Below, piece after piece: positions 1 to 59,502 of a DNA stretch of 59,502 nucleotides; within the stretch, counting starts at the first letter, position 1; the number at the start of each line of letters is the position of its first letter. Made by a program: the position numbers and the translations under genes. The notes under the pieces were generated by a model. It did not search any database, had not been told where the DNA came from, and saw only the letters and a list, made by a program, of their open reading frames with translations. This DNA comes from a virus: positions 1 through 59,502 of IMG/VR virus record IMGVR_UViG_3300043536_000280; one strand, given 5' to 3'.

Positions 1-1
1 C

Positions 2-823
2 CCGGTGGGGAACGAGCCGCCCGCGGACTCTGTCCCCGCCAGCGAGCAGACGCCTCCACCTGGTCCACCCGTCACCCCGGGGTCGGAGGGCGAACCTTCC
101 ACCGAGGGCTCTGTCACCCCTCCGGCCCCTTCCCCATCGGTCGCCACGCCCGTAGATGAGGGCAAAGGCTCTACCCCCGGGGCCATGGAGGGGGCTCCGC
201 CACGGACACCGGAAGGTGCTGCCGCGGCGACCCCCTCCACCGAGCAGGCCATCGACGCGAAGGCGGCCGATCTGCGCGCCGGCCAGCCCAGCGATCCCCG
301 CGACAAGGAGGTGATGCCGAGCGGACAGGACACATTGGGGTCCCCCACCAGTGCAACGACGGCCCCGGCGGCAGAGGTGACGCCGACCGGGGCCGTCCTC
401 CCTTTCGAGCAGGCCGGTGGGTCGAAGGCGACGGCTGGGCGCGCATCTACCACGACGACGACACCGTCACCTACCTCTGCGGCCGCCCCCGCCGCCGGCG
501 CTCCTGACCCTTTCGCCGACGTGGACGCTGGACCCACTTCGGCCAGCTCCGCCACGACGCCGACCGCTGATCGGTTCACCGACATGCCCGCCGTGCAGGC
601 TGCCGGCGAGCTGATCGACGTGCTGCACACCCTTTGGGTCCACGTGAACCCGGACGCGCGGGTCATGGCGGAGAACATCGTGGGCAACCGCGGGTGGAAC
701 CGGGAGCTGGGGACCACCATCACCGGCTGGGTCCGTACCCAGAATCCGGACGACATCCGGGAGATGCTGCGCGAGGCCGTGCCCGCGCTGGCCGAGATCA
801 GAGCCAAGGAGACCCACCAATGA
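2..823 (+). CDS. hypothetical protein with Pro/Ser/Thr-rich N-terminal region (5'-partial)
   Basis: The frame is open to the window edge, so the real start probably lies outside; the first start codon inside is GTG at 5 (272 aa). Roughly the first 190 residues are low-complexity Pro/Ala/Ser/Thr/Gly sequence, as in a disordered linker. The last 80 or so residues look folded and helix-rich. The stop overlaps the ATG of the next gene (AATGA), so the two are translationally coupled. I recognise no family. A scaffold-like or single-strand-DNA-associated role would be a guess and is not claimed. Confidence 0.6.
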   Translation, partial: PVGNEPPADSVPASEQTPPPGPPVTPGSEGEPSTEGSVTPPAPSPSVATPVDEGKGSTPGAMEGAPPRTPEGAAAATPSTEQAIDAKAADLRAGQPSDPRDKEVMPSGQDTLGSPTSATTAPAAEVTPTGAVLPFEQAGGSKATAGRASTTTTTPSPTSAAAPAAGAPDPFADVDAGPTSASSATTPTADRFTDMPAVQAAGELIDVLHTLWVHVNPDARVMAENIVGNRGWNRELGTTITGWVRTQNPDDIREMLREAVPALAEIRAKETHQ

Positions 824-1140
824 GAGCACCCTTCGCCGCCGTCCTGACCGCCACCATGAGCGTCGCGCTGGCCGCCGCGGTCGCGGTGCCCACCGTGGCC
901 CACCAGGAGGCCGCCACGGCCCCCATGGGCGCCGCGTGGCACACTGCGCGGCCCACCCCGACGCCGTGCCCCACGCACACGCCACGGCCGACGCCGAGCC
1001 CATCCGCGACACCGAGTCCCACCCCGGTGCCGACGCCGACACCGACTGCCACTGCGACTGCGACCCCCACCGCGACGCCGACACCGACCCCGACGCCGCT
1101 GGGAGCCCCACCCGTGCCCGTGACCGGAGGGGATGGATGA
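820..1140 (+). CDS. small secreted protein with Pro-Thr repeat stalk
   Basis: A 106-residue product. Residues 1-28 form a signal peptide (basic start, long Ala/Val core, cleavage likely near VAHQ). From about residue 45 the chain is a PTPT/ATPT repeat, a typical extended stalk, ending in VPVTGGDG. That tail resembles the start of a sortase signal but lacks the membrane helix and basic end. The repeat is like the stalk of the surface protein at 19804-20856. Start chosen at the ATG overlapping the upstream stop. Likely exported; function unknown. Confidence 0.55.
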   Translation: MRAPFAAVLTATMSVALAAAVAVPTVAHQEAATAPMGAAWHTARPTPTPCPTHTPRPTPSPSATPSPTPVPTPTPTATATATPTATPTPTPTPLGAPPVPVTGGDG

Positions 1141-1150
1141 TCTGAGGCAG

Positions 1151-1215
1151 GCGCGTTGTGGCAAGGCATGGTTCGGTCAGGCGCGGCGGGGCGAGGTGGG
1201 GCCTGGCCGGCATGG
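1151..1215 (+). repeat. tandem array of degenerate 5-bp units (GYNNG)
   Basis: Thirteen consecutive five-base units keep the pattern G-Y-N-N-G (gcgcg, gcaag, gcatg, gttcg, gtcag, gcgcg, gcggg, gcgag, gtggg, gcctg and so on), with three imperfect units. A 5-base period cannot come from coding sequence. The array fills the only gap between the secreted protein and the gene at 1244, so it may be a protein-binding, curvature or RNA element. Confidence 0.5.
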
Positions 1216-1243
1216 GTAACGCGAATCAAGAATCGAGGGAAAA

Positions 1244-1702
1244 ATGACAGAGCAAGTAACACTCCCCGCTTTCGAGGGACGCAACGTGACTGAGGCAGCG
1301 GTTCGGGTCGTCCATGCTGGCGACGGTCTGAGTGCTGCATTGGAGGTGGACCCCCGCCCGCTGGGACTCAGCGACGAGGCCGCCTACGTGCTCATCGGCA
1401 CCGTGGTGGACGTGTCCCACCGGACCAAGGACGGCAAGGTCGTCCGGGTCCACACGGTCAAGACCAACGAGATCGCCGAGCTGCCGCTCGCGGATGCCCA
1501 GAAGATGATCGCCGACGCCCACGATAGGATCGAGCGGCTGCGTGACGAGCGGTCCGGGCAGCAGCGCATCGACGCCGAGGCCAAGGACCCGGGACCGCTG
1601 CACGTGGTCGATGGCGGTGGGGTGGTGGCGACGCTGGCGGACGCCGACCCCTTCGGGGCCGAGGACCCGTTCGGGGCTGGACCGGAGGAGCCCGATGCCT
1701 GA
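1244..1702 (+). CDS. hypothetical phage-type protein with acidic tail
   Basis: A 152-residue product with a mixed alpha/beta body (the AAYVLIGTVVDVSH and KVVRVHTVKTNEI stretches look like strands), a helical region near residues 85-110, and an acidic Gly/Pro/Asp-rich end (DPFGAEDPFGAGPEEPDA). The ATG follows a purine-rich stretch (gaatcgaggga). The acidic tip is reminiscent of tails that bind partner proteins, as on SSB proteins, but no OB-fold motif is visible. It overlaps the following zinc-ribbon gene by 8 bases. Function not assigned. Confidence 0.75.
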   Translation: MTEQVTLPAFEGRNVTEAAVRVVHAGDGLSAALEVDPRPLGLSDEAAYVLIGTVVDVSHRTKDGKVVRVHTVKTNEIAELPLADAQKMIADAHDRIERLRDERSGQQRIDAEAKDPGPLHVVDGGGVVATLADADPFGAEDPFGAGPEEPDA

Positions 1703-1961
1703 GGACCAGGTCGCCGGCATCCCGGTGACCGCCTGTCGGAGCTGTGGGGCTCGCATCCTGTTCGCCCGGCACTGGGCGACGCCGATCACCGGCAAGCTCA
1801 TGCCCATCGACGCGGAGCCGTCCCCAACCGGCCGGGTGCTGATCCACCCGGACCGGACCTATCAGATCGTCACGGTGGAGCGCGCTGCCGACCACGCCGG
1901 CGAGCTGCACGTCTCCCACTTCGCCACCTGCACCGACCCGATCCGCTGGAGGGTGAAGTGA
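1695..1961 (+). CDS. small zinc-ribbon-like protein
   Basis: An 88-residue product with CRSCGARILFARH near residues 14-26 and a later H-x3-C (HFATC) that could complete a zinc site. The MPIDAEPSPTGRVLI stretch resembles small zinc proteins of actinobacterial phages. Start is the ATG inside the end of the upstream gene. No enzymatic motif; nucleic-acid or protein binding is the usual role for such ribbons, here inferred only. Confidence 0.75.
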   Translation: MPEDQVAGIPVTACRSCGARILFARHWATPITGKLMPIDAEPSPTGRVLIHPDRTYQIVTVERAADHAGELHVSHFATCTDPIRWRVK

Positions 1962-2242
1962 TGCCCGAGCCCAGAACCGTCGCCTACATGGTGGCGTCCG
2001 CACTGCCGGTCGATGACATCGTGGAGTTCGTCGGCGAGAAGATGATCGTGTTCACCCGCCGGTACGCGCTCCTGGAGGGGCTGGTCATCGCCAGCGAGAG
2101 GCTCGACCGGGCAGGCGACTACCGAGACGCATGGCCGGCTTTCCACGCAGCCCTAGTTGCTCTGAGGGATTGGCAGGTGACCCCCAACCTGGAGTCAGCC
2201 CATGCTCCCGAGAACAGAGACTCGGAGGAGAGCCATGGCTGA
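1961..2242 (+). CDS. hypothetical small helical protein
   Basis: 93 residues, predicted mostly helical, no recognised family. The ATG shares a base with the upstream stop (TGATG) and follows GGAGGGTGA at good spacing, so it is preferred over a GTG three bases earlier. The C-terminus (NRDSEESHG) is encoded by a diverged copy of the left-arm junction element, and the frame ends 8 bases inside the next gene. Confidence 0.65.
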   Translation: MPEPRTVAYMVASALPVDDIVEFVGEKMIVFTRRYALLEGLVIASERLDRAGDYRDAWPAFHAALVALRDWQVTPNLESAHAPENRDSEESHG

Positions 2243-2507
2243 CGCCCTGACCCCGGAGCGCATGGCCTACATCAAGACGATGCTCGCGACCGTCGATCCA
2301 GAGTACCTCTGCCAGTCAGAACTCCTGAGGGAGGTGGAGCGGGAGAACGCAGCCCTATTCGCCGGTCGCGGGGATCACTTCCCCCTGCTGCTGCGGATCG
2401 ACGGGGTGTGGCGCGAGGGATACCCTGAGTGGATCGGTCCCGACACGAAGCCCGAGGACGTGATCTGGCGGCTTGCTCCGGTAAACAGAGACTTAGACCA
2501 TGGCTGA
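2235..2507 (+). CDS. hypothetical small protein
   Basis: 90 residues; the body contains LLLRIDGVWREGYPEW, a strand-turn-strand pattern, after an N-terminal helix. The ATG follows the junction element and the GGAGGAG Shine-Dalgarno site. It ends NRDLDHG, again a translated junction element, and overlaps the next gene by 8 bases. No family recognised. Confidence 0.6.
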   Translation: MADALTPERMAYIKTMLATVDPEYLCQSELLREVERENAALFAGRGDHFPLLLRIDGVWREGYPEWIGPDTKPEDVIWRLAPVNRDLDHG

Positions 2508-2967
2508 CGCGCCGCGTCTTGCCCCGACTGGCATCCGGTGGGTGGACACCGGAGAAGTCGAGTTCTATCTGGATGTCATCAGTGCGGCCGATGGTCACCG
2601 CGAGGAGACCCGGCTGGTGGTAGGCAGCAACCCTCGCATCGTGATCCAGAAGGCGCGGCGGTTCCTACGCGGCGCCAGCCTGGTCCTGGATCGCCTGGAG
2701 AGGGATGGATGGCGGACCGAGGAGTGGGATGACGACGGCCCGCTGGCGGGTCGGCGAGGTCCTGGGCTGATAGCAGAGATTCGACGGGAGCTAGCGATGT
2801 CTGAAACTACGCATAGGTACGTCTGCGAGAGTTGCGGGTGGGCCTGCGTCGCCCAGGATGACATGGAGTTTCCAGAGTGCGACAACTGCGGCGACCCGTT
2901 GGAGCGTGAGGACGAGCCGGAGCCGGTTCGTGCTAATAGCAGAGATTCCCATGAGCATCGAACGTGA
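2500..2967 (+). CDS. hypothetical protein with C-terminal zinc ribbon, possibly two genes fused
   Basis: 155 residues. The N-terminal part (1-95) is alpha/beta and unrecognised. Residues about 107-135 form a rubredoxin-like ribbon (YVCESCGWAC then CDNCGDPLE). Between them the frame runs through a copy of the junction element at 2772-2781 followed by ATG at 2797. At other junctions that pattern marks a new gene, so the ribbon may also be made as a separate 56-residue protein. The end reads NSRDSHEHRT, encoded by the next element copy. Confidence 0.65.
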   Translation: MADAPRLAPTGIRWVDTGEVEFYLDVISAADGHREETRLVVGSNPRIVIQKARRFLRGASLVLDRLERDGWRTEEWDDDGPLAGRRGPGLIAEIRRELAMSETTHRYVCESCGWACVAQDDMEFPECDNCGDPLEREDEPEPVRANSRDSHEHRT

Positions 2968-3200
2968 CGCGCGTCAAAGGGGAGATGCACTGGGACGCAC
3001 CGACCCTGACGCTTGACTACATCATCGAGGCCGGTTTCGATGAGAAGGAGATTTGCCTGGCCGTCGGCGGGGGGTTCGGGGTTTGGACGCTTACCCGCGC
3101 CCAGCGTCGTGCCTGTTTCGATGAGGTGGAGCGGCGGCTCAGGGCTCGGCTGAACACCCGCCCTGATAACGAGCCGCTCAGCAGAGATTCCCATGCGTAA
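2964..3200 (+). CDS. hypothetical small protein
   Basis: 78 residues starting at GTG overlapping the upstream TGA (GTGA). The ATG supplied by the junction element at 2951 opens only a 21-codon frame, so GTG 2964 or ATG 2985 is the more likely start. The sequence IIEAGFDEKEICLAVGGGFGVWTL followed by a basic helix looks like a small folded domain. It ends PLSRDSHA, the standard tail encoded by the element. Confidence 0.55.
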   Translation: MTRVKGEMHWDAPTLTLDYIIEAGFDEKEICLAVGGGFGVWTLTRAQRRACFDEVERRLRARLNTRPDNEPLSRDSHA

Positions 3201-3354
3201 GCCGTGCCCGATGTGCGGGTGGACCCCGCCACCCGAGTCACCGTCCGACCGGCTAGAGCGGCTCCTGCGCCTATTCCCACCGAAGGGCTACAACCTGCGG
3301 TCCCCGTGGGACAAGCGACCGCTGCCACCCAAGAGCAGAGATTCCCATGCGTAA
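3193..3354 (+). CDS. small Cys-containing protein of the junction-element series
   Basis: 53 residues starting at the ATG of the junction element. It begins MRKPCPMCGW, half of a zinc site, is basic in the middle, and ends KSRDSHA from the next element copy. Start, length and end repeat the architecture of its neighbours, which supports it as a real gene. Function unknown. Confidence 0.55.
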   Translation: MRKPCPMCGWTPPPESPSDRLERLLRLFPPKGYNLRSPWDKRPLPPKSRDSHA

Positions 3355-3508
3355 GACCATCGACAAGGACCCCCGCTGCGCCGTCTGCCGCTGCCTGCTG
3401 ACCCGGTGGAACCGCCCGTCCGTCCCCACCTCCCAACTCTGCTGGGGGTGTGACCAGCTATTCGGCAGCGGCCAACTCCACAGAGATTCCCAGACCCATG
3501 CAGGATGA
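3347..3508 (+). CDS. small zinc-ribbon-like protein
   Basis: 53 residues starting at the element ATG. CAVCRC near residue 11 and CWGC near residue 32 give two Cys pairs, the usual pattern of a small zinc ribbon. It starts MRKTIDKD, like its left neighbour (MRKPC), so the two may be distant duplicates. The end (HRDSQTHAG) is the translated element and overlaps the methyltransferase start. Confidence 0.6.
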   Translation: MRKTIDKDPRCAVCRCLLTRWNRPSVPTSQLCWGCDQLFGSGQLHRDSQTHAG

Positions 3509-4427
3509 CCTCACCTATGTCTCTTTCTTCTCCGGGATCGGCGGGATCGACCTCGGGCTGGACCGCGCCGGCTGGACGTGCCGCGCCCAGGTGGAGATCG
3601 ACCCCTACTGCCGCCGGGTGCTGGAGAAGCACTGGCCCGACGTTCCCCGCTTTGGCGACATCAAGGAGCTGACCGGCCATGAGCTGCCCCGAACCACCCT
3701 CGTCGCTGGAGGATTCCCCTGCCAGCCCGTCAGCCTGGCTGGACAGCGACGAGGAGCCGCCGACAGCCGATGGCTCTGGCCCGAGTTCGCACGGCTCCTT
3801 GGCGTTCTACGACCCCGCCTCGCGCTCCTGGAGAACGTCCCAGGGCTCCTTGCTGGACCTGGAATGGCCGAGGTTCTTGGGGACCTGGCCGCGCTCGGGT
3901 ACGATGCGGAATGGGACTGTATCCCCGCGGCCGCCTTCGGTGCCCCGCATCTCCGTTACCGGGTCTTCATTGTGGCCTACACCCGTGGGGCAAGACGACG
4001 GGAAGACGCCCGAGGCCCATCTGGCGATGAAGGCGGAGCGTGGCCTCTGGCCGACGCCGACGGCGAGCGACGCCAGCCAGGTGCGTATGACCGCGAGCGG
4101 GCGGCACGGGTCGCTCCAGGAAACGATGATGGCGAGGCGAGGCCTGTGGCCAACCCCGAAGACGCCGACGGGTGGCGGACAGATGGCTCGAACGACGCCA
4201 GGCGGGGGCATCCGCAAGCTAGAGGACGCCGTGTCCCAGGAGATTGGGCGGAATACTGGCGCGTTGAACCCGACGTGGGTCGAGTGGCTCATGGGGTTCC
4301 CTCTCGGTTGGACCGACTGCGCTGCCTCGGGAACGCCGTCGTCCCCCAGGTCGCGGAATGGGTCGGGCGGCAGATGATCGCCGCCGCTGATAACCCACCG
4401 GGTAGCAGAGATTCCCATGAGCACTGA
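3498..4427 (+). CDS. dcm: DNA (cytosine-5) methyltransferase
   Basis: A 309-residue C5-MTase, which methylates cytosine in DNA using SAM. Visible motifs: FSGIGGIDLGLDRAG (motif I, residues 10-25), GGFPCQP (motif IV, catalytic Cys75), ENVPGLL (motif VI, 112-118), and a C-terminal motif IX/X region (RLDRLRCLGNAVVPQVAEWVG). Residues about 170-255 are a hydrophilic Asp/Arg/Gly-rich stretch instead of a typical target-recognition domain, exactly where a second frame overlaps. The start is ATG 3498 after the element; the product ends PGSRDSHEH. Likely self-protection against host restriction. Confidence 0.93.
   Translation: MQDDLTYVSFFSGIGGIDLGLDRAGWTCRAQVEIDPYCRRVLEKHWPDVPRFGDIKELTGHELPRTTLVAGGFPCQPVSLAGQRRGAADSRWLWPEFARLLGVLRPRLALLENVPGLLAGPGMAEVLGDLAALGYDAEWDCIPAAAFGAPHLRYRVFIVAYTRGARRREDARGPSGDEGGAWPLADADGERRQPGAYDRERAARVAPGNDDGEARPVANPEDADGWRTDGSNDARRGHPQARGRRVPGDWAEYWRVEPDVGRVAHGVPSRLDRLRCLGNAVVPQVAEWVGRQMIAAADNPPGSRDSHEH
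3679..4377 (+). CDS. overprinted frame inside the methyltransferase gene (WPTP-repeat protein)
   Basis: A 232-residue frame lies wholly within the methyltransferase gene in the +1 frame. It is not random: it has DPASRSWRTSQ, WPRSGTMRNG, three spaced repeats of LWPTP, and ends ALNPTWVEWLMGFPLGWT. From memory, proteins with these blocks occur in other phages near cytosine methylases; I could not check this. LWPTP arises where the methylase frame reads VANPED or PLADADG, so both readings share the same bases. It could be a true overlapping gene or a by-product of the methylase codons. Confidence 0.45.
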   Translation: MSCPEPPSSLEDSPASPSAWLDSDEEPPTADGSGPSSHGSLAFYDPASRSWRTSQGSLLDLEWPRFLGTWPRSGTMRNGTVSPRPPSVPRISVTGSSLWPTPVGQDDGKTPEAHLAMKAERGLWPTPTASDASQVRMTASGRHGSLQETMMARRGLWPTPKTPTGGGQMARTTPGGGIRKLEDAVSQEIGRNTGALNPTWVEWLMGFPLGWTDCAASGTPSSPRSRNGSGGR

Positions 4428-4430
4428 CGC

Positions 4431-4622
4431 ATGACCCTGATGTGCGCCTGCGCGGACAAGGACGCCAACTGGCGCGGCCACGGCCTCAATGCCTCCTACG
4501 TCTGCACCTGCCAGGGGCGGACGGTGTCGCGGCTCGGGCTGCATTGGGCGCCCCTGACACCGCCCCCACCCGAGGGATATGTGGATCGCCTCTACATCGT
4601 GAGCAGAGATCCCCATGCCTAA
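4431..4622 (+). CDS. small Cys-containing protein
   Basis: 63 residues with CACADKD near the start and CTC near residue 25, a possible metal site, followed by a Pro-rich segment. The element ATG at 4417 opens only five codons, so the real start is probably ATG 4431, just after the methyltransferase stop. It ends VSRDPHA, the element-encoded tail, and overlaps the next gene by 8 bases. Confidence 0.55.
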   Translation: MTLMCACADKDANWRGHGLNASYVCTCQGRTVSRLGLHWAPLTPPPPEGYVDRLYIVSRDPHA

Positions 4623-4905
4623 CCTCAGACTGCCCGACCTCTTGCGGCGCGCAGCTGATCGCATAGAGGGCGACCCCCAAGCCACCTTCCTCGCTGCCTT
4701 CAATCCTCCAGTAGGGGAGCCCGTTGATTTGCCCCTCTTTGTACGGACGGTGAAAACGGTGGCGAAGTTGATGGGCGGGCTCCCCGTGGATGTGCCGCTG
4801 GGATCATCCCCGGCTGTAGTGGCCGCACTGAGAAGGCAAGCTGAGCGTGAGCCTCACCTGAGCAGAGATTCAGCGGACCAACCGAGGGATGTCACACATG
4901 ACTGA
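4615..4905 (+). CDS. hypothetical small protein
   Basis: 96 residues starting at the element ATG (MPNLRLPDLLRRAADRIEGD). The first 50 residues look helical and amphipathic; the C-terminal end carries HLSRDSADQPRDVTHD from the next, degenerate element copy. No family recognised. Confidence 0.6.
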   Translation: MPNLRLPDLLRRAADRIEGDPQATFLAAFNPPVGEPVDLPLFVRTVKTVAKLMGGLPVDVPLGSSPAVVAALRRQAEREPHLSRDSADQPRDVTHD

Positions 4906-5557
4906 GACGCCGAGCGCCGACGAAATCGTGGCCTATGAGACGCTCCAGTGGGCCTTCGGCGGTCTGGTCGATGGCCGGCCGCTCCACGAGGTCTGCCTCG
5001 TCGGGGCGACCCACCACGGGACGCCGGGGCCGACGCTATGCGGCAAGGATCGGTTCGCCAAGGGCGGGCCCGGGTGGTCACTCGGCGGTGGTTGCACCGA
5101 CCCTGACGCACTGTGCTGCCCCGGCTGCCTCGCCGCCTGCCTGGCGGATCAGAAGCCCGTGGAGGGCATCTTCCACGCCCTCTACGCAGCGGCGGGTGCC
5201 CCCACCCACCACTCGCACTCGGCCGATAACCCGGCACGCAACAGGAGATTCTCGGGAAGGGCGGTGACGAATCCTGCCAACCCCGGAGCGGTTGCCGAGA
5301 TCACCATGCTCCAGCGCCAGGTGCACGACCTCGTGGCCCAACGGGATGAGCTGATCCGCCTCGCCGCCCGTCGGCGGTCGCTCCTTGAGGCGTGGGAACC
5401 CCGCGTCACCTGTCCCCAGTGCGGGGAACGGTACAGCGCGACGGCCTGCGGCCCAACCCATGCCCTCGTGCATGACGCTGTGACCTCGCGCCCCGATGAG
5501 CTGATCGCTGCGATGGGCAAGGGCGGTAGGGAGGCTCGGGAACGGCCGAATGGGTGA
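4889..5557 (+). CDS. hypothetical protein with two Cys-rich segments, possibly a fusion
   Basis: 222 residues; ATG 4889 and ATG 4898 are both possible. Residues 35-75 contain several Cys and His (LCGKDRF, ALCCPGCLAAC) typical of a zinc module seen in actinophage proteins. A diverged junction element at 5240 is crossed in frame. After it, GTG 5263 would give a separate 97-residue protein with a coiled coil (LQRQVHDLVAQRDELIRLAARRR) and a CPQCGERY knuckle. Either a fused gene or two overlapping products. Confidence 0.65.
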   Translation: MSHMTETPSADEIVAYETLQWAFGGLVDGRPLHEVCLVGATHHGTPGPTLCGKDRFAKGGPGWSLGGGCTDPDALCCPGCLAACLADQKPVEGIFHALYAAAGAPTHHSHSADNPARNRRFSGRAVTNPANPGAVAEITMLQRQVHDLVAQRDELIRLAARRRSLLEAWEPRVTCPQCGERYSATACGPTHALVHDAVTSRPDELIAAMGKGGREARERPNG

Positions 5558-5924
5558 ACTCCGCGAGCGCTACTTCCCACTCAGAGAGATCATGGAGGCG
5601 TGCCGCTTCGCGGCTGACGGGGGCGTCGCCATCCACGAGAACCTTGACTACAGCGGGACCGTGATCGGCGGGAAAGCCAGGCGCGGGCCGTTCCTGCACG
5701 TCATGGCTGAGCTACCCGTGCTCCGCGACTGGGGCGAGCGGGAGGGGATGAGGGCGTCGTGGATCCAGGAGGCTCACGGTTGGTTCCCGCCTCACTTCGA
5801 TGCCTTCGGATCACGGGCAACACGCATCCTGGCGCGGCTTGGGCACCCTGAGCGGCCAGAGAGCGCGGCGGCCGCTGCGCGCGACCTCTTCAATGACGCG
5901 ACGAGCGGTCCTGACGACGACTGA
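5550..5924 (+). CDS. hypothetical protein
   Basis: 124 residues, start ATG overlapping the upstream stop. The first 40 residues are helix then strand (MEACRFAADGGVAIHENLDY); the rest includes FPPHFDAFGSRATRILARLGHPE and an acidic end. It has no Cys motif and no junction element, so the element-linked series ends just upstream. No family recognised. Confidence 0.6.
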   Translation: MGELRERYFPLREIMEACRFAADGGVAIHENLDYSGTVIGGKARRGPFLHVMAELPVLRDWGEREGMRASWIQEAHGWFPPHFDAFGSRATRILARLGHPERPESAAAAARDLFNDATSGPDDD

Positions 5925-5936
5925 TGGCGGCCACGG

Positions 5937-6143
5937 ATGAGTCCCATCTGTTTCTGCTCCGCCGGGTGCGCCACCTCTGAGGGTGCCCGCGAGCACGACT
6001 TGCCGTGGCACGGGCTGCCGCCCTGCCCCTGCTGGTGCCACTGGGCGCCGACCCCCTCCGGTCGGCGCCACCCCGCGATACTCAGGCAGGCGGCAGGGGG
6101 CGAGGAGCGGGTCCCCGCCCCCTCCACCGAGGTCAAGCGGTAA
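5937..6143 (+). CDS. Cys-rich small protein
   Basis: 68 residues starting MSPICFCSAGCATSEG and continuing with PCPCWCHW; seven Cys and several His suggest a compact metal-binding knuckle. The C-terminal third is hydrophilic and probably disordered. Last gene of the left plus-strand block; it converges on a minus-strand gene 12 bases away. Confidence 0.5.
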   Translation: MSPICFCSAGCATSEGAREHDLPWHGLPPCPCWCHWAPTPSGRRHPAILRQAAGGEERVPAPSTEVKR

Positions 6144-6154
6144 CCGGAGGCCGG

Positions 6155-6328
6155 TTACTTGCGCTTGAACTGGCCGAGGCGGTTGCGCGGCTGACGCGCC
6201 CGGCTCCGGCCCTTCTTGTGGCTCTTGTGCCCCTTCTTGCCCATGTGCTTATGGGGGTGGGAGTGGGTGTACACGGCGACCTCCGACGACGCCCCGTCCC
6301 GCAAGCGCTGCCCCCCGCACCGTACCAC
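6155..6328 (-). CDS. small basic His-rich protein
   Basis: 57 residues from a GTG start. The centre reads VYTHSHPHKHMGKKGHKSHK, a dense H-x-H-x-H run followed by Lys/Arg, and the end is NRLGQFKRK. The histidine pattern is like the C-terminal tails of the genes at 30.3-36.3 kb, and the end resembles the RDGRFSKRRR and RDRMGRFG tails there. Probably binds nucleic acid or metal. Weak start evidence; a longer N-terminus is possible. Confidence 0.45.
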   Translation of the reverse strand: MVRCGGQRLRDGASSEVAVYTHSHPHKHMGKKGHKSHKKGRSRARQPRNRLGQFKRK

Positions 6329-6369
6329 GCCCCGGCCGCCCCGGGGAGCATCGACGGTGCGGTGTCCGG

Positions 6370-6780
6370 TTAAGGGTGGAGCCCTGAGAACGCCCCCACC
6401 AGCCCCCCCACCGCTCCCGCCACCACCGCGATGAGGAGCGGCACCCAGAGCTGCCAGGTGAGCCGCCGCCGCCGGCTGGGGCCTGCCTGCTGGAGCTCGC
6501 CGACGGTGGTGACCAGGCCATGCACCTCGTCGCGGATGTCGCCCAGGATGCCCTTGAGGCCGATGGTCGGGTCGCCGAGGAGGTCACGGCGGAGGGTCTC
6601 CTGGTCCAGCCGCACCATGCCCACGGCCCCGTTCAGGTCGTGCGCGCGCTCAAAGTGGCACTGACTGTCCGCCTCCAGCAACTCCATGCGGTAGGCGAGG
6701 TCGGACTCGCGCGGGCGCTTGGGGCGGCGGTGGGGTCGTGGCGTCAGCGGGATCGCGACCGGCAGGCCCTCGCGGAGCAC
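6370..6780 (-). CDS. membrane-anchored helical protein
   Basis: 136 residues from GTG. Residues about 20-100 are charged and helical (probable coiled coil with LLEADSQCHFERAHDL and LKGILGDIRDEVHGL). Residues 105-133 are a basic stop-transfer patch (SRRRR) and one membrane helix (LWVPLLIAVVAGAVGGLVG). The topology suggests a C-terminal tail anchor. The N-terminus contains IPLTPR, similar to but not the same as the PLTPS motif of other membrane proteins here. Confidence 0.65.
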   Translation of the reverse strand: MLREGLPVAIPLTPRPHRRPKRPRESDLAYRMELLEADSQCHFERAHDLNGAVGMVRLDQETLRRDLLGDPTIGLKGILGDIRDEVHGLVTTVGELQQAGPSRRRRLTWQLWVPLLIAVVAGAVGGLVGAFSGLHP

Positions 6781-6781
6781 T

Positions 6782-6970
6782 TCAGCACCCAGCGTCGGGC
6801 GAATCGTCCACGGGCGGTGGGCACCGGAGCCGCGATCTCTCCACCTCGCGAACCGCCCGGCTCACATGGATGTCCAGGCGGCGCAGCCGGTCGCTGATCT
6901 CGCGCAGCACCTCGTCGCGGTCGCGGTGTGGGCGCAGCAGGGGGGCCAGGGCCACCAGCTTCACGTTCAC
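6782..6970 (-). CDS. hypothetical small helical protein
   Basis: 62 residues from a GTG that overlaps the upstream stop (GTGA). Residues 15-45 (DEVLREISDRLRRLDIHVSRAVRE, shown here in part) form a clear amphipathic helix. Tightly placed between the metallopeptidase-like gene and the tail-anchored protein. Function unknown. Confidence 0.45.
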   Translation of the reverse strand: MNVKLVALAPLLRPHRDRDEVLREISDRLRRLDIHVSRAVREVERSRLRCPPPVDDSPDAGC

Positions 6971-7362
6971 GGTGCCCGCCTCCGCAGCCGCCCGGCCCGC
7001 CGGCGGTACTGGCGGGTGGCGTGGCGCTCCGCCCGCCGCTCGCAGCTGCCGCCCCGGCACTCCTCGGTCGGGTGCTGGAAGTGCCAGTCCTCGTGGCCCG
7101 CGCTCTTGGCGAGCTGCTCCTTCCAGGTCCTGGCCCCCACCTGGGGGTAGCGGGAGGGCGGGTCCAGCCAGATCCGGATCGGCTGGGCGCTGTCGAACGG
7201 GGTGAAGGCCAGGTCGCCAGCCGGGTTGCGCTGAGGGAGCACGATCACCCGGGGAGGCTTGGCCCGCCGCCCCACCATGCAGCGCTGGATGATCGCCCGC
7301 ACCTCGGCGGTGGGGTACCGGGTGCGGTTGTCAACCTCCACCCCGGGTCGGAGGAGCGGCAT
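6967..7362 (-). CDS. putative HExxH zinc metallopeptidase-like protein
   Basis: 131 residues. HEDWH at 90-94 matches the HExxH zinc-protease signature and is followed by CRGGSCERRAERHA, where a third ligand could lie. The N-terminus (VDNRTRYPTAEVRAII) resembles small SprT/zincin-like proteins of phages. Start ATG follows GGAGGG at good spacing. Only the core is present, and the end is a basic tail (RRRAGRLRRRAP). Could process virion or host proteins; activity unproven. Confidence 0.65.
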   Translation of the reverse strand: MPLLRPGVEVDNRTRYPTAEVRAIIQRCMVGRRAKPPRVIVLPQRNPAGDLAFTPFDSAQPIRIWLDPPSRYPQVGARTWKEQLAKSAGHEDWHFQHPTEECRGGSCERRAERHATRQYRRRAGRLRRRAP

Positions 7363-7375
7363 CCCAGCCCTCCGG

Positions 7376-8392
7376 TCAGGCTGGCGCGGCGGCCCGGGGC
7401 CGGGGCTTCGGCGGCTTGGGCGCAGCCTTGCGGGTTGCAGTGCGTGCAGTGCGCGGTGGTGCGGTGCCCGGCGGCACGGCCGCCTCGGCGCCGCCAGCAC
7501 GCCGGCGGATCCGCTCCGTCATCTCGCGGGCGAGCGCCGGGTTCTCCTTCTCCGCCCAGGCCACCTGCTCCGCATCCCGGATAGAGGTGGAGTGGGGGGC
7601 GACCTCGCTGGCGATCCGCTCCGCATCCTCCTCAGCCACCCCGTGGCGGGCCTGGAGCACCTTGCTCATCACCTCGCGCCGCTGGGGGAGGCTGTAGTGG
7701 GGGAGTTCGATCTCGATGAAGCGGTCGCGGAGTGCCGCCGACATCCGCTCCGGGTCGTTGGCGGCGGCGATCACCCGCAGATCCTTGACGATCTCCTGGA
7801 TGTTGCCCACCTTGGCCGTGGACACCCGGCCCAGCATCAGCTCCAGGAGCGACTCCTGGGCATCCCGATCCGCCTTCTCGATCTCGTCAATGAAGAGCAC
7901 CCGGACGCGCGGGTCGGCGACCACCTTGGCGAGCGCGGCCGGGGTCATCTGCTTGCCGTCGATGTACTTGCCCTCCTCGGGCAGGGCCTCGCGGGTCGCC
8001 TGCATGAGGATGGACTTGCCGGTGCCGGGGTCGCCCACCAGGAGCACCGACTGGGGCGCCTCGCCCTCCACGCACATCCGGACGATGCCCCGCTCGTAGT
8101 CGAGACCGACGACGGTGTCATAGACCCCGGGGGGCAGGGTGATCCGCTGGCCCTCGAGGTCGGCCGCCTCCTGCTCCGCGATCACCGTCGCCCCGATGGT
8201 GTCGCCCAGGTGGACGCTCTCGCTGAGCGGCGGCAGCGGGCCGTACCGCTTCCCGTCCACCTCCTCGGTCACGAAGCTCCCCGTCATCCGCCCCGCCAGG
8301 GCGCCGCGGGCGGCCTCGCTCACCAGCGTCAGCGCTCCCCGGGTGACGAAGGTCGCGACCTCGCCAGCCGCATCGGGATCCAGACCGGCCAT
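7376..8392 (-). CDS. MoxR-like AAA+ ATPase
   Basis: 338 residues. Walker A GDPGTGKS at 120-127, Walker B LFIDE at 166-170 with IEKAD, sensor-1 Asn near 212 in AAANDPER, and Arg residues at 222-224 as arginine-finger candidates. The order fits the MoxR/RuvB-like AAA+ class that remodels or loads protein complexes using ATP. About 100 N-terminal residues are unusual and the C-terminus is a Pro/Arg/Lys-rich tail. Residues 239-250 (RREVMSKVLQARHG) recur in an unrelated protein at 24885-25784. It follows the membrane-protein genes, so an assembly role is plausible. It is not an FtsK/HerA or terminase motor. Confidence 0.88.
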   Translation of the reverse strand: MAGLDPDAAGEVATFVTRGALTLVSEAARGALAGRMTGSFVTEEVDGKRYGPLPPLSESVHLGDTIGATVIAEQEAADLEGQRITLPPGVYDTVVGLDYERGIVRMCVEGEAPQSVLLVGDPGTGKSILMQATREALPEEGKYIDGKQMTPAALAKVVADPRVRVLFIDEIEKADRDAQESLLELMLGRVSTAKVGNIQEIVKDLRVIAAANDPERMSAALRDRFIEIELPHYSLPQRREVMSKVLQARHGVAEEDAERIASEVAPHSTSIRDAEQVAWAEKENPALAREMTERIRRRAGGAEAAVPPGTAPPRTARTATRKAAPKPPKPRPRAAAPA

Positions 8393-8438
8393 CGCGCCCT
8401 ATCGTACCCGCCCGGTGGCGGGTGGCGGTGAGATCGCG

Positions 8439-8981
8439 TCAGCCGAGCCCGATGTCCACGTGCACCATGCCGCCCTCGGCGCCGCTCTCCACCGAGGTCA
8501 CCCCGGGCAGCCCCGCGAGCTCCTCCGAGAGCGGCTGCGGAGCCCGCCCCGTCTCGATGGACACGGGGCCCTCCAGCCTCACGGAGCTCACCGGAGGGGG
8601 CGCTGGGGGAGGGAGCGGCGGCGCGGGGCGGCGGGTCTGGGCGGCCCGCTGCAGGCAGAAGACGGCCAGGGCCAGGCCCGTGCCGGCCAGGTTCACCACC
8701 TTGAGCGGCGCCCCCACCTGGCCGAGGTTGGCCCCCACCACGGACCAGGAGCCCTGGATCGAGAGCAGGGCTGTCTCCAGCCCGTACGAGTCGGCGGTGA
8801 GCCCGGCCTTGACGCACAGCGACGCCAGCGCGAGCGCCGCCGCCGCCCCGCTCACCACCTTGGCTGAGACCCCGAGGCTGGGCAGCTGGGCCGCCACGAT
8901 GGCCCACACCTGGAGGAGGGTGCACAGCGCCCCCTCGGCCGACTTGAGGTCGCGGGCGATCTGGGCGCGGAGCGCAGTCAC
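8439..8981 (-). CDS. multi-pass membrane protein
   Basis: 180 residues from a GTG overlapping the upstream stop. Hydrophobic segments lie near residues 20-35, 42-60 and 90-112; a Pro-rich linker (RRPAPPLPPPAPPP) follows, then a small soluble C-terminal domain. The 15-base string encoding VTALR occurs at its start and again 24 bases earlier at the end of the previous gene, a small tandem duplication at the junction. A virion membrane protein is plausible from context. Confidence 0.6.
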   Translation of the reverse strand: MTALRAQIARDLKSAEGALCTLLQVWAIVAAQLPSLGVSAKVVSGAAAALALASLCVKAGLTADSYGLETALLSIQGSWSVVGANLGQVGAPLKVVNLAGTGLALAVFCLQRAAQTRRPAPPLPPPAPPPVSSVRLEGPVSIETGRAPQPLSEELAGLPGVTSVESGAEGGMVHVDIGLG

Positions 8982-9517
8982 TTCCTGGGGTAGCGGAGCG
9001 CAGTCACGGCCACCCGCCGGGCGTGGGGCGGCCTCGGGTACTTGCCGCGCCGCTCCAGGGCGTCGATGCCGACCGCGATGGCGAGGATGCCCACCCCGGT
9101 CCCCAAGAGCCCCCAGAAGATCAGGTTGTCGCCCTTCCAGGCCTCCGCCTGGCCCTGCGCCCACTCCGCGATGGGCTCCAGGCGGATCTCCACGAGAGCC
9201 CCCTGCAGCGGCAGGAGCTGCTGGCTCTGGAAGTCCCCGAGGCTCATCCCGCCCGGCACCGTCCCCGCCTGGGTGAGGCCGCGCACCTGGGCGAGCACCG
9301 CACCGCAGACCGCCGCCGCCGGGCCGAGGCCGGCCGCCTGGTAGTCGGCGCAGGCCCACTCCAGCCACTCCTTCACCTGCCAGAGGGCGGCGAAGCACTC
9401 GTCCTCATACGGGGCGTGGATCGCCTCCTCGAGGTACACCTGGGCGGCCACCAGATCGGCGGAGGCCCCCGCCAGGGCGTCGGCGGGCAGCGGCAGCGTC
9501 ACCAGGGCGTCGCTCAT
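8978..9517 (-). CDS. putative virion protein with C-terminal membrane helix (paralogue of 51375-51794)
   Basis: 179 residues. It aligns along most of its length with the protein at 51375-51794: E/DxC then an Ala-rich helical region, a small-residue turn (PGGMSLGDFQSQQ versus PGCLTLAQFQAQY), then a membrane helix (FWGLLGTGVGILAIAVGI) and basic end. First gene behind its own late-type promoter, with the ATG 6 bases after the -10. One copy lies in each putative virion cluster. Confidence 0.7.
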   Translation of the reverse strand: MSDALVTLPLPADALAGASADLVAAQVYLEEAIHAPYEDECFAALWQVKEWLEWACADYQAAGLGPAAAVCGAVLAQVRGLTQAGTVPGGMSLGDFQSQQLLPLQGALVEIRLEPIAEWAQGQAEAWKGDNLIFWGLLGTGVGILAIAVGIDALERRGKYPRPPHARRVAVTALRYPRK

Positions 9518-9523
9518 GGGCCG

Positions 9524-9559
9524 ATTATGACCCTGTCAGAGCGCCACTGCGGGAGATCA
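9524..9559 (-). promoter_or_regulatory. late-type promoter, TGATCTCCC-N21-CATAAT
   Basis: On the minus strand TGATCTCCC (9551-9559) lies 21 bases before CATAAT (9524-9529), and the ATG at 9517 follows after 6 bases. Same layout as the other late-type promoters in the window. The mRNA should be leaderless. Confidence 0.65.
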
Positions 9560-9620
9560 CACCGATCTCCTGACGCCTCGTCAGACCTCCTCAGACGGTG
9601 TCACAAGAGCACATCTGACA

Positions 9621-9695
9621 TGGTCTGGACGGGAGGGCTCGAACCTCCGACCCCGTGCGCCCGAGGCACGTGCGCTACCGCTGCGCCACGCCCAG
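9621..9695 (-). tRNA. tRNA-Pro (anticodon CGG)
   Basis: 75 nt with all arms: acceptor CTGGGCG/CGTCCAG (one G-U), D arm GCGC/GCGC, anticodon stem CGTGC/GCACG with loop CTCGGGC, T arm GGAGG/CCTCC with loop TTCGAGC, discriminator A and an encoded CCA. The loop gives anticodon CGG (proline, codon CCG), a codon heavily used in this window. Isolated between the late-type promoter and the small gene at 9769. Confidence 0.93.
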
Positions 9696-9768
9696 GTGGG
9701 GAACGGCCCGCCCGCAAACGTGAGCCGTCCCGGCGGGCCGCGATCCTCGCTCGCAGTGTACCGCCCGC

Positions 9769-10089
9769 TCAGACCTCGCGCCAGGAGTGGCCCTCGTCCA
9801 GGTAGCCGTGCCAGCTACCGTCGGGCTCGCGCTCGCTGATGAAGCCCTGGTGGAGGATGCTGTTGCGGATCTCCAGGCTGCCGTCGGCGCACTCCCGGAA
9901 GGTGTGCGGCGGCGAGACGACGTGGTGGGGGATGTCGCCCACCTGGCCGTTGGGGAGCAGGTAGAAGACGGCGGGCTTGTCGCCCGTGAAGCCGAGGAGC
10001 GGTCCGCAGTAGTCGCCGGGCCGCTCGAACTCGGGAGGCCGCGCGATGCCGTCCTCCCCCACCACCGGTTGCAGCCGCCGGCCGATCAT
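9769..10089 (-). CDS. hypothetical protein, DUF6527-like
   Basis: 106 residues starting at ATG overlapping the upstream stop. The pattern AVFYLLPNGQ, PPHTFRECADGSLEIRNSI and a Trp/His-rich end (GSWHGYLDEGHSW) recalls the DUF6527 layout in which a dGsxxLxxSI strand is followed by a His-containing motif. Family match is by memory only. It sits directly after the NlpC/P60-like gene. Confidence 0.6.
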   Translation of the reverse strand: MIGRRLQPVVGEDGIARPPEFERPGDYCGPLLGFTGDKPAVFYLLPNGQVGDIPHHVVSPPHTFRECADGSLEIRNSILHQGFISEREPDGSWHGYLDEGHSWREV

Positions 10090-10613
10090 CGGCGCTCGAG
10101 CAGCGTCCACCCGCCGGCCTTCGGCCCCAGCGCGTAGACCGTGGCGGGGGCGTCCCACTCCTCGTCGGTGCCCATGTCGATGTCCGCGCGGGTCAGCGCG
10201 TACGCGGCGGCGCCCGAGCAGAAGTCGGTCCCCTGGAGGCCGAGGCGGAGCTTGGAGCCGGTCAGGAACATCAGCACCTCGCTCAGGATCCCCACCCAGC
10301 CGTAGCCCTCGCGGTGGGCGGCCAGCTCGCGCATGGCGGCCACGCACGGGGCGGCGCCGGCAGGCCCGTACGGGGGCATCCATGCCTGCCAGGCCGCCCA
10401 ACCGCCCTCCCGATCCAGAGCCCAGGGCACGACCCCCTGGGGACGCGCCTCGATCACCTCGCCGGGGGCGACGCAGACGGCCACGTGGTTCCAATAGGCG
10501 GGGTCGCCTGGCCCCCGCCCCCGCCCGTACCGGCGACTCTCGCCAAGCCGGATCAGCGCCGGCCCGATGCCCGCGTTGCGGACGAAGATGATGGCTCCCG
10601 GCGTGACGCTCAC
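10086..10613 (-). CDS. NlpC/P60-like permuted cysteine hydrolase
   Basis: 175 residues from a GTG overlapping the upstream stop. His43 in YWNHVAVCVAPGEVIEARP and Cys132 in GTDFCSGAAAYAL give the His-then-Cys order of circularly permuted NlpC/P60 (YiiX-like) enzymes. That superfamily hydrolyses amide bonds, often in peptidoglycan. No signal peptide. A lysis, entry or virion-associated role is likely given the neighbouring membrane genes. Confidence 0.75.
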   Translation of the reverse strand: MSVTPGAIIFVRNAGIGPALIRLGESRRYGRGRGPGDPAYWNHVAVCVAPGEVIEARPQGVVPWALDREGGWAAWQAWMPPYGPAGAAPCVAAMRELAAHREGYGWVGILSEVLMFLTGSKLRLGLQGTDFCSGAAAYALTRADIDMGTDEEWDAPATVYALGPKAGGWTLLERR

Positions 10614-11119
10614 GGCAGCCGGAGCGCCTCGCCGTGGGTCAGCCCCCACTCGCCAGCGAACCGCTCCACCCGGCCCAGGTCGGCGGTGGCGGGGACGGGC
10701 AGCAGCATCACCCCGTACCGCTCCGCCAGGCGGTGCTCCAGGGGGCTGTCGCCGAAGAGGGCGAGGATCTCGGCCCGCCGCGCCCGCCACCCATGGCCGC
10801 AGAGTTGCACCGTCCCGAGGCCCCCCACCACCGCGCACATGGGTGGGCGCAGCAGCGGCGGGCGCTGGCGCTGGGCGTCCAGGTAGTGCTCGAGCGCCAC
10901 GAGGTGGGCGAAGGCGTGGAAGCCGCAGCCGAGCCGCTGCGGCCGCCCGCCGGCAAGGGCGGTGGCGACGGGGTGCAGGGCGGGCGGGCCCGAGCAACCG
11001 GGGTGGTCGCAGGAGGCGGCGTTGACACCGATCTGCCACACCCGAAAGAACGCCCAGGAGCGGAGCTCGCCGCCGTGCACATCTGCCGCCTCGAAGGCGC
11101 GGAAGCCCACCACCCTCAC
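10610..11119 (-). CDS. conserved phage-type protein with Cys-rich core
   Basis: 169 residues from GTG. A first strand region (VVGFRAFEAADVHGGELRS) is followed by C-x4-C, a CGFHAF block, and HGWRARRAEILALF. This resembles a domain common in actinobacterial phages and plasmids whose role is not known. The start overlaps the stop of the Pro-Glu repeat gene (GCGTGAGG). Confidence 0.6.
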   Translation of the reverse strand: MRVVGFRAFEAADVHGGELRSWAFFRVWQIGVNAASCDHPGCSGPPALHPVATALAGGRPQRLGCGFHAFAHLVALEHYLDAQRQRPPLLRPPMCAVVGGLGTVQLCGHGWRARRAEILALFGDSPLEHRLAERYGVMLLPVPATADLGRVERFAGEWGLTHGEALRLP

Positions 11120-11247
11120 GCCGGCACCCGCTCCGGCACCCGCTCCGGCTCCCGCTCCGGCTCCCGCTCCGGCGCCGGCTCCTGCGGCTCCACCGCAGGC
11201 TCCTGCTCCGGCATCTCCACGGTGCGGACCGGCTCGCCGATGTCCAT
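11116..11247 (-). CDS. 43-residue Pro-Glu/Arg repeat peptide
   Basis: The product is almost entirely PE, PERE and PERV repeats after MDIGEPVRTVEM. The DNA is a matching run of 12-base units (ccggagcgggag type). ATG and stop both fit the overlapping gene chain, which supports translation. Such repeats form rigid charged linkers or spacer peptides. Confidence 0.5.
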   Translation of the reverse strand: MDIGEPVRTVEMPEQEPAVEPQEPAPEREPEREPERVPERVPA

Positions 11248-11252
11248 GGCCC

Positions 11253-11468
11253 TCAGCCCCGCGCGGGGGGCGCTCCCCGGCCCCGGATGATCCCCCCGGA
11301 GGCGATCAGCAGCGCCGCCACCGTCCCGATCGGGATCGCCTGCTCCACCGCCTGGGCCTCTGTCTCCGGGGGGCGGCGGGTGAACACCCGGGCCGCCTCG
11401 AGGGCGATGAAGAGGAGCCCCACCATCATCAGCCCGTCGCCCGCCACCTGGAGCCGCGTCGCCGCCAT
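11253..11468 (-). CDS. small two-helix membrane protein
   Basis: 71 residues with two membrane helices: GLMMVGLLFIALEAARVF (residues 12-29) and IGTVAALLIASGGIIR (near 48-63), joined by a Thr/Glu/Arg-rich loop. The size and place between a four-gene membrane cluster and NlpC/P60 suit a holin or a virion membrane protein. The plus-strand cluster has a similar-sized one-helix gene at 47982-48161. Confidence 0.55.
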   Translation of the reverse strand: MAATRLQVAGDGLMMVGLLFIALEAARVFTRRPPETEAQAVEQAIPIGTVAALLIASGGIIRGRGAPPARG

Positions 11469-11476
11469 GACCGGCC

Positions 11477-11878
11477 TCAGAGGATGCCCGGTGCGGAGAC
11501 GGCGAGGGCTGGGCTGGCCACCGCCCGGTGCGAGGGGGTCATTGCGCCCGCTGCGATGTCGGGGAGATTCCACACGACGTGGGACCAGGCGTATCCGAAG
11601 TTCAGCCCCTCAGCGAGCGCGGCCCCGCCCAGGGTGGCCGCCCCCACCCCCACCCAGTTCCACGCGCTCAGGCCGTGTCCCGGCGGCTCCGACTGGAGCA
11701 GGAGCGCGATCCCCAGACCGGCCGCCGCCAGCGAGCCGACCGCAATACCGACCGTCATGGGGTTGAGGTTGGCGGATGGGTTGGTCGCGTTCCGGGGCGG
11801 CAGGATGTGGATCACATCGTCGGCGGCCCCACCCGCGCCCGCCCCGAGCAGCGCCGCCCCGATGGCGTGATGGGCCAT
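11477..11878 (-). CDS. membrane protein with SAPGIL C-terminus
   Basis: 133 residues; hydrophobic segments near residues 4-16, 42-60 and 72-90. The last ten residues, ALAVSAPGIL, are the same as the last ten of the next protein upstream, and two plus-strand proteins end RSAPGLL and VSQPGLL. Shared only at the tip, the motif looks like a sorting, cleavage or assembly signal. ATG lies four bases after the upstream stop. Confidence 0.65.
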   Translation of the reverse strand: MAHHAIGAALLGAGAGGAADDVIHILPPRNATNPSANLNPMTVGIAVGSLAAAGLGIALLLQSEPPGHGLSAWNWVGVGAATLGGAALAEGLNFGYAWSHVVWNLPDIAAGAMTPSHRAVASPALAVSAPGIL

Positions 11879-11881
11879 GGC

Positions 11882-13126
11882 TCAGAGGATACCGGGCGCC
11901 GACACCGCCAGCGCCGCCGAGGCCACCATCCCGGCCGGCTCATAGTCGTTGCAGCCGCTCACCCCGGGGGAGCAGGAGATCGGGTTGCCGATGTTGTACT
12001 GGACCCGGTCGCTGAACTCGGGCTGCATGCAGAACTGCCACACCAGGCGCTCAGGACCGGAGAGGGTCTCCCCGCTCGGCTCAGTCCAGGGCGTCTCATA
12101 GAAAGAGCGCCACGTGTCCAGCAGCGAGGCCGGCGCGCCCGCCCAGTTGCGGTTGAAGACGATGTTGAAGGCGGCGGCGATGAAGCAATCTTCTGCTGGG
12201 TTGGGGCTGCCCGCAAAGGCGCCGCCCGCTTGGTACTGATTCGCCAGGCGCTGCACATCGCTGACCAGCTCCTGGCCGCTGTCGCTGACGATGCGGAAGG
12301 CGACCATCTGGAGCGGCGTGTAGCCGCAGCAGGGGGCATTGTAGATGCTGGTCCAGTGCTGGTCGGTCGGCTCGGTGCAGTCCCAGCGGCCGAGCAGCAT
12401 GGCGACCACCGTGGAGGCGATCTGGGTTGCCTGGGAGGCCTGCGACCACCAGTACGGGGTCACCGAGAGGTCGTTGTCAGGATCTGTCCCGCAGGCGCCC
12501 ACCGGGGTCGCTGGCGGCTGCGGGGTCACCGGGCAGAGCGCCGGCCCCAGCACGCAGGTGCTCTGGCCGTCGATGTCGGTGCCCTGGGCGCAACTGGCCA
12601 GGAGCTGCTGCATGGTCGCGTCCGACACCTGGGTGACGTGCGAGGGATCATCACAGTACCCGCAGGCGGCGAGCGCGGCGGGGGAGGTGATGTAGTGCAT
12701 CACCCCGCCCTGGTCGACGGCGTACTGCGCGCCGCTTGAGGCGTCCTCGATGATGCTCCCGGCGGGCGGGCAGATCGGCGTGAGCACCGGGATGGGCGCG
12801 CAGCCAGACTGGTCACCGAGCGGCTGCTGGCCCGAGGGACAGGAGACGCACTGCGAGATCGGCATCCCAGAGGAGCGCACCGTGCCCGACGGGCACTGAA
12901 CGCACCCCGAGGCCCCCGTCGGGAGGTACTGCCCCGGGGGGCACGATGAGGGGGAGGTCGGCGACCTCGGCCAGAGCAGCCAGGCGAGCAGGGCGGCGAG
13001 GCTCACCCCGCCCGCGCCGAAGGCCACCTTCTCGCCCGTGTGGGAGCTCGGCCGGTTCACCGGCTTGCGGCCCCGGGAGGGGGTAAGCGGCGGCGGCGGA
13101 GCGAGGGCGACGGCCGACTCGGGCAT
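11882..13126 (-). CDS. large Cys-rich membrane-anchored putative virion protein
   Basis: 414 residues from an ATG 7 bases after a late-type -10. Order: Pro-rich N-terminus with PLTPSRG (residues 14-20), a membrane helix (VSLAALLAWLLWP near 43-55), then CxxG-type Cys repeats (CPPGQYLPTG, CVQCPSGT, CVSCPSGQ) like those of extracellular TNFR/ephrin-type modules, a long Cys-containing domain with several Trp/Tyr, and a C-terminal ALAVSAPGIL. The N-terminus is short and basic, so the chain probably spans once with the Cys-rich part outside. No enzyme motif seen. It carries both C-terminal-type motifs found in the two clusters. Confidence 0.7.
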   Translation of the reverse strand: MPESAVALAPPPPLTPSRGRKPVNRPSSHTGEKVAFGAGGVSLAALLAWLLWPRSPTSPSSCPPGQYLPTGASGCVQCPSGTVRSSGMPISQCVSCPSGQQPLGDQSGCAPIPVLTPICPPAGSIIEDASSGAQYAVDQGGVMHYITSPAALAACGYCDDPSHVTQVSDATMQQLLASCAQGTDIDGQSTCVLGPALCPVTPQPPATPVGACGTDPDNDLSVTPYWWSQASQATQIASTVVAMLLGRWDCTEPTDQHWTSIYNAPCCGYTPLQMVAFRIVSDSGQELVSDVQRLANQYQAGGAFAGSPNPAEDCFIAAAFNIVFNRNWAGAPASLLDTWRSFYETPWTEPSGETLSGPERLVWQFCMQPEFSDRVQYNIGNPISCSPGVSGCNDYEPAGMVASAALAVSAPGIL

Positions 13127-13133
13127 CGCGCCG

Positions 13134-13169
13134 ATGGTACCCCCGAGAGGCGATCTCGCAGGGAGATCA
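13134..13169 (-). promoter_or_regulatory. late-type promoter, TGATCTCCC-N21-TACCAT
   Basis: TGATCTCCC (13161-13169, minus strand) lies 21 bases before TACCAT (13134-13139); ATG 13126 follows after 7 bases. The TGA of the box is also the stop codon of the upstream coat-like gene, so the promoter is embedded at the gene boundary. Confidence 0.7.
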
Positions 13170-13898
13170 GTCCCCGGCCGGACCCAGCTCCTGGAGCTGG
13201 CGGCGGAAATGGGCCTCATCACCGGGCCGGTCAGGATCTCCCCTGTCCGGTGCGGGTGGAAACTGGACCGGCTCGAAGTAACCGACTCGCTGGTAGTCGG
13301 GGGGCACCGGGGGTTGGGCAAAGACGTTGATCGGCGGCTCCGAGATCACCCCCAGGAAGCAGAACTCCTCGCGGCCAGCGCGGAGGTCCCGGCTGGCCAG
13401 CATCGACAGGACCAACCGCTGGGTGGGGGCGATGTAGACGGGGTTGAAGTACCCGACCCGCTGCAACGGGTAGCGGAGCACGCCGTTCTCGTCGCGCTCG
13501 TCGGGGGGGTAGGCGTAGAGGGGGGCCAGCTGGAGCTCAGCGAAGGTCACGGCAGCGGTGCCGAGACGCATGGCGTCGATCCGGGGCCAGCGGCTGAGCG
13601 CCTCATAGCCGTACAGGGCGATGGCCGCCCGAGGCTGGGCCTCGGTCCCCCGGTACACATCGTGCGCCCAGGTGTCGGCCCGCAGCGCCACCGGGTTGCG
13701 GAGCCGCGCCACCGCCCGCGCACCTCCGATCCCCCCACCGGAGAACAGATCCGCCGGGCTCACCGCCCGCGACACAAGATCCCCGCCCCCGTTCGCTGCG
13801 TGGGCGAGTTGCTGGGCTAGCTGCTGCGCCGTGTTGCGGAGTTGGTACACCTGCTGCGGGGTCACCTCGGCCCGGGGCACGACGATGATGGTGGCCAT
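13167..13898 (-). CDS. putative coat-like protein (paralogue of 49354-49947)
   Basis: 243 residues. It aligns with the 197-residue plus-strand protein over nearly the full length: N-terminal TPxQxxxLRxxA helix; an SPADLF/TPTDWY block; and GYFNPVYIA...FCFLGVISEPPINVFAQPP here against GYFDPIYFI...YALVGVIAEPPITVVNQPA there. It has extra sequence in the middle and a C-terminal repeat of RVGYFEPV. Strand-rich, no membrane helix, no enzyme motif. A major or minor coat subunit is the best inference. Its promoter is probably shared from upstream. Confidence 0.65.
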   Translation of the reverse strand: MATIIVVPRAEVTPQQVYQLRNTAQQLAQQLAHAANGGGDLVSRAVSPADLFSGGGIGGARAVARLRNPVALRADTWAHDVYRGTEAQPRAAIALYGYEALSRWPRIDAMRLGTAAVTFAELQLAPLYAYPPDERDENGVLRYPLQRVGYFNPVYIAPTQRLVLSMLASRDLRAGREEFCFLGVISEPPINVFAQPPVPPDYQRVGYFEPVQFPPAPDRGDPDRPGDEAHFRRQLQELGPAGD

Positions 13899-14593
13899 CA
13901 GCGCCGGGCATGGACGAGGCCGACGCGCAGGAACCTACCGGGATCGTGCTCCAGCATCAGTTTGGTGCTGAGCAGGGTGTCACTCTCCGGTTGGACCACC
14001 CGGGGCACCACGCAGAGCGCGAACGGCAGCGCCGTGCCGTCCTCGCCCAGCGGGCTCGCGGCCAGCCCGTACAGGCCGGGCACCCGCCAGCGCCGGTACC
14101 AGAAGTCGGGCCGCCAGGCCTCGGGCAGGGTCACCGTGAAGTAGCCGTGGTTCCCAAAGCTCCTCCGTTGCTCATCGCTCAAGTGGCGGATGAGGAGGGC
14201 GCGGGCCACCCGCTCCGCCTCCGCCGTCCACATCCCACCGTGCCCGTGGGCTGGATCGAGGTGGCCCCGCAGCATCTCCGGGAGGCCCGCATCGAGCGCT
14301 CCGGCGGGGATGTCGCGGAAGCGCCCCTCCGGCTCCGCCGCCGCCACACCGGCCGCCTGAGCCGCCTCTCTGCGGATCTCGTCAAGGGTCGGGGCCGGGG
14401 GCTGGCGCCAGGGCCAGCCAAACTCGGCGAGCCAGCAGACGACGGCCAGCACCGCACCCGCCACCGCGACGGCTATGAACAGCGCCCGGGGCCACGGCCA
14501 CGGCCACGCGGTGGTGGCACCCGTGAGCGCGGCTCCCCCGGTCACCAGCTCCGCCATGCAGAAGCCCAGCAGCAGTCGATCCGACCGCTCCAT
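13898..14593 (-). CDS. membrane-anchored protein with conserved soluble C-terminal domain
   Basis: 231 residues with two hydrophobic segments near 15-30 and 36-55, then a soluble domain. That domain contains LLIRHLSDEQRRSFGNHGYF, WYRRWRVPGLYGL and PESDTLLSTKLMLEHDPGRFL (given in parts). I recall the same blocks in viral contigs as a stand-alone soluble protein. Here it is tethered to a membrane. It overlaps the coat-like gene start by one base. Confidence 0.6.
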   Translation of the reverse strand: MERSDRLLLGFCMAELVTGGAALTGATTAWPWPWPRALFIAVAVAGAVLAVVCWLAEFGWPWRQPPAPTLDEIRREAAQAAGVAAAEPEGRFRDIPAGALDAGLPEMLRGHLDPAHGHGGMWTAEAERVARALLIRHLSDEQRRSFGNHGYFTVTLPEAWRPDFWYRRWRVPGLYGLAASPLGEDGTALPFALCVVPRVVQPESDTLLSTKLMLEHDPGRFLRVGLVHARR

Positions 14594-14602
14594 CGGCCGG
14601 GC

Positions 14603-14830
14603 TCAGCCCCCCTGGACGGGGGCGATGATGGTGGTCTCGACGGCCTGGGGATCGAACTCCTTGACCCTGGTGCTGACCCCGTCGCCGTAGTCGGCGAAGG
14701 CGGCGTGGCCCTTGCCCATCAGGCGGTCGAACACCGCCCGGGCGGCGTCCACCTCCGCCGGCGCCTTCGGGTCAAAGGTGATGGGCGCGTCCCCACGACG
14801 CCCCAGGACACGGATCACATGCTGAGCCAT
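14603..14830 (-). CDS. small conserved phage-type protein
   Basis: 75 residues. ATG 14830 is preferred because GGAGG lies six bases upstream; ATG 14836 touches the GGAGG. The layout, a GDAPITFDPK segment, a helix with AARAVFDRLMGKGHAAFADY, then VKEFDPQAVETTIIAPVQGG, matches small proteins often found beside virion genes in phage contigs. Role unknown; possibly a minor structural protein. Confidence 0.7.
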   Translation of the reverse strand: MAQHVIRVLGRRGDAPITFDPKAPAEVDAARAVFDRLMGKGHAAFADYGDGVSTRVKEFDPQAVETTIIAPVQGG

Positions 14831-14840
14831 GGTCATCCTC

Positions 14841-15725
14841 CTACTGACGAAAGCGGACGGCCCGCGCGACCCCCTCCTCGATGGAGATCTGCGGGGTGTA
14901 GACGCTCTGGAGCAGTGTGACATCGGCCACCCGGTAGGGGACCCCCACCGGCCGGTCGGTGCGGTGGAGGAGCGGCCGCTCCCGGCCCGCCGCCCGCATG
15001 GCCAGGCGGGCGACCTCGTCCACCGACGTGCCCACCCCCGTACCGATGTTGACCGGCCCGTCGACGCCGCCATCGGCGAGCGCGAGGACGGCCGCCACGC
15101 AGTCATCGACGTGGACGAAGTCGTGGGTCTGGGTGCCGTCGCCCCACACCTCGAGCGCCTGGGCCGGGGAGACGGCCCGCTCCGCGAACACCGGCACGAC
15201 GTGGCTGGTCTCCTGATCGCTCCCATACACGCTGAACGGGCGGACGATGGTCACCGGCACCCCGGCGGAGCGCACGGACTCGGCGAGCACCTCGCCGGTG
15301 AGCTTCACCCAGCCGTAGGTGGCGTCGGCCTGGCCGTGGTAGTCGCGCACCTGGGCATCGGCCTCGGAGAGCCTCCGGCCGGGACGCTGGATGTGCAGCG
15401 GGTAGACGCAACTAGAGGAGAAGGACACGATCCTGCGCGGCCGGGTGCGGAGCGCCCACTCAAAGAACGCCCCGTCGAGCTGGGCGTTCATGGCCCCGAT
15501 CTGCGCCGGGAACCTCGTGATCCCCTCGATGCCGCCCGTCAGCGCTGCACAGTGGAGGGCGAGGTCGAAGCTGCCCATCTGGGGCAGGCGGGTGCGACAG
15601 TCCCCGTCCGATCTGATGTCCAGCCCCACCACCGCCGCGCCGTCGTACCGCTCCCGGCAGGCGGCCACGAGGTGCCGCCCGATGAAGCCGCCGCTGCCCG
15701 TGACCAGGATCGTCTGCGGTCTCAT
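14841..15725 (-). CDS. NAD-dependent sugar epimerase/dehydratase (SDR family)
   Basis: 294 residues. Rossmann signature GSGGFIG at 10-16, SSSCVYP near 117-123, and the catalytic Y-x3-K in TYGWVK. RPFSVYG and DFVHVDDC further match extended SDR enzymes such as GDP-fucose synthase, GDP-mannose 4,6-dehydratase or UDP-glucose epimerase. Substrate cannot be told from sequence. The enzyme could feed the glycosyltransferases at 42-44 kb for glycan or DNA decoration. Start ATG overlaps the RNA ligase stop. Confidence 0.85.
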   Translation of the reverse strand: MRPQTILVTGSGGFIGRHLVAACRERYDGAAVVGLDIRSDGDCRTRLPQMGSFDLALHCAALTGGIEGITRFPAQIGAMNAQLDGAFFEWALRTRPRRIVSFSSSCVYPLHIQRPGRRLSEADAQVRDYHGQADATYGWVKLTGEVLAESVRSAGVPVTIVRPFSVYGSDQETSHVVPVFAERAVSPAQALEVWGDGTQTHDFVHVDDCVAAVLALADGGVDGPVNIGTGVGTSVDEVARLAMRAAGRERPLLHRTDRPVGVPYRVADVTLLQSVYTPQISIEEGVARAVRFRQ

Positions 15726-16351
15726 GCGCTGCCCTCAACCCAGCGCCGCACCGGTCGGCGGTGACCGAAGTCCTTGCCCTTGATCTTGACCATCCGGCCG
15801 TCCGGGTGCCACCAGACGATTCCCTCGATGTTGTGATGGATCAGCCAGTCGCGCAGCCCGGCGAAGTCACGGGGCACCCCCTCCAGGATCTCCTGGCCGT
15901 GCGCCACCAGGATGTGATGGTCGAGCGGCGGGGAGTCTGGGGTGAGCCGCTCGCAGCCACCCTCCGGCGACGATGAGACCTTGGGGCCGACCAGCTCATA
16001 GGTGCCGGGTGGAGGCCCGTTACCCTCATGCTCCGTCTCCCAACCCCTCAGCGCCTCGCGGTGGAAGCGATCCTCGGGGCCGTCGCCGACCGGGATCCAG
16101 CCCGGCCAGTGGCCCGGGCTCGCAGCCTCGTCCTGGGCCGCGATGAAGCCCTCGGGTGGCGTCCGTCCCGGCTTGGCGTCGTACCGCTTGAGGAGCATCC
16201 CATCCTGGTCGATCAGGCAGGCGGTGCCATCCCACTTGCGGGTGGCCACTCCCTCGCCCGCCAGCACCCACTCGGCACCCGGCACCACCTCGTCGCGGAC
16301 CAGGCGGTCACCGGGCACGTTGCGCTCAAAGAGGGTCAGGATCTTCCTCAC
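15722..16351 (-). CDS. RNA ligase / nucleotidyltransferase-fold protein (DUF5565-like)
   Basis: 209 residues. The adenylation motif KWDG at 39-42 (VATRKWDGTACLI) supplies the catalytic Lys. GTYELVGPKV and EGIVWWHPDGRMVKIKGKDF supply the later motifs III-V, the last Lys pair binding ATP phosphates. This is the layout of small RNA ligases that join RNA ends with ATP. Phages use them to repair tRNAs nicked by host nucleases; the two tRNAs in the window fit that idea. Confidence 0.8.
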   Translation of the reverse strand: MRKILTLFERNVPGDRLVRDEVVPGAEWVLAGEGVATRKWDGTACLIDQDGMLLKRYDAKPGRTPPEGFIAAQDEAASPGHWPGWIPVGDGPEDRFHREALRGWETEHEGNGPPPGTYELVGPKVSSSPEGGCERLTPDSPPLDHHILVAHGQEILEGVPRDFAGLRDWLIHHNIEGIVWWHPDGRMVKIKGKDFGHRRPVRRWVEGSA

Positions 16352-16614
16352 TGGTGCCTCCTCGCCTGGGCCGCGCGCTCCGCCTGGACGCCCAGGAGGT
16401 CGTGCTCCACCACCATGCGATCCACCGCCCGGCAGCGCTCATACGCCATCTCGCGGATCGCCTGGGTGTGCCTCCGCATCGCCCGCTGGCCGACACGGTG
16501 ACGGCTCTCCATCCCCTGGGCCACGGAGACGTTCACCTGAAGTTGCTGGGCGAGTTCCTCGAGGCTCACCCCGGCCAGCAGCCGCAGCGCCCTCAGCACC
16601 GCGCCGTCGATCAT
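16348..16614 (-). CDS. helix-turn-helix protein
   Basis: 88 residues. Residues 9-30 (LRLLAGVSLEELAQQLQVNV) form a Cro/C1-type helix-turn-helix followed by a long basic helix with many Arg. Could be a regulator of the early minus-strand block. Overlaps both neighbours by four bases. Confidence 0.65.
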   Translation of the reverse strand: MIDGAVLRALRLLAGVSLEELAQQLQVNVSVAQGMESRHRVGQRAMRRHTQAIREMAYERCRAVDRMVVEHDLLGVQAERAAQARRHQ

Positions 16615-16961
16615 GCCTCCGCCTCCAGCGCCGAAGCGGCCCGCTCCGCCGCACGGTCATCTGCGCACTCGGGGCAGGGCACCTCGCCGGTCTCATGGCA
16701 ATGCTCGCACGGGGCGGTGTGCTCATTGCCGCAGAAGCACTCGCACTCCACCTCGCTCGTGCCCTCGCAGTCGGGGCAGTCGATCATGCCCCGACCCCCG
16801 CACTCCTCGCAGCCTGATCCGGGATGCTCGCTGGCGGAGATGAGGATCAGCCGGCGGTGCTCCGCCATGTCCAGCCCGTGGTGCCTCGCCCAGTCGTCCA
16901 CCGCTGGCACGCTGGCCAGGGCTACGGGTACGGGCCGCCTGGGTCTCACGGCACCGCTCAT
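16611..16961 (-). CDS. DnaJ-type zinc-finger protein
   Basis: 116 residues. After a 55-residue basic/Pro-rich and helical N-terminus there are repeated CxxCxGxG knuckles: CEECGGRGMIDCPDCEG, CECFCGNE, CEHCHETGEVPCPEC. This is the DnaJ cysteine-rich domain arrangement without a J domain. It probably binds protein or nucleic acid through zinc. Start ATG shares bases with the upstream stop (ATGA). Confidence 0.75.
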   Translation of the reverse strand: MSGAVRPRRPVPVALASVPAVDDWARHHGLDMAEHRRLILISASEHPGSGCEECGGRGMIDCPDCEGTSEVECECFCGNEHTAPCEHCHETGEVPCPECADDRAAERAASALEAEA

Positions 16962-17599
16962 CGGGTGGCCCGCGCCTCCTCGATCTCGATTGCCCATTCC
17001 CGGAGGTCATGCTGCATCTCGTCGCCCGGCTCTATCGGCTCATGGAGCGCATCCCCCAGCATGCGGAGGTGGGTGTCCATGAGATCCAGGAAGTCCGCGA
17101 TCCGGCGTAGTTTCCTGGGCTCGATCTCCTCAATCCGCTCCAGGGCGCGGAGGCGTGGGGGGGCCGCCAGGCTGAGCGCCGCGAGCCGCGCTGAGCGCTC
17201 CTCCCGGGTGTGTTCGTCCCACGGCCGCGCATCCGTCTGGAGGTGGGCGAAGAGGGGCAGATCCGCCTGCGCGATGTGCCAGGAGACCTGGCCGGTGGGG
17301 AGGGCGATGTAGACGACCGGCCACCCGACCTCATCGGGGTCGAACCCCAGCCAGGCGGGGAAGAGGCTGGACAGCGCCGCCGCCACCTCATTGCGTTCCC
17401 GGTACGCCTGGTCGCGGCCCGCCTCGCCCGCCATCCGTCCCCTCTCAATGGCGTTGGCGAACCAGCCGAGGAGGGTGTGCTCCTGGTCGTCGTTGCGGAC
17501 CTGGATCGGGAACCGCTGCCGGAAGGCCCGCGCCCACACCTGGGCGTCGGTGGTCGCGGTCAACTCCCGGTCACTGATCGGGCGCGTATCAGTGGACAT
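16958..17599 (-). CDS. conserved phage hypothetical protein
   Basis: 213 residues, acidic. The block WPVVYIALPTGQVSWHIAQADLPLF followed by Asp/Trp/Thr-rich sequence (PWDEHTREERSARL) is common in phage proteins, where it reads V-YI-LPTGQ-SWH. No catalytic motif is known for it. The C-terminus is a charged helical region. It overlaps the gene at 17589 by 11 bases. Confidence 0.7.
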   Translation of the reverse strand: MSTDTRPISDRELTATTDAQVWARAFRQRFPIQVRNDDQEHTLLGWFANAIERGRMAGEAGRDQAYRERNEVAAALSSLFPAWLGFDPDEVGWPVVYIALPTGQVSWHIAQADLPLFAHLQTDARPWDEHTREERSARLAALSLAAPPRLRALERIEEIEPRKLRRIADFLDLMDTHLRMLGDALHEPIEPGDEMQHDLREWAIEIEEARATR

Positions 17600-17849
17600 G
17601 GATGCCTCCGGCGCGGACCGCCGGGTCGATCACGTCGGGCGGCCATGTCCAGCCGGGAGGGACGCGGCCAAGTGGACGGTCCGTCTCCATCGCCTCCCGC
17701 GAGAGTGACTGGTACCCCTCGCAGCCCGAGTGGCCGCAGTGGCAGGGTGCGACCACGCGGCCGAGGAGGCGGAGGCGCTCAACGCTGATCCCGCTCCGCT
17801 CCGCATAGCCCCGCTCAAAGGCCAACGCCCGGAGCGTCTGCCTGCTCAT
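17589..17849 (-). CDS. small protein with CHCGHSGC motif
   Basis: 86 residues. A basic N-terminal helix (MSRQTLRALAFERGYAE) is followed by CHCGHSGCEGYQSL at about 36-49, a likely zinc site, and a Pro/Trp-rich segment. ATG overlaps the upstream stop. Function unknown. Confidence 0.6.
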   Translation of the reverse strand: MSRQTLRALAFERGYAERSGISVERLRLLGRVVAPCHCGHSGCEGYQSLSREAMETDRPLGRVPPGWTWPPDVIDPAVRAGGIHVH

Positions 17850-18136
17850 GTCGCCCCCGCCCGCGCCGTCACGAACTCCTGGATGGCCTCGTGGTAGAGG
17901 GCGATGGCGGCACGGGATGCCCGGACCTCGGCGAGCAGGGTCAGCGTGTCGCGTGCCGCCAGCCTCCTCGCCTGATTGGGATGAGTGCCACTGACGATCT
18001 GCTCCCGCATCTCGAGCGCATCGAGTTCGCCGTCCGTCAACACCGGACGGTCGGGTTCGCCTCGCAGCCTGAGTGCCTCGGACAGCCTCTCCATGAAGCC
18101 GTCGAACTCCTGCCGCTCTTCCGCACCCACGGTCAC
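17846..18136 (-). CDS. hypothetical helical protein
   Basis: 96 residues from GTG (GTGA overlap). Nearly all helical and charged, with LERLSEALRLRGEP-type and ALEMREQIV segments and an Ala-rich C-terminal helix; probable coiled coil. No family recognised. Confidence 0.5.
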   Translation of the reverse strand: MTVGAEERQEFDGFMERLSEALRLRGEPDRPVLTDGELDALEMREQIVSGTHPNQARRLAARDTLTLLAEVRASRAAIALYHEAIQEFVTARAGAT

Positions 18137-18291
18137 CTTCTCCCCCCGACCGGCGCCACCGAGGCCAGATGCCGGTTGCCGAGTGTCCGCGCCTCCCCCT
18201 TGGTCGCCGTGATCTTCTCCCAACCGCACGGGCACCAGACCCGCCAGCCGGGCGGCCGCAGTCCCCGACGGCTGAGGAAGTAGACGTGCAT
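18133..18291 (-). CDS. 52-residue CxC protein
   Basis: Begins MHVYFLSRRGLRPPGWRVWC, then CPCGWEKITATKGEAR. One CxC pair with flanking Trp suggests a small knuckle. It sits eight bases after the upstream stop and its stop overlaps the next GTG, matching the chain. The AGGTGACC junction supports translation. Confidence 0.5.
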   Translation of the reverse strand: MHVYFLSRRGLRPPGWRVWCPCGWEKITATKGEARTLGNRHLASVAPVGGRR

Positions 18292-18299
18292 GGGCTCCC

Positions 18300-18683
18300 T
18301 CACGGCCGTGGCCCGTGGCGGCGCAGCCAGGCCCGCACCTCGGCGAGCCGGGCGGCGAGCAGCTCCTCCATCGCCCCGGCGTACAGGAGGGAGGTGGCGC
18401 GGCCGACGAAGGGCCGGGCCTCGGCGCGCTGCAGCGAGCTCACCCGCCGCCCCGCCTGGCCGGAGATCTCGTCAAGGCTGAGGCTCAGACGGTGGCGGAG
18501 GTCGCGCAGCTCCTCGCCGGGGACGCCGGAGGCGCGGAACCGGGGCGGGGCCGTGCGCCCAGCCAGCATCCGCTTCCGGGTTCGGCTCCCCTTCCGTCCC
18601 GCCGCCGCCCGGCGCTGGACGAGGGTGTGCGTTGTAACCACGGGAAAATGCTCTAAGGAGGACGCAGTATCTTCGTCGGTCAT
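18300..18683 (-). CDS. XRE-like helix-turn-helix regulator
   Basis: 127 residues. A basic, Arg-rich N-terminus (residues 24-50) precedes an HTH region, LRDLRHRLSLSLDEISGQAGRRVSSLQRAEARP, in which the turn and recognition helix match the Cro/C1 spacing. A helical C-terminus follows, probably for dimerisation. It starts at ATG overlapping the upstream stop. Confidence 0.6.
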   Translation of the reverse strand: MTDEDTASSLEHFPVVTTHTLVQRRAAAGRKGSRTRKRMLAGRTAPPRFRASGVPGEELRDLRHRLSLSLDEISGQAGRRVSSLQRAEARPFVGRATSLLYAGAMEELLAARLAEVRAWLRRHGPRP

Positions 18684-18964
18684 GTCACCAGCGAGAGGTG
18701 GGTGCCCCACTCGGTCATGGCCGGGCCGAGATCGGAGCCGGTGGCGATCACCCCGCAGGCGCAGTGCACCTCCATCCGGGCGATGCGGCCGTCGTCCAGG
18801 CTGAACGGCGGGTCGATGGTCGTCCCGTCGCTGAGCACCGCGCGGACCCGCTTCAGGCTGTGCCCCACCGGCACGCAATCGTGCGGGAACTCCTCGCCGC
18901 AGCGGGGGCAGCTGGCCCGCCGGAGGATGGGGCGGGCGCCGCCCGGGAAGGGCAGGGCGCTCAT
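18680..18964 (-). CDS. zinc-binding small protein
   Basis: 94 residues. CPRCGEEFPHDC at about 19-30 and CACG near 69-72 supply four or more Cys/His ligands around a strand-rich segment (RVRAVLSDGTTIDPPFSLDD). Likely a structural zinc domain. It overlaps both neighbours by four bases. Confidence 0.6.
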   Translation of the reverse strand: MSALPFPGGARPILRRASCPRCGEEFPHDCVPVGHSLKRVRAVLSDGTTIDPPFSLDDGRIARMEVHCACGVIATGSDLGPAMTEWGTHLSLVT

Positions 18965-19302
18965 GACGGCATCACCAGGCGCAGCCCCCGCCGCAGCCGC
19001 TCGCCCCACCGCGCCGCGAGGTCGCGCAACTCCTCGAGTGCCGTGGCCTGCTCCACCTCGGGGCCGAGGCTGACCGGGCGCCAGCGCGCCCGGGCACCGC
19101 AGGGGCACTCCGCCGCCCCGCCCAGAGCCCCCTCCGGGATCGGTGCCGCCGCCCAGGCGTGGGTATGGCCCGGCTCCGACCCCTCCGTGATCCGGATCCA
19201 GGCGGTGCTGGGCAGGAAGGTGCCGTCCACCCAGCGCCCCTGCCGACCCAGAGGCGGCAGCTCGCGGGCCACGTCGCTGATCGTCCGGACCATCTCAGCC
19301 AT
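18961..19302 (-). CDS. hypothetical protein with CPCG knuckle
   Basis: 113 residues. ATG 19302 overlaps the upstream stop by eight bases and is preferred to the ATG 18 bases earlier. Middle contains HTHAWAAAPIPEGALGG and CPCGARARWRPVS; the C-terminus is a helical Glu/Arg-rich segment. Function unknown. Confidence 0.55.
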   Translation of the reverse strand: MAEMVRTISDVARELPPLGRQGRWVDGTFLPSTAWIRITEGSEPGHTHAWAAAPIPEGALGGAAECPCGARARWRPVSLGPEVEQATALEELRDLAARWGERLRRGLRLVMPS

Positions 19303-19636
19303 CGGGTACCTCCTGGCCATCGACGGCGACGCTCTCCAGGTCCCAGCGGGTGCCCTTGACCTCTAGGGCGTCATCGGGGAGGTCGCCCCACCCCACCTGG
19401 CTGTGGAGCGGGATCTCGTACACGCCGGTGGCGGCCCCCAGGCGGGCGAGGCTGGCCCGCTGGGTCAAGCCCATGGTCGCCTGGAAGTCGGCCGCCATCG
19501 GTCCCCGGCCCCGGGTGCGATCAACCACGTCGGGATCGGCCGCGAGCAGTTCCACCGTCACCGTCCAGGTGACCGTGACCGCCACGGGCGGAGCCGAGGA
19601 TCGAGGAGGATCGGCGGCAGTACGCTGCATCGCCAC
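19295..19636 (-). CDS. hypothetical protein, first gene of minus block
   Basis: 113 residues if translation starts at GTG 19636, which lies 6 bases after a TACAGT -10 box (19643-19648); ATG 19630 gives 111 residues. The first 40 residues are Val/Thr-rich strands (PPVAVTVTWTVTVELLAADP). The remainder is mixed. As the promoter-proximal gene of the long minus-strand chain to 14.6 kb and beyond, it is probably expressed early. No family recognised. Confidence 0.5.
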   Translation of the reverse strand: MAMQRTAADPPRSSAPPVAVTVTWTVTVELLAADPDVVDRTRGRGPMAADFQATMGLTQRASLARLGAATGVYEIPLHSQVGWGDLPDDALEVKGTRWDLESVAVDGQEVPDG

Positions 19637-19723
19637 GGGCGCACTGTAGCGCCCCGCCGCTGGGGCGCGCAACCCCCAGCCGACTCCGCGTCAGACGTTC
19701 CGCGACCGCCAGGCCACCGGAGC

Positions 19724-19752
19724 GTGACAAACGCCGCAGATGGTGCTACGCT
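19724..19752 (+). promoter_or_regulatory. housekeeping-type promoter GTGACA-N17-TACGCT
   Basis: GTGACA at 19724-19729 and TACGCT at 19747-19752 are separated by 17 bases, close to the sigma-70 consensus. A leader of about 45 bases with AGGAGGG then leads to the surface-protein ATG. Unlike the late-type promoters, it gives a leadered mRNA. Confidence 0.6.
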
Positions 19753-19803
19753 GCCCTCCAGCGGGGGCGCGAAGGATCCTCGCGAGGTCAGGAGGGATCA
19801 ACC

Positions 19804-20856
19804 ATGACAGGACACAGCATCATGCGGCGCTGGGCGGCGCCGTTCGCGGCGGCGCTCGCCATCGGAGGCGGGGGGGCGCTCGCTATCGGCGGGGTGACCG
19901 CGCTCGCCTGGGGTGCTCCGCCAACGCTCACGGCGGTCTGCCCCTGCGATTCGGCGCACTACACCTTCACCGTTTCGTTTGGTAGCCCGGAGTCGAACTA
20001 CGACGTGACCGTGGAGCAGTCGGCAGACTCCACCTTCGCTACTGGAGTCACTACGACTAATGAGACGAGCACAACTCAGCCGTACAACTTCTCGCTCTTG
20101 CAGAGCAACGGCCAGTACGTTCAGGCTGAGTGGACCTCGGACACTGATACGGGCTGGTCATCTGAGGTCACAGGCGATTCAGGGATCTACATCGACTACG
20201 ACTCTGGAACGGTAGGAGCTTGTGATCCCGTCTGGCCAGGGAGTCCTTGCTTTGGGCCTCCCAACACGGGCCTGAATCCGGGTGACACTACCACTCTGAC
20301 GGTGACTGCAGAGCAGGACGTCAATCAGTACCCCGACATGACCACCACACTGACGTGGGACGGGCTGCTGACCTTCGTCAGCAACGGGGATGGCTCTGCG
20401 GTATGCACCGCCGGGACCAACAGCGAGACCTGCACCTACACCGATGCCGCCCACCAGTACAAGAGCGACAGCTTCACCTTCACGGTGGGCTCCAACGCTC
20501 CGGGCACCGTGGTGACCACCGACATCACAGTACAGGCTGGCGCCGAGGAGGGATGCACGGCCACGGGCACGGCTGAGGCCACGATCACCATGGCTGAGCC
20601 CACGCCAACTCCGACGCCGACGCCCACGCCGACCGCAACGCCGACGGCAACCCCGACCCCGACCGCAACTCCCACGCCCACGGCCACGCCGTCGCCGACC
20701 GCGACGCCCGTGCCAGCGGTGACCCCGACGACCGGGGCGGGAGGCGGTAGCGGAGGGCTGATGACCAGCCTGGGCATCGTGCTCATGGTCACCGGCCTCG
20801 CCCTGCTGGGCTTCCTGGCGCTGCGGCGCCGGGTCGGCCCGCAACCGGCCATCTGA
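19804..20856 (+). CDS. secreted surface protein with Pro-Thr stalk and C-terminal membrane anchor
   Basis: 350 residues. Residues 1-38 form a signal peptide; residues 45-255 are Thr/Ser/Asp-rich beta-domain sequence (Ig/DUF11-like strands, four Cys); then about 40 residues of PTPT/ATPT stalk. The end is a TPTTG box, a membrane helix (GIVLMVTGLALLGFLAL) and RRR. This is the layout of a sortase-anchored wall protein, though the box is TPTTG rather than LPxTG. Its local base use is less extreme than its neighbours (more A and T). It stands alone on the plus strand and may be a recently acquired, lysogeny-expressed surface gene. Confidence 0.75.
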   Translation: MTGHSIMRRWAAPFAAALAIGGGGALAIGGVTALAWGAPPTLTAVCPCDSAHYTFTVSFGSPESNYDVTVEQSADSTFATGVTTTNETSTTQPYNFSLLQSNGQYVQAEWTSDTDTGWSSEVTGDSGIYIDYDSGTVGACDPVWPGSPCFGPPNTGLNPGDTTTLTVTAEQDVNQYPDMTTTLTWDGLLTFVSNGDGSAVCTAGTNSETCTYTDAAHQYKSDSFTFTVGSNAPGTVVTTDITVQAGAEEGCTATGTAEATITMAEPTPTPTPTPTPTATPTATPTPTATPTPTATPSPTATPVPAVTPTTGAGGGSGGLMTSLGIVLMVTGLALLGFLALRRRVGPQPAI

Positions 20857-20871
20857 TCTCCCTCTTATCCC

Positions 20872-20897
20872 GGGGGAGGGGTTCGACGCCCCTCCCC
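20872..20897. terminator. strong hairpin between convergent genes
   Basis: GGGGAGGGG (20873-20881) pairs perfectly with CCCCTCCCC (20889-20897) across a 7-base loop. It lies between the surface-protein stop and the end of the lysozyme-like gene, so it can stop transcription from both sides. No U tract follows, so it is a terminator-like structure only. Confidence 0.6.
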
Positions 20898-20904
20898 TCG
20901 GGGC

Positions 20905-21783
20905 TCAGCCGCCCCCGAAGGCGTGGCTGGCGGCGGCCCGCGACGGAGTGAGCGGGGCGACCGGTGTGGAGCGGGTTAGCGTGCGGCCCAGCGCCGGGAC
21001 GCCCCCCGGCCGGAGCACGGCCAGGGTGTCGCGGGCGGCGCCTCGGCCCCAGCCCGTGCGGCTGATCGCGTAGGCGGTGCCGACCACCCCGATCACGGAG
21101 AGCAGGCCGAAGGCGATCACCGAGGCACGGGCCAGCGGTGCCCCCGGCCCCGGCGCCACCGGGATGAGCGGCGGGGCGCAGAGGCCGCCCAGGCAGTCCC
21201 AGTCGGCCGGGCAAGAGGAGACGCAGGTGCCCCCAGAGCACACGGAGCACTGGTCGCAGGCGGGTGAGCAGGGCACGATGCAGGCCCCGGCGCTGCACAC
21301 CGCAGGCGCGTGGCAGCGAGAGACGCAGGTGCCCGACTGGCAGGCGGAGCATGAGTCGCAGACGGGGCACGGCGGAGGGGACGGCGGGGCGGGGCCGATG
21401 GGCGGTGGCAGGCCCTGGATGGCGGCCCGCGCCGCCGTCATGTAGCCCTGGAAGGCGCCGCTCGTGTAGGTGGACCAGGGCGAGAAGGCCACCCCGCCGC
21501 TGGAGAGCGCGTAGCCGAGGGTGAAGGCGCAGGTGGGGTCGCTGGCGCACGCCGCCGTGCCCGGGTGGCAGGGTTGGAACACCTGGAGCACGCCGCAGCT
21601 CTCGCACCCCGAGGAGCAGCCGCAGCCGCAGCAGTCCGGGTTACAGCCGGTCTCGCACGCCCCTCCCAGCCCGCACTCCGCCAGCGAGATCGCGACGATG
21701 ATGCTGAGCGCCTCGAGGGCGTCCGTGTTGCGGAAGCCGGCGGCATAGGCGAGCTGGACGCGCTGGGCCACCGAGACGCTCAT
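20905..21783 (-). CDS. lysozyme-like muralytic protein with Cys-rich repeats and membrane anchor
   Basis: 292 residues. The N-terminal 105 residues fit a goose/transglycosylase-type lysozyme domain: AISLAECGLG with candidate catalytic Glu36, GVLQVF, and the typical WSTYTSGAFQGYM end. Many Cys are added compared with usual phage forms. Then come three Cys repeats (CPVCDSCSACQSGTC and CSPACDQCSVCSGGTC types), one membrane helix (VIAFGLLSVIGVVGTAYAI), and a tail ending APLTPSRAAASHAFGGG. A muralytic enzyme with a disulphide-rich stalk fixed in a membrane suits entry from a membrane-containing particle. ATG overlaps the CHAP stop (ATGA). Confidence 0.75.
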   Translation of the reverse strand: MSVSVAQRVQLAYAAGFRNTDALEALSIIVAISLAECGLGGACETGCNPDCCGCGCSSGCESCGVLQVFQPCHPGTAACASDPTCAFTLGYALSSGGVAFSPWSTYTSGAFQGYMTAARAAIQGLPPPIGPAPPSPPPCPVCDSCSACQSGTCVSRCHAPAVCSAGACIVPCSPACDQCSVCSGGTCVSSCPADWDCLGGLCAPPLIPVAPGPGAPLARASVIAFGLLSVIGVVGTAYAISRTGWGRGAARDTLAVLRPGGVPALGRTLTRSTPVAPLTPSRAAASHAFGGG

Positions 21784-22601
21784 CCGCCGCTCCCGAAACC
21801 GTGCCCCGCCGCAGCGGTCGCGGAGGGGGTGAGCGGCGGCCCTGGGGCCGCCTGGGGCCGCCTGGCAGCCCGTGTCGACGCTCCACCTCCCAGGCCCGGG
21901 CCGGGCCGGTGGCGAGTCGCCTGCCAGGCGGCCACCCCGGTCAGGGCCGCGAGTACCAAGGCGGCCACAACCGGCACCGCCGGGTTGAGAGGCGCCGGCG
22001 CTGGCGCTGCGGCTGGGGGCGAGGGTGGTGGGGCGCAGAGGCCCCCAGAGCAACTCCAACCCGCCGGGCAGGAGGAGACGCATCGGCCACCCTGGCAGGC
22101 TGAGCAGGAGTCGCAGGCGGGGCTGCAGGTGGGCAGGGGCGGCGCTGGAGCCGGGGCTGGCGCCGGCGCCGGCTGAGTCACCCCCGGGTGCTGCCACCCC
22201 ACCACGCAGGCATAGTCGGTGTGGGTGACCACCTGGCAGTATTCGCCATCCCAGTTCTGGGCGAACGACTGGAAGCTGCCGGGATCGGCCGAGATGCAGA
22301 TGTCCACATGCCCGCTCGCCCCGATCGAGTGGCAGCCGCCCCGGAAGCAGACGAGGTCGCCCGGGGACGGGAAGTTGGCTGGCCCGTTGGGGATCCAGGT
22401 CCAGCCCGGATAGCCGCTCCCCTGCCAGCACACCCCGTCGCAGTGGTCGGGCGCGCCGCAGCTGCCGCACGGGGTGGAGAGGCCGAGGTTGACGCACCAG
22501 AGGCAGGCGAGCGAAGTACACTCCCCCGGCGGGAAGCCGCCGCAGTCATCGACCGTCTGCCCCGAATACTGGGCCATGAACTGGGCGAGCGTCAGCGCCA
22601 T
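21780..22601 (-). CDS. CHAP-domain amidase/endopeptidase with Cys repeat and membrane anchor
   Basis: 273 residues. CHAP signature: ECTSLACLW (catalytic Cys28), FPSPGDLVCF, and GASGHVDICIS (His98). A Pro-Ala linker, a Cys repeat (CSPACDSCSACQGGRC) nearly the same as in the lysozyme-like neighbour, a membrane helix (VVAALVLAALTGVAAW) and a tail ending PPLTPSATAAAGHGFGSGG follow. CHAP enzymes cut peptide cross-links or amide bonds in peptidoglycan. Start ATG lies 7 bases after TAGCAT of a late-type promoter. The two enzymes share their whole C-terminal half, so one anchor was probably duplicated onto two catalytic heads. Confidence 0.82.
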   Translation of the reverse strand: MALTLAQFMAQYSGQTVDDCGGFPPGECTSLACLWCVNLGLSTPCGSCGAPDHCDGVCWQGSGYPGWTWIPNGPANFPSPGDLVCFRGGCHSIGASGHVDICISADPGSFQSFAQNWDGEYCQVVTHTDYACVVGWQHPGVTQPAPAPAPAPAPPLPTCSPACDSCSACQGGRCVSSCPAGWSCSGGLCAPPPSPPAAAPAPAPLNPAVPVVAALVLAALTGVAAWQATRHRPGPGLGGGASTRAARRPQAAPGPPLTPSATAAAGHGFGSGG

Positions 22602-22608
22602 GGCCCCG

Positions 22609-22643
22609 ATGCTACGGGCCACCCGGGCGCCGCAGGGAGATCA
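22609..22643 (-). promoter_or_regulatory. late-type promoter, TGATCTCCC-N20-TAGCAT
   Basis: Box at 22635-22643 and TAGCAT at 22609-22614 on the minus strand with 20 bases between; CHAP ATG follows after 7 bases. The TGA in the box is also the stop codon of the upstream small gene, as at 13167. Confidence 0.7.
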
Positions 22644-22808
22644 GGCGCCGGGAGGCCCGGCCCGGCGCACCGCGTGCCAGGAGGTGGTCACCGCGAAGCC
22701 ATCGGCGAAGCGCACCAGGATGGTGCCTCGAGCCCCGCGCGCCTCCACCTGGCAGCGCTCGCCGAAGCGCTCTGGCAGCCGAGCGCGCCAGCGCCAGATG
22801 TGGGTCAG
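22641..22808 (-). CDS. small conserved phage-type protein, start uncertain
   Basis: The conserved part is RWRARLPERFGERCQVEARG and TILVRFADGFAVTTSWHAVRR, an SH3/Tudor-like strand pattern I recall from small actinophage proteins. The frame stays open to ATG 22952, but that would overlap the zinc-finger gene almost fully. A CTG at 22808, overlapping the upstream TGA as CTGA, would give 55 residues and mirrors the GTGA junctions nearby. Start unresolved. Confidence 0.45.
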   Translation of the reverse strand: MTHIWRWRARLPERFGERCQVEARGARGTILVRFADGFAVTTSWHAVRRAGPPGA

Positions 22809-22957
22809 CGGCGGCGGGCCGTCGGGAAGGGGCGGTGGTGGCGCCGGAGCCGCACGACCCGCGTCCGCGGGCACTCCAGGAGATGGCGGAGGATCAGGGC
22901 CATCGGGTGGTCGTATCCCTCCACGTACTCGCCGCACGCCCCGCAGTGCCATATCAC
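22805..22957 (-). CDS. 50-residue C2HC zinc-finger protein
   Basis: Begins (GTG) with IWHCGACGEYVEG; the later HxxxxRHLLEC supplies further ligands, giving a CxxC...H...C finger. A very basic tail (RVVRLRRHHRPFPTARRR) follows, suited to nucleic-acid binding. GTG overlaps the upstream stop. Confidence 0.6.
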   Translation of the reverse strand: MIWHCGACGEYVEGYDHPMALILRHLLECPRTRVVRLRRHHRPFPTARRR

Positions 22958-23382
22958 CGATGGATCTCCACCCGGACTGAGGGTGTTAGCGCCGCCCCCA
23001 GCACGGGCCGGCGAACCAGGCCCTCCTGGATGGCGAGCAGGGCCTCGTGGAGGTCGACGGCGGTGGGCCAGGCGTCGCCCCAGACCGTGCAGCCGCCCAT
23101 GGCGGCATAGAGCTCCACCAGGCGGGGGGGCACCAGGGCCTCCGGCCCCTTCTCGTCGGCCAGCCGCTCGCAGGCGCTGAGCAGCCGGTCGGTGGCGGCC
23201 AGGATGGCCCGCCGCTGGCGCCGCTCGCGCTCCCCCTCCTCGGGGAAGAGCAGCTCCACCTGGGCGGGCTCGAGCACCTGCTTTCGCTGGGCGTGCCAGG
23301 AGCACTGGCCACCCGTCCGGAGCGCCGGCCGCCCGCAGTGAGGCACCCGGCAGACACCCAGCGGCTGGCCTGCCACCGTCAC
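22954..23382 (-). CDS. hypothetical protein with N-terminal zinc motif
   Basis: 142 residues. CRVPHCGRPALRTGGQCSWH (residues 11-30) is a CxxxxC...CxxH zinc site like those of phage HNH-linked or regulator proteins. A charged helix (GERERRQRRAILAATDRLL) and an alpha/beta remainder follow. ATG overlaps the upstream stop by four bases. Confidence 0.65.
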   Translation of the reverse strand: MTVAGQPLGVCRVPHCGRPALRTGGQCSWHAQRKQVLEPAQVELLFPEEGERERRQRRAILAATDRLLSACERLADEKGPEALVPPRLVELYAAMGGCTVWGDAWPTAVDLHEALLAIQEGLVRRPVLGAALTPSVRVEIHR

Positions 23383-23609
23383 CGCTCGCGCCCCGCGAGG
23401 CTCTGCAGACGGCCCAGCGCCGCCAGGGCGCCATGGATCCCATCGACGGCCGAGATCACCGCCCCGCCCGTCTGCTCCAGCTGGGCGCAGAACTCGGACA
23501 GCTCGTCCTCCAGCTGGGGGTTGGCGTCCAGGAGGATGTCCACCGCCCGTTTGAGGTCGCGACGCGCCGCCGACTCGTCATGGCGTGCAGGCCGTCCCAC
23601 GGCCCGCAT
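23379..23609 (-). CDS. hypothetical small acidic helical protein
   Basis: 76 residues; basic first 22 residues, then an acidic helix (ILLDANPQLEDELSEFCAQLEQ) and Gly/Ala-rich end. Could be a coiled-coil partner of a neighbouring DNA-binding protein. No family recognised. Confidence 0.5.
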   Translation of the reverse strand: MRAVGRPARHDESAARRDLKRAVDILLDANPQLEDELSEFCAQLEQTGGAVISAVDGIHGALAALGRLQSLAGRER

Positions 23610-23646
23610 TGTGCATCACCGTTCCCGCCCCGTGCCGAGTTCGCTC

Positions 23647-23982
23647 TCAGGATCCTAGCCGACGCTCCGCCGCCTCGAGATCCGCCTCCGTGACCAGCCG
23701 GGCCGCCTCAGCCTCCTTCTCGGCACGGCGGCGCGCCCTGGCGATCATCCCCGAGACGACGGAGTGGTTGACCTTGAGGAGCGCGGCGGCGCTGACCACC
23801 GTGAGGCGATGCGCCCCCACCTCCTCGAGGAGATCCCGGATGATCCCGATCTGGAGGGCGCGGGCTGTCTCCAGGAGGTGGCGCCGACGCTCGCTGTCGC
23901 GTCGCATCCGGCTCTGGGCTTCGCCGCCAGCCGCTCTAGCCAAGCGTCCTCTCCCGTCCCATGTGAGCGCGGACTCTACCAC
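23647..23982 (-). CDS. helix-turn-helix DNA-binding protein beside the iteron array
   Basis: 111 residues from GTG, about 8 bases from the first iteron. Residues 50-85 (AHRLTVVSAAALLKVNHSVVSGMIARARRR, in part) form an HTH followed by a basic helix. The N-terminus is basic and the C-terminus helical. A gene of this type next to spaced short palindromes is typical of an initiator, partition or autoregulatory protein, and the iterons overlap its promoter or leader. No replication-initiator family is recognised, so its exact role is open. Confidence 0.65.
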   Translation of the reverse strand: MVESALTWDGRGRLARAAGGEAQSRMRRDSERRRHLLETARALQIGIIRDLLEEVGAHRLTVVSAAALLKVNHSVVSGMIARARRRAEKEAEAARLVTEADLEAAERRLGS

Positions 23983-23990
23983 CCGCCACC

Positions 23991-24123
23991 GTCATGTGGT
24001 GACCGTCTCGGTCACCTAGTGACGGATGGCGCGTCACGTGGTGACGGCCGCCGGTCATGTGGTGACGGCGAGTTCAGGGTCCGTGCCCGTCACGTGGTGA
24101 CGGATGGCCCGTCACGTGGTGAC
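23991..24123. repeat. iteron array: six copies of GTCACGTGGTGAC
   Basis: Copies start at 23991, 24011, 24033, 24054, 24089 and 24111. Each is a 13-base inverted repeat (GTCAC-N3-GTGAC with small changes: ATG or CTA centres, one GTCAT arm). Steps are 20, 22, 21, 35 and 22 bases, mostly two helical turns, so bound protein would line one face. The right flank holds an A/T-rich stretch (24212-24233) that could melt. Candidate replication origin or multi-site operator. Confidence 0.8.
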
Positions 24124-24177
24124 GGGGGGTGCAGAATGACGCGGATGGAGGGAGTGGGAATAGGACCTTGGCCTATG

Positions 24178-24220
24178 CGAACACGAAAGGTCGTATTCGG
24201 CTGACACCTTGTACAGTCAA
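24178..24220 (-). promoter_or_regulatory. candidate operator palindrome and promoter
   Basis: CGAACACGA (24178-24186) and TCGTATTCG (24191-24199) form an inverted repeat with one mismatch. On the minus strand TTGACT (24215-24220) lies 17 bases before AATACG (24192-24197), which overlaps the palindrome. The -10 is poor (3 of 6). It would transcribe through the iterons toward the HTH gene. Otherwise the 285 bases from 24124 to 24408 hold no gene that I can support. Confidence 0.3.
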
Positions 24221-24408
24221 AAAGGCATTTAAAGCGCTCACGCGCGCCCCCGCGCAGAGGCACGCACGGGGAGACGAGGCCGCCGTTTGACCAGGCCCAT
24301 TAAAGGGCTGGCTCGCTGTCAATGCTGTAACGCTGATCTCGTGCGGCCCGTGAGAAGGCCACGGATCGCGCCTACGGGCCGGGCGGCGGAGGCTCGAGGT
24401 GGGGGTTC

Positions 24409-24888
24409 TCACCCATGTTGGAGCAGAAACGCCTCAGGATCGCGCCAGGCGATCCCACGCCAGTGGGTCCGGTTGCCGTCTCTGGCAGCTCGGAACTGGC
24501 CGAAGCCGTAGTCGTTCAGGCGGAGGCCGAGGAGGCGGCGGCTGGGCTGCCGGCCGGGCTTGCCGAGGGCGTTCACTGTCCACCAGGAGCAGAAACGCTG
24601 GAAGACCTCGGCGGAGCTGAGATCGCCCTCGGCGTCGACCAGGCACTCCTCCTCGATGAAGCCCGCCTCAGGCTCCAACCCACGCTGCCGCCAGGTGAGC
24701 GGTTGGTCAGGATCGGGCTCTGGCGTGGGTGCGGGCAGCGGTGGTGGCAGAGGGCTCAGGCCGTTGCCGTACCGGACCACCGCGATCATCGCGCGCAGTG
24801 CTCCCTCCCAGAGCGGCTCCTGGTCGAGCAGTTGGTCGACCAGGACGTGGAGTTCAGCCCGGCGCTCCGGAGGGAGGGGGGAGGTCAC
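24409..24888 (-). CDS. stand-alone copy of the primase C-terminal domain
   Basis: 159 residues. Residues 95-155 (VFQRFCSWWTVNALGK...RRLLGLRLNDYGFGQFRAARDGNRTHWRGIAWR) match the last domain of the primase-helicase (LFHRYKDWCEGSGERP...RFLGLRLSERGLTSFRSAHNGNRTHWRGLRLR). The N-terminal half is Pro-rich and unrelated. A D5-type winged domain without ATPase could compete for DNA or modulate the helicase. It overlaps the upstream gene by four bases. Confidence 0.75.
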   Translation of the reverse strand: MTSPLPPERRAELHVLVDQLLDQEPLWEGALRAMIAVVRYGNGLSPLPPPLPAPTPEPDPDQPLTWRQRGLEPEAGFIEEECLVDAEGDLSSAEVFQRFCSWWTVNALGKPGRQPSRRLLGLRLNDYGFGQFRAARDGNRTHWRGIAWRDPEAFLLQHG

Positions 24889-25784
24889 CGGTAGCGGCGC
24901 ACGCGGTACCGGCCCCTCATCACCCGCTCCAACTCGCCGCCGCGCTCCAGTGAGGAGAGGTGGGTGAAGAGGCGGGTGATGTCGCTCTCCCCCAGCGCGT
25001 GGGCCACCTCGCGGGCAGCGAAACCACCGTCCAGGCGACGGCAGGCGTCGAGCACCATGGCGCGGGTGAGGATAGCGCCGTTGCTGAGGGTCGTGGCCCG
25101 CCGGCGCGCCGCCTCCATCTCCAGGTCGGGGAAGCTCGCGGCGAGCTCAGGGTCGCGGCCCCGGGGAGGATACGGCTGCCCGCCGTCGGTGGCGGTTGGA
25201 GTCTCTGGGAGCGCGGGTCGGGTCTCCGAGAGTTCGCCGGCGATCCGCTCCGCGTCCTCGGCGGGGATCCCGTGGCGGGCCTGGAGCACCTCGCTCATCA
25301 CCTCGCGCCGCGCCGGAGCACGGAACCGGCCGCGGGGCATGGCCTCGAGGTGGCCGATGGCGGCGAGGGCATCGAGGTGAGCCCGGACGGCGTCGTACCG
25401 GTCGGCCCCTCGCCAGCCGAGTTCCTCCTGGATGGTGATGGCGGCGAAGGCGCGCTCATGGCGGCGGCACGCCTCGAGGACGGCCAGGCGCTCCGATAGG
25501 TCAGGGATGGGTGGCGGCGCTGGATCGGCCTGGCCGCCCCCCTCATCGACGGGCGGTGCGGCTGTGCCCGTCACCGTCCCCGCCAGCCCTATCGAGGCCG
25601 GGCTGATCCGCTCGACCAACCCCCCCAGCAAGGCGCCCAGGCAGCGCGTGCAGAGTTCCATCCGCTCTTCACGGGCCTGGCCCTTGGGAGCCGTGCTGAC
25701 CCACCAGGCCAGGACATCCAGGATGTCCGGATCGCGGCCCGGGCGCTGGGTCGGGAAGAGTGGCGGTCGCGGTGCGGCCATCAC
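24885..25784 (-). CDS. winged-helix protein with a segment shared with the AAA ATPase
   Basis: 299 residues. Two winged-helix-like regions: about 95-155 (LAVLEACRRHERAFAAITIQ...LDALAAIGHLEAMPRGRFRA) and about 240-297 (VLDACRRLDGGFAAREVAHA...LSSLERGGELERVMRGRYRV). Between them RREVMSEVLQARHGIPAEDAER repeats, nearly residue for residue, part of the MoxR-like ATPase (RREVMSKVLQARHGVAEEDAER). A CxxC pair sits near residue 45. Probably binds DNA; replication accessory or regulator. Confidence 0.65.
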   Translation of the reverse strand: MMAAPRPPLFPTQRPGRDPDILDVLAWWVSTAPKGQAREERMELCTRCLGALLGGLVERISPASIGLAGTVTGTAAPPVDEGGGQADPAPPPIPDLSERLAVLEACRRHERAFAAITIQEELGWRGADRYDAVRAHLDALAAIGHLEAMPRGRFRAPARREVMSEVLQARHGIPAEDAERIAGELSETRPALPETPTATDGGQPYPPRGRDPELAASFPDLEMEAARRRATTLSNGAILTRAMVLDACRRLDGGFAAREVAHALGESDITRLFTHLSSLERGGELERVMRGRYRVRRYR

Positions 25785-26644
25785 GCCGCCCGCACCGGGT
25801 ACTCATCCCAGGTGCGGCCGTCAAGCTCCCGGCCGGCGGCGTGCTTGCCGACGCGCCGGAGCAGACAGCCGTCGAGCAGCGTCACGGTCGGTGGTCCGAG
25901 ATGGCCTGTCTGGTCACCCTCACCCCACCTCTCCATGGCGCGCCACTCCCCCCATTGCTTGAAGAAGAAGGGGACGCCCGCGCGCTGGCACTGGTCGCGG
26001 ATGTCACGCACCCAGTGCGGATGCATCGGACGCGCCCCGGGGCCGCTCTCGCCGCCCACGATCACCCAGCCGATCCCCTCCAGCGGGAGGTGGGGCAGAG
26101 GTCCCAGGAGCGGCTCCAGGCTCAGGAACCGCACTGCGGCTGGCGTGCGCTGGAGGTGGCGGATGCGGGAGTAGTACGCGGTGCTCTCGACGCTCACCCC
26201 AAGCCAGATGTTCGCGGGCGGCTCTAGGCTTTCGAGGACATTCCGGTAGATCTTTCGCCGGAGCAACTCGTCTCCCCAGGCCCTGCTGATGAGGCGCTCC
26301 ATCCGCTCGGCTCGCTTCGTGAGCACCTGGAAGGTGTGCCAGTCCGCCCAGACCATCACGTCCCACACCTGGGCGATGAACGCCTGGGGTACGTCGGCGT
26401 GGAAGAGGTCGGACATCGAGTTGACGAAGATCCGGCGGGGCCGCCTCCACCGAAGGGGCTGGTCGAGCCGCTCGGGCCGGAGCGTGAGGTCGAACCCCTG
26501 CTCGTAGGGGTGACCGGGGACGCCCCGGAACCGCTCGGCGAAACGCTTGGCGTAGCAGTGGTCGCAGCCCGGGGAGACCTCGGCACAGCCGGTGACCGGG
26601 TTCCACGATGCATCCGTCCACTCGATCACGCTCTTGTCGCTCAC
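25781..26644 (-). CDS. phage Gp37/Gp68 family protein (DUF5131)
   Basis: 287 residues from GTG (SDKSVIEWTDASWNPVTGC). The signature CAEVSPGCDHCYA (three spaced Cys), FVNSMSDLFH, WHTFQVLTKRAER, IWLGVSVES and VIVGGESGPGARP are all present; Cys spacing suggests a radical-SAM-like iron-sulphur site. The family is widespread in phages; its reaction is not settled. It is placed directly after the primase-helicase and before the winged-helix protein, an early replication setting. Confidence 0.9.
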   Translation of the reverse strand: MSDKSVIEWTDASWNPVTGCAEVSPGCDHCYAKRFAERFRGVPGHPYEQGFDLTLRPERLDQPLRWRRPRRIFVNSMSDLFHADVPQAFIAQVWDVMVWADWHTFQVLTKRAERMERLISRAWGDELLRRKIYRNVLESLEPPANIWLGVSVESTAYYSRIRHLQRTPAAVRFLSLEPLLGPLPHLPLEGIGWVIVGGESGPGARPMHPHWVRDIRDQCQRAGVPFFFKQWGEWRAMERWGEGDQTGHLGPPTVTLLDGCLLRRVGKHAAGRELDGRTWDEYPVRAA

Positions 26645-26666
26645 GCCGTCCCTCCGTGATGCCCCG

Positions 26667-29249
26667 TTACCGTCCCTTCCGCTGCCGGATCTCCGCGAGC
26701 GAGGTCTGCGCCTCGGGGAGTATGGCCTCAAGGACATCCCGATCCTGCGCCACCAGCCACTCGGACGGCTGGCCCTCAGCCTCCCAGCCGTGGGTCTGGA
26801 GGATGAGCGAGCAGAGTTCGCGGGCCTCCTTCCCCTCGGCCCAGAGCGCTCGGCAGACGGCCTGGCAGTCGGCGAGGAGGGAGTCGTCACCGGGTGCGAG
26901 GGCGAGCTGCTCGCCGACCATCCGCAGCCGGAGGCCGCGCCAGTGGGTGCGGTTGCCATTGTGCGCGGATCGGAAGGAGGTCAGCCCACGCTCGCTGAGC
27001 CGGAGGCCGAGGAAGCGCTGCGAGGTCGGCCGCTCGCCGGAGCCCTCGCACCAGTCCTTGTACCGGTGGAAGAGCTCAGCGGCCGAGACGGAATCGGCCG
27101 CCGATGGGATGGTCTCCTGCTCCAGGAAGGCGGCCATCGAGTCCATCTCGGTGCGGTACTGGCGGGTGGCCCGCTCCACCGCTGGCGACTGGCCCAGGCC
27201 CTGGCGCTGGTATGCGAGGCAGCCGTCGACGCACCAGCGCAGGATGCCCGGGGCCTCCTCGCGCAGGAGGCGGCGGGCGAGGTTGGGGTCGCGCTCCTCG
27301 GGCGGGATCAGCACCGTGAACGGGATCAGGCGCAGCCGCCGCCAGATCCCCTCCGAGTTGCCGGTGACGAGGGGCTTGTGGTTCGTGCTCATCCACGGGA
27401 TGTCCGAGGGCACATAGGTGAAGGCGTCGCGGAACATGAACCGCGCCCACCGGATGTCGCCACCCGTCAGCACCTTCACGAGGCTCTCGTTCAGCTTCCC
27501 CTCGGGCTCCGCTATCACTGTCATCCGCACACCGCGAAGCTCGGCGACGTTCGTCGGGTGTGAGGGGTGACCGAGATCGAGGAGGAGGGTGGGGTCGGCG
27601 GCGCGGGCGTAGTCGCCCAGCAGGAAGCTCAGGACGTTGAGGAAGGTGGACTTGCCGTTGGCCCCGGTGCCGTACAGCACGAAGAGCACATGCTCCAGGA
27701 TCTCGCCGATGATGGAGACACCGACGGCGCGCTGGACGAAGGCGATCAGCTCGTGGTCGCCGCCCAGCACCCGCTCCAGGAAGGCGTCCCACTGCGGGCA
27801 GCGGGCGTCGGGGTCGAAGCGGTAGGGGGCGAGCCGCGACTGCATCTGGTCGGGGTTGTGGGGGTGCAGCTGGCCGGTGCGGAGATCGACGGTGCCGTTC
27901 TCGCAGTTGAGCAGCCAGGGGTCGGGATCCCAGGTCTCGTGGGTCGAGTGGAGGCGCGACTGCGCGTTGGCGAGCAGCGCGCGCAGGCGCATGGTGGACT
28001 CGCAGGCGAGGATCTCGCGGTGGAGGCGGTGGCGCGCCCTAGCGTCGTCGCACCAGGCGGGGATCTCCTCGGGGAGGCGGGCGACCGTCTCCTTGGCGAG
28101 GGTCATGCACTGCTCCGTGCCGTCCAGCCGCCAGCGGGTGCCGGTGTAGAGGCGCCAGAGCCCCCGGGTATGGTCGTACCGGGCGCCCGCGCCGTGGCGG
28201 CTGGCAAAGCGCTCCGCATTGCGGGTGTCGCTGAACTCGGGGAGCACCTGGCCTGGCTCTGAGCCGTGGCCGTCGCTCTGGGGATGATGGCCATTGCCAT
28301 TTCCCCCGTTCCCTCCGCCGCCCTCTGGCTCCTGCCCCTGGGCCTCGGTGGGATGGAGGTCGAGCCAGCGCTGCCCGGGAAGTTGGGCGATGAGGTCGCG
28401 GGCGGTGCGGGTTGGATCCTGGTCGATCCAGTCGTCGGCACCGCCGTGCTCCTTGACACCGACCAGCTCCAGGATCTGGGGGTCGAGCCCGGTGGCGGCG
28501 AAGGCGCGGCAGGCGGCCTCGGCGCCCCGGCGGCCGGCGTCATCGTTGTCACCGATGACGACGGGGAGGCGGTTGTCGCCCCGGCCCGCCACGTCGGCGA
28601 GCATCCAGGAGGTGAGCTCGGTGCGGGGGCAGTCGCCGCCCGCGTCCCACCACTTGCCCGCGCCCATGGGGCAGGTGGTGGCGGGCAGGCCCCGCCGGCG
28701 GAGGGCGTCGACGGCCTTCTCGCCCTCCACGATGAGGATGAGGCGCTTGGGATCCTTGAGGAGGTCGGGGAGCCGGTACGGCAGTAGTTGGACGCTCTCC
28801 ATGGCCCCCGGCCCCTCGATCCAGCGGCCGGGATGGAGCGGGTCGGGGCGGCGCTGGGTGAAGCGCTTGTCGCCATCGGGATTGGGATCGGGCTCCAGGC
28901 GGATCACCTGGTAGCGGACATTGCCGTCGCGGTCGTGGTAGTCGTAATGGGCGACGGGGCGCCAGGGCCTCGTGTCGCGCGGCGCCCTCCTCAGGGGCGG
29001 CGGCGGGGCCTCGCCGTGGCTCACCCCGCAGCCGCAGCGGCCCTCGAGGCGGTGGGGGAAGCAGTTACTGTCGCCCGCCACCTGGAGCGAGCCCGCCTTC
29101 TCCTCGCGGCTGCAGAAGGCCACCCGGCCGTCACCGGTGAGGTACCCGGCGCAGCGCACCCCCTTGCCCCGCCGGAGCCGGTCGTTGCCCCCGCAGATGG
29201 GGCAGGGCCTGCTCGGCGTGTAGCGGGTGACGGTGGCCGAGGCGGTCAT
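26667..29249 (-). CDS. DNA primase-helicase (TOPRIM + D5_N + SF3, P4 type)
   Basis: 860 residues. Order: zinc site CPICGGN (16-22) with later Cys pairs; TOPRIM with catalytic Glu175 in LILIVEGEKAVDALRRRG and DND at 234-236; a Gly/Asn/His-rich linker (307-330); D5_N region (about 345-500); SF3 helicase with Walker A GTGANGKST (527-535) and Walker B near VRMTVIAEPEG; C-terminal winged domain ending near the NGNRTHWRG block. It should unwind DNA and prime replication as a hexamer. The length is normal for fused phage enzymes. ATG 29249 is the only good start; a long leader with a hairpin lies upstream. Confidence 0.95.
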   Translation of the reverse strand: MTASATVTRYTPSRPCPICGGNDRLRRGKGVRCAGYLTGDGRVAFCSREEKAGSLQVAGDSNCFPHRLEGRCGCGVSHGEAPPPPLRRAPRDTRPWRPVAHYDYHDRDGNVRYQVIRLEPDPNPDGDKRFTQRRPDPLHPGRWIEGPGAMESVQLLPYRLPDLLKDPKRLILIVEGEKAVDALRRRGLPATTCPMGAGKWWDAGGDCPRTELTSWMLADVAGRGDNRLPVVIGDNDDAGRRGAEAACRAFAATGLDPQILELVGVKEHGGADDWIDQDPTRTARDLIAQLPGQRWLDLHPTEAQGQEPEGGGGNGGNGNGHHPQSDGHGSEPGQVLPEFSDTRNAERFASRHGAGARYDHTRGLWRLYTGTRWRLDGTEQCMTLAKETVARLPEEIPAWCDDARARHRLHREILACESTMRLRALLANAQSRLHSTHETWDPDPWLLNCENGTVDLRTGQLHPHNPDQMQSRLAPYRFDPDARCPQWDAFLERVLGGDHELIAFVQRAVGVSIIGEILEHVLFVLYGTGANGKSTFLNVLSFLLGDYARAADPTLLLDLGHPSHPTNVAELRGVRMTVIAEPEGKLNESLVKVLTGGDIRWARFMFRDAFTYVPSDIPWMSTNHKPLVTGNSEGIWRRLRLIPFTVLIPPEERDPNLARRLLREEAPGILRWCVDGCLAYQRQGLGQSPAVERATRQYRTEMDSMAAFLEQETIPSAADSVSAAELFHRYKDWCEGSGERPTSQRFLGLRLSERGLTSFRSAHNGNRTHWRGLRLRMVGEQLALAPGDDSLLADCQAVCRALWAEGKEARELCSLILQTHGWEAEGQPSEWLVAQDRDVLEAILPEAQTSLAEIRQRKGR

Positions 29250-29284
29250 CGGCCCGGTGCCCGACCCCCACGTCCTGTGGAGGA

Positions 29285-29293
29285 TGTGGACAA
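29285..29293 (-). promoter_or_regulatory. DnaA-box-like site TTGTCCACA
   Basis: TTGTCCACA on the minus strand equals the preferred DnaA box of high-GC Actinobacteria. It sits in the primase leader, 36 bases before the start codon. A single 9-mer can occur by chance, so this is weak support for host-initiator control or a second origin. Confidence 0.3.
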
Positions 29294-29362
29294 CCTGTGC
29301 AGATGTGGTACCCTACCCGGCAATCGCTCCATAGAAGGCATCCTTGGGGTCGATGTGTGGGG

Positions 29363-29415
29363 AAAAGCGCCCCCCGGGAGGACGAGGCTTCCGGGGGGCG
29401 CTTGGCATCTTACCC
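29363..29415 (-). terminator. attenuator-like hairpin with T tract in the primase leader
   Basis: On the minus strand a 13-bp stem (29389-29401 with 29367-29379, mainly GCGCCCCCC/GGGGGGCGC) is followed by TTTT (29363-29366), an intrinsic-terminator layout. It lies between a TAAGAT -10 box (29410-29415) and the primase ATG, with no minus-strand gene upstream to terminate. It could therefore act as an attenuator on the primase mRNA. The rest of the divergent gap (29250-29544) shows no gene. Confidence 0.5.
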
Positions 29416-29544
29416 CCGCCGGAGCCGGTGTGCTAGGGGGCGGGAGGGCGTAGGATCGGGGGCCGAGGGGCCGGGGGATCTGAGACAGAATCCCGTCCAA
29501 AGGTCCTATCTCCGTGGGCAACCCCCGGCCCCCCAGAGCCCCGG

Positions 29545-29573
29545 GTGACATCCCCTCGGCCGTCTGACATAAT
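29545..29573 (+). promoter_or_regulatory. promoter GTGACA-N17-CATAAT for the toxin-antitoxin-like pair
   Basis: GTGACA at 29545-29550 and CATAAT at 29568-29573 with a 17-base spacer; the start region follows 7-9 bases later, so the mRNA is effectively leaderless. It diverges from the primase leader. Confidence 0.65.
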
Positions 29574-29582
29574 CGGTTCAAT

Positions 29583-29822
29583 GTGGAGCCGAGGATCGCT
29601 CAGTCGGCGCATCGGCACCGGATCTCGGTGCGGCGGATGCTGGAGGCGTACCGCAACACCGTGGTCGTCGTTCCCCGAGGCGAGATGAGGATGCATCTCG
29701 GCCACGACGCCAGCGGCGTGCCGCTCGAGGTCGGCGTGGTGGAGACCCGTGAGGGATCCGCCATCGTCCACGCGATGAGGTTGAGACGGGTCTGGCGCCG
29801 TCTCTACGCGAGGCACCTCTGA
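29583..29822 (+). CDS. putative small toxin of a type II toxin-antitoxin pair
   Basis: 79 residues from GTG. Strand-rich: RNTVVVVPRGEMRMHLGHDASGVPLEVGVVE then SAIVHAMRLR, a pattern shared with small BrnT/RelE-like or DUF4258-type toxins in high-GC bacteria (D-x-x-G-x-x-L-E-V-x-V, then I-x-H-A-x-x-x-R). Immediately followed, with overlapping stop/start, by a ribbon-helix-helix protein. Target cannot be told. An ATG at 29581 is in another frame and closes early. Confidence 0.6.
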   Translation: MEPRIAQSAHRHRISVRRMLEAYRNTVVVVPRGEMRMHLGHDASGVPLEVGVVETREGSAIVHAMRLRRVWRRLYARHL

Positions 29823-30103
29823 TGGCACTCACGCGCCGCCGTGACGGCATCACCGAGAGCGAGGCGGCCGTCTATGCCGACCGCTTCGAGGCCATGGGAC
29901 CTGACGACTTCGGGACGCCCGTCCCCGGGCCGGCGGCCTTTGCGGGACGGCGCTCGCTCTCCGGTGCGGGCAAGACGCCCAGAGTGACCCTCCGCCTCCC
30001 CGATCCCCTGCTCCGCCGCTACCGGCGGCGGGCGCTGCGGGACGGTCGATCCATGAGCGCCCTGTTGCGGGAGATCCTGGTTCGTCATGCCCCCCGCTCC
30101 TGA
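29822..30103 (+). CDS. ribbon-helix-helix antitoxin-like protein
   Basis: 93 residues. Residues 50-88 (TPRVTLRLPDPLLRRYRRRALRDGRSMSALLREIL, in part) give one strand and two helices of a CopG/RHH fold; the N-terminal half is a flexible region with a conserved-looking ADRFEAMGP segment, likely the toxin-binding part. Overlaps the toxin gene (TGATG). Probably binds its own promoter. Confidence 0.7.
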   Translation: MALTRRRDGITESEAAVYADRFEAMGPDDFGTPVPGPAAFAGRRSLSGAGKTPRVTLRLPDPLLRRYRRRALRDGRSMSALLREILVRHAPRS

Positions 30104-30230
30104 CCCGGCACCGACCGCCGCCAGCCCGCCGCCCGATCCAGAGCCGGAGTCGGCGACTTGTCGCCGCGCCTGGAATCGCGCCCTCAAGGAGGTCGCGCGT
30201 CGGGATCGCGACTACTTCGCGATGCACTGA
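30087..30230 (+). CDS. 47-residue Pro-rich/basic small protein
   Basis: Starts inside the antitoxin gene (ATG 30087). The first 22 residues are Pro/Ala-rich; the rest is basic and helical (CRRAWNRALKEVARRDRDYFAMH). The overlap and a clean stop favour a gene but no family is recognised. Downstream, two direct copies of GGTGTACGGTG (about 30271-30293) precede the next gene and may hold its promoter. Confidence 0.45.
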   Translation: MPPAPDPAPTAASPPPDPEPESATCRRAWNRALKEVARRDRDYFAMH

Positions 30231-30323
30231 AAGTGGCAATCGCGCCACCCCCTTGTCCTCCCGGGCCGGAGAGGTGTACGGTGCGGTGTACGGTGGCAAG
30301 CCAGCCGCCGGGAGGGTGCCGCC

Positions 30324-30740
30324 ATGGCCCGAGATGAGATCGGGATGGATGAGATCCGCGATCTCTACCTACAGCGTGCTCGCGCGGCGGGCCGGGAGCA
30401 CCACTTCTTCGACCGCCAGAGCAACCGGTTCTTCGGCAGCCGGTTCCCGGCCGTCGGCTACACCGGGCCTGGGGGCATCTACTTCACCGAGTCGCAGCAG
30501 CCTCCCGGCGGGGGCGCCAGGATCTTCCGGGTCAAGCGCCTCAATGCTAGCGGGGGCATGGATACCATCGACGGCCCGGTGGGCGACGTGTTCCACTCGT
30601 GGCCCTCGGGGGCGGCGGCCAAGGCGGCCGCGAGGCGGTTGGCGGCGGGCGGGACAGCTCGGCGCCGCGCGGTGCGTTACCACCGCCATCCCGCACATCC
30701 CTACTCGCACCCGGCCGCGACGCGGCATCGGAGGCGGTAG
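30324..30740 (+). CDS. hypothetical protein, His/Arg-rich C-terminus
   Basis: 138 residues. ATG preceded by GGGAGGG. N-terminal helix, then FFDRQSNRFFGSRFPAVGYTGPGGIYFTESQ, a strand-rich patch. The end, RRRAVRYHRHPAHPYSHPAATRHRRR in two parts, is a diverged form of the tail found on the genes that follow. First member of the tailed series. Confidence 0.6.
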   Translation: MARDEIGMDEIRDLYLQRARAAGREHHFFDRQSNRFFGSRFPAVGYTGPGGIYFTESQQPPGGGARIFRVKRLNASGGMDTIDGPVGDVFHSWPSGAAAKAAARRLAAGGTARRRAVRYHRHPAHPYSHPAATRHRRR

Positions 30741-30742
30741 CG

Positions 30743-31060
30743 ATGGCCGAGTACCCGATCGCCAGGCATGTGGACATGATGGGCGTGGTGGGACACACCC
30801 GTGACTGGCCACCTGGCACGGGTGGGCTGATGGTGCTCGTGGACGCGCCCGATGACCGTACCGCCCGCCGCTGGGCGGAGGCGGTATGGGAGGAGCACAT
30901 GACGGGCGAGCACAAGCGTCCAGAGGTGTACTTCCTGCGCGGGGACATGCGACCCGGTGGCCGCAAGAAGTTCGAGGTGCGCCTCCTGCCAGAGGGTCGT
31001 GCCCGACGCCGTCGGCGCCGTACTGCCCCCATCCACACCCACGGCCACGGAGGTCGGTAG
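30743..31060 (+). CDS. hypothetical protein with HxHxHGGR tail
   Basis: 105 residues, start two bases after the upstream stop (TAGCGATG). Middle: TGGLMVLVDAPDDRTARRWAEAVWEEH, a strand-helix pattern like a small ferredoxin-like fold. Ends RRRRRRTAPIHTHGHGGR. The GGAGGT coding the GGR end is the ribosome site for the next gene. Confidence 0.65.
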   Translation: MAEYPIARHVDMMGVVGHTRDWPPGTGGLMVLVDAPDDRTARRWAEAVWEEHMTGEHKRPEVYFLRGDMRPGGRKKFEVRLLPEGRARRRRRRTAPIHTHGHGGR

Positions 31061-31063
31061 CCA

Positions 31064-31203
31064 ATGTCTCAGAGCATCGCTGAGTATTTCCGGGCCGCAG
31101 CCTGGGGCTTGCCCAGCGCTATGCGCTGCAGCACGCCAAGGGCCGCCCCCGGGGCCGCGCCGCCCCGCTGCACAGCCACACCCATGGGAGGCGGCAGCGG
31201 TGA
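31064..31203 (+). pseudogene. frameshifted member of the His-tailed series
   Basis: ATG 31064 opens MSQSIAEYFRAAAWGLPSAM. The expected tail (YALQHAKGRPRGRAAPLHSHTHG) is present but in the frame shifted by one; that frame has no start codon and ends at the stop overlapping the next GTG. A single indel near 31095-31115 would rejoin them into a ~45-residue protein. Either a decayed gene, a sequencing error or a programmed shift. Confidence 0.5.
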
Positions 31204-31490
31204 GTTTCGTCCAGCGCCCCGCTAGGCGGCTGAGAGTGGGAGACGCGGTCCAGGTGTACCACCCGGGATCCGGGCACGCTGATCTGCGCGATGTCATCGC
31301 CGTGCGTCGGGATCTCGGGCGCGTGGTGGTCACGCTGGACACCGGCCGCGAGATCTCGTGGGCCGGGAGCACCCAGGTGAATGTCGCCGTCAAGGGACGG
31401 AGCCGGAGGACGCACTGGGCACTGCTCGCCTCTGGGCTGGCGCGCCGTCGCGCCGCCCCGCTGCACAGCCACACCCACGGAGGGCGGTAG
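31200..31490 (+). CDS. hypothetical SH3-like protein with HxHxHGGR tail
   Basis: 96 residues from GTG overlapping the previous stop. RLRVGDAVQVYHPGSGHADLR and GRVVVTLDTGREISW look like a small SH3/KOW-type barrel. Ends ARRRAAPLHSHTHGGR. Function unknown; the barrel could bind nucleic acid or protein. Confidence 0.6.
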   Translation: MSFVQRPARRLRVGDAVQVYHPGSGHADLRDVIAVRRDLGRVVVTLDTGREISWAGSTQVNVAVKGRSRRTHWALLASGLARRRAAPLHSHTHGGR

Positions 31491-31492
31491 CG

Positions 31493-31969
31493 ATGGGGCG
31501 GCGGATGGCGCGGATGGGGAGTCCCCGGAGCGTGCGCCAGCTGATGATGCTGGCACCCCGGCCGTGGGAGCGTGGTTTCGCGCTCATCTCTCAGGCGCCA
31601 GGGAGCCCAAGTGTCATCACCTGGGATCCCGCCTACGACTCGACCATCCTGGCCCAGGCGGATCCGATGATCGGCTTCTCGCGCACCGATGCCAAGGCGA
31701 TCAGGGCAGCCGTCGGACGCTCGCGCACCCGCAGCGCCCTGGTGAGGATCACTCATCTCGCCAACGGCAAGTGGCGCGGCACGGTGGTCGATGAGCAGGG
31801 CAAGCCCGTGGAGTTTCAGGACTTCAGCACCGAGGCCGCCGCGCAGCGGTGGAAGCGCGAGGAGATGAGGGAGACGCATCTCCTGGGCCGGAGGTCACTC
31901 CCGGTCCGCTCCGGCGCGGCCCGTCGCCGTCGTGCCCCCATCCACCACCACGCCCACGGGGAGCGGTAG
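31493..31969 (+). CDS. hypothetical protein with HxHxHG tail
   Basis: 158 residues. Basic N-terminus; central alpha/beta region with FALISQAPGSPSVITWDP and GKWRGTVVDEQGKPVEF; a helix with EAAAQRWKREEM. Ends ARRRRAPIHHHAHGER. ATG two bases after the upstream TAG. Confidence 0.6.
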   Translation: MGRRMARMGSPRSVRQLMMLAPRPWERGFALISQAPGSPSVITWDPAYDSTILAQADPMIGFSRTDAKAIRAAVGRSRTRSALVRITHLANGKWRGTVVDEQGKPVEFQDFSTEAAAQRWKREEMRETHLLGRRSLPVRSGAARRRRAPIHHHAHGER

Positions 31970-31971
31970 CG

Positions 31972-32253
31972 GTGAGCTTCTACGTCCACCATGTCACTGC
32001 GAGCGGCCACGAGGGCTGGACTGGCCCCATCCGCTTGCCGGGACAGGCGTATCGCGAGGCCGTGGCCTGGCGGCGGATGGGTGACACGGCGGACGTGGTG
32101 GAGAGCACGCCCGAGCTGAGGGCCACCGTGCGCCGCTGGCAGCATGAGGCGGATCTTCGCCACGGGCGCACCCATCGTAGCGGCAAGAGTTCCTATGGGC
32201 ACCTTCGCAAGCGCGCCGCCCCGCTGCACACCCACGCGCACGGGGGGGGGTAG
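31972..32253 (+). CDS. hypothetical protein with HxHxHGGG tail
   Basis: 93 residues from GTG. SFYVHHVTASGHEGWTGPIRL then a helix (YREAVAWRRMGDTADVVES) suggest a compact alpha/beta protein. Ends KRAAPLHTHAHGGG; a run of G replaces the usual GGR codons. Confidence 0.6.
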   Translation: MSFYVHHVTASGHEGWTGPIRLPGQAYREAVAWRRMGDTADVVESTPELRATVRRWQHEADLRHGRTHRSGKSSYGHLRKRAAPLHTHAHGGG

Positions 32254-32258
32254 CGGCG

Positions 32259-32948
32259 ATGGCCCAGATTGAGGTCAAGCGGCTCAGCCCAGCGATCCGC
32301 TCTGCGCTCGCCAGCGTGAAGTACGGGGCCAGGGACATCAGCGTCGTGCCTGCCACCGAGGTCTCGCTGACGGTGAGCGGTGGGGCGGGCCAGCGCGGCT
32401 TCGCCACCCTGGTCGACATGGTGACCGGTCGCCACGAGACCATGATGGGGTCGTGGGGCGGGGCCAATATGTTCACCCCCCGGAACCGGGTGGATCTGGA
32501 CACGACGAAGCGGACGCTGCCCCCGGGGACGGTGCTGATAAAGGGCGAGGAGGGCTACCCGCGCACCTTCGCCACCATCTACGCGCACCCCGATCTGCTG
32601 CAGAGCCTCAGCCTCGCGGCCCCGGCGGCGCCGCTGAGCGACGTGGAGGGGAAGGTGCTCAACATCTATGGCGGGATCAAGAGCGGGTACCGCCAGGATG
32701 AACTCCGCCGCAAGGACATCTCGCCGCAGGCGGCGGCGGCGGCGGTGCGGTCGCTGATCGCGGCCGGCTACCTAGCCCAGAACAAGGCGGGGGCGGTGTC
32801 GATCACGACCGCCGGCAAGAACGCCCGCCCCTCCGGCTACTACCGCCGCCGCCCCTCAGCGCTCCAGGTAGAGCTCGCTCGGCGATCCCGCCAGGCCCGG
32901 CAGCAGCCCCGGCACCGTGACGGCCGGTTCAGCAAGCGGAGGCGGTAG
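32259..32948 (+). CDS. conserved phage-type protein with winged-helix C-terminus
   Basis: 229 residues. The block WGGANMFTPRNRVDLD followed by LPPGTVLIKGEEGYPRTFATIYAHPDLL recurs, as I remember, in many phage contigs. Residues 130-185 (LSDVEGKVLNIYGGIKSG...AVRSLIAAGYLAQNKAGAVSITTAGKNAR) form a winged helix. It ends RHRDGRFSKRRR and lacks the His tail, although it sits in the middle of that series. Confidence 0.72.
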   Translation: MAQIEVKRLSPAIRSALASVKYGARDISVVPATEVSLTVSGGAGQRGFATLVDMVTGRHETMMGSWGGANMFTPRNRVDLDTTKRTLPPGTVLIKGEEGYPRTFATIYAHPDLLQSLSLAAPAAPLSDVEGKVLNIYGGIKSGYRQDELRRKDISPQAAAAAVRSLIAAGYLAQNKAGAVSITTAGKNARPSGYYRRRPSALQVELARRSRQARQQPRHRDGRFSKRRR

Positions 32949-32950
32949 CG

Positions 32951-33439
32951 ATGGCTGAGCTGGTCACGGTCAAGCGCAACAGCATCGAGGCTCGGACGAT
33001 GTGGGATCGGGCCGTCTCGGCGCGCAGCCACACCCTGGAGAACTACTTCATCGGCCAGGACGTGGACATCCCCGCCGAGCACGCGTGGTACACGAGGGTG
33101 CTCTCCTGGGGCGGCCACGGGCCGCGCATCGTCCGCAGCGGGGACACCTACACGATCCACTATCACAGCAACCACTGGGTGGAGTTGAAGGTGGCCCCGG
33201 GGCGCTCGAGGAGCCGGGCCTCGGAGCGGATCGCCTCGGTGCCCGGGCCGGGCCAGGTGGTGCGGCTCGCCAACGGTGAGCGCTGGCAGCACAAGTTCGG
33301 GGCGATGTGGGAACTCCTCGGCCCCGTGCACCGCGAGATCCATGGCGAGGGCAACTTCTCGCGCCACCTCCGGCTGGTGGGTGGGCGTGCTCGCCGCCGC
33401 ACCGCCCCCGTCCACACCCACGCGCACGGAGGGCGCTAG
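32951..33439 (+). CDS. hypothetical protein with HxHxHGGR tail
   Basis: 162 residues. Aromatic/His-rich core (YTIHYHSNHWVELKV, WQHKFGAMWELLGP) with strand pattern. Ends ARRRTAPVHTHAHGGR. ATG two bases after the upstream stop. Confidence 0.62.
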   Translation: MAELVTVKRNSIEARTMWDRAVSARSHTLENYFIGQDVDIPAEHAWYTRVLSWGGHGPRIVRSGDTYTIHYHSNHWVELKVAPGRSRSRASERIASVPGPGQVVRLANGERWQHKFGAMWELLGPVHREIHGEGNFSRHLRLVGGRARRRTAPVHTHAHGGR

Positions 33440-33441
33440 CG

Positions 33442-33804
33442 ATGGCGATGCGGGAGAACGACCGCAACAAGGCGATCACCGCCCTGCGCGCCGGGCTGCG
33501 CCGCCGCAGCACCAAGACCTGGAGCGTGCGCGGCGGCCGGGGCACGGCCTGGGGTTGGATCACGGTGACCGCCCCGCCATCCCGGCTTGACCAGTACGGG
33601 GGCATGAGCAAGGCGGATCAGGAGGAACTCTCCCGCATCTTCGGGGAGCATGTGCACCACCAGGGCATCTCCATCCCGGCGAGCAACCCCTACCGCGAGG
33701 CCTACGTTGAGCGGGTGCTGCACGGCTCGACCAGTCTCAACCCGCAGCCGTACTGGCGCCGCCGCGCGGTGCCCGTCCACACGCACGCGCACGGAGGGAG
33801 GTAG
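33442..33804 (+). CDS. conserved phage-type protein with HxHxHGGR tail
   Basis: 120 residues. The blocks ALRAGLRRRSTKTWSVRGGRGTAWGWI, LSRIFGEHVHHQGISIPAS and YREAY match a small protein family common in phage and plasmid contigs, where it normally ends without a His tail. Here RRRAVPVHTHAHGGR is appended. That contrast suggests the tail is added to unrelated proteins rather than part of one family. Confidence 0.75.
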   Translation: MAMRENDRNKAITALRAGLRRRSTKTWSVRGGRGTAWGWITVTAPPSRLDQYGGMSKADQEELSRIFGEHVHHQGISIPASNPYREAYVERVLHGSTSLNPQPYWRRRAVPVHTHAHGGR

Positions 33805-33806
33805 CG

Positions 33807-34181
33807 ATGGCGGTGGAGCGGAAGCCGCGCGTGGATCCCCTGGTGCCAACTCGGGCCATCGACTTCCACCTCGGCCGCGTCCATGTGGGCACGCCCGATC
33901 AGGAGGTGGCGCGGGAGATCGAGGCGGCCATTGACAAGGCGGCGGCCAGGGAGCCGCGCTGGACCCCGGCGATCCGTCGCCAGGCGGTGCAGTACGCGAT
34001 CTGGCGCCACCACCAGGATCTCGCCGAGTACCGGCGGGTGATGGGCGGCGGCCACGGGATCATCACCACCGCTGGCCATGCCCGCACCCGCACCGATGTG
34101 CGCTGGGAGCAGGTGCACGCCGCCGAGCGGGCGGGCCACCCCATCGCCCATCCCCGCGCCTTCGTCTTCGGAGGCCACTGA
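33807..34181 (+). CDS. hypothetical protein
   Basis: 124 residues. VARGIEAAIDK-like helix (residues 35-50), then RRQAVQYAIWRHHQDLAEYRRVMGGGHG and a His-containing C-terminus (HPRAFVFGGH) without the standard tail. Start follows GGAGGGAGG encoded in the upstream tail. No family recognised. Confidence 0.6.
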   Translation: MAVERKPRVDPLVPTRAIDFHLGRVHVGTPDQEVAREIEAAIDKAAAREPRWTPAIRRQAVQYAIWRHHQDLAEYRRVMGGGHGIITTAGHARTRTDVRWEQVHAAERAGHPIAHPRAFVFGGH

Positions 34182-34480
34182 TGCCCGCCTACCGGGGGTA
34201 CCAGATCGAGTACGTCACCCACGGTGAGGCCGTGATCGCGGTGATCCGCGACGGGGGGGGCCGGGTCGTCCACCGCTCGCAGGGGGCGGCGGGGACCAGG
34301 CGGACGCAGGCCCAGGCGGGCGAGGCGGCGCGGCGCTGGGTGAAGTACCACGAGGGGCGCGGCCGCCCCCGCCCCCGCCTCGGCGAGGCGGATCTGAGCG
34401 CCGAGGAGCGCCGCGAACTGGAGCGCCGCCGGGTGGCGGCGCGGGCCCAGCGGCGCGATCGGATGGGCCGGTTTGGCTGA
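34181..34480 (+). CDS. small DUF-type protein with basic C-terminus
   Basis: 99 residues. A small three-strand/one-helix N-terminus (YRGYQIEYVTHGEAVIAVIRDGGGRVVHRS) resembling dsRBD-like or single-domain phage proteins, then a long Arg/Glu helix ending AQRRDRMGRFG. Overlaps the upstream stop by one base. Confidence 0.6.
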   Translation: MPAYRGYQIEYVTHGEAVIAVIRDGGGRVVHRSQGAAGTRRTQAQAGEAARRWVKYHEGRGRPRPRLGEADLSAEERRELERRRVAARAQRRDRMGRFG

Positions 34481-34500
34481 TAACACGGGAGGCTGAAGAC

Positions 34501-34755
34501 ATGGCTCGCACGCGCTGGATCCAGGAGGCCCTGAAGAAGGGCAAGCCGGGCGCCCTGCACCGGCAGCTGCATGTCCCCCAGAGCGAGAAGATCCCGGTGG
34601 CCAAGCTCCGCGCCGCCGCCAAGGCGCCAGGCACGAAGGGCAAGCGGGCGCGGCTCGCGCTGACGCTGCGCCGCATCGTCCAGGGCGAGAGCCACGCCAA
34701 GAGGTCGGCGGCGGCCAGGAAGGGATGGGCGACCCGGCGGCGGCGGGGACGGTAG
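34501..34755 (+). CDS. conserved basic phage-type protein
   Basis: 84 residues, strongly Lys/Arg-rich. WIQEALKKGKPGALHRQLHVP then KIPVAKLRAAAKAPGTKGKRARLALTLRR matches a small basic family frequent in viral contigs. It probably binds the genome or acidic protein in the particle. Ends RKGWATRRRRGR. Confidence 0.75.
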   Translation: MARTRWIQEALKKGKPGALHRQLHVPQSEKIPVAKLRAAAKAPGTKGKRARLALTLRRIVQGESHAKRSAAARKGWATRRRRGR

Positions 34756-34761
34756 GGGGCG

Positions 34762-35169
34762 GTGGTAGCGGACACCCGGCCCGCTGAGCTCGCCACCCTG
34801 GGTCGGCGCATCGCCGAGGCCCAGGGCTTCAATCCCCGCGACCCATCGGTCAACTGGGAGGCATACGGGCGCGAGGCGGAGTACCGTATCAAGCGGCGCC
34901 AGGGGGTGCCGGATCCTGCGAAGTTCTCCCGCATCCCGCCGGCCCCCCTGGCATCCTCTCACCGGGCTACCTCCTCTCGCGGCGGCGGCGCGGCCGCGCC
35001 GCCCCCCCACCGGGTGCGGATCGGTGGCCTGGAGTTGAGCTTCATCGAGGAGGAGCCCGCCCGCAACCGTCCCCAGCGCGCCCGCCGCAAGGGCGAGCGA
35101 ACCACCGGGCGGTACCGGAGCCGCCACGCGGCGGCCATCCACCACCACCGCCACGGCGGCAAGCGGTGA
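34762..35169 (+). CDS. hypothetical protein with HHHRHGGKR tail
   Basis: 135 residues from GTG. A helical N-terminus (ELATLGRRIAEAQGFNPRDP), a Gly/Ala/Pro linker, a short strand pair (VRIGGLELSFIEEE) and a basic end RSRHAAAIHHHRHGGKR. The stop overlaps the next GTG. Confidence 0.6.
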   Translation: MVADTRPAELATLGRRIAEAQGFNPRDPSVNWEAYGREAEYRIKRRQGVPDPAKFSRIPPAPLASSHRATSSRGGGAAAPPPHRVRIGGLELSFIEEEPARNRPQRARRKGERTTGRYRSRHAAAIHHHRHGGKR

Positions 35170-35735
35170 GCGGGCGCCCCACCTACCACCTGACCGCCGC
35201 AGAGCGCGACGCGATGGCGGCGGTGTACCTGGAGGGGCGGCTGACGACGCGCCAGATCGACCGGCTCTTCGGGGTCTCGGAGGGGATCTGCCGCGACCTC
35301 GTGAGGATCCGTGGCCTGCCCCTCCGGGGGCGCGGCTGGCACCCGCCGCTCGAGGCGCGAGCCTGCCGGGTGGAGGGCTGCACTCGGCCGGGTGGCTGGT
35401 ACCGGGGCGGCAGTGGGTACTGCCATGTCCATGGGGATCGCATCCGCCTCCACGGCGAGGCTGGGCCACCCGAGATCCGGGGGGCGGTGATGCCGGAGCA
35501 TGGCACCGTGGCCCGCTACGCCCGGGGCTGCCACTGCAAGCCGTGCATGGTGGGCGCCGCCGCCCATGCCCGCGTCCTGCACGCACGCCGCCGCCAGCGC
35601 GGCCTCCCCCCGGGCGATCCGCGCCATGGGCGGAACGGGTACAGCAACTGGGGCTGCCGCTGCCCGATCTGCTTCCTGGACCACGCCCTCCGCTGCCACG
35701 ACGCTTACCTGCGGCGGCGGGGGAGGGCGGCGTGA
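35166..35735 (+). CDS. HTH and zinc-binding protein of actinophage type
   Basis: 189 residues from GTG. Residues 10-45 (AERDAMAAVYLEGRLTTRQIDRLFGVSEGICRDLV, in part) form a homeodomain-like HTH. Two Cys clusters follow: ACRVEGCTRPGGWYRG and YARGCHCKPCMVGAAAH, then YSNWGCRCPICFLDHA. The HGT...Y.RGCxCxPC block is common in actinobacterial phage regulators. Probably DNA-binding. Confidence 0.75.
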   Translation: MSGRPTYHLTAAERDAMAAVYLEGRLTTRQIDRLFGVSEGICRDLVRIRGLPLRGRGWHPPLEARACRVEGCTRPGGWYRGGSGYCHVHGDRIRLHGEAGPPEIRGAVMPEHGTVARYARGCHCKPCMVGAAAHARVLHARRRQRGLPPGDPRHGRNGYSNWGCRCPICFLDHALRCHDAYLRRRGRAA

Positions 35736-36310
35736 GCCAGCCGCGCGACCCCCGGGGCCGGTTCGCCTGCGTGGTCTCCTATCCCCGGCTCCGCACCTCC
35801 AGGTGCGGGTGTGGCGGCGGAGGGAGCCACCCCTGTCCGGTCGGCAAGCGGCTGCGCGGGATCCGGGAGGCGGCCCGGCGCGCCTTCGTCCCCCTCCCCT
35901 ACACCGACGAGGACGTGGAGGAGATCGAGCGCGACCTCTACGGGATCGAGCAGGAGGGCGAGGCCCTCCGCCAGGCGCTGGACTGGACCAGCGCCCAGAT
36001 CGAGGCCAAGGGCTCCAAGAGCCACCGGTCGCGGCTCGCCCGCCTGGAGCACGCCCGCCAGGGCGGCTTCACCGCGCGCGACGTGTACGGCGAGGAGTCG
36101 GAGCGGGGGTATGAGGAGCTGCTCGAGGAGCGCCGCCGCATCCGGGCGCACGCCGACCATCTGAGGCGGGAGACGGCCCGGCTCTCCGGGGAGCTGCTCA
36201 AGGCGCGCCGGCAGCTGGGCGGGACGATCAGCCGGTCGCTGCTCCGCCGCGCCGCCCGGGCGGGCGTGGCCCGCCGCCGCCCCGTGCCCCTGCACGCGCA
36301 CCATCATTGA
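35732..36310 (+). CDS. coiled-coil protein ending LHAHHH
   Basis: 192 residues from GTG (SQPRDPRGRFACVVS). One CxC pair near residue 27, then about 120 residues of charged coiled coil with heptad Leu/Glu/Arg. Ends ARRRPVPLHAHHH, the last and truncated version of the shared tail. The gap 36311-36434 carries a weak promoter-like pattern (AACTCCCC 36396-36403, GATGAT 36423-36428) before the next GTG. Confidence 0.62.
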   Translation: MSQPRDPRGRFACVVSYPRLRTSRCGCGGGGSHPCPVGKRLRGIREAARRAFVPLPYTDEDVEEIERDLYGIEQEGEALRQALDWTSAQIEAKGSKSHRSRLARLEHARQGGFTARDVYGEESERGYEELLEERRRIRAHADHLRRETARLSGELLKARRQLGGTISRSLLRRAARAGVARRRPVPLHAHHH

Positions 36311-36434
36311 CCGATGCGTCGGTACCCTCTTCGTGGCCAGGATGATCGACAGGCGCGATCTGGATCGCACCATCGCCTGGCGACGGTAACGGGGGAACTC
36401 CCCGGCCCCACCCGTGGGATGGGATGATCCGGCC

Positions 36435-37265
36435 GTGAGCAGGTTCGGCTATTCCCAGCAGGTGGCCATGGCGGGCGTGATCGAGGAGGGGCTCTTCGGC
36501 CCCACCGGGATGTACTGGCGGGTGCCCACCAAGGCCCAGGCGCTCATGGACGCCTGCCCGCTGGACGTGATGGCCCAGCCCTCGCGGGCCGACCTTGAGG
36601 CGCTCCAGCGGGCGGGGACGCCGGTGGGCCCGGGCGACCGCCTGCTCGGTCTCTACACCCGGGTGGGGAGCCCCAACGACCCCGTCCACCACTGCCAGGT
36701 GTACGGCGGCCCGGTGGACGAGGTGGGCGAGGACCCGGTGATGGTCGCCTATCACGAGTACGGCCACCTCATCTACGACGACCCCGACCACCAGGGCGTC
36801 CGGTTCGAGATCGCCTATGGGGTGACCATCTCCGAGACCGAGATGGAGACCCGGCTGCGGGCCTCGGGCCGGCTCAGCGAGGAGAGCGCTCCCGGTTGCG
36901 GCGGACCGACCTGTCAGCTGGAGGGCGAGCTCGCCCGCAGCATGGCGGCCCTGGACGGGCTGCGCCAGCGTGCCCACATGCAGCACAAGATCCCGCTCGG
37001 GCTGGGCGGCCGCATCCCAGAGACCAGGACGCGCCTCGAGGTGGCCCGGACCTGGCTCGCCCAGGCGGGGGCGCTGATGCCCGACCGCCAGGGCCAGGTG
37101 CGGACCATCGACCGGCTGATCGCCGCCTCCCAGGAGGCGCTTCAGGGCGACGATCTCAGCCCCGACCAGATCGGCGAGGCGTACGCGGTCGTGTACCGGG
37201 CCTGGGATCTCTCGTACGACTTCGGCCACGCCTACCAGCTCCGGACCCGCTACGGAATCGGCTGA
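36435..37265 (+). CDS. hypothetical protein
   Basis: 276 residues; GTG 36435 is preferred because it lies 6 bases after GATGAT, as at the late-type promoters, but ATG 36414 in frame is possible. Contains VYGGPVDEVGEDPVMVAYHEYGHLIYDDPDHQGV, where HEYGH has the HExxH form and could be a zinc-protease site. The C-terminal half is helical. If the HEYGH motif is real, this is a second metallopeptidase in the window. Confidence 0.6.
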   Translation: MSRFGYSQQVAMAGVIEEGLFGPTGMYWRVPTKAQALMDACPLDVMAQPSRADLEALQRAGTPVGPGDRLLGLYTRVGSPNDPVHHCQVYGGPVDEVGEDPVMVAYHEYGHLIYDDPDHQGVRFEIAYGVTISETEMETRLRASGRLSEESAPGCGGPTCQLEGELARSMAALDGLRQRAHMQHKIPLGLGGRIPETRTRLEVARTWLAQAGALMPDRQGQVRTIDRLIAASQEALQGDDLSPDQIGEAYAVVYRAWDLSYDFGHAYQLRTRYGIG

Positions 37266-37368
37266 GGCTGGCCGGGTTCGACTCCCCCGCCTCTGCCCCC
37301 GCCCGGCCCGGCGGGGTGCCTCCGGTGGGCGTAGCATGGGCGCGCATCCGCAGTGAAGGGAGATCTCC

Positions 37369-38343
37369 ATGCCCCGCACCCAGTACGACGACCTGAACGC
37401 CAACGATCTGCCCGATGAGGCGGGCACCCTGGTGGCGGTCTACCCCGACCACCCCGAGGCGACCAACCCCGGCCGCGTCTTCGCCAACGCCAGGGTGGTG
37501 ACCATCACCGTGAAGGCCGGGGGCTCCGCCAAGGGCTACATGGTGGCCGATGTCGGCGATGTCGGCGACTACACCCCGGCGACCTTCGCCGCCGAGGTGG
37601 TGGCGGCCCACGGGCGCGGCAACGATGTCTTCTCGGGGTACTGGGACGACGCCATCGACGCCCAGGTGCGCGCCGCCCTCGTCGCGGCGGGGGTGACCAG
37701 CTTCAACTTCTCGACGCGCCGCTGGCGGGCCGCCTGGCTGGCCCCGGGGAGCCCCGTCCCGACCACGGTGCCGGCGGGCTGCGTGGCCTGGCAGTGGACC
37801 AACGGCGCGGGCATCGGCCAGCCGTACGACCAGAGCATCGTCGCCGACACCTGGCCGGCGGTCGACACCCCGTGGCAGCCGCCCATCCCGGTGCCCGCTC
37901 CTCCGGCCCCCGCCCCACCTCCACCCGCAGACACCTACACGGTGACCCAGGCCCAGCCGGGCTACGTCACCTCCGCCGATGCGGCGGCGGAGCGGAACTC
38001 CAACTCGACGGTGCCGCCGGGGACGTACGACATCCAGAACCGGGCACTCGGGATGGTGGCGCTGTACCAGCACGACGGCGCGCCGGGCTGGTGGATCAAC
38101 CCGGCTCAGGGGGGCGCGGCCCCGGTGCCCGCACCGCCTGCGCCTGCCCCGGCCCCGAACACCTACACGGTGACGCGGGCGCAGCCGGGCTACGTCAACT
38201 CCGAGGACGCCGCCGCCTCCCGGAACTCCAACTCGACGGTGCCGCCGGGGACGTACAGCGTCCAGAACCGGGCACTCGGGATGGTGGCGCTGTACCAGCA
38301 CGACGGCGCGCCGGGCTGGTGGATCAACCCATCTCAGAGCTGA
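37369..38343 (+). CDS. endolysin-like glycoside hydrolase with duplicated C-terminal modules
   Basis: 324 residues. Residues 1-170 fit the GH25-like/DUF1906 superfamily used by actinophage lysins: LVAVYPDHPEATNPGRVF, MVADVGDVGDYTPATFAAEVV with candidate acidic residues, FNFSTRRWRAAW, and VPAGCVAWQWTNG...YDQSIVAD. A Pro-Ala linker and two near-identical ~60-residue modules (YTVTQAQPGYVT... and YTVTRAQPGYVN...) follow, probably wall binding. GGAGAT ribosome site just before ATG. Likely lysis enzyme; it has no membrane anchor, unlike the 20.9-22.6 kb enzymes. Confidence 0.75.
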   Translation: MPRTQYDDLNANDLPDEAGTLVAVYPDHPEATNPGRVFANARVVTITVKAGGSAKGYMVADVGDVGDYTPATFAAEVVAAHGRGNDVFSGYWDDAIDAQVRAALVAAGVTSFNFSTRRWRAAWLAPGSPVPTTVPAGCVAWQWTNGAGIGQPYDQSIVADTWPAVDTPWQPPIPVPAPPAPAPPPPADTYTVTQAQPGYVTSADAAAERNSNSTVPPGTYDIQNRALGMVALYQHDGAPGWWINPAQGGAAPVPAPPAPAPAPNTYTVTRAQPGYVNSEDAAASRNSNSTVPPGTYSVQNRALGMVALYQHDGAPGWWINPSQS

Positions 38344-38363
38344 TCCTCCGATGATGAGCACTG

Positions 38364-38391
38364 TGGGCGGGGGCTTCGTGCCCCCGCCCAC
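38364..38391 (+). terminator. strong terminator-like hairpin after the endolysin-like gene
   Basis: GTGGGCGGGGGC and CCCCCGCCCAC form an 11-bp GC stem with the small loop ttcgtg. It follows the stop by about 20 bases. No U tract; the structure alone supports the call. Confidence 0.65.
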
Positions 38392-38473
38392 CTCGCACAG
38401 CAAAAGCGTCCCGGACCAGCCGGAGCGGACGTGCGGTGAAAGCGAGGACCTGATCCGCGTCGTCTAGGTCAAG

Positions 38474-38512
38474 GGTGAATTCCATGCCGATATTATCGGC
38501 ACAAAATTCACC
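38474..38512. promoter_or_regulatory. 39-bp nested palindrome (operator-like)
   Basis: Outer arms GGTGAATT/AATTCACC surround the inner palindrome GCCGATA-T-TATCGGC (38486-38500). It is A/T-rich in a very GC-rich setting, which makes it stand out. TATTAT on plus and GATAAT on minus could serve as -10 boxes. Candidate operator or recombination core in a ~290-base gap that otherwise holds the preceding hairpin and a doubtful small frame. Confidence 0.6.
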
Positions 38513-38523
38513 TTAACCGCGAG

Positions 38524-38637
38524 CTGCGCGAGCGCGACCGCCAGCGGCGGCGCGAGGACGGCCACCGCAAGCAGCGGGCCGAGACCATCCGGCAGCGGAT
38601 CGAGGCGCGCGAGCGCCGCAAGGGAGGACAGCGATGA
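38524..38637 (+). CDS. possible 37-residue charged coiled peptide
   Basis: The frame reads a dense Arg/Glu/Gln coil (LRERDRQRRREDGHRKQRAE) and its TGA overlaps the next ATG (ATGA), as expected for a coupled gene. No ATG, GTG or TTG is available, only CTG 38524, so the start may have been lost or be unusual. Confidence 0.25.
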   Translation: MRERDRQRRREDGHRKQRAETIRQRIEARERRKGGQR

Positions 38638-39119
38638 GCATCGGAGATCAGGGTCAGGACGGAGCTGGTGCCGCGCCCGAGGAGCCGGTTGCGCCACCGG
38701 AGGAGCCCGCCAGCGCACCGCCGCAGGAGGGGGAGCCGGAGCGCCAGCATTGGACCCGAGCCGAGGCGTTGGGCCTTCTATCGGGGACGCTGACGGCGGC
38801 CGGCATGCAGATCGGGCAGGCCATCGGCGACCGCATCCGGGGACCTCAGCCACCCGACCGTGCCGCTCCCGTGCCGGGCAACATCCTCTGCGTCGGCTGC
38901 TCTGATGGGCTCATGGCGCTGCGCCGTGACACCCTAATCCTGCGTCAGCACCTGGAGGCGCAACCGGAGCACGATCCCTGGCCTCTCGGCCTGGCCATGG
39001 CCCTTGACGTGCTCGACCAGAGCCTGAGCGATGTGTCGACGGGCATGCGCCACCTCCACGCGATCCAGGGCACGGCCGCCGGATCCGCCGACACCGTACC
39101 GGAGCCACCCACAGCCTGA
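38634..39119 (+). CDS. hypothetical acidic/Pro-rich protein
   Basis: 161 residues, preceded by GGGAGGAC. The first 45 residues are Pro/Glu/Ala-rich and disordered; then GLLSGTLTAAGMQIGQAIGDRI is a mild hydrophobic helix. The rest is helical with one CVGC pair. No family recognised. Confidence 0.55.
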   Translation: MSIGDQGQDGAGAAPEEPVAPPEEPASAPPQEGEPERQHWTRAEALGLLSGTLTAAGMQIGQAIGDRIRGPQPPDRAAPVPGNILCVGCSDGLMALRRDTLILRQHLEAQPEHDPWPLGLAMALDVLDQSLSDVSTGMRHLHAIQGTAAGSADTVPEPPTA

Positions 39120-39163
39120 CCCCGGTGAGGGCGGCCCGGTTGGGGCCGCCCTCCCTTCAGGTA

Positions 39164-39640
39164 TCAGGCGGGCAGGCCCTCGGCAGTGAGGGCCTCGGGG
39201 GCGGGCTCGACTGTGGGGGGAGCCTCCGCAGGAGCCTCGAGCACGGCGGCGGGGGCCTCGGGAGGAGCCTCGACCACGGCCACGGCCGGGGCTGGGGCGT
39301 CGGCGAAGCTGCCGGTCACGGTGACGGTCGCGGCATCGCCGCTGGCGATCACGGAGAGGGCGAAGGGGGGCGAGAGCTTGACGTTGCCGTCCGGGTCGGT
39401 CGCGGTGGCGGCGACGAAGGCGCTGCCCGCCGCGATGGCGGTGGCGGTGGCGGAGGTGCCGGAGCCGACCAGGCTGCCCAGGACCCCGCTGGTGGCGAGG
39501 ACGCCAGTGCTGTTGCCGGCGGCATCGACGGCGCCGTCGACCTCTTCCCAGGTGATGACGGCGAGGGTGTCGTCCTGCCCGGCCGCGTCGTCGGCGGCGG
39601 CCTGCAGGGTGAGGATCTGTCCGATCCGTCCAGCGAGCAT
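39164..39640 (-). CDS. Ig-like domain protein with Pro-Glu-Ala tail
   Basis: 158 residues on the strand opposite to its neighbours. Residues 20-108 form an Ig-like fold pattern (TLAVITWEEVDGAVDAAGNSTG, ATAIAAGSAFVAATATDPDGNVKLSPPFALSV). A low-complexity PAEAPPEAP tail follows. Typical of add-on fibre or decoration domains. Its isolated orientation suggests a separately acquired or separately expressed gene. Confidence 0.7.
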   Translation of the reverse strand: MLAGRIGQILTLQAAADDAAGQDDTLAVITWEEVDGAVDAAGNSTGVLATSGVLGSLVGSGTSATATAIAAGSAFVAATATDPDGNVKLSPPFALSVIASGDAATVTVTGSFADAPAPAVAVVEAPPEAPAAVLEAPAEAPPTVEPAPEALTAEGLPA

Positions 39641-39770
39641 GATGCGGAACCTCCAGCGGCGCCGATGCCAGGGGAGGTGGCGGCGATGGCGGCGCAGCAC
39701 GCGGCGAACATACCACGGGCTGGCGGCCCCCGAGACGGATCGGTGCCTGGCGGCGTACCATCCCGGATGC

Positions 39771-40445
39771 ATGGCTGGCTACCCGCCGGGGACGAAACTG
39801 CGCTGCATCCGCTGCGGGCGGGAGGATTACGCGGCCCGCATCCTCCGCCACCAGACCAACACGCAGAACTGCAGGGGAGGCGAGGTGGAGGTGGTGCGGG
39901 GGCCGATGATCCGGGGCCGGCCGCCGGGGATCCCCAGCACCCTCCCGGAGCAGGTGACCGGCGAGGCGAGCTCGGGCGGCGCTGCACCTGATCCGCCGCT
40001 CGAGCCGCCAGAGCCCCCCCCCCGGCGCGAGACGCCGCCCCGCCCAGCGGACGAGACGCCCCCCCGGGTGCCGGTCACCCGCTCGTCGCCCCGGGGCCGT
40101 GACGACGACGACCACGACCCGAGCGGCGCACTCGGGGTGCAGGGCAAGATCCACACCGAGTCCTGGCCGGTCGCCGAGGACGCCCGGGTGCGGATCACCT
40201 GCTATGTGCTGCCGGAGACGTTCTCCCTCATAAACGCGATCATGAAGGCGGGCCAGGAGCTGCCGATCCTGGACGAGGTCAGCTACGGCGGCGTCTTCGA
40301 CGCGGTGATGACGGGCTTCATCGCCCAGGCGGCGGGGGTGGATGAGGAGGGCAACGTGTACGGGTACGAGGTGGGCCTGACGCGCCGGATGATGGCGCGG
40401 CGGCCGCTTGAGGTGGCGGCCCCCGGGGCGAGGCTGCCGATATGA
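39771..40445 (+). CDS. zinc-finger protein with Pro-rich linker
   Basis: 224 residues. KLRCIRCGREDYAARILRHQTNTQNC (residues 8-33) is a C2HC-type finger; residues 60-120 are Pro/Arg/Glu-rich linker; the last ~95 residues fold (VRITCYVLPETFSLINAIMKAG, GVFDAVMTGFIAQAAG). ATG 39771 follows a TACCAT box at 39756-39761. Might be a DNA-binding or ssDNA-associated factor; no family recognised. Confidence 0.6.
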   Translation: MAGYPPGTKLRCIRCGREDYAARILRHQTNTQNCRGGEVEVVRGPMIRGRPPGIPSTLPEQVTGEASSGGAAPDPPLEPPEPPPRRETPPRPADETPPRVPVTRSSPRGRDDDDHDPSGALGVQGKIHTESWPVAEDARVRITCYVLPETFSLINAIMKAGQELPILDEVSYGGVFDAVMTGFIAQAAGVDEEGNVYGYEVGLTRRMMARRPLEVAAPGARLPI

Positions 40446-41545
40446 GCGAGCCCAGGGTCCTGCGCTGGCTGCGCGACCGGCCGCTGTTCCCGGTGGTGGA
40501 CGCCACCCAGGCGGGCGCCCCCGCCGTGGCCCCGAACGGGTATGAGCGCCAGCTGTCGGAGCGGGAGATCCGCGAGGAGCGGCGCCGGGAGGATGAGGCC
40601 GAGGAGGAGGCTGCCGAGCGGAGCGCCCGCCGCCGCCTCCGCCAGCTCGAGGCGCGCGTGGCCGAGGCCCGGGCGCTGAAGGCGCTGGATCGCCTGGAGG
40701 GCGGGGGCGACGATCACCAGAGCAACGCCATCGCCCAGATGCTGGGCCAGGTGCTGGAGGGGATCCGCGAGGATCGGCGCATCCTGACCGAGACGATCAA
40801 GGGCTTCACGGAGAGCCAGCAGACCGCCCAGGTCCGGACCATCCAGGCGGGCATGGAGCGGCTGGACGGCCGCCTCGCGGAGCTGCTGAACGGCCGCAGC
40901 ACGGCGGCCCAGGTGTCGCCGATCCAGGCGCTGACGGCCAACGCCACCGAGATGAAGCAGGCCAAGGACGCCCTCCTGGATGTCTTCGGGCTGACCCCGG
41001 CGGCGGGCGAGGGCGCGGCGGCGGGGGCGGCCGATGTCCGGACGATGAGCCGCGAGGACGCCATGCGCTGGCTCTCCATCGAGGAGGAGGTCGCGGACCG
41101 GCGGGCGGAGCGGATCGAGCGGCGGGAGCAGCGGGAGTGGGAGAAGGAGCAGGTCCGCAAGGAGTTCAAGCTCAAGCGGGACCGGCTCGACCGCGCCTTC
41201 GGCAAGCTCGACCAGATCGCCGTCCCGGCGCTGGCGCTGCTGCTGGGCGACCGGGTCAAGGGCCTCCTCGGTCCCCGGGGCGAGGCCGCCAGCGCCGAGG
41301 TCGGCGAGGATGGGGAGCCGATGGGCCGCTGGCAGTGCGACACCTGCGGCCTGATCCAGCCCCACCGCCTGCAGGACACCGAGGTCACCTGCACCCAGTG
41401 TGGGCAGCCGTCCACCCTCCACCCGCGCGCCGCGCCACCCCAGGCACCGCTCCAGGTGGTGGATGGCGGGCAGGCGCCCGCACCGCCCCCCGTCACGCCA
41501 CCTGAGCCAGTCGATGGTGGGGACGAGGGCTGGACCGGGCAGTGA
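40442..41545 (+). CDS. long coiled-coil protein with C-terminal zinc ribbon
   Basis: 367 residues. Residues 35-80 and 200-255 are strong charged coiled coils; 105-150 form a further helical region. CDTCGLIQPHRLQDTEVTCTQCGQ near residues 300-325 is a zinc ribbon; the end is Pro-rich and acidic. Architecture suits a scaffold or partition-like protein. Start ATG overlaps the upstream stop. Confidence 0.6.
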   Translation: MSEPRVLRWLRDRPLFPVVDATQAGAPAVAPNGYERQLSEREIREERRREDEAEEEAAERSARRRLRQLEARVAEARALKALDRLEGGGDDHQSNAIAQMLGQVLEGIREDRRILTETIKGFTESQQTAQVRTIQAGMERLDGRLAELLNGRSTAAQVSPIQALTANATEMKQAKDALLDVFGLTPAAGEGAAAGAADVRTMSREDAMRWLSIEEEVADRRAERIERREQREWEKEQVRKEFKLKRDRLDRAFGKLDQIAVPALALLLGDRVKGLLGPRGEAASAEVGEDGEPMGRWQCDTCGLIQPHRLQDTEVTCTQCGQPSTLHPRAAPPQAPLQVVDGGQAPAPPPVTPPEPVDGGDEGWTGQ

Positions 41546-41733
41546 GCGCGGGGGTGACCTTCCTCGTCCTGGCCGTGCTGGTGGGCGTGGTGGCCTTCGT
41601 GGGCCTGGACTGGAGCACGGGCGGCCACCCGGCGGCGCGCTGCCCCCGCTGCGGCCGGGCGCTGGATCTGCCCGAGATGGGCCTGGACGGGGGCCTCTGC
41701 GGGCGCTGCTGGGCGCTCGAGCCGCGCCGGTGA
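41542..41733 (+). CDS. small membrane protein with zinc-ribbon
   Basis: 63 residues from GTG: one membrane helix (VTFLVLAVLVGVVAFVGLDW) then CPRCGRALDLPEMGLDGGLCGRCWAL, a two-pair zinc ribbon on the far side. Similar in plan to the 107-residue protein at 46407-46730. Confidence 0.6.
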   Translation: MSAGVTFLVLAVLVGVVAFVGLDWSTGGHPAARCPRCGRALDLPEMGLDGGLCGRCWALEPRR

Positions 41734-42233
41734 GGGTGGCCGTGCGCCTCAACCTCGGCTCCGGCGATCAGCCCGCGCCGCCCCCCTGGATCAACATCGA
41801 CATCGCCGAGGAGTGCCACCCCGATCTGGTCGCCGACTGCCGGGTGCTGCCCTTCGCGACCGGGGTCGCGGAGCGCGTGTACTGCGGGCACTTCCTGGAG
41901 CACCTCCCGCTCCCCGAGGTCGGGCCGATGCTGCGCGAGGTGGCCCGGGTGCTGAACCCGGTGGCGGGCCAGCTGTGCGTGGTCGGCCCCGACTGCGACC
42001 GGGCGCTCCTCTTCGACCCGGAGACGGCTCTGGGGGCGCTCTGGGGCGCCCACCGCTGGCAGGGTGATGAGCACCGCTGGGCCTGCACCGAGGATCGCCT
42101 GCTCCGCCTCATCCGCGAGGCCGTGCCCTGGGCGGTCGCCGTGCCCATCGCCGAGGTGCCCGACGACTGGCCGGTGGTGAGCCGGATCGGCTGGCAGTGT
42201 GCCATCCTGGCGCCGGGCGGGCTGGGCCGATGA
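41730..42233 (+). CDS. class I SAM-dependent methyltransferase
   Basis: 167 residues from GTG. Motif I is RLNLGSGDQP; INIDIAEECHPDLVADCRVLPF gives the acidic residue that binds SAM ribose; YCGHFLEHLPLPEVGPMLREVARVL is the typical post-IV block; LNPVAGQLCVVGPDCDRA follows. A close relative is encoded at 42817-43308. Target unknown; sugar or glycan methylation is likely given the neighbours. Confidence 0.82.
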   Translation: MRVAVRLNLGSGDQPAPPPWINIDIAEECHPDLVADCRVLPFATGVAERVYCGHFLEHLPLPEVGPMLREVARVLNPVAGQLCVVGPDCDRALLFDPETALGALWGAHRWQGDEHRWACTEDRLLRLIREAVPWAVAVPIAEVPDDWPVVSRIGWQCAILAPGGLGR

Positions 42234-42826
42234 GCATCCCCCGCATAATCCACCGTGTCATTCCGGCCCAGACGCCGTTGAGCGAGGAGATCGAGGGCTG
42301 GTGGCGGGGGTGGGAGGAGTTGCACCCGGGCTGGGAGTTCCACACCTGGCCGGATCAGCCCAACATGGCGGAGTTCCCGCGCACCTCGCCCCACATGGAG
42401 AGCTGCGCGGGGGTGCAGCGGGCCGACCTCATCCGCCTCGAGGCGCTCCTCATCCACGGCGGCATCTACCTGGACGACGACGTGGCCCCGGTGCGCCGGC
42501 TGGATCCGCTGCTCGCCCTGCGCGGCTTCAGCGCCTGGGAGAGCCCGAGCATCGTCTGCACCGCCGCGCTGGGCGCTGAGCCCGGTCACCCGGCGATCGA
42601 GGAGGCCATGGCGCTCTGCATCGAGCGCGTGGACCAGGGGGCCGGGCCCTGGGAGACGGGACCGGGGGTGGCCACCCAGGTGTACCCGAACCGCACCGAC
42701 TGGATCTGCCTGCCCCCGGGGACCTTCTACCCGTACTACATCGACCAGCGGGAGCGCCGGGACGAGGACTTCTCGCTCCTCCCCTGGTGCTTCGGCGTCC
42801 ACCACTGGGCCGGGTCATGGCTGTGA
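42230..42826 (+). CDS. glycosyltransferase, DXD sugar-binding (OCH1/TcdA-like)
   Basis: 198 residues. IPRIIHRVIPAQTPLSEEIEGWW and WEFHTW are the opening motifs, RADLIRLEALLIHGGIYLDDDVAPV contains the DxD metal/nucleotide-sugar site. This family moves a hexose from a nucleotide sugar. Placed between two related methyltransferases, it suggests a small glycan-building cassette. Confidence 0.88.
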   Translation: MSIPRIIHRVIPAQTPLSEEIEGWWRGWEELHPGWEFHTWPDQPNMAEFPRTSPHMESCAGVQRADLIRLEALLIHGGIYLDDDVAPVRRLDPLLALRGFSAWESPSIVCTAALGAEPGHPAIEEAMALCIERVDQGAGPWETGPGVATQVYPNRTDWICLPPGTFYPYYIDQRERRDEDFSLLPWCFGVHHWAGSWL

Positions 42827-43308
42827 GGCTCAACCTCGGTTCAGGCACGCACCCGACCCCGGAGGACTGGATCGCCATCGACAGCCTGCCCCAGCCGGAG
42901 CGCGTCGACGTGGTGGCCGACGTGGGTGCCCTGCCCTTCGCGGACGGCTGCGCGGAGCGCCTCTACGCCGGCCACCTCCTGGAGCACATCCCGCTGGACC
43001 GCCTGGGGGCGGTGCTCGGCGAGTGGCGGCGGGTGCTGGCCCCCGGGGGCATCCTGGCGGTGGTCGGCCCCGACATCGACCGGGCCGTCAGCCAGGGACA
43101 GGCGCAGGACCTCCTCGAGGCGATCATCGCCCACGGCGAGGGGCCGGGGGGCCACGCCTGGACCTGCAGCGCCCGCGTGCTCGACTACCTGCTCCGCCTC
43201 CACGGCTGGACGCCCGAGGAGGTCCCGGTGGCGAGCGTCTGCCCGCCGGAGTGGCCCAACCCCGTGCCCGGCGCTGCGTGGCAGCTCGCCTTCCTGGTCC
43301 GCCCATGA
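42817..43308 (+). CDS. class I SAM-dependent methyltransferase (paralogue)
   Basis: 163 residues. ATG 42817 gives MAVRLNLGSGTHPTPEDWIA, nearly the same opening as the methyltransferase at 41730. LPFADGCAERLYAGHLLEHIPL and LAPGGILAVVGPDIDRA complete the fold. The pair probably arose by duplication around the glycosyltransferase gene. Confidence 0.82.
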   Translation: MAVRLNLGSGTHPTPEDWIAIDSLPQPERVDVVADVGALPFADGCAERLYAGHLLEHIPLDRLGAVLGEWRRVLAPGGILAVVGPDIDRAVSQGQAQDLLEAIIAHGEGPGGHAWTCSARVLDYLLRLHGWTPEEVPVASVCPPEWPNPVPGAAWQLAFLVRP

Positions 43309-44090
43309 GCGTCGTCGCGGTGGGCACGGTGCGCGATGAGCAGGACATCATCGGCACCACCGTCGAGCACCTGCTGGCCGAGGTGGATCTGGTGATCGTG
43401 GAGGATCACCTGAGCCAGGACGCAACCCCGCGCATCCTGGAGGGGCTCAGGAGGATCTACCCGGAGCAACTCCTGGTGCTCACCGACACCTCGCCGCTCT
43501 TCGACCAGGCGGGCCGCATGAACACCCTGGCGAGGCTCGCCCTGGAGCGCGGGGCGGACTGGGTCGTGCCCTTCGACGCCGACGAGATCTGGTACTCGCC
43601 CACCGGGTGGCCGCTGCGCGAGCTGCTGTCCCCGAGTTTCGCCGCCGATGTGTGCATGGCGACGGTGTGGGAGCACACCCCCGATCCCAACGACCCCGGC
43701 GCGCTCCTCCGGCACCGCCATGTCCTGCCCTGGCCGTGGGAGAAGGTCTGCTACCGCCCCACCCCCGACACCCACCTCTGGATCGGCCAGCACGGCGTGG
43801 AGGGCGCGGGCGACCGGGTCGACCACCGCGCGGTGGCGATGCGCCATCTGCCCTGGCGCACGAAGGCCCAGGCGCGCCGGCGCGTCCACCGCGACGCCGT
43901 GAGCGACCTCGGTGAGACGGCCCCCCTGCACGGCGAGAACATCGCCAGGTACCGCGCCATGGACGCGGACGAGTCGCTCTTTCAGGCCCTCTGGGCGGCC
44001 GTCATGGCGGAGCCCTGGACAGACGACCCCGTGCCGCTGCGTCGCCCCGCCCCGCCCCTCAGCTACGGCCCCGGCGACGACCTGGCATGA
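43305..44090 (+). CDS. family 2-like glycosyltransferase
   Basis: 261 residues. Opening VVAVGTVRDEQDIIGTTVEHLL and VIVEDHLSQDATPRIL fit GT-A enzymes; the DADE at about 91-94 is the DxD site. C-terminal WPWEKVCYRPTPDTHLWIGQHGVEG and a His-rich acceptor region. Likely acts with the preceding transferase; acceptor unknown. Confidence 0.85.
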   Translation: MSVVAVGTVRDEQDIIGTTVEHLLAEVDLVIVEDHLSQDATPRILEGLRRIYPEQLLVLTDTSPLFDQAGRMNTLARLALERGADWVVPFDADEIWYSPTGWPLRELLSPSFAADVCMATVWEHTPDPNDPGALLRHRHVLPWPWEKVCYRPTPDTHLWIGQHGVEGAGDRVDHRAVAMRHLPWRTKAQARRRVHRDAVSDLGETAPLHGENIARYRAMDADESLFQALWAAVMAEPWTDDPVPLRRPAPPLSYGPGDDLA

Positions 44091-44569
44091 CGCGGGTGAG
44101 GACGCTGGAGGAGCGTTTCTGGCTCAAGGTCAGTAGGGACGGCCCGCTCCCGTCGCTGCGGCCTGAACTAGGGCCGTGCTGGCTCTGGACGGCGTCTCTC
44201 GACACGAAGGGTTACGGCCAGCTCAACGCGGGCAGACGAGGGGCCGGGATGGTGCGGGCCCACCGGGTTGCGTATGAATTGGCCTATGGCGCCCTGCCTG
44301 CGGGCCGGGAGTTGGATCACCTCTGTCGGCGCAGATCCTGTGTCAATCCGGCACATCTCGAAGCCGTCAGTCGCGCCGAGAACATGAGACGCGGCCTGAT
44401 CGGGGAGGGACGCCGCCGCTGGGTCGCCTCCATCACCCATTGTCGGCGCGGACACCCCTATGACCCCGCCAACACCTATCACCATCCGCCCCACGGCACG
44501 CGCATTTGCCGCCAGTGTCAGCGGGATCGGGAGCGTCGCAAGAGGGAGGCTGTGCCGTGCGCTTCGTGA
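44087..44569 (+). CDS. HNH homing-type endonuclease
   Basis: 160 residues. CWLWTASLDTKGYGQ, AHRVAYELAYGALPAGRELDHLCRRRSCVNPAHLEAVSRAENM and a C-terminal HCRRGHPYDPANTY...CRQCQRDR zinc region match the phage HNH_3 family. The enzyme cuts DNA and often spreads as a free-standing homing endonuclease. Its codon use is less GC-rich than its neighbours, which supports transfer. It stands next to an intein-containing gene. Confidence 0.88.
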   Translation: MTRVRTLEERFWLKVSRDGPLPSLRPELGPCWLWTASLDTKGYGQLNAGRRGAGMVRAHRVAYELAYGALPAGRELDHLCRRRSCVNPAHLEAVSRAENMRRGLIGEGRRRWVASITHCRRGHPYDPANTYHHPPHGTRICRQCQRDRERRKREAVPCAS

Positions 44570-46410
44570 TGCCCTACACCCACCTCAGCGAGGAGGTCAC
44601 CGCCCGCCTGGATGCCAGCGGCCACCCGTTCGAGCGCTGCGATGTCTCGGGCTCCATCTTCGACTACTCGGCGCTCATGGAGGGGCTCTGGCAGCCGTCC
44701 ACCCCGGGGATCGTGCTGGTGGAGCACGACGTGGTGATCGAGCCGGGCTCTGTGGATGAGTTGCTCGCCTGTCCCGAGGACTGGTGTGCCTTCCAGGTCG
44801 CCTACCTGGGCCAGGCGGAGGGCCATCCCGGGCTGGGCTGCGTCAAGTTCAGCCAGGCACTGATCGCCCGCCACCCCGATGCCATGGAGCTCGCTGGCCA
44901 GATCTGGGACGGCGAGCACCAGCCCCGGCACTGGTGCCTCACCCCCGACGCGCGGGTGCTGACCGCAGATGTGCGCTGGCGTCCTCTGGGGGAGGTGAGG
45001 GTGGGCGACCAACTCATCGCTGGCGAGGAGGAGCGCAGCCACGCCCCGGCCCGCCCGTACCGGCGCTACGTACCCTCCACCGTGGAGGCGGTCGCCACCA
45101 CCCGAGCGAAGGTGCTGCGCATCGTCCTGGAGGACGGCACCGAGCTGCGGGCGACCGAGGATCACCGCTTCCTGGGGAGCCGTCCCCAGACCCGGGGCGA
45201 GATGCGCTGGCTCCGGGTGCGGTGGCGGGCGGCTCGCGACCTGGTGCCGGGGCGGGATCTTCTGTACCGGTACCTCACCCCCACGGCGCCGCTTGAGACC
45301 CGGGATGCGGGCTATCTCGCCGGTCTGTTCGATGGCGAGGGCTCCATGACCCGCAGCGGTCAGGATCTGAGCTTCTCCCAACTTCCCGGCCCCACCCTGG
45401 ATGCGGCGGTGGCGACCATGACCCGCCTCAACTTCCGGGTGCATGTGGCCCCGAGCGGGGCTGGCCCACGCCTCGGTCGGCGGGTGCAGGTGGCCAGGAT
45501 CAACGGCGGCATCGCTGAGCGGCTGCGCTTCCTCGCCGCCGTGAGACCGGAGCGGCTCATCGCGAAGCTGGACATCCAGGCGCTCGGCTGGCTGGAGGCC
45601 CATGAGCGGCTGCGCGTGGTGGCGGTGGAGCCCGCTGGCGAGCAGGACGTGGTCCAGATGCAGACCAGCTCTGGCACCTATCTCGCCGAGGGCTTCCTCT
45701 CCCACAACTGCCGGATCGACGCCTGGCTCCAGCAGCTGGTGCTGCCCGGCGTGGAGGCCTCCACGCTCGGCGCCAGCGGCTTCACCCCCGACCCCGCCGT
45801 CCCCCGGGAGACCCAGCACGTCCACGGCCCGCCGCTCCGCCACCTCCGCGACGACGGGCGGCCGCCCATGCCCAGCCACGGCTGCGGGCCGAAGGTGGGC
45901 TGCCTCATCGCCACCGACGGTGAGCTGATGCCCAGCAGGTTCGTGGGAGCGCTCATCAACGTCCAGGTGCCCCCCGGGGGCTGGCACAAGGCGGTCGCCA
46001 TGGACCCGTCCGGGACCGGCGCCGGGGTGGCCCACGCCATCCGAGGCTTCCTCAACATCCCCGGCTGGCGGCGGCTGATCCTCTGGCACCCGTCCGTCGC
46101 CGGCCACCCCGACGCCGTCGTCCGCCACGCCCGCCACGAGGTGGCCGTGGTCACGGGCGTGGAACTGGGGAGCGAGCGCGCCGACTTCGGCATGGTCAGC
46201 TTCGAGCGCTCGATCCTGGAGCGCTGGCCGCCCGAGGCGCTGCGCTTTCTCGGCATCCACCGCGGCCATCCCGACCCCGAGACGGTCATCACCACCACCC
46301 GGCTGCTGGGCGGCGATGTCCAGAAGGACACCGAGATCCCCCTCGTCCACGTCGCCGCCGAGGCTCGCCAGGACGGCATCCTCCTGCCCGGCCGGGACTT
46401 CCACCGATGA
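44557..46410 (+). CDS. phage glycosyltransferase-like protein interrupted by an intein
   Basis: 617 residues from GTG. The extein (residues 1-126 and 385-617) begins FVMPYTHLSEEVTARLDASG and includes LVEHDVVIEPG, CPEDWCAF and GLGCVKFS, a block order I recall from phage contigs for a GT-like protein whose next conserved part reads W-x-x-D. The intein sits exactly between W126 and CRIDAWL. The C-terminal extein half continues with a second alpha/beta domain (KAVAMDPSGTGAGVAHAI). After splicing the mature protein would have about 359 residues. No stop or frame change, so the intein appears functional. Confidence 0.82.
   Translation: MRFVMPYTHLSEEVTARLDASGHPFERCDVSGSIFDYSALMEGLWQPSTPGIVLVEHDVVIEPGSVDELLACPEDWCAFQVAYLGQAEGHPGLGCVKFSQALIARHPDAMELAGQIWDGEHQPRHWCLTPDARVLTADVRWRPLGEVRVGDQLIAGEEERSHAPARPYRRYVPSTVEAVATTRAKVLRIVLEDGTELRATEDHRFLGSRPQTRGEMRWLRVRWRAARDLVPGRDLLYRYLTPTAPLETRDAGYLAGLFDGEGSMTRSGQDLSFSQLPGPTLDAAVATMTRLNFRVHVAPSGAGPRLGRRVQVARINGGIAERLRFLAAVRPERLIAKLDIQALGWLEAHERLRVVAVEPAGEQDVVQMQTSSGTYLAEGFLSHNCRIDAWLQQLVLPGVEASTLGASGFTPDPAVPRETQHVHGPPLRHLRDDGRPPMPSHGCGPKVGCLIATDGELMPSRFVGALINVQVPPGGWHKAVAMDPSGTGAGVAHAIRGFLNIPGWRRLILWHPSVAGHPDAVVRHARHEVAVVTGVELGSERADFGMVSFERSILERWPPEALRFLGIHRGHPDPETVITTTRLLGGDVQKDTEIPLVHVAAEARQDGILLPGRDFHR
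44935..45708 (+). mobile_element. intein with LAGLIDADG-type endonuclease motif (258 aa)
   Basis: Starts at Cys127 (CLTPDARVLTADVRWRPLGEV, block A in part), has block B in LRATEDHRFLG (the TxxH form), a DOD motif GYLAGLFDGEGS in the centre, and ends with block F/G YLAEGFLSHN followed by extein Cys. All splice residues are present: Cys1, the block B His, terminal His-Asn and Cys+1. Only one LAGLIDADG block is obvious, so endonuclease activity may be lost or dimeric. Confidence 0.93.
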
Positions 46411-46730
46411 CGGCGGGCGACGCCGTCTGGATCGTGGTGGGGGGCCTCCTGCTCATCCTGGCCGGGATCTGGGTGTCGCGGGGCAGGACCCGCCGACCCG
46501 CCTTCCAAGAGCTCGCGGAGCGACCCTGCGCCCTCTGCGGCGACCCCATCCCCCCGGGGATCCCGCTCTCGGTCACCACCTGCGAGGGCTGCGCCGTGGC
46601 CCTCTCGGAGGTGGTCTGGTGGTGGCGGAGCCTCCCCGAGAGCACCCGCCACTACCGCCTGGCCGCCTGGCGCAAGGCCCACCGGGTAAGCCGTGGTGTG
46701 GATGTCGGCGCAAGGGGATGGAGCCAGTAG
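46407..46730 (+). CDS. membrane protein with zinc-ribbon-like Cys pairs
   Basis: 107 residues. One N-terminal membrane helix (AVWIVVGGLLLILAGIWV), then CALCGDPIPPGIPLSVTTCEGC as a four-Cys ribbon and a Trp-rich helix (VVWWWRSLPE). Similar plan to the 63-residue protein at 41542. ATG overlaps the upstream stop. Confidence 0.62.
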   Translation: MTAGDAVWIVVGGLLLILAGIWVSRGRTRRPAFQELAERPCALCGDPIPPGIPLSVTTCEGCAVALSEVVWWWRSLPESTRHYRLAAWRKAHRVSRGVDVGARGWSQ

Positions 46731-46851
46731 CCGGTTCAGGGGCTCCCGAGGCACCGTGGCCCTGCAGCAGGGTGGCCGCAAGCGCGGTGCGGGCAGAGGG
46801 CTGAACGCTGCGACGGAGGAGCGCCACATCGGCCTCCGTTCGCCCGCCACC

Positions 46852-46951
46852 TTGCCAGTGGGTTGCCGGTGGATTGCCAGTGGTACGGTGGACGGGCTGG
46901 CCGGTCGGTGTAGCCGGTGGCGGCACCGGGTGCTCTGTCCCGCCCGGCCAG
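46852..46951 (+). other. 11-bp direct repeats followed by a nested hairpin (possible RNA gene)
   Basis: TTGCCAGTGG, TTGCCGGTGG and TTGCCAGTGG lie 11 bases apart (46852, 46863, 46874) and are followed at once by TACGGT, a -10-like box. Next, CTGGCCGG (46897-46904) pairs with CCGGCCAG (46944-46951), enclosing a second stem CCGGTG/CACCGG (46914-46929). No frame here is convincing. The stretch 46731-47033 may encode a structured RNA, possibly co-transcribed with the tRNA. Confidence 0.4.
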
Positions 46952-47033
46952 TACACTTCAGCGCGGGGGCCTGAACAGGGAGGGTGACCCCGGGTCTGGA
47001 TGACTGCGCGGTCGCCCTTCGGCCCCCTTCCGT

Positions 47034-47116
47034 CCGTGTCCCGGCCAACGGCGAGGCCAGCAGGCCGTAACCCTGCCGCGCGAGCTGTCCAGGTTCGACT
47101 CCTGGGGCACGGACCA
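47034..47116 (+). tRNA. tRNA-Tyr-like (GTA), long variable arm, unusual C33
   Basis: 83 nt. Acceptor CCGTGTC/GGCACGG (one T-G), D stem GGCC/GGCC, anticodon stem GCAGG/CCTGC, T arm CCAGG-TTCGACT-CCTGG, discriminator A and encoded CCA all pair. The 7-base anticodon loop is CCGTAAC, giving GTA (tyrosine) but with C instead of the near-universal U at position 33. The 12-base variable region fits the long-arm class poorly paired. Either a diverged working tRNA or a decaying one. Confidence 0.65.
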
Positions 47117-47124
47117 ACCACCTC

Positions 47125-47160
47125 CGATCTCCCAAGGGCACCACCCGGAGGCGGTACCCT
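47125..47160 (+). promoter_or_regulatory. late-type promoter, CGATCTCCC-N21-TACCCT
   Basis: Box at 47125-47133, TACCCT at 47155-47160, 21 bases between; GTG 47168 follows after 7 bases. It heads the second putative virion cluster and begins nine bases after the tRNA. Confidence 0.7.
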
Positions 47161-47167
47161 GGCGGTC

Positions 47168-47509
47168 GTGGCGACCCTCTTCAACATCGGCAAGGCGGCA
47201 TCGCTGCGTCCACCGTCGGGCCAGGGCTTTGGCCTCGTCTTCAGCCAGCTCCTGGGCAAGGGGCCACCCACGGCGAAGGCGTACGCCGACCGCCTCGGGA
47301 TCAAGGTGTGGCAGATCTTCGGCTCGTCCATCGGCCAGCCCCCCCAGCCGCAGCAGGTGGCGGAGCAGATGATCTCGCAGGGGGTGGCCACCGCCGTCAA
47401 CGAGATGGAGATCTGGGAGCAGGACCAGACCATCCTCGGCACCGGCTGGATCGTCTTCTGGTACATCACCATCTATCTCCCCGGACCCAACGCAGGAGCT
47501 GGACCCTGA
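47168..47509 (+). CDS. putative virion protein, first of plus cluster
   Basis: 113 residues from GTG placed 7 bases after the -10. ATLFNIGKAASLRPPSGQGFG, then a helix (YADRLGIKVWQIFGSSI) and a hydrophobic C-terminus (ILGTGWIVFWYITIYLPG) that could be a membrane helix. No family recognised; its promoter class and neighbours suggest a particle component. Confidence 0.6.
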   Translation: MATLFNIGKAASLRPPSGQGFGLVFSQLLGKGPPTAKAYADRLGIKVWQIFGSSIGQPPQPQQVAEQMISQGVATAVNEMEIWEQDQTILGTGWIVFWYITIYLPGPNAGAGP

Positions 47510-47982
47510 TGCCGATCGGAGCGATCCTCCTCATCCTCTTCGCCATTGCCGTGCTCGACCCCACCGTGCAGCAGCGCATCGAGTCGGTGCTCTCGGGCTT
47601 CGGCAGCGCCGCCGCCAGCGGCCCCATCTCCACGGCGACCAAGTGGTGGCTGCTCGCCGCCGGGGCGGTGGGGGCGCTCGGGGTGGGCTGGTGGATCGTG
47701 GAGACCAAGGTCGCCAAGCACGAGGGGTACGACGTGGCGCCGCCGCCGGTCGAGTCCATCGGCGTCCCCGCCCCGCCCACCTTCGGGGCCTCCGGCGGCT
47801 TCACCGCCAGTAGCCAGGGCGGCGTCGGCCTGGAGCAGCGGGTGACCGCCGAGGGCGGCGGCACCACGGGCCGGGGCGGGTTCGGCCAGGTGACCAAGCG
47901 CGCCCCCCAGGCCGCGCCCAGGACCGAGGCGCCGCTCACCCCGTCCCGCCGGCGCGGTCTGGGCGGGGGCCGGGCGGCCTGA
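47509..47982 (+). CDS. two-helix membrane protein with PLTPS tail
   Basis: 157 residues. N-terminal helix IGAILLILFAIAVLDP and second helix WWLLAAGAVGALGVGWWIV (46-64), then a Gly/Thr-rich soluble part, ending TEAPLTPSRRRGLGGGRAA. The same tail plan (PLTPS, basic or Ala-rich residues, Gly-rich tip) ends both anchored hydrolases on the minus strand. ATG overlaps the upstream stop (TGATG). Confidence 0.65.
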   Translation: MPIGAILLILFAIAVLDPTVQQRIESVLSGFGSAAASGPISTATKWWLLAAGAVGALGVGWWIVETKVAKHEGYDVAPPPVESIGVPAPPTFGASGGFTASSQGGVGLEQRVTAEGGGTTGRGGFGQVTKRAPQAAPRTEAPLTPSRRRGLGGGRAA

Positions 47983-48161
47983 TGCCCTGCCGTCGCGACC
48001 TCGCCATCCTCGGCACGGGCGTGATGCTGGGGGTGATCGCCCTCGAGGCGCACTTCCTGGTCCGCCAGGCGGCCAGGGTGTGGATCCCGACCCTGCTGGG
48101 TCGGCGCCTGGATGCCGGGATGATCCGGCTGCCGATCTCCCGCAGAGCTCCGGCGCCGTGA
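47982..48161 (+). CDS. 59-residue single-helix membrane protein
   Basis: LAILGTGVMLGVIALEAHFLV forms the membrane helix, followed by a basic amphipathic tail (RQAARVWIPTLLGRRLDAG). In size, place and ILxxGVMxG...LEA pattern it recalls the minus-strand protein at 11253-11468. Its last codons contain the box of the next late-type promoter. Confidence 0.55.
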   Translation: MPCRRDLAILGTGVMLGVIALEAHFLVRQAARVWIPTLLGRRLDAGMIRLPISRRAPAP

Positions 48162-48167
48162 TGTAAT
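48133..48167 (+). promoter_or_regulatory. late-type promoter, CGATCTCCC-N20-TGTAAT
   Basis: Box at 48133-48141 lies inside the end of the previous gene; TGTAAT at 48162-48167 follows after 20 bases; ATG 48175 lies 7 bases further. Confidence 0.68.
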
Positions 48168-48174
48168 CGGGGCC

Positions 48175-48603
48175 ATGCGAAAGCTTGACTTCGTCCCGCC
48201 GCTGCTCGGCGTGGGCACCGGCCTGGCCGACGGTGCCGTGGTGGAGTGGGTCGCGCCCCACTTCGCGCAGGCCCCGGGCGTCTTCCGCCTGGCAGAGCTG
48301 GTCGTCGGCGCGCTGGGTCTCGGCCTGGAGTGGGACGACGACCTCAGCTACGGGCTCATCACGGTGGCGGCCAACCGGCTCTCCGGCCAGGTGATCCCCG
48401 CCATCGCCCAGCGCAACGCGGGAACCCTGCTGGCCGCCGACATCACCCCGGCAAGGGGCCGGGGGGTGCGGGTGACGCGGCCCAAGGGTGCCGTGGCCGC
48501 CGGCTGCACCGCCTGCGGGGCCGTGAAGCCGCCCCCGGTGCCCGTGGTCGAGAACATCCCCTACCCGGGCGGCGACATGCGGTCGGCGCCGGGGCTGCTC
48601 TGA
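48175..48603 (+). CDS. membrane-associated protein with SAPGLL C-terminus
   Basis: 142 residues. LLGVGTGLADGAVVEWVAP and LAELVVGALGLGLEW are hydrophobic segments; the C-terminal part is soluble with one CTAC pair and ends GGDMRSAPGLL. The opening LLGVGTG recurs in the next protein (VLGVGTG), so the two are probably distant relatives; both end with the same tip motif. Confidence 0.6.
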   Translation: MRKLDFVPPLLGVGTGLADGAVVEWVAPHFAQAPGVFRLAELVVGALGLGLEWDDDLSYGLITVAANRLSGQVIPAIAQRNAGTLLAADITPARGRGVRVTRPKGAVAAGCTACGAVKPPPVPVVENIPYPGGDMRSAPGLL

Positions 48604-48663
48604 GCGCTTCCCCCTCAAGGGGGGTCGGCGGCCCTCCTCCGGCTCCCCGAGGGGAGATGCGGG

Positions 48664-48698
48664 CGATCTCCCACAAGATTTCCGCCCTCGGCTACGAT
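48664..48698 (+). promoter_or_regulatory. late-type promoter, CGATCTCCC-N20-TACGAT
   Basis: Box at 48664-48672, TACGAT at 48693-48698. Unlike the others there is no start codon 7 bases later; instead the transcript would begin with a perfect hairpin. Confidence 0.65.
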
Positions 48699-48706
48699 CC
48701 AGGCGT

Positions 48707-48757
48707 CACGCTTTGGGAGCGCGCATCCGGTCTCGGCCAAGCCCGTCCCAAAGCGTG
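48707..48757 (+). ncRNA. 5'-terminal leader hairpin (12-bp perfect stem)
   Basis: CACGCTTTGGGA (48707-48718) pairs perfectly with TCCCAAAGCGTG (48746-48757) across a 27-base loop. The expected start of transcription is about 48705, so the stem is at the very 5' end of the mRNA. About 70 bases remain before the GTG at 48828. It could stabilise the mRNA, control translation or be a processed small RNA. Confidence 0.55.
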
Positions 48758-48827
48758 AGGCCCCCGGGGAGGCGGCTCCCAGAGCATGGCGACATGTCAG
48801 CCATCGCCATCTGGAGGTCGTGGGGCC

Positions 48828-49265
48828 GTGTACCGCTTCCCATTCGCCGTCCTCGGCACCGAGGCCGTGCTCGGCGTCGGCACGGGCCTCTCCCGGTCCT
48901 GGGACACCGACCGCTGGCAGCGCAACCCTGCCAACACCACGGGCACGCCGACTCCGCCGCTCTCGTTCATTGAGAACTCCGGCCTGGATGTCGGCATCGG
49001 CGCGCTGCTCGTCGGCCTGGTCGCCCAGATCGCCGAGTGGCCGCACTCGGACGTCTCGGAGTCGCTCATGGGCGGTGGCGCCCTGGTCGTCGCCGAGGTC
49101 ATCACCACCGCCATCGGCCAGCGCGGCAACGCGGGGTACATCACCCCGTCGACGCCCGCCAGCGGCCGGGTCGCGGGTCACCGTGGTCACGAGCGGGCGG
49201 CGGGGCTGGCGGCTCCGGCGGCCGCGCGTCCATTCCTCCAGGTCAGCCAGCCCGGCCTCCTCTGA
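48828..49265 (+). CDS. membrane protein with SQPGLL C-terminus
   Basis: 145 residues. GTG 48828 is preferred because GGAGGTCG lies about 8 bases upstream; ATG 48786 in frame would add 14 residues. Hydrophobic segments: FAVLGTEAVLGVGTGL, VGIGALLVGLVAQIAEW and MGGGALVVAEVITTAI. Ends RPFLQVSQPGLL. Probable virion membrane protein. Confidence 0.6.
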   Translation: MYRFPFAVLGTEAVLGVGTGLSRSWDTDRWQRNPANTTGTPTPPLSFIENSGLDVGIGALLVGLVAQIAEWPHSDVSESLMGGGALVVAEVITTAIGQRGNAGYITPSTPASGRVAGHRGHERAAGLAAPAAARPFLQVSQPGLL

Positions 49266-49353
49266 GCAGGGCCATCGCCTTCTCCATCCGACACCGCCCA
49301 CGCCCGGTGATCTCAGAGGCACTCACCGGCAACGGGGCTAGAGGACATCCGAG

Positions 49354-49947
49354 ATGACCCTGATCGCGATCACCCCCGAGGCCAGCTTGAACCCGGGCCA
49401 GTTGAAGCTGCTCCGGGACATGGCCTGCTCGGTGGCCCAGAGCTCAGCGCGCGGCGCCTCCAACGCGGACCTGACCACGCGCCCGCTGACCCCCACCGAC
49501 TGGTACGGAAGCCAGGCGGCCGTCTTCGGCAACGGGGTGGCGGTCATCGCCAACACCCCGACCGTGGACACCGCTGTGGCCCGTGTCCCCCAGGCGACCG
49601 CCTGGGTGCTCTTCGGGTACGGCGTGCTGTACCCATCGGCGACCGCCCTGCCGTCGATCCAGGAGATCTGGATCGGGACCGGCTCCCAGGTCTTCGCCAA
49701 GATCCGGCTGGACCCGCTGTACGCCGAGGGGGCGTTCACGACCAACCGGGGCCGGATGGGGTACTTCGACCCCATCTACTTCATCGCGAACGCGAAGCCG
49801 ACGATCACCTACGTGACCAGCAACACGCTCGCGGCGGCCAACGCCGAGACCTACGCGCTGGTCGGGGTCATCGCCGAGCCTCCGATCACGGTGGTCAACC
49901 AGCCGGCGGTGGCGCCGGGCCAGCCCGCCAGCCAGGCGGCCGGCTGA
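49354..49947 (+). CDS. putative coat-like protein (paralogue of 13167-13898)
   Basis: 197 residues, strand-rich, no membrane helix. GRMGYFDPIYFIANAKPTIT...YALVGVIAEPPITVVNQPAV aligns with the minus-strand protein (VGYFNPVYIAPTQRLVLS...FCFLGVISEPPINVFAQPPV), and the N-terminal halves also align. A degenerate late-type box (TGATCTCAG, about 49308) with TAGAGG follows at the right distance. The pair may build two kinds of capsomer or be old and new copies. Confidence 0.66.
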   Translation: MTLIAITPEASLNPGQLKLLRDMACSVAQSSARGASNADLTTRPLTPTDWYGSQAAVFGNGVAVIANTPTVDTAVARVPQATAWVLFGYGVLYPSATALPSIQEIWIGTGSQVFAKIRLDPLYAEGAFTTNRGRMGYFDPIYFIANAKPTITYVTSNTLAAANAETYALVGVIAEPPITVVNQPAVAPGQPASQAAG

Positions 49948-49972
49948 GCACAAGGCAGCAGCCCTATCCGCT

Positions 49973-50026
49973 GAGTTCGCCAGCCAGCCCCCGCCCTCCT
50001 GACCGGGCGGGGCGCTGGCGGAACTC
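49973..50026 (+). terminator. long compound hairpin between coat-like gene and 50054
   Basis: Outer arms GAGTTCGCCAGC (49973-49984) and GCTGGCGGAACTC (50014-50026) pair with one bulge; inside, CCCCGCCC pairs with GGGCGGGG around an 8-base loop. Very stable. It may limit read-through after the coat-like gene or act as an mRNA processing/stability site. Confidence 0.55.
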
Positions 50027-50053
50027 GTCAACCGGGATCATGAGGTAGCGTCG

Positions 50054-50866
50054 ATGCGATCGACTGGACGTGAGCGATTCTTCCGCGGAGGGTGGAACAC
50101 CCTGGAGCCGGGTGACCTCTGCATCCTGGTGGACGGGACCACCTGGGACGGCCTGCCCGTGTACGACGTGGTCCAGGCTCGGGGGCTGAACTCCCTGGGC
50201 GAGTCGCCGGGGGGGCTCACCGTCATCTGGGCGGTCTCCTCGCCGTACCCGCCGTACAAGGCCGATCCCAAGGCCAGCATCCTGAGCCTGGGGGCGGGAC
50301 AGCAGACGGGGCTGATCGCCCCCGACGCCTTCCAACTCCAGGTCAACGAGATGGTCCAGGCGCGCTTCAAGCTCCGCCTGATCGACACGGCGGCGGGCAG
50401 CGGGGCTAAGATTGACAACTTCGACCTCGTCGCCTACCTCCCCGGCTCCAGCCTGTACTGGGGCACCACCCAGACCACGGCGCCGCTCAATGCGCGGTAC
50501 CAGGTCCCAGATCCCGCCGACGCCATCTCTGCGCCCGTCCAGGACGCCAACATGAGCCTGCCGGCGGCCTTCCCGGTGGACGATGGCTTCCTCTTCGCCG
50601 AGACCACCGAGATGTTCTGGCAGTACGACATCATTCCCCAGTTCCGGCTCCAGTGGAACGGCGCCTCGGCCACCCCGGCGGGGATCGCCGTCGCCCTTGA
50701 GGTGCAGGGGTACGACTACATCCTGCGCAGGCGGGCGGGCAGCACCCAGGGCCGGAGCGCCATCGTCGGGGGGGTGAACATCAGCATCCCCGATGGGGTG
50801 TCCCAGGACGACATCATCCCCGTCCCCGTCCAGGCCCTGGCCGGCTCCGCCGCCCGCGGCCAGTGA
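50054..50866 (+). CDS. putative virion protein, strand-rich
   Basis: 270 residues. Long runs of alternating strand sequence (GGLTVIWAVSSPYPPY, FQLQVNEMVQARFKLRLID, FRLQWNGASATPAGIAVALEVQGYDYIL) and no helices or membrane segment. The pattern suits a jelly-roll or other beta-sandwich capsid or spike protein. Directly follows the coat-like gene. No sequence family recognised; a candidate for the main coat subunit. Confidence 0.62.
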   Translation: MRSTGRERFFRGGWNTLEPGDLCILVDGTTWDGLPVYDVVQARGLNSLGESPGGLTVIWAVSSPYPPYKADPKASILSLGAGQQTGLIAPDAFQLQVNEMVQARFKLRLIDTAAGSGAKIDNFDLVAYLPGSSLYWGTTQTTAPLNARYQVPDPADAISAPVQDANMSLPAAFPVDDGFLFAETTEMFWQYDIIPQFRLQWNGASATPAGIAVALEVQGYDYILRRRAGSTQGRSAIVGGVNISIPDGVSQDDIIPVPVQALAGSAARGQ

Positions 50867-50876
50867 CCGTGAGGCC

Positions 50877-51371
50877 ATGACGGTCTCGCCCCCGGGGGCG
50901 CGCCCACCCTTCCCCGCCGCCGCCGCCCGGCGGTTGGGCGAACTGGGCGTCCCCGCGCCTGCGGCCTCCGCGCCCGGTGCGGGGTTGGGCCTGCCGGCCG
51001 ACGTGGTCGCCCTGCTCCGCCACGCCTTCGCCATCAGCGACGACACGGGCAGCGAGACACGAGCCGCCACGCTCACCGAGCGGACGCCCCGCCAGGTCGC
51101 CTTCCGCAACCTCAAGCGGGTGGCTCTGGGCCTCTTCGTGGTCACCGCCAGCGCCAAGGTCTATTACGGCTTCGCCGACATCGTGCGCTCCACCGCCACG
51201 GCCGACTCCACCCGGATGCCGGGCATCCCGGTGAGCGACAACGCCGAGGGGACCTGGCTCCCCTGGTGGTACGTGGGGCCGGTGTGGATCGTGGCCCCCA
51301 CCGGCGGCAGCTTCCCCATCGACGTGCGAGTGGTCGAATACTCGGCCTGCGACCCCAGGGTCCTGATGTGA
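50877..51371 (+). CDS. putative virion protein with mixed fold
   Basis: 164 residues. Pro/Ala-rich N-terminus, helix LPADVVALLRHAFAIS, then strands (LKRVALGLFVVTASAKVYYGFADIV, WLPWWYVGPVWIVAPTGGSFPIDVRVVEYSA, each in part). No membrane anchor. ATG ten bases after the upstream stop. Function inferred only from place. Confidence 0.58.
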   Translation: MTVSPPGARPPFPAAAARRLGELGVPAPAASAPGAGLGLPADVVALLRHAFAISDDTGSETRAATLTERTPRQVAFRNLKRVALGLFVVTASAKVYYGFADIVRSTATADSTRMPGIPVSDNAEGTWLPWWYVGPVWIVAPTGGSFPIDVRVVEYSACDPRVLM

Positions 51372-51374
51372 GCG

Positions 51375-51794
51375 ATGGCGGCCGATGCCACCGCCTCGCT
51401 CGCGGTCGCTGACAGCCTGCTCAGCCAGGCCCGGTCGGCCTCGGACGAGGGCGACTGCATGGAGCTGCTCGCGGCCGCGAGCGAGGCCCTGGGTGACGCC
51501 GGGGCCAACCTCGAGGCGGCGGGGGACACCGCCCAGGCGGATCGGGCGCGGGCGCTGAGCGCTGAGCTCCAGGCCCTGGTCAACGCCCCGACCCTGCCCG
51601 GCTGCCTCACCCTCGCCCAGTTCCAGGCCCAGTACGTCGCCGCCATCGCCAGGGACGCGGCCCAAATCTCGCCATCGGCGGCCCAGCTGACCTCCGGCGG
51701 CGCGGGAGCCGGGTTGGCGGCGGCGCTGGGGTTGGGCACTGGCGCGCTCCTCATCCTGCTGATCGGGCTCCTCCGCCGCCGCCAGGGGGGCTGA
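51375..51794 (+). CDS. putative virion protein with C-terminal membrane helix (paralogue of 8978-9517)
   Basis: 139 residues. DEGDCMELLAAASEALGDAG and PGCLTLAQFQAQYVAAI align with EDECFAALWQVKEWLEWA and PGGMSLGDFQSQQLLPL of the minus-strand copy; both end with one membrane helix (LALGLGTGALLILLIGLL here) and basic residues. Shorter than its paralogue by about 40 residues. Confidence 0.68.
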   Translation: MAADATASLAVADSLLSQARSASDEGDCMELLAAASEALGDAGANLEAAGDTAQADRARALSAELQALVNAPTLPGCLTLAQFQAQYVAAIARDAAQISPSAAQLTSGGAGAGLAAALGLGTGALLILLIGLLRRRQGG

Positions 51795-51795
51795 G

Positions 51796-53298
51796 GTGTC
51801 CCTGGCCGGCCCCGTCCTCGCGCTCACCTCGGGGGGCACCGCATCTGTCCCCGCGCCCAAGGTGCCGACCCCGCCCTGCACCGTCCTGCTCCAGAATGTG
51901 TCGCCGTACGCCCTCCAGGCCCAGATCCAGGGCGGCACGGTCTGGATCCCCCCCTACACCCAGCAGAGCGTTCCCTGGTCGAACAGCGTGGGGGTCACGG
52001 TCAGCGCGGAGCCGGTCATCACCAGCCCCAGCGGGGCGCCGGCGAGCCTCCTGGTCACCTTCTACGACCAGGGCGAGGCCGTCCCCGCCAACGGCCCGAT
52101 CACCGGCTACACCTCGATCACGGGCGCGGTGGTCAACGCCACCATCAGCGGCCCGGTGACCGTCTCGGGCACGGTGGCGATCTCCTCAGGCACGGTGGAC
52201 GTCGGCACCGTCGCCGGGTCCATCTCCATCGCCGCCGGCCAGGTGGTCCAGGTGGAGAACGTCCCCGCCGGCACGGTCGTGGTCGGCGGCACGGTGGCGA
52301 TCAGCTCCGGCACGATCAACGTCGGGACGATCTCCGGCTCCATCTCCATCGCCGCCGGCCAGGTGGTCCAGGTGGAGAACGTCCCCGCCGGCACGGTCGT
52401 GGTCGGCGGCACGGTGGCGATCTCCAGCGGCACGGTCAACATCGGCACGATCTCGGGATCGGTGACCATCGCCAGCGGCTCAGTGGACATCGGCTCCGGC
52501 AACATCACCATCGTCGGCGGCCAGGGCGGAGCGACCAACGTGGGCACCTACCTGCCGCCGGTACGGGTGGGCCAGATCACCCCGCTCAGTGTGGGCAGCA
52601 ACGCGGTCAACTGCGTCCTGCCGCCGGGCACGCAGGCGGTAAAGATCACCTTCTGGGGCGGGTACGGCAGCGGCCGCGTGATCAGCGGCCTCTACGTGCT
52701 GGGGATAACTACCGGACTCGAGTACCTGAACAACGTGGCCCCCCAACAGGACGTGATCGTCCTGCCCATAGACCAGGTGACCGAGCCGGGGGTGGTCCAG
52801 GTAGCCTTCACCAGTCGGCTTGCGGGCGGGGGCGTCACCGTCGTGGCGGTGCTGGGCAACGCCACGGTGGACGTTGGCGATAGCCCTCAGCAGCCGGTCT
52901 TTACGCAGCCGGTGGTGGCCCAGCCGGTGGGGCTGCTGATGCAGTCGGCCAACCTGACCCACACCGTGACCGCCAATACCGTCTTTAACCCGGTGCCCGC
53001 CATCGCCACCGAGGTCATCACGGTGTGGAGCGTGGACCTGACACTGGGGGCCGCCTCGAACAACGCCGGCTATTACCTCGCCGTCCTGCGGAGCTCCGCG
53101 ACCAGCGTGCTCGTGGCCGCGGTCCAGCTCTACCTGGCCAGCCTTATCGCCGGCTCGTCCACCGTGCCGATCACAAAGTCCTTCCCGCTGGGCCTCGCGC
53201 TGCCCGCGGGCGAGGGCCTGGACATAGAGTTGGACACTAGCGCAGGCGGCCCCCCCACGTGGTTCGCCTGCGGATCGGTGCAGTACACTCAGGCGTGA
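51796..53298 (+). CDS. spike/fibre-like protein with beta-repeat shaft
   Basis: 500 residues from GTG. Residues 1-115: Pro/Ser-rich start and a beta-sandwich. Residues 120-245: Val/Ser/Gly repeats (VAISSGTVNVGTISGSI type), each turn about 10 residues, as in a triple beta-spiral or beta-helix shaft. Residues 250-500: a globular strand-rich head (WGGYGSGRVISGLYVLG). A receptor-binding or host-contact protein is the natural reading. No catalytic motif seen. Confidence 0.72.
   Translation: MSLAGPVLALTSGGTASVPAPKVPTPPCTVLLQNVSPYALQAQIQGGTVWIPPYTQQSVPWSNSVGVTVSAEPVITSPSGAPASLLVTFYDQGEAVPANGPITGYTSITGAVVNATISGPVTVSGTVAISSGTVDVGTVAGSISIAAGQVVQVENVPAGTVVVGGTVAISSGTINVGTISGSISIAAGQVVQVENVPAGTVVVGGTVAISSGTVNIGTISGSVTIASGSVDIGSGNITIVGGQGGATNVGTYLPPVRVGQITPLSVGSNAVNCVLPPGTQAVKITFWGGYGSGRVISGLYVLGITTGLEYLNNVAPQQDVIVLPIDQVTEPGVVQVAFTSRLAGGGVTVVAVLGNATVDVGDSPQQPVFTQPVVAQPVGLLMQSANLTHTVTANTVFNPVPAIATEVITVWSVDLTLGAASNNAGYYLAVLRSSATSVLVAAVQLYLASLIAGSSTVPITKSFPLGLALPAGEGLDIELDTSAGGPPTWFACGSVQYTQA
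52171..52500 (+). repeat. 120-bp tandem repeat in the spike gene (about 2.7 copies)
   Basis: acggtggcgatc recurs at exactly 52171, 52291 and 52411. Each unit encodes 40 residues of shaft; the second half of the units (residues QVVQVENVPAGTVVVGGTV) is identical in the first two copies. Recent unequal exchange is likely, so shaft length may vary between relatives. Confidence 0.85.
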
Positions 53299-53301
53299 GA
53301 T

Positions 53302-53622
53302 ATGGCTGAAGACGACTACGTCGAGGCGAGGCACCCGGGCGTCAAGGCCATTGAGCGGATCCCGCTGGTCACCGTGCCCGACGAGGCCCCGCCGCCGCCG
53401 GCCGCGTCGGCAGGCATCACCATCCCGCCGGGCTTAGGCCTCCAGATCGCCCGCGACCATCTCCAGCATCTCAGTGAGCGGGCCGACCTCGAGGCGCAGA
53501 TCGAGCAGCTCCGGATGCGGCTGATGATCGCCGAGGCGACCATCGCCGAGCTCCGCGCCCAGCTGGAGTCCGCCGTCGCTGAGGAGCCCGCTGTGGAGGC
53601 GGCGGAGGAGAAACCGGCATGA
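53302..53622 (+). CDS. coiled-coil small protein
   Basis: 106 residues. Pro/Ala-rich middle then a clear coiled coil (LQHLSERADLEAQIEQLRMRLMIAEATIAELRAQLE, in part) and an acidic tail. A spike- or shaft-associated oligomeriser fits the context. Confidence 0.6.
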   Translation: MAEDDYVEARHPGVKAIERIPLVTVPDEAPPPPAASAGITIPPGLGLQIARDHLQHLSERADLEAQIEQLRMRLMIAEATIAELRAQLESAVAEEPAVEAAEEKPA

Positions 53623-53915
53623 GGTGGGCCTTCGGCGCCAGCACCAAGCCCGGGGAACCCATCGACCAGAGCCTCCGGAGCACCTGGGAGAACCTCAAGC
53701 GCAACCACGGGCTAGCCCCGGGCGAGGTGACGGAGGGCCACGTGACCGAGGCCATCCAGGGGGCACTGGCCCTGATCGGCACCGGCCTCTTCGGCACCCG
53801 CCACTCGGTCGGCCTCTCGGGCACGAGCGTCGAGCCCGCCGAGCCGACCAGCATGCCGGCTGAGCGCCACCAGATCATGGTTTCGGTGGCCCAGCTGCCG
53901 GATCCGCCCGGCTGA
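53619..53915 (+). CDS. hypothetical small protein
   Basis: 98 residues. RSTWENLKRNHGLAPGEVTEGHVTEAIQGALALIGTGLFG is helical; the C-terminus carries ERHQIMVSVAQLPDPPG. Overlaps the upstream stop by four bases. No family recognised. Confidence 0.55.
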   Translation: MRWAFGASTKPGEPIDQSLRSTWENLKRNHGLAPGEVTEGHVTEAIQGALALIGTGLFGTRHSVGLSGTSVEPAEPTSMPAERHQIMVSVAQLPDPPG

Positions 53916-53955
53916 GGGTGGCCGTCCCTGCACGCAGCCGGGTACGATACGGTCG

Positions 53956-54159
53956 ATGAAGCCCCGGTGCGAGGCGTGCCAGGCCCCCGACCCCGTCTCC
54001 CTGCGCCAGCTCCTGGAGCTCGGCCTGCAGGAGAAGCCCGACCCCGAGGACTCCGCGTTCAAGGCCCCCGACCTCTGCCCGCGGCACCGCCGCGCCCTGG
54101 CCGCCTTCGCCGCCCGGCTGGGCGACGACGGGCGCGTCCTCGAGGCGAGCGCCGGGTGA
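53956..54159 (+). CDS. small Cys/His protein
   Basis: 67 residues from ATG lying 7 bases after TACGAT (53943-53948), so probably leaderless but without the late-type box. CEACQAPDPVSLRQLLELGLQ then CPRHRRALAAFAARL gives a CxxC...CxxH zinc pattern. Confidence 0.55.
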   Translation: MKPRCEACQAPDPVSLRQLLELGLQEKPDPEDSAFKAPDLCPRHRRALAAFAARLGDDGRVLEASAG

Positions 54160-54491
54160 GCCCGCTCACCCTGGACGAGATCGTGACCCGCTTGGACGCC
54201 CGCCTGGCCCGCGCCCCCCGAGCCCAGGCGCAGCGCCTCGCCTCACTGCGCTTCCGTCTCTCCGGCGAGGGCGGCGGGGATCTCTATGTGGCCGTCGGCA
54301 ACGGCCTGGCCATGGCCAGCGAGAGGCAGGGGCCGCTCCCCGTCGACTGCACCATCCGGCTGAGCGTCACCGATGCCGAGGATCTCCTCGAGGGACGCCT
54401 GGACGCCGTCAAGGGGTACTTCAGCGGCCGGATCAGGATCTCGGGGGACATGGGCCAGGCGATGCGCCTCGGGGATCTGCTCAGCGGCTGA
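54156..54491 (+). CDS. SCP2-like lipid-binding domain protein
   Basis: 111 residues from GTG. Residues 30-110 follow the sterol-carrier-protein-2 pattern: LRFRLSGEGGGDLYVAVGNG, DCTIRLSVTDAEDLLEGRLDAVKGYFSGRIRISGDMGQAMRL, with the typical G-x-I-x-I-x-G-D end. SCP2 domains hold lipids or other hydrophobic molecules. Unusual in a virus, and suggestive next to so many membrane proteins. Confidence 0.72.
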   Translation: MSPLTLDEIVTRLDARLARAPRAQAQRLASLRFRLSGEGGGDLYVAVGNGLAMASERQGPLPVDCTIRLSVTDAEDLLEGRLDAVKGYFSGRIRISGDMGQAMRLGDLLSG

Positions 54492-54501
54492 CCCCCCCTC
54501 T

Positions 54502-54753
54502 TCAGCCGCAGGTGCACACCCCATCGGCGTTCACGCTGAACGCACAGCCGGCGGGGCCGATCCCCGCCCCGCCCGGGCCGCAGCAGATCTCGTTGCAGGA
54601 GTAGGTCTCCGTGCCCGTGGGGCCGATGGGGGGCGTGGGGGGCGCGGGCGGCGGGACCGATCCTCCCCCACCTCCGCTGATGGCCGCTGCGGGCACCAGG
54701 ACGGCCGCCAGGAGCCCCGTCGCGATGAGGGCGCCCCATTCCATGCGATCCAT
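54502..54753 (-). CDS. secreted Cys-rich small protein
   Basis: 83 residues. MDRMEWGALIATGLLAAVLVP and following Ala/Ile form a signal peptide or signal anchor; a Gly/Pro linker and six Cys (CNEICCGPGG, CAFSVNADGVCTC) follow. ATG 54753 is fixed by the promoter, 7 bases after the -10. Converges on the SCP2-like gene. Confidence 0.6.
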   Translation of the reverse strand: MDRMEWGALIATGLLAAVLVPAAAISGGGGGSVPPPAPPTPPIGPTGTETYSCNEICCGPGGAGIGPAGCAFSVNADGVCTCG

Positions 54754-54760
54754 GCCCCGC

Positions 54761-54795
54761 ACGCTACCAGCCCATTCTGGGCGGCGGGGAGATCA
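54761..54795 (-). promoter_or_regulatory. late-type promoter, TGATCTCCC-N20-TAGCGT
   Basis: Box at 54787-54795 and TAGCGT at 54761-54766 on the minus strand, 20 bases apart; ATG after 7 bases. It extends the late set to an isolated secreted-protein gene. Confidence 0.68.
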
Positions 54796-54821
54796 CGGAG
54801 TGGCGTGGTTCGGTCCGGTTC

Positions 54822-55353
54822 GTCGGTCCGGGGTGGCATGGCTTGTCGGCGAGGTCAGGATCGTCGCTGTCGGTATGGACTGGGTTGTCGGGGAGGACAG
54901 GAAGGGACGGTCACGGTGGCGCGGAGTGGTATGGATTGGATCGTCGGAGAGGATGGAGCGGGGACGGATCGTCGGAATGGGTAGGTCTGGTATGTCGGCT
55001 GGGCTGGGGCGGGGACGGGTTGTCGGGACGGCTCGGGGTTCGGTGGGGTGGGGTGGGGACTGGATAGTCGGAGCGGAAGGGACAGGCGAGCACCGGATCG
55101 TCCGCAGGCAGGGATTGGATCGTCGGCGGGGCCGGGGTAGGCTCGTCGGGATGCTCGGTGCGGGAGGGTGCGATCTGACACGGCGGATCGGCAAGGGGAG
55201 GGTGGGGTCGTCGGGACGGCTGGGCGCGGGGTGGGTTGTCGGTATGGGCTGGGGCGGATTGTCGGTATGGACTGGCTTGTCGGTGCGGGTCGGACGGGTT
55301 GGTCGGCAGGGTCCGGGTTGGGCGGACACGGAAGGGAGTGTCGGAGTGGTCGG
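54822..55353 (+). repeat. array of about 20 TYGTCGG motifs in a G-rich noncoding stretch
   Basis: GTCGG occurs at 54822, 54845, 54869, 54887, 54943, 54971, 54994, 55022, 55077, 55122, 55145, 55210, 55238, 55261, 55279, 55289, 55302, 55339 and 55349, usually as TTGTCGG or ATCGTCGG followed by R, within GGxxTGGA-type sequence. Spacing is 10-65 bases. Both strands have long open frames here but with low-complexity products, so I treat it as noncoding. The strand bias (G and T on plus) is strong. Confidence 0.65.
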
Positions 55354-55363
55354 GTACGGATAG

Positions 55364-56014
55364 TCAGACCGGCCCGAAGCTGTCGATGGTGAAGGTGCCC
55401 GAGCCCTGGCTGCGGTCGCTGCCGATCCCGTTGAAGCGCATGTACTCCAGCATCTCGCGGAGCTGCTCCTCGGTCCCCACCTTGTTGACGCCATCGTCCA
55501 GGACCCGGATGGTGAAGCTGAGCGGCACGCTGTCGGCGTACTCGAAGCGCTTGATCGAGGTCCGGGGACCCTGCATGGTCATCACGGTGAGCGGCCTATC
55601 GTCCACCTGGATCGGCACCGTGATCGGCACCACCTTCTCCAGCACGAAGACGCGCTCCGCCACCTTGGACCGGAACGCCTTGACCCGGACGGCGTCCTTC
55701 AGGATGTTGGCCGCCTCTTTGAGCGCCCCCTTGAGGCACCGCCCCTCATAACAAGGGGTGCCATCGGGGAGGCGGTAGAAGACGACCCCGTGAACCTCGG
55801 CCACGTCGAGTTGGGCGGCGGTGGCGCTGTGCTCCTCCCGCGCCGCTGAGGGCGTGAGCGGCACCGAGGCAAGCTCCGCCGGCATCTCGGCGGGCGCCTT
55901 CATCCGGGCGGCCCTGGTCTCCAGCCAGATATCCAGCATCTTCTCCTTGGCGGGCACCCCGGCGACCAGGCGATCGACGGTGATGGCGAGGCGGTAGTCG
56001 ATCCAGGTGAACAT
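55364..56014 (-). CDS. RAMP-like protein (Cas5/Cas7-type glycine-rich loop), stand-alone
   Basis: 216 residues; GGAGGG four bases before ATG. The C-terminal FNGIGSDRSQGSGTFTI matches the glycine-rich loop of RAMP-fold proteins (hGxGxxRSxGxGxh). Upstream there are EGRCLKGALKEAANIL and FVLEKVVPITVPI, followed by FEYADSVPLSFTIRVLDDGV, consistent with a ferredoxin-like core. No other cas gene or CRISPR array is present. It also contains VPLTPSAAREE near residue 50. Function unknown; RNA binding is the family expectation. Confidence 0.6.
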   Translation of the reverse strand: MFTWIDYRLAITVDRLVAGVPAKEKMLDIWLETRAARMKAPAEMPAELASVPLTPSAAREEHSATAAQLDVAEVHGVVFYRLPDGTPCYEGRCLKGALKEAANILKDAVRVKAFRSKVAERVFVLEKVVPITVPIQVDDRPLTVMTMQGPRTSIKRFEYADSVPLSFTIRVLDDGVNKVGTEEQLREMLEYMRFNGIGSDRSQGSGTFTIDSFGPV

Positions 56015-56050
56015 GGTTCCCTCCTTGAGGGCTTGAGGATCTGCGGGCCG

Positions 56051-56308
56051 TCAGCGGCCCGATGACTCGCGGGTGATCTCCCTGGTCCGCCGACGCACCC
56101 GCCTGATCTGGCGCTCAAAGCGGATGTCCACCACGCCCCAGCCCACCAGGGCGGCGAGGTAGGCGAGCCAGAGCCATGCAGTGGCACCCCAGAGGTCGAT
56201 GAGGCTGGCCACCGCAAGGAAGATCAGGAGCATGGCGATGGTGACGCTCACCGCCTGCCTGCGTCGGTGGAGCATCTCCAGCACATCGTCACGGGGTGGG
56301 GGTGTCAC
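56051..56308 (-). CDS. small two-helix membrane protein
   Basis: 85 residues from GTG overlapping the upstream stop. SVTIAMLLIFLAVASLIDLW and AWLWLAYLAALVGWGVV form a hairpin of two membrane helices, with basic flanks (RFERQIRRVRRRTREI). Plan suits a holin-like or accessory membrane protein. Confidence 0.62.
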   Translation of the reverse strand: MTPPPRDDVLEMLHRRRQAVSVTIAMLLIFLAVASLIDLWGATAWLWLAYLAALVGWGVVDIRFERQIRRVRRRTREITRESSGR

Positions 56309-56718
56309 GCCCCGGCCTCCGACCAGGGCATGGGCATGTCCTCCACCTCTCGGCGATCCGTCATGAGACGCCCGCACCAGCGCTCGCGGTAGGCGTGGGG
56401 GAGGGGCCTCTCCAGTGGCACGCCCAGCCCAGCAACCTCACCGCCGGGGTTGAGGCCGAGGGCGCTGATCCGGGTGAGCGCATCGACCAAGCCGAGGGCC
56501 TCCACCATGATCGTGCCCAACCAGCGCTTGCCTCGGGGACGCCTGGGATCCGTGAAGCTGAGCGTCCAGAGGTCAAGCTGGCCGATCCCGATCTCGTCGG
56601 CGAGGACCTGCGCGCCTCGGGCGATCACCTCCACCTCGGGAGCGGCGGCGGCCACCCGGCAGGGCGTCACACCGCGTCGGGAAACGCTTGGCTGCCGCCC
56701 CCCCTCGGGGTCATCCAT
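56305..56718 (-). CDS. hypothetical protein
   Basis: 137 residues; GGGAGAGAT precedes the ATG. ADEIGIGQLDLWTLSFTDPRRPRGKRWLGTIMVEA and PHAYRERWCGRLM recall phage-type small proteins of unknown role. A TATGAT -10 (56757-56762, minus strand) lies 40 bases upstream, back to back with the promoter of the plus gene at 56799. Confidence 0.6.
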   Translation of the reverse strand: MDDPEGGRQPSVSRRGVTPCRVAAAAPEVEVIARGAQVLADEIGIGQLDLWTLSFTDPRRPRGKRWLGTIMVEALGLVDALTRISALGLNPGGEVAGLGVPLERPLPHAYRERWCGRLMTDRREVEDMPMPWSEAGA

Positions 56719-56785
56719 CCCGATCTCTCCCAAAGCGCCGGATTTCCTGGTCGGGAATCATAGCGCACTCCCGGACGGGTTGCCG

Positions 56786-56791
56786 TACACT
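56786..56791 (+). promoter_or_regulatory. -10 box TACACT for a leaderless gene
   Basis: TACACT followed by 7 bases and GTG 56799. The late-type box is absent at the expected place. Diverges from the minus-strand TATGAT at 56757. Confidence 0.45.
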
Positions 56792-56798
56792 TTCGCCC

Positions 56799-57209
56799 GT
56801 GGACGGGATCCAGGCGGCGGCGGAGCGAGGCACAGAGCCCCTACCCACCCCTGATCCCGCCCGGGTGGCCGAGATCAGACGGGCCATAGCCGCCTTCCAG
56901 TCCAACCTCGAGGCAGCGGTCAGTCGGCGGGAGCGGCTCGTCAACGGGGCGTGGTTCAGGTACGGCGAGGAGATGGGGCGCCGCGAGGAGGAGGCCGCCG
57001 CCCGCACCGAGGTGTTCGCGGCCCTGGGCATCCAGACCTCCCACTACCAGGAGCTGGAGGCGCTGCGGGCCATCGCCAGTGCCGTGCGCACTGTGGTGGC
57101 CGCCGATGGCCGTCTGGAGAAGAGTCGGGAGCGCCTCGAGCGCCTCGCCGCCACCGCCGAGGAAACCGCCCGCTGGCTGCGCCAGGGCCTGGAGGCGGCG
57201 GCCGGGTGA
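56799..57209 (+). CDS. helical coiled-coil protein
   Basis: 136 residues from GTG. After a Pro/Thr segment the chain is nearly all helix (VAEIRRAIAAFQSNLEAAVSRRERL, FRYGEEMGRREEEAAARTEVF, KSRERLERLAATAEETARWL). Overlaps the DpdA-like gene start. Function unknown. Confidence 0.6.
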   Translation: MDGIQAAAERGTEPLPTPDPARVAEIRRAIAAFQSNLEAAVSRRERLVNGAWFRYGEEMGRREEEAAARTEVFAALGIQTSHYQELEALRAIASAVRTVVAADGRLEKSRERLERLAATAEETARWLRQGLEAAAG

Positions 57210-57847
57210 GCGTCATCTATCTCTCGGGCTGCATCCGCCCCGCCATGCCCCCCTTCCTGGGCGTGATGCTGGAGGCGTACGACCGCCACCGGATCGACCT
57301 CACGGCCCGGATCTGGGCAGCTGACAACGGCTGCTTCACCGCTGGCGAGGGCTTTCAGTACGACCGGTTCCGCGCCTGGCTCAGCGGCTACCTCGCCGTG
57401 CGCGAGACCTGCCTCTTCGTCACCGCCCCTGACGTGCTGGGCGATGCGGCCGCCACGCTGCACCGCAGCCGGGAGCCGCTCAGCGACCTCCGCAGCCTGG
57501 GCTTCCGCACCGCCCTCGTCGCCCAGGACGGCCTCACCCCTACCGCTACCCCCTGGGGGACGTTCGATGTGCTCTTCATCGGCGGCAGCACCCGGTGGAA
57601 GCTATCTGAGGCCGTCCGGGAACTCGTGGCTCAGGCGCGGGGCCGGGGCGTCTGGGTGCACATGGGACGGGTCAACTCATACCGCCGACTGCGGCTGGCC
57701 GATCACTGGGGCGTGGGCTCCGTCGACGGCACCTACCTCGCCTTCCGGGCCCGGCGGAACGGTCACGGCCAGGCGCGCGGACCCGCCGAGGTGGAGCGCT
57801 GGCTCGCACTCGTGGAGGCTCAGCCATGCCTGCCTCTCGCCGTCTGA
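57206..57847 (+). CDS. putative DpdA-like (TGT-fold) 7-deazaguanine DNA transglycosylase
   Basis: 213 residues from GTG. The layout SVIYLSGCIRPAM, IWAADNGCFTAGEGF, CLFVTAPDVLGDAAATL, GFRTALVAQDGLTPT, FDVLFIGGSTRWKLSEAV and VWVHMGRVNS follows a TIM-barrel of the tRNA-guanine-transglycosylase superfamily, with two Asp-containing motifs (AADNG, APDV) as catalytic candidates. The assignment rests on memory of phage proteins and on the next gene, a queuosine-precursor transporter. It would exchange guanine in DNA for a 7-deaza base. Confidence 0.6.
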   Translation: MSVIYLSGCIRPAMPPFLGVMLEAYDRHRIDLTARIWAADNGCFTAGEGFQYDRFRAWLSGYLAVRETCLFVTAPDVLGDAAATLHRSREPLSDLRSLGFRTALVAQDGLTPTATPWGTFDVLFIGGSTRWKLSEAVRELVAQARGRGVWVHMGRVNSYRRLRLADHWGVGSVDGTYLAFRARRNGHGQARGPAEVERWLALVEAQPCLPLAV

Positions 57848-58359
57848 TGGGCCTGGCGGCGTTCGCCGCCTTCATCGCCACCATCCTCGCCGCCAACTGG
57901 GCCATCGCCCACATCGGCCTGGTCCCGGTGGGGTTTGGCTTGGTTGCTCCAGCGGGCGTCTACTTCATCGGGCTCACGTTCACCTGCCGGGACATCCTCC
58001 AAAACACCTGGGGCCGCGCCTGGTCGGTGGTGGCAATCCTGCTCGGGGCGGGGCTGTCGGTGGCGGTGGCCCCGGGCTTCGCCCTGGCCTCCGGCTGCGC
58101 CGCGCTGTTCGGGGAGCTGGCCGACTTCTCCGTCTACACCCCGCTGCTGCGCCGGGGGTGGATCAAGGCGCTGATCCCCGCCAACCTCGCCGGCCTGGCG
58201 GTGGACTCAGCCGTCTTCCTCTGGCTCGCCTTCGGCTCGCTCAGCCTGATCGAGGGCCAGATCATGGGCAAGCTCTGGATGACCGTGCTCGCCGTGGTCG
58301 TGCTCTCGCCGATCCGGCGCTGGTACGTGCTCAGCCCCCACGCGGCGGCGCCCGGGTGA
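57826..58359 (+). CDS. yhhQ: queuosine precursor transporter (YhhQ/VUT family)
   Basis: 177 residues, five or six membrane helices. VPVGFGLVAPAGVYFIGLTFTCRDIL, the charged FGELADFSVYTPLLRR loop and NLAGLAVDSAVFLWLAFGSL are YhhQ family blocks. These proteins import preQ0/preQ1. Start overlaps the DpdA-like gene by 22 bases, so both are made together. Confidence 0.88.
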   Translation: MPASRRLMGLAAFAAFIATILAANWAIAHIGLVPVGFGLVAPAGVYFIGLTFTCRDILQNTWGRAWSVVAILLGAGLSVAVAPGFALASGCAALFGELADFSVYTPLLRRGWIKALIPANLAGLAVDSAVFLWLAFGSLSLIEGQIMGKLWMTVLAVVVLSPIRRWYVLSPHAAAPG

Positions 58360-58955
58360 CTCTCGTCGGCTACGCCCGCGTCTCCACGGCGGATCAGGAG
58401 CCGCGCCTCCAGGTGGACGCGCTCCGCGACGCCGGCTGCGAGGTGCTCTTCGTGGAGCGCGCCTCGGGGGCGATGGTCGACCGGCCCCAGCTCGCGCTGT
58501 GCCTCGAGGCGCTCCGGACGGGCGACACCCTGGTGGTCTGGAAGCTCGACCGCCTGGGCCGCTCCCTGCGCCACCTGGTCACCCTCATCCCCGAGCTCAA
58601 CGCCCGGGGGGTGCAGCTGCGCTCGCTCACCGAGGCCTTCGACACCGCCACCCCGGCGGGCCGGATGGTGCTGGGCTTCCTGGCCGTCCTCGCCCAGTTC
58701 GAGCGGGAGCTGATCCAGGAGCGCACGAGGGCGGGGCTGGAGGCGGCGCGCCGCCGCGGCCGCCGGCCCGGGCGCCACCGGGTGATCTCGGATCGGCGGC
58801 TCCAGGTGGCCCGCGAACTCATCGGCCGGGGCCAGTCGGTGGCCGAGGTGGCCAAGATGATCGGGGCCGCCCGCACCACCCTCTATGACGCCCTCAGACG
58901 CTCTCTGGAGGCTGATCCCACAGCAGCTCCTGGGCCGGGCGGCCCGACGGGCTGA
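58356..58955 (+). CDS. serine recombinase (resolvase/invertase family)
   Basis: 199 residues from GTG. Catalytic Ser10 in YARVSTADQ; VVWKLDRLGRSLRHL with the active-site Arg residues; AGRMVLGFLAVLAQFERELIQERTRAGL as the dimer helix; C-terminal HTH (VAEVAKMIGAARTTLYDAL). Size is that of small resolvases/invertases, not large serine integrases. It could resolve dimers or invert a segment. GTG overlaps the transporter stop. Confidence 0.92.
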   Translation: MTLVGYARVSTADQEPRLQVDALRDAGCEVLFVERASGAMVDRPQLALCLEALRTGDTLVVWKLDRLGRSLRHLVTLIPELNARGVQLRSLTEAFDTATPAGRMVLGFLAVLAQFERELIQERTRAGLEAARRRGRRPGRHRVISDRRLQVARELIGRGQSVAEVAKMIGAARTTLYDALRRSLEADPTAAPGPGGPTG

Positions 58956-59415
58956 CGAACTCCGCCGACGCCGACACCCCCACCTCGGCCACCCGCCGGG
59001 CCACGTCGTCGCGGATGTACTTGGCCGACAGCTCGATCCCCACCGCCCGCCGCCCCAGCCGCTTCGCCACGGCGAGGGTGGTCCCGCTGCCCGCGAAGGG
59101 GTCCAGGACCGTACAGGGGACCGGATCAAGGCCGTGGGCGCAGGTAGGCCGCCATCCGGTGGTGGCCATCTGGCGATCCCCAAAGCCTCCGCCTCGCATG
59201 GTCAGGCGGTGCGTTCGCGCGGAGACGGATGGGTCGGTCTGCCCGCCCCAACCGCAGCCACCCCCAACCCCGGGACGTGCGACCGTACCCTCAATCACCC
59301 GTTCCCAGGATGCCCCGCACACCGGGCAGCATCCACGCTCACTGGTCCCGGCGAGGATGCAGGGCTCGACCAGTTTCCCCGGACTCCTGCGATGGCGGCC
59401 GGGGTGGCTGACCAC
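58894..59415 (-). pseudogene. DNA adenine/cytosine-N4 methylase, 5'-truncated
   Basis: 173 residues from GTG. The C-terminal half of a beta-class methylase is intact: VEPCILAGTSERGCCPVCGASW and VLDPFAGSGTTLAVAKRLGRRAVGIELSAKYI (SAM-binding motif). The catalytic D/S/N-PPY part that should come before it is missing, and an in-frame TGA stands at 59476-59478. Either a remnant or the 3' piece of a frameshifted gene that begins outside. It overlaps the recombinase end on the opposite strand. Confidence 0.65.
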
Positions 59416-59502
59416 GTTTGGAAGATCGAGGAGATCGTCGCGCTGCTCGGGTAGGCGGCTCCAAACCCTGGCTCTTCAGCACAGCGTCTGCCAGTTTGTT
59501 CA

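Follow-up and report, generated by a model that had tools for sequence, protein, structure and literature searches.

An Arg/His-rich C-terminal tail on unrelated small proteins of one virus: a candidate exchangeable targeting tag

The internal proteins IPI, IPII and IPIII of phage T4 bear a capsid-targeting sequence (PMC9026906), and once injected they have an anti-restriction function (PMC12373910). This tag, a stretch of about 10 residues at the N-terminus, is removed by gp21 and proven in capsid targeting. The virus described here resembles T4 in placing one short peptide on several divergent small proteins of one virus, in that the bodies change while the tag stays, and in that a peptidase is possibly encoded nearby. 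On the other hand, the tag studied here is C-terminal, Arg/His-rich and carried by about ten proteins, and, apart from a weak match to a portal protein, the 45 of 102 called genes that were scanned included no recognisable head gene of tailed phages. The cargo-loading peptides of encapsulins are C-terminal. They too are short and sort cargo into a shell, whereas here no HK97-type shell was recognised among the same 45 genes, many bodies stand in one series and the sequence is rich in Arg and His. In lambdoid phages, short gene-boundary linker sequences are repeated at the junctions of a variable operon and are thought to act as recombination DNA; the gene junctions here likewise carry short repeated sequences, but conservation is higher for the peptide than at the synonymous sites of its DNA. 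A search of the literature gave no description that we recognised as such a tail.

The series lies at 30,324-36,310 on the + strand of a 59,502-nt stretch of viral DNA from an environmental sample (IMG/VR record IMGVR_UViG_3300043536_000280), hereafter the window. Variants of RRRxAP[ILV]HxHxH form the C-terminal ends of nine reading frames (stops 31060, 31203, 31490, 31969, 32253, 33439, 33804, 35169 and 36310), with [ILV]HxHxH near the stop (in g66 as LHAHHH) and the tag C-terminal in 9/9. An earlier note, made from the letters alone, had counted ten; the tenth frame, with its stop at 30740, escapes the motif used, and its end is plausibly a diverged copy of the tail. The genes had also been called consecutive. 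The tagged ones do cluster here, but five genes inside the series (32259-32948, 33807-34181, 34181-34480, 34501-34755 and 35166-35735) have no His tail. The features are as follows.

30660..30737, + strand: diverged His/Arg-rich tail RRRAVRYHRHPAHPYSHPAATRHRRR of g53 (30324-30740, DUF7447 body)
31004..31057, + strand: His tail RRRRRRTAPIHTHGHGGR of g54 (30743-31060)
31150..31200, + strand: His tail remnant RGRAAPLHSHTHGRRQR of g54b, body broken here and intact in the relative G002 (L011, L141)
31443..31487, + strand: His tail RRRAAPLHSHTHGGR of g55 (31200-31490, with GTG 31200 as a possible start)
31922..31966, + strand: His tail RRRRAPIHHHAHGER of g56 (31493-31969)
32206..32250, + strand: His tail RKRAAPLHTHAHGGG of g57 (31972-32253)
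32832..32945, + strand: second tail type, SGYYRRR...RQARQQPRHRDGRFSKRRR, of g58 (32259-32948), related to the tail of the g64 homologue in the virus G003
33392..33436, + strand: His tail RRRTAPVHTHAHGGR of g59 (32951-33439)
33757..33801, + strand: His tail RRRAVPVHTHAHGGR of g60 (33442-33804)
34421..34477, + strand: end ERRRVAARAQRRDRMGRFG of g62 (34181-34480), similar to the second tail type
35119..35166, + strand: His tail SRHAAAIHHHRHGGKR of g64 (34762-35169), whose G003 homologue has the second tail type
36272..36307, + strand: tail RRRPVPLHAHHH, without GGR, of g66 (35732-36310), the final tagged gene
36435..37265, + strand: g67, a HEXXH (HEYGH) protein 3' of the tagged series, with a paralogue also 3' of the G003 g64 homologue
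6155..6274, - strand: g11, a 39-aa peptide with a His-rich stretch and a QPRxxxGxF end (THSHPHKH...RQPRNRLGQFKRK)

Among 104 proteins compared (the 102 genes called in the window and two intact only in G002), nine carry the motif: eight are from the window, and the ninth is the gene with its stop at 31203, in the form intact in G002. This frequency is far above chance: when the last 25 residues of every protein were shuffled, there was a mean of 0.047 carriers (maximum 2 in 2000 trials), and random draws from the proteome a mean of 0.0095 (maximum 1). All nine window matches to the DNA form of the pattern fall inside the series, a reversed control pattern giving one match, and a looser His pattern flagged three further frame ends (20576, 20597 and 27563), none of the tail's form. 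Sequence comparison found no relationship among the tagged bodies, in agreement with the earlier reading. We hypothesise, giving it about an even chance, that RRRxAP[ILV]HxHxH serves at the C-terminus as a targeting or docking tag, an exchangeable module placed on small, unrelated accessory proteins of one packed series, which it seems to send to one common destination. A possible though rather unlikely alternative is that these are generic nucleic-acid-binding tails, basic ends whose charge keeps small regulators attached to viral DNA or RNA with no need of a specific receptor. Net charge over the last 25 residues averages +6.1 in the 16 series proteins (two of them from G002) compared with +0.4 in the 88 others (p=4e-7), which speaks for the tag. 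For generic binding speaks that it reaches +5 or more in 12/16, including some without the His motif, against 11/88; a strongly basic C-terminus is not exclusive to the series. Moreover, the series has a ribbon-helix-helix gene (29822-30103) immediately upstream of it, and g65 resembles helix-turn-helix DNA-binding proteins (E 7.7e-7), both in keeping with such regulators. Charge, however, explains neither the fixed order AP[ILV]HxHxH, present even in the last gene, nor the existence of two separate, defined tail types.

The tail is made of two parts. Its terminal GGR overlaps the Shine-Dalgarno site of the following gene, and the GGA GGG codons proposed to double as a ribosome site are located where that site is expected. 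The whole tail had been taken for a peptide tag; of its two parts, RRRxAP[ILV]HxHxH alone behaves as one, while GGR is explained by the start of translation at the following gene. In g66, RRRPVPLHAHHH is retained without GGR and the following start is more than 100 bases downstream, which counts against the improbable view that the conserved unit is a DNA or RNA junction element for translational coupling or gene-reshuffling recombination, with the peptide as by-product. For this view speak the last bases, GGAGG..CGGTAGCGATG, which recur in neighbours lacking the HxHxH motif, and 29 identical bases common to the tails of g54b and g55, a sign of tail copying that counts for the exchangeable tag as well; but the same junction at 30740 and 32948 does without [ILV]HxHxH. 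Third codon positions, furthermore, vary more. Over the nine tails, which are short, related by descent and were compared without a phylogeny, pS was 0.48 and pN 0.24; in the codons of the seven fixed residues, entropy was 4.35 at the third position compared with 1.49 at the first and 1.77 at the second (p=0.0077; p=0.04 across all 11 codons), and pairwise identity was highest in the coding frame (0.61 vs 0.52 and 0.40). RRRxAP[ILV]HxHxH is thus modestly better conserved as peptide than as DNA, which bears out to that extent the earlier proposal that selection acts on the peptide; the conservation at synonymous sites that would point to a nucleic-acid repeat was not seen. Synonymous codons were less varied than random (85 mismatches vs 125 expected), suggesting that part of the tails' likeness comes from recent copying. 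A structured RNA element at the tail was rejected, no stable or covarying fold being found in seven of the nine tail junctions folded singly or in eight aligned sequences. Folding of the g53 junction was somewhat better than that of its shuffles (z -1.74), and a weak consensus stem pairs the Arg codons with the Shine-Dalgarno site, but the seven tail junctions (g54-g57, g59, g60 and g66) gave z from -1.11 to +1.62, the covariation term in the eight aligned sequences was unfavourable (+0.95), and Rfam had no match from 29500 to 36600. Finally, HxHxH spacing is suited to metal coordination and a HEXXH-type gene (g67) follows the series, but a tag that binds zinc or nickel, or one read by a host protease to make early proteins short-lived, is very improbable, as metal binding leaves the Arg stretch and AP[ILV] unexplained.

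The reading as a targeting tag also agrees with the way tail and body come apart. The body of g53 belongs to DUF7447 (Pfam 27.4 bits, cut-off 24.1), and three members of this family from phages (71 to 95 bits, same cut-off) end without such a tail. The earlier note had instead named the gene at 33442 as the one whose family lacks the tail elsewhere; this gene gave no PHROG or phage match and a sub-threshold Pfam hit (E 0.098), so that 30324-30740 is the series gene to which the statement applies. In the related virus G003, whose contig covers one g64 homologue, with the series lying outside it, that homologue bears a different, g58-like tail, whose DNA is 83.8% identical to that of the g58 tail over 37 bases. 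The same genes without tails in relatives had been named as evidence against a tag. Such homologues do exist, tail-less in DUF7447 and other-tailed in G003, but what they argue for is a tag that is modular and can be exchanged, and the tail looks like an added module. A search with the primase gene g50 gave two close relatives, G001 and G002, and three distant, partial ones; the series lies outside the coverage of five relatives (G004-G008), and none of the divergent relatives found spans all of it. In the close relatives, the tagged set of the window and G001 differs from that of G002 by one stretch of 381 bases at g54b, which in G002 encodes parts of two genes, both intact there, one without a His tail (ending GRARRRKRR) and one tailed (ending RGRAAPLHSHTHGRRQR). 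The stretch was most likely lost by the window and G001, a loss that would have broken both genes in these two. The tail at 31203, previously called shifted, is instead the remnant of the gene intact in G002.

If RRRxAP[ILV]HxHxH is a docking tag, one partner, either a viral structure or viral DNA, would bind it and gather the tagged proteins in one place. By analogy with the T4 internal proteins, the likeliest such place would be the forming particle, in which case the proteins could accompany the genome and act on the host infected next, and g67 could potentially cut off the tag as the T4 prohead protease does with the capsid-targeting sequence. Both the particle destination and the peptidase role of g67 are guesses from analogy and gene order. 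A more specific version, in which a non-tailed or unrecognised virus uses the Arg/His tag, swappable with the second type and perhaps trimmed by g67, to load a changing anti-host set carried with its genome, independently of T4, we consider unlikely. The setting of the phage DUF7447 relatives, which sit among other small genes (one near an exonuclease and recT), and the likeness of g65 to helix-turn-helix proteins would also suit a role inside the cell. A loading or docking signal would mark a whole set of viral accessory proteins at once and predict one shared destination for them; the capsid-targeting sequence of T4 would then have a counterpart at the C-terminus that arose independently, and nature would have supplied a sorting tag ready for use. 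As the tail can be used as bait for its partner, the question is directly testable.

A PHROG scan of 45 of the 102 called window genes found no terminase, capsid or shell family, and phrog_2, a terminase family, had no match in three records, possibly fragments. Within the series, g61 gave a weak match to a portal profile (63 residues, E 0.0041). For g67 there was no Pfam match above cut-off and no match to PDB sequences with a profile, and a g86/g25 profile likewise had none among PDB sequences. AlphaFold models of g87 alone (pLDDT 34.6) and of g86 with six sequences (pLDDT 38.5) were too poor for use.

The motif search of viral metagenomes that had been suggested was carried out in IMG/VR with two patterns, which are blind to diverged tails and were run on records from which those very near the window are possibly absent. 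It returned more than one match in the two close relatives and single matches elsewhere: the strict pattern hit six stretches, three from the two relatives and three singles, and the looser one 36 stretches, 33 of them in other contigs with one match each. None of the 36 loci inspected for C-terminal tails (the 33 and the three strict singles) had two; in one (L179) the motif lies no more than 14 residues from a stop, but the frame is doubtful, and another (L006) has an unrelated His-containing end. In bacterial and archaeal genomes, 12 of at least 119 loci have [AV]P[ILVM]HxHxHG no more than 22 residues from a stop, in one frame each. Among the best 80 of the at least 119 matches, the sole locus with several (L058, a Methanoculleus MAG) reads as a repeat array, translated VHPHVHGER. 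A CRISPR-type repeat read as peptide was rejected for the viral tails, which, unlike that array, are irregularly spaced (137 to 1362 bases) and stand at the ends of open reading frames. Phage searches with g59, g60, g66 and g56 gave no match, and a candidate g59 relative (L012, 43% identity over 40 residues) lies inside a frame of 1194 aa, and we regard this match as due to chance. In the host search, three chosen genomes and 395 genomes of one class gave no match, and among 396 genomes of one phylum there was a single match, weak and partial (53 positions, E 1.1e-4). Elsewhere in the window, the small peptide g11 is 79% identical in G003, and its connection to the tails is one of likeness.

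We found variants of RRRxAP[ILV]HxHxH terminating nine frames of a plus-strand series of short genes, mostly just a few bases apart, at 30,324-36,310 of the window (59,502 bases, 71.7% G+C; a linear IMG/VR record), with a diverged His/Arg-rich form at the end of g53 (30324-30740) as the tenth; gene numbers follow our own codon-based call of 102 genes. All nine matches to the pattern in the window lie inside this series. Counted by protein, the motif is carried by 9 of 104 (the window genes plus two intact only in the close relative G002), eight of them in the window and one in G002, and shuffling the last 25 residues of each protein gave a mean of 0.047 and a maximum of 2 in 2000 trials. C-terminal charge averaged +6.1 in the series (n=16) versus +0.4 in the other proteins (n=88), and was at least +5 in 12/16 and 11/88, respectively. 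Two scans covering 2.9 million virus contigs found multiple tail copies only in G002 and another close relative, G001. A genome scan returned a single multi-match locus among the 80 loci listed, which reads as a repeat array.

A typical tail gene ends GGA GGG CGG TAG CG ATG, and the overlap proposed in the earlier note holds, the GGA GGG codons for Gly-Gly being the ribosome site of the following gene. A closely similar junction, read in another frame (RRR), ends two neighbours that lack [ILV]HxHxH (30729-30751 and 32937-32959; 96% identical). Read from the sequence, GGR is accounted for by the ribosome site and RRRxAP[ILV]HxHxH is something separate, since g66 (35732-36310), the last tagged gene, retains RRRPVPLHAHHH without GGR and the next start is more than 100 bases off.

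As for whether selection acts on the peptide or on the DNA or RNA, pS was 0.48 versus a pN of 0.24 (nine tails, 12 codons; the g66 stretch takes in its stop codon), and entropy at codon positions 1, 2 and 3 was 7.12, 4.93 and 8.89 (11 codons; third position p=0.04), or 1.49, 1.77 and 4.35 at the seven fixed residues (p=0.0077). Pairwise identity of the tails was 0.61 in the coding frame versus 0.52 and 0.40 in the others. At the seven of the nine tail junctions that were folded, predicted RNA structures did not outperform those of shuffled sequences (z -1.11 to +1.62; +0.73 and -1.74 at the g58 and g53 junctions); the covariation term of a consensus stem was unfavourable, and an Rfam search gave no match. 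Synonymous codons were, however, less variable than random (85 versus 125 mismatches), which weighs against the peptide reading and indicates that the tail copies are related and partly recent; the tails of g55 and of g54b, a remnant ending at 31203, have 29 identical bases in common.

The tail also appears exchangeable between relatives. G001 (55 kb) is nearly identical to the window across common parts; for G002 (71 kb), identity to the window over most common parts is about 98 to 100%. The extra 381 bases of G002, which encode parts of its two intact genes, were most likely lost from the window and G001 by deletion between short repeats. Among aligned tails, the window and G002 differ at two bases, one changing R to H in the Arg run of g56 and one synonymous in g66. 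The more distant G003 (60 kb; 85% identical at g87) begins in g67 and stops after g48, so that the series lies outside the contig. A g64 homologue located elsewhere in it (42% identity over 118 residues, followed by a g67 paralogue) is conserved as far as the tail and there, in this one case, carries a longer basic tail instead, related to that of g58 (32259-32948; 83.8% DNA identity over 37 bases). The tail is likewise missing from the DUF7447 proteins (71 to 95 bits) of a Podoviridae record, Streptomyces phage NootNoot and Burkholderia phage BcepSauron.

That the bodies are unrelated in sequence, as earlier claimed, was borne out by all-against-all blastp of 21 proteins stripped of their tails (the 19 from g51 to g69 together with the G002 pair), whose best match was g54b with g56 at E 0.019. 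The g53 body is DUF7447, above the Pfam cut-off; none of the 13 other series proteins of the window or the two G002 genes reached a cut-off. The PHROG search gave a resemblance of g65 to HTH DNA-binding proteins (E 7.7e-7), a weak portal match for the tail-less member g61 (33807-34181, +; phrog_146, residues 36-98, E 0.0041), matches at E 0.009 to 0.07 for g53, g57 and g66, and none at E 0.1 for the remaining series proteins.

One peptide on many bodies, its copying and its swap for another tail are probably the trace expected of a docking or targeting tag; the strongest rival is that the tails serve nucleic-acid binding. The best-known parallel to such a tag is in T4, whose internal proteins are described as having a common capsid-targeting sequence (PMC9026906) and as being injected and blocking restriction systems (PMC12373910). 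The window tag falls outside that system: it sits at the opposite protein end, and packaging of the tagged proteins is putative. Searches of three records gave no match to phrog_2, which we take to be a terminase family, and g86, g25 and g87, our guesses for capsid genes, were neither recognised nor usably modelled, so that a particle destination for the tagged proteins is a guess. The genes g86 (49354-49947, +) and g25 (13167-13898, -) are distant paralogues (about 32-37% identity) with no family match; this pair, several small putative membrane proteins and the failure to find a terminase hint at a non-tailed virus.

Other motifs recur in the window. QPRxxxGxF, given here as plain sightings, is C-terminal in g58 and the G003 g64 homologue, close to the start of g66, at the end of the 39-residue peptide g11 together with a His-rich stretch, and, in a looser version, at the end of g62. 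A different C-terminus, S[AQ]PG[IL]L, is common to g23, g24, g84 and g85; a similar form is kept in G003 and it is present on another database locus (L150:1153-1716). PLTPS is repeated across g24, g41, g82 and g96. These and further genes are:

11477-13126, minus strand, and 48175-49265, plus strand: genes ending in S[AQ]PG[IL]L (e.g. ALAVSAPGIL, LQVSQPGLL)
14841-15725, minus strand: nucleotide-sugar epimerase
15722-16351, minus strand: RNA ligase-like (RLIG1)
20905-21783, minus strand: lysozyme-like SLT_3 gene
25781-26644, minus strand: phrog_2045 gene

The gene g67 (36435-37265, +) has HEYGH and a conserved Glu downstream, with HEVGH in its G003 paralogue. In g79 (44557-46410, +; 617 aa, equal in G003), which a LAGLIDADG-type intein appears to interrupt, the Hint, intein and LAGLIDADG matches each fall below their cut-offs, and residues 118-385 match a Mycobacterium plasmid within a gene annotated as DNA polymerase. 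GIGSDRSQGSG is present in g96 (55364-56014, -), a stretch that may resemble the glycine-rich loop found in RAMP proteins.
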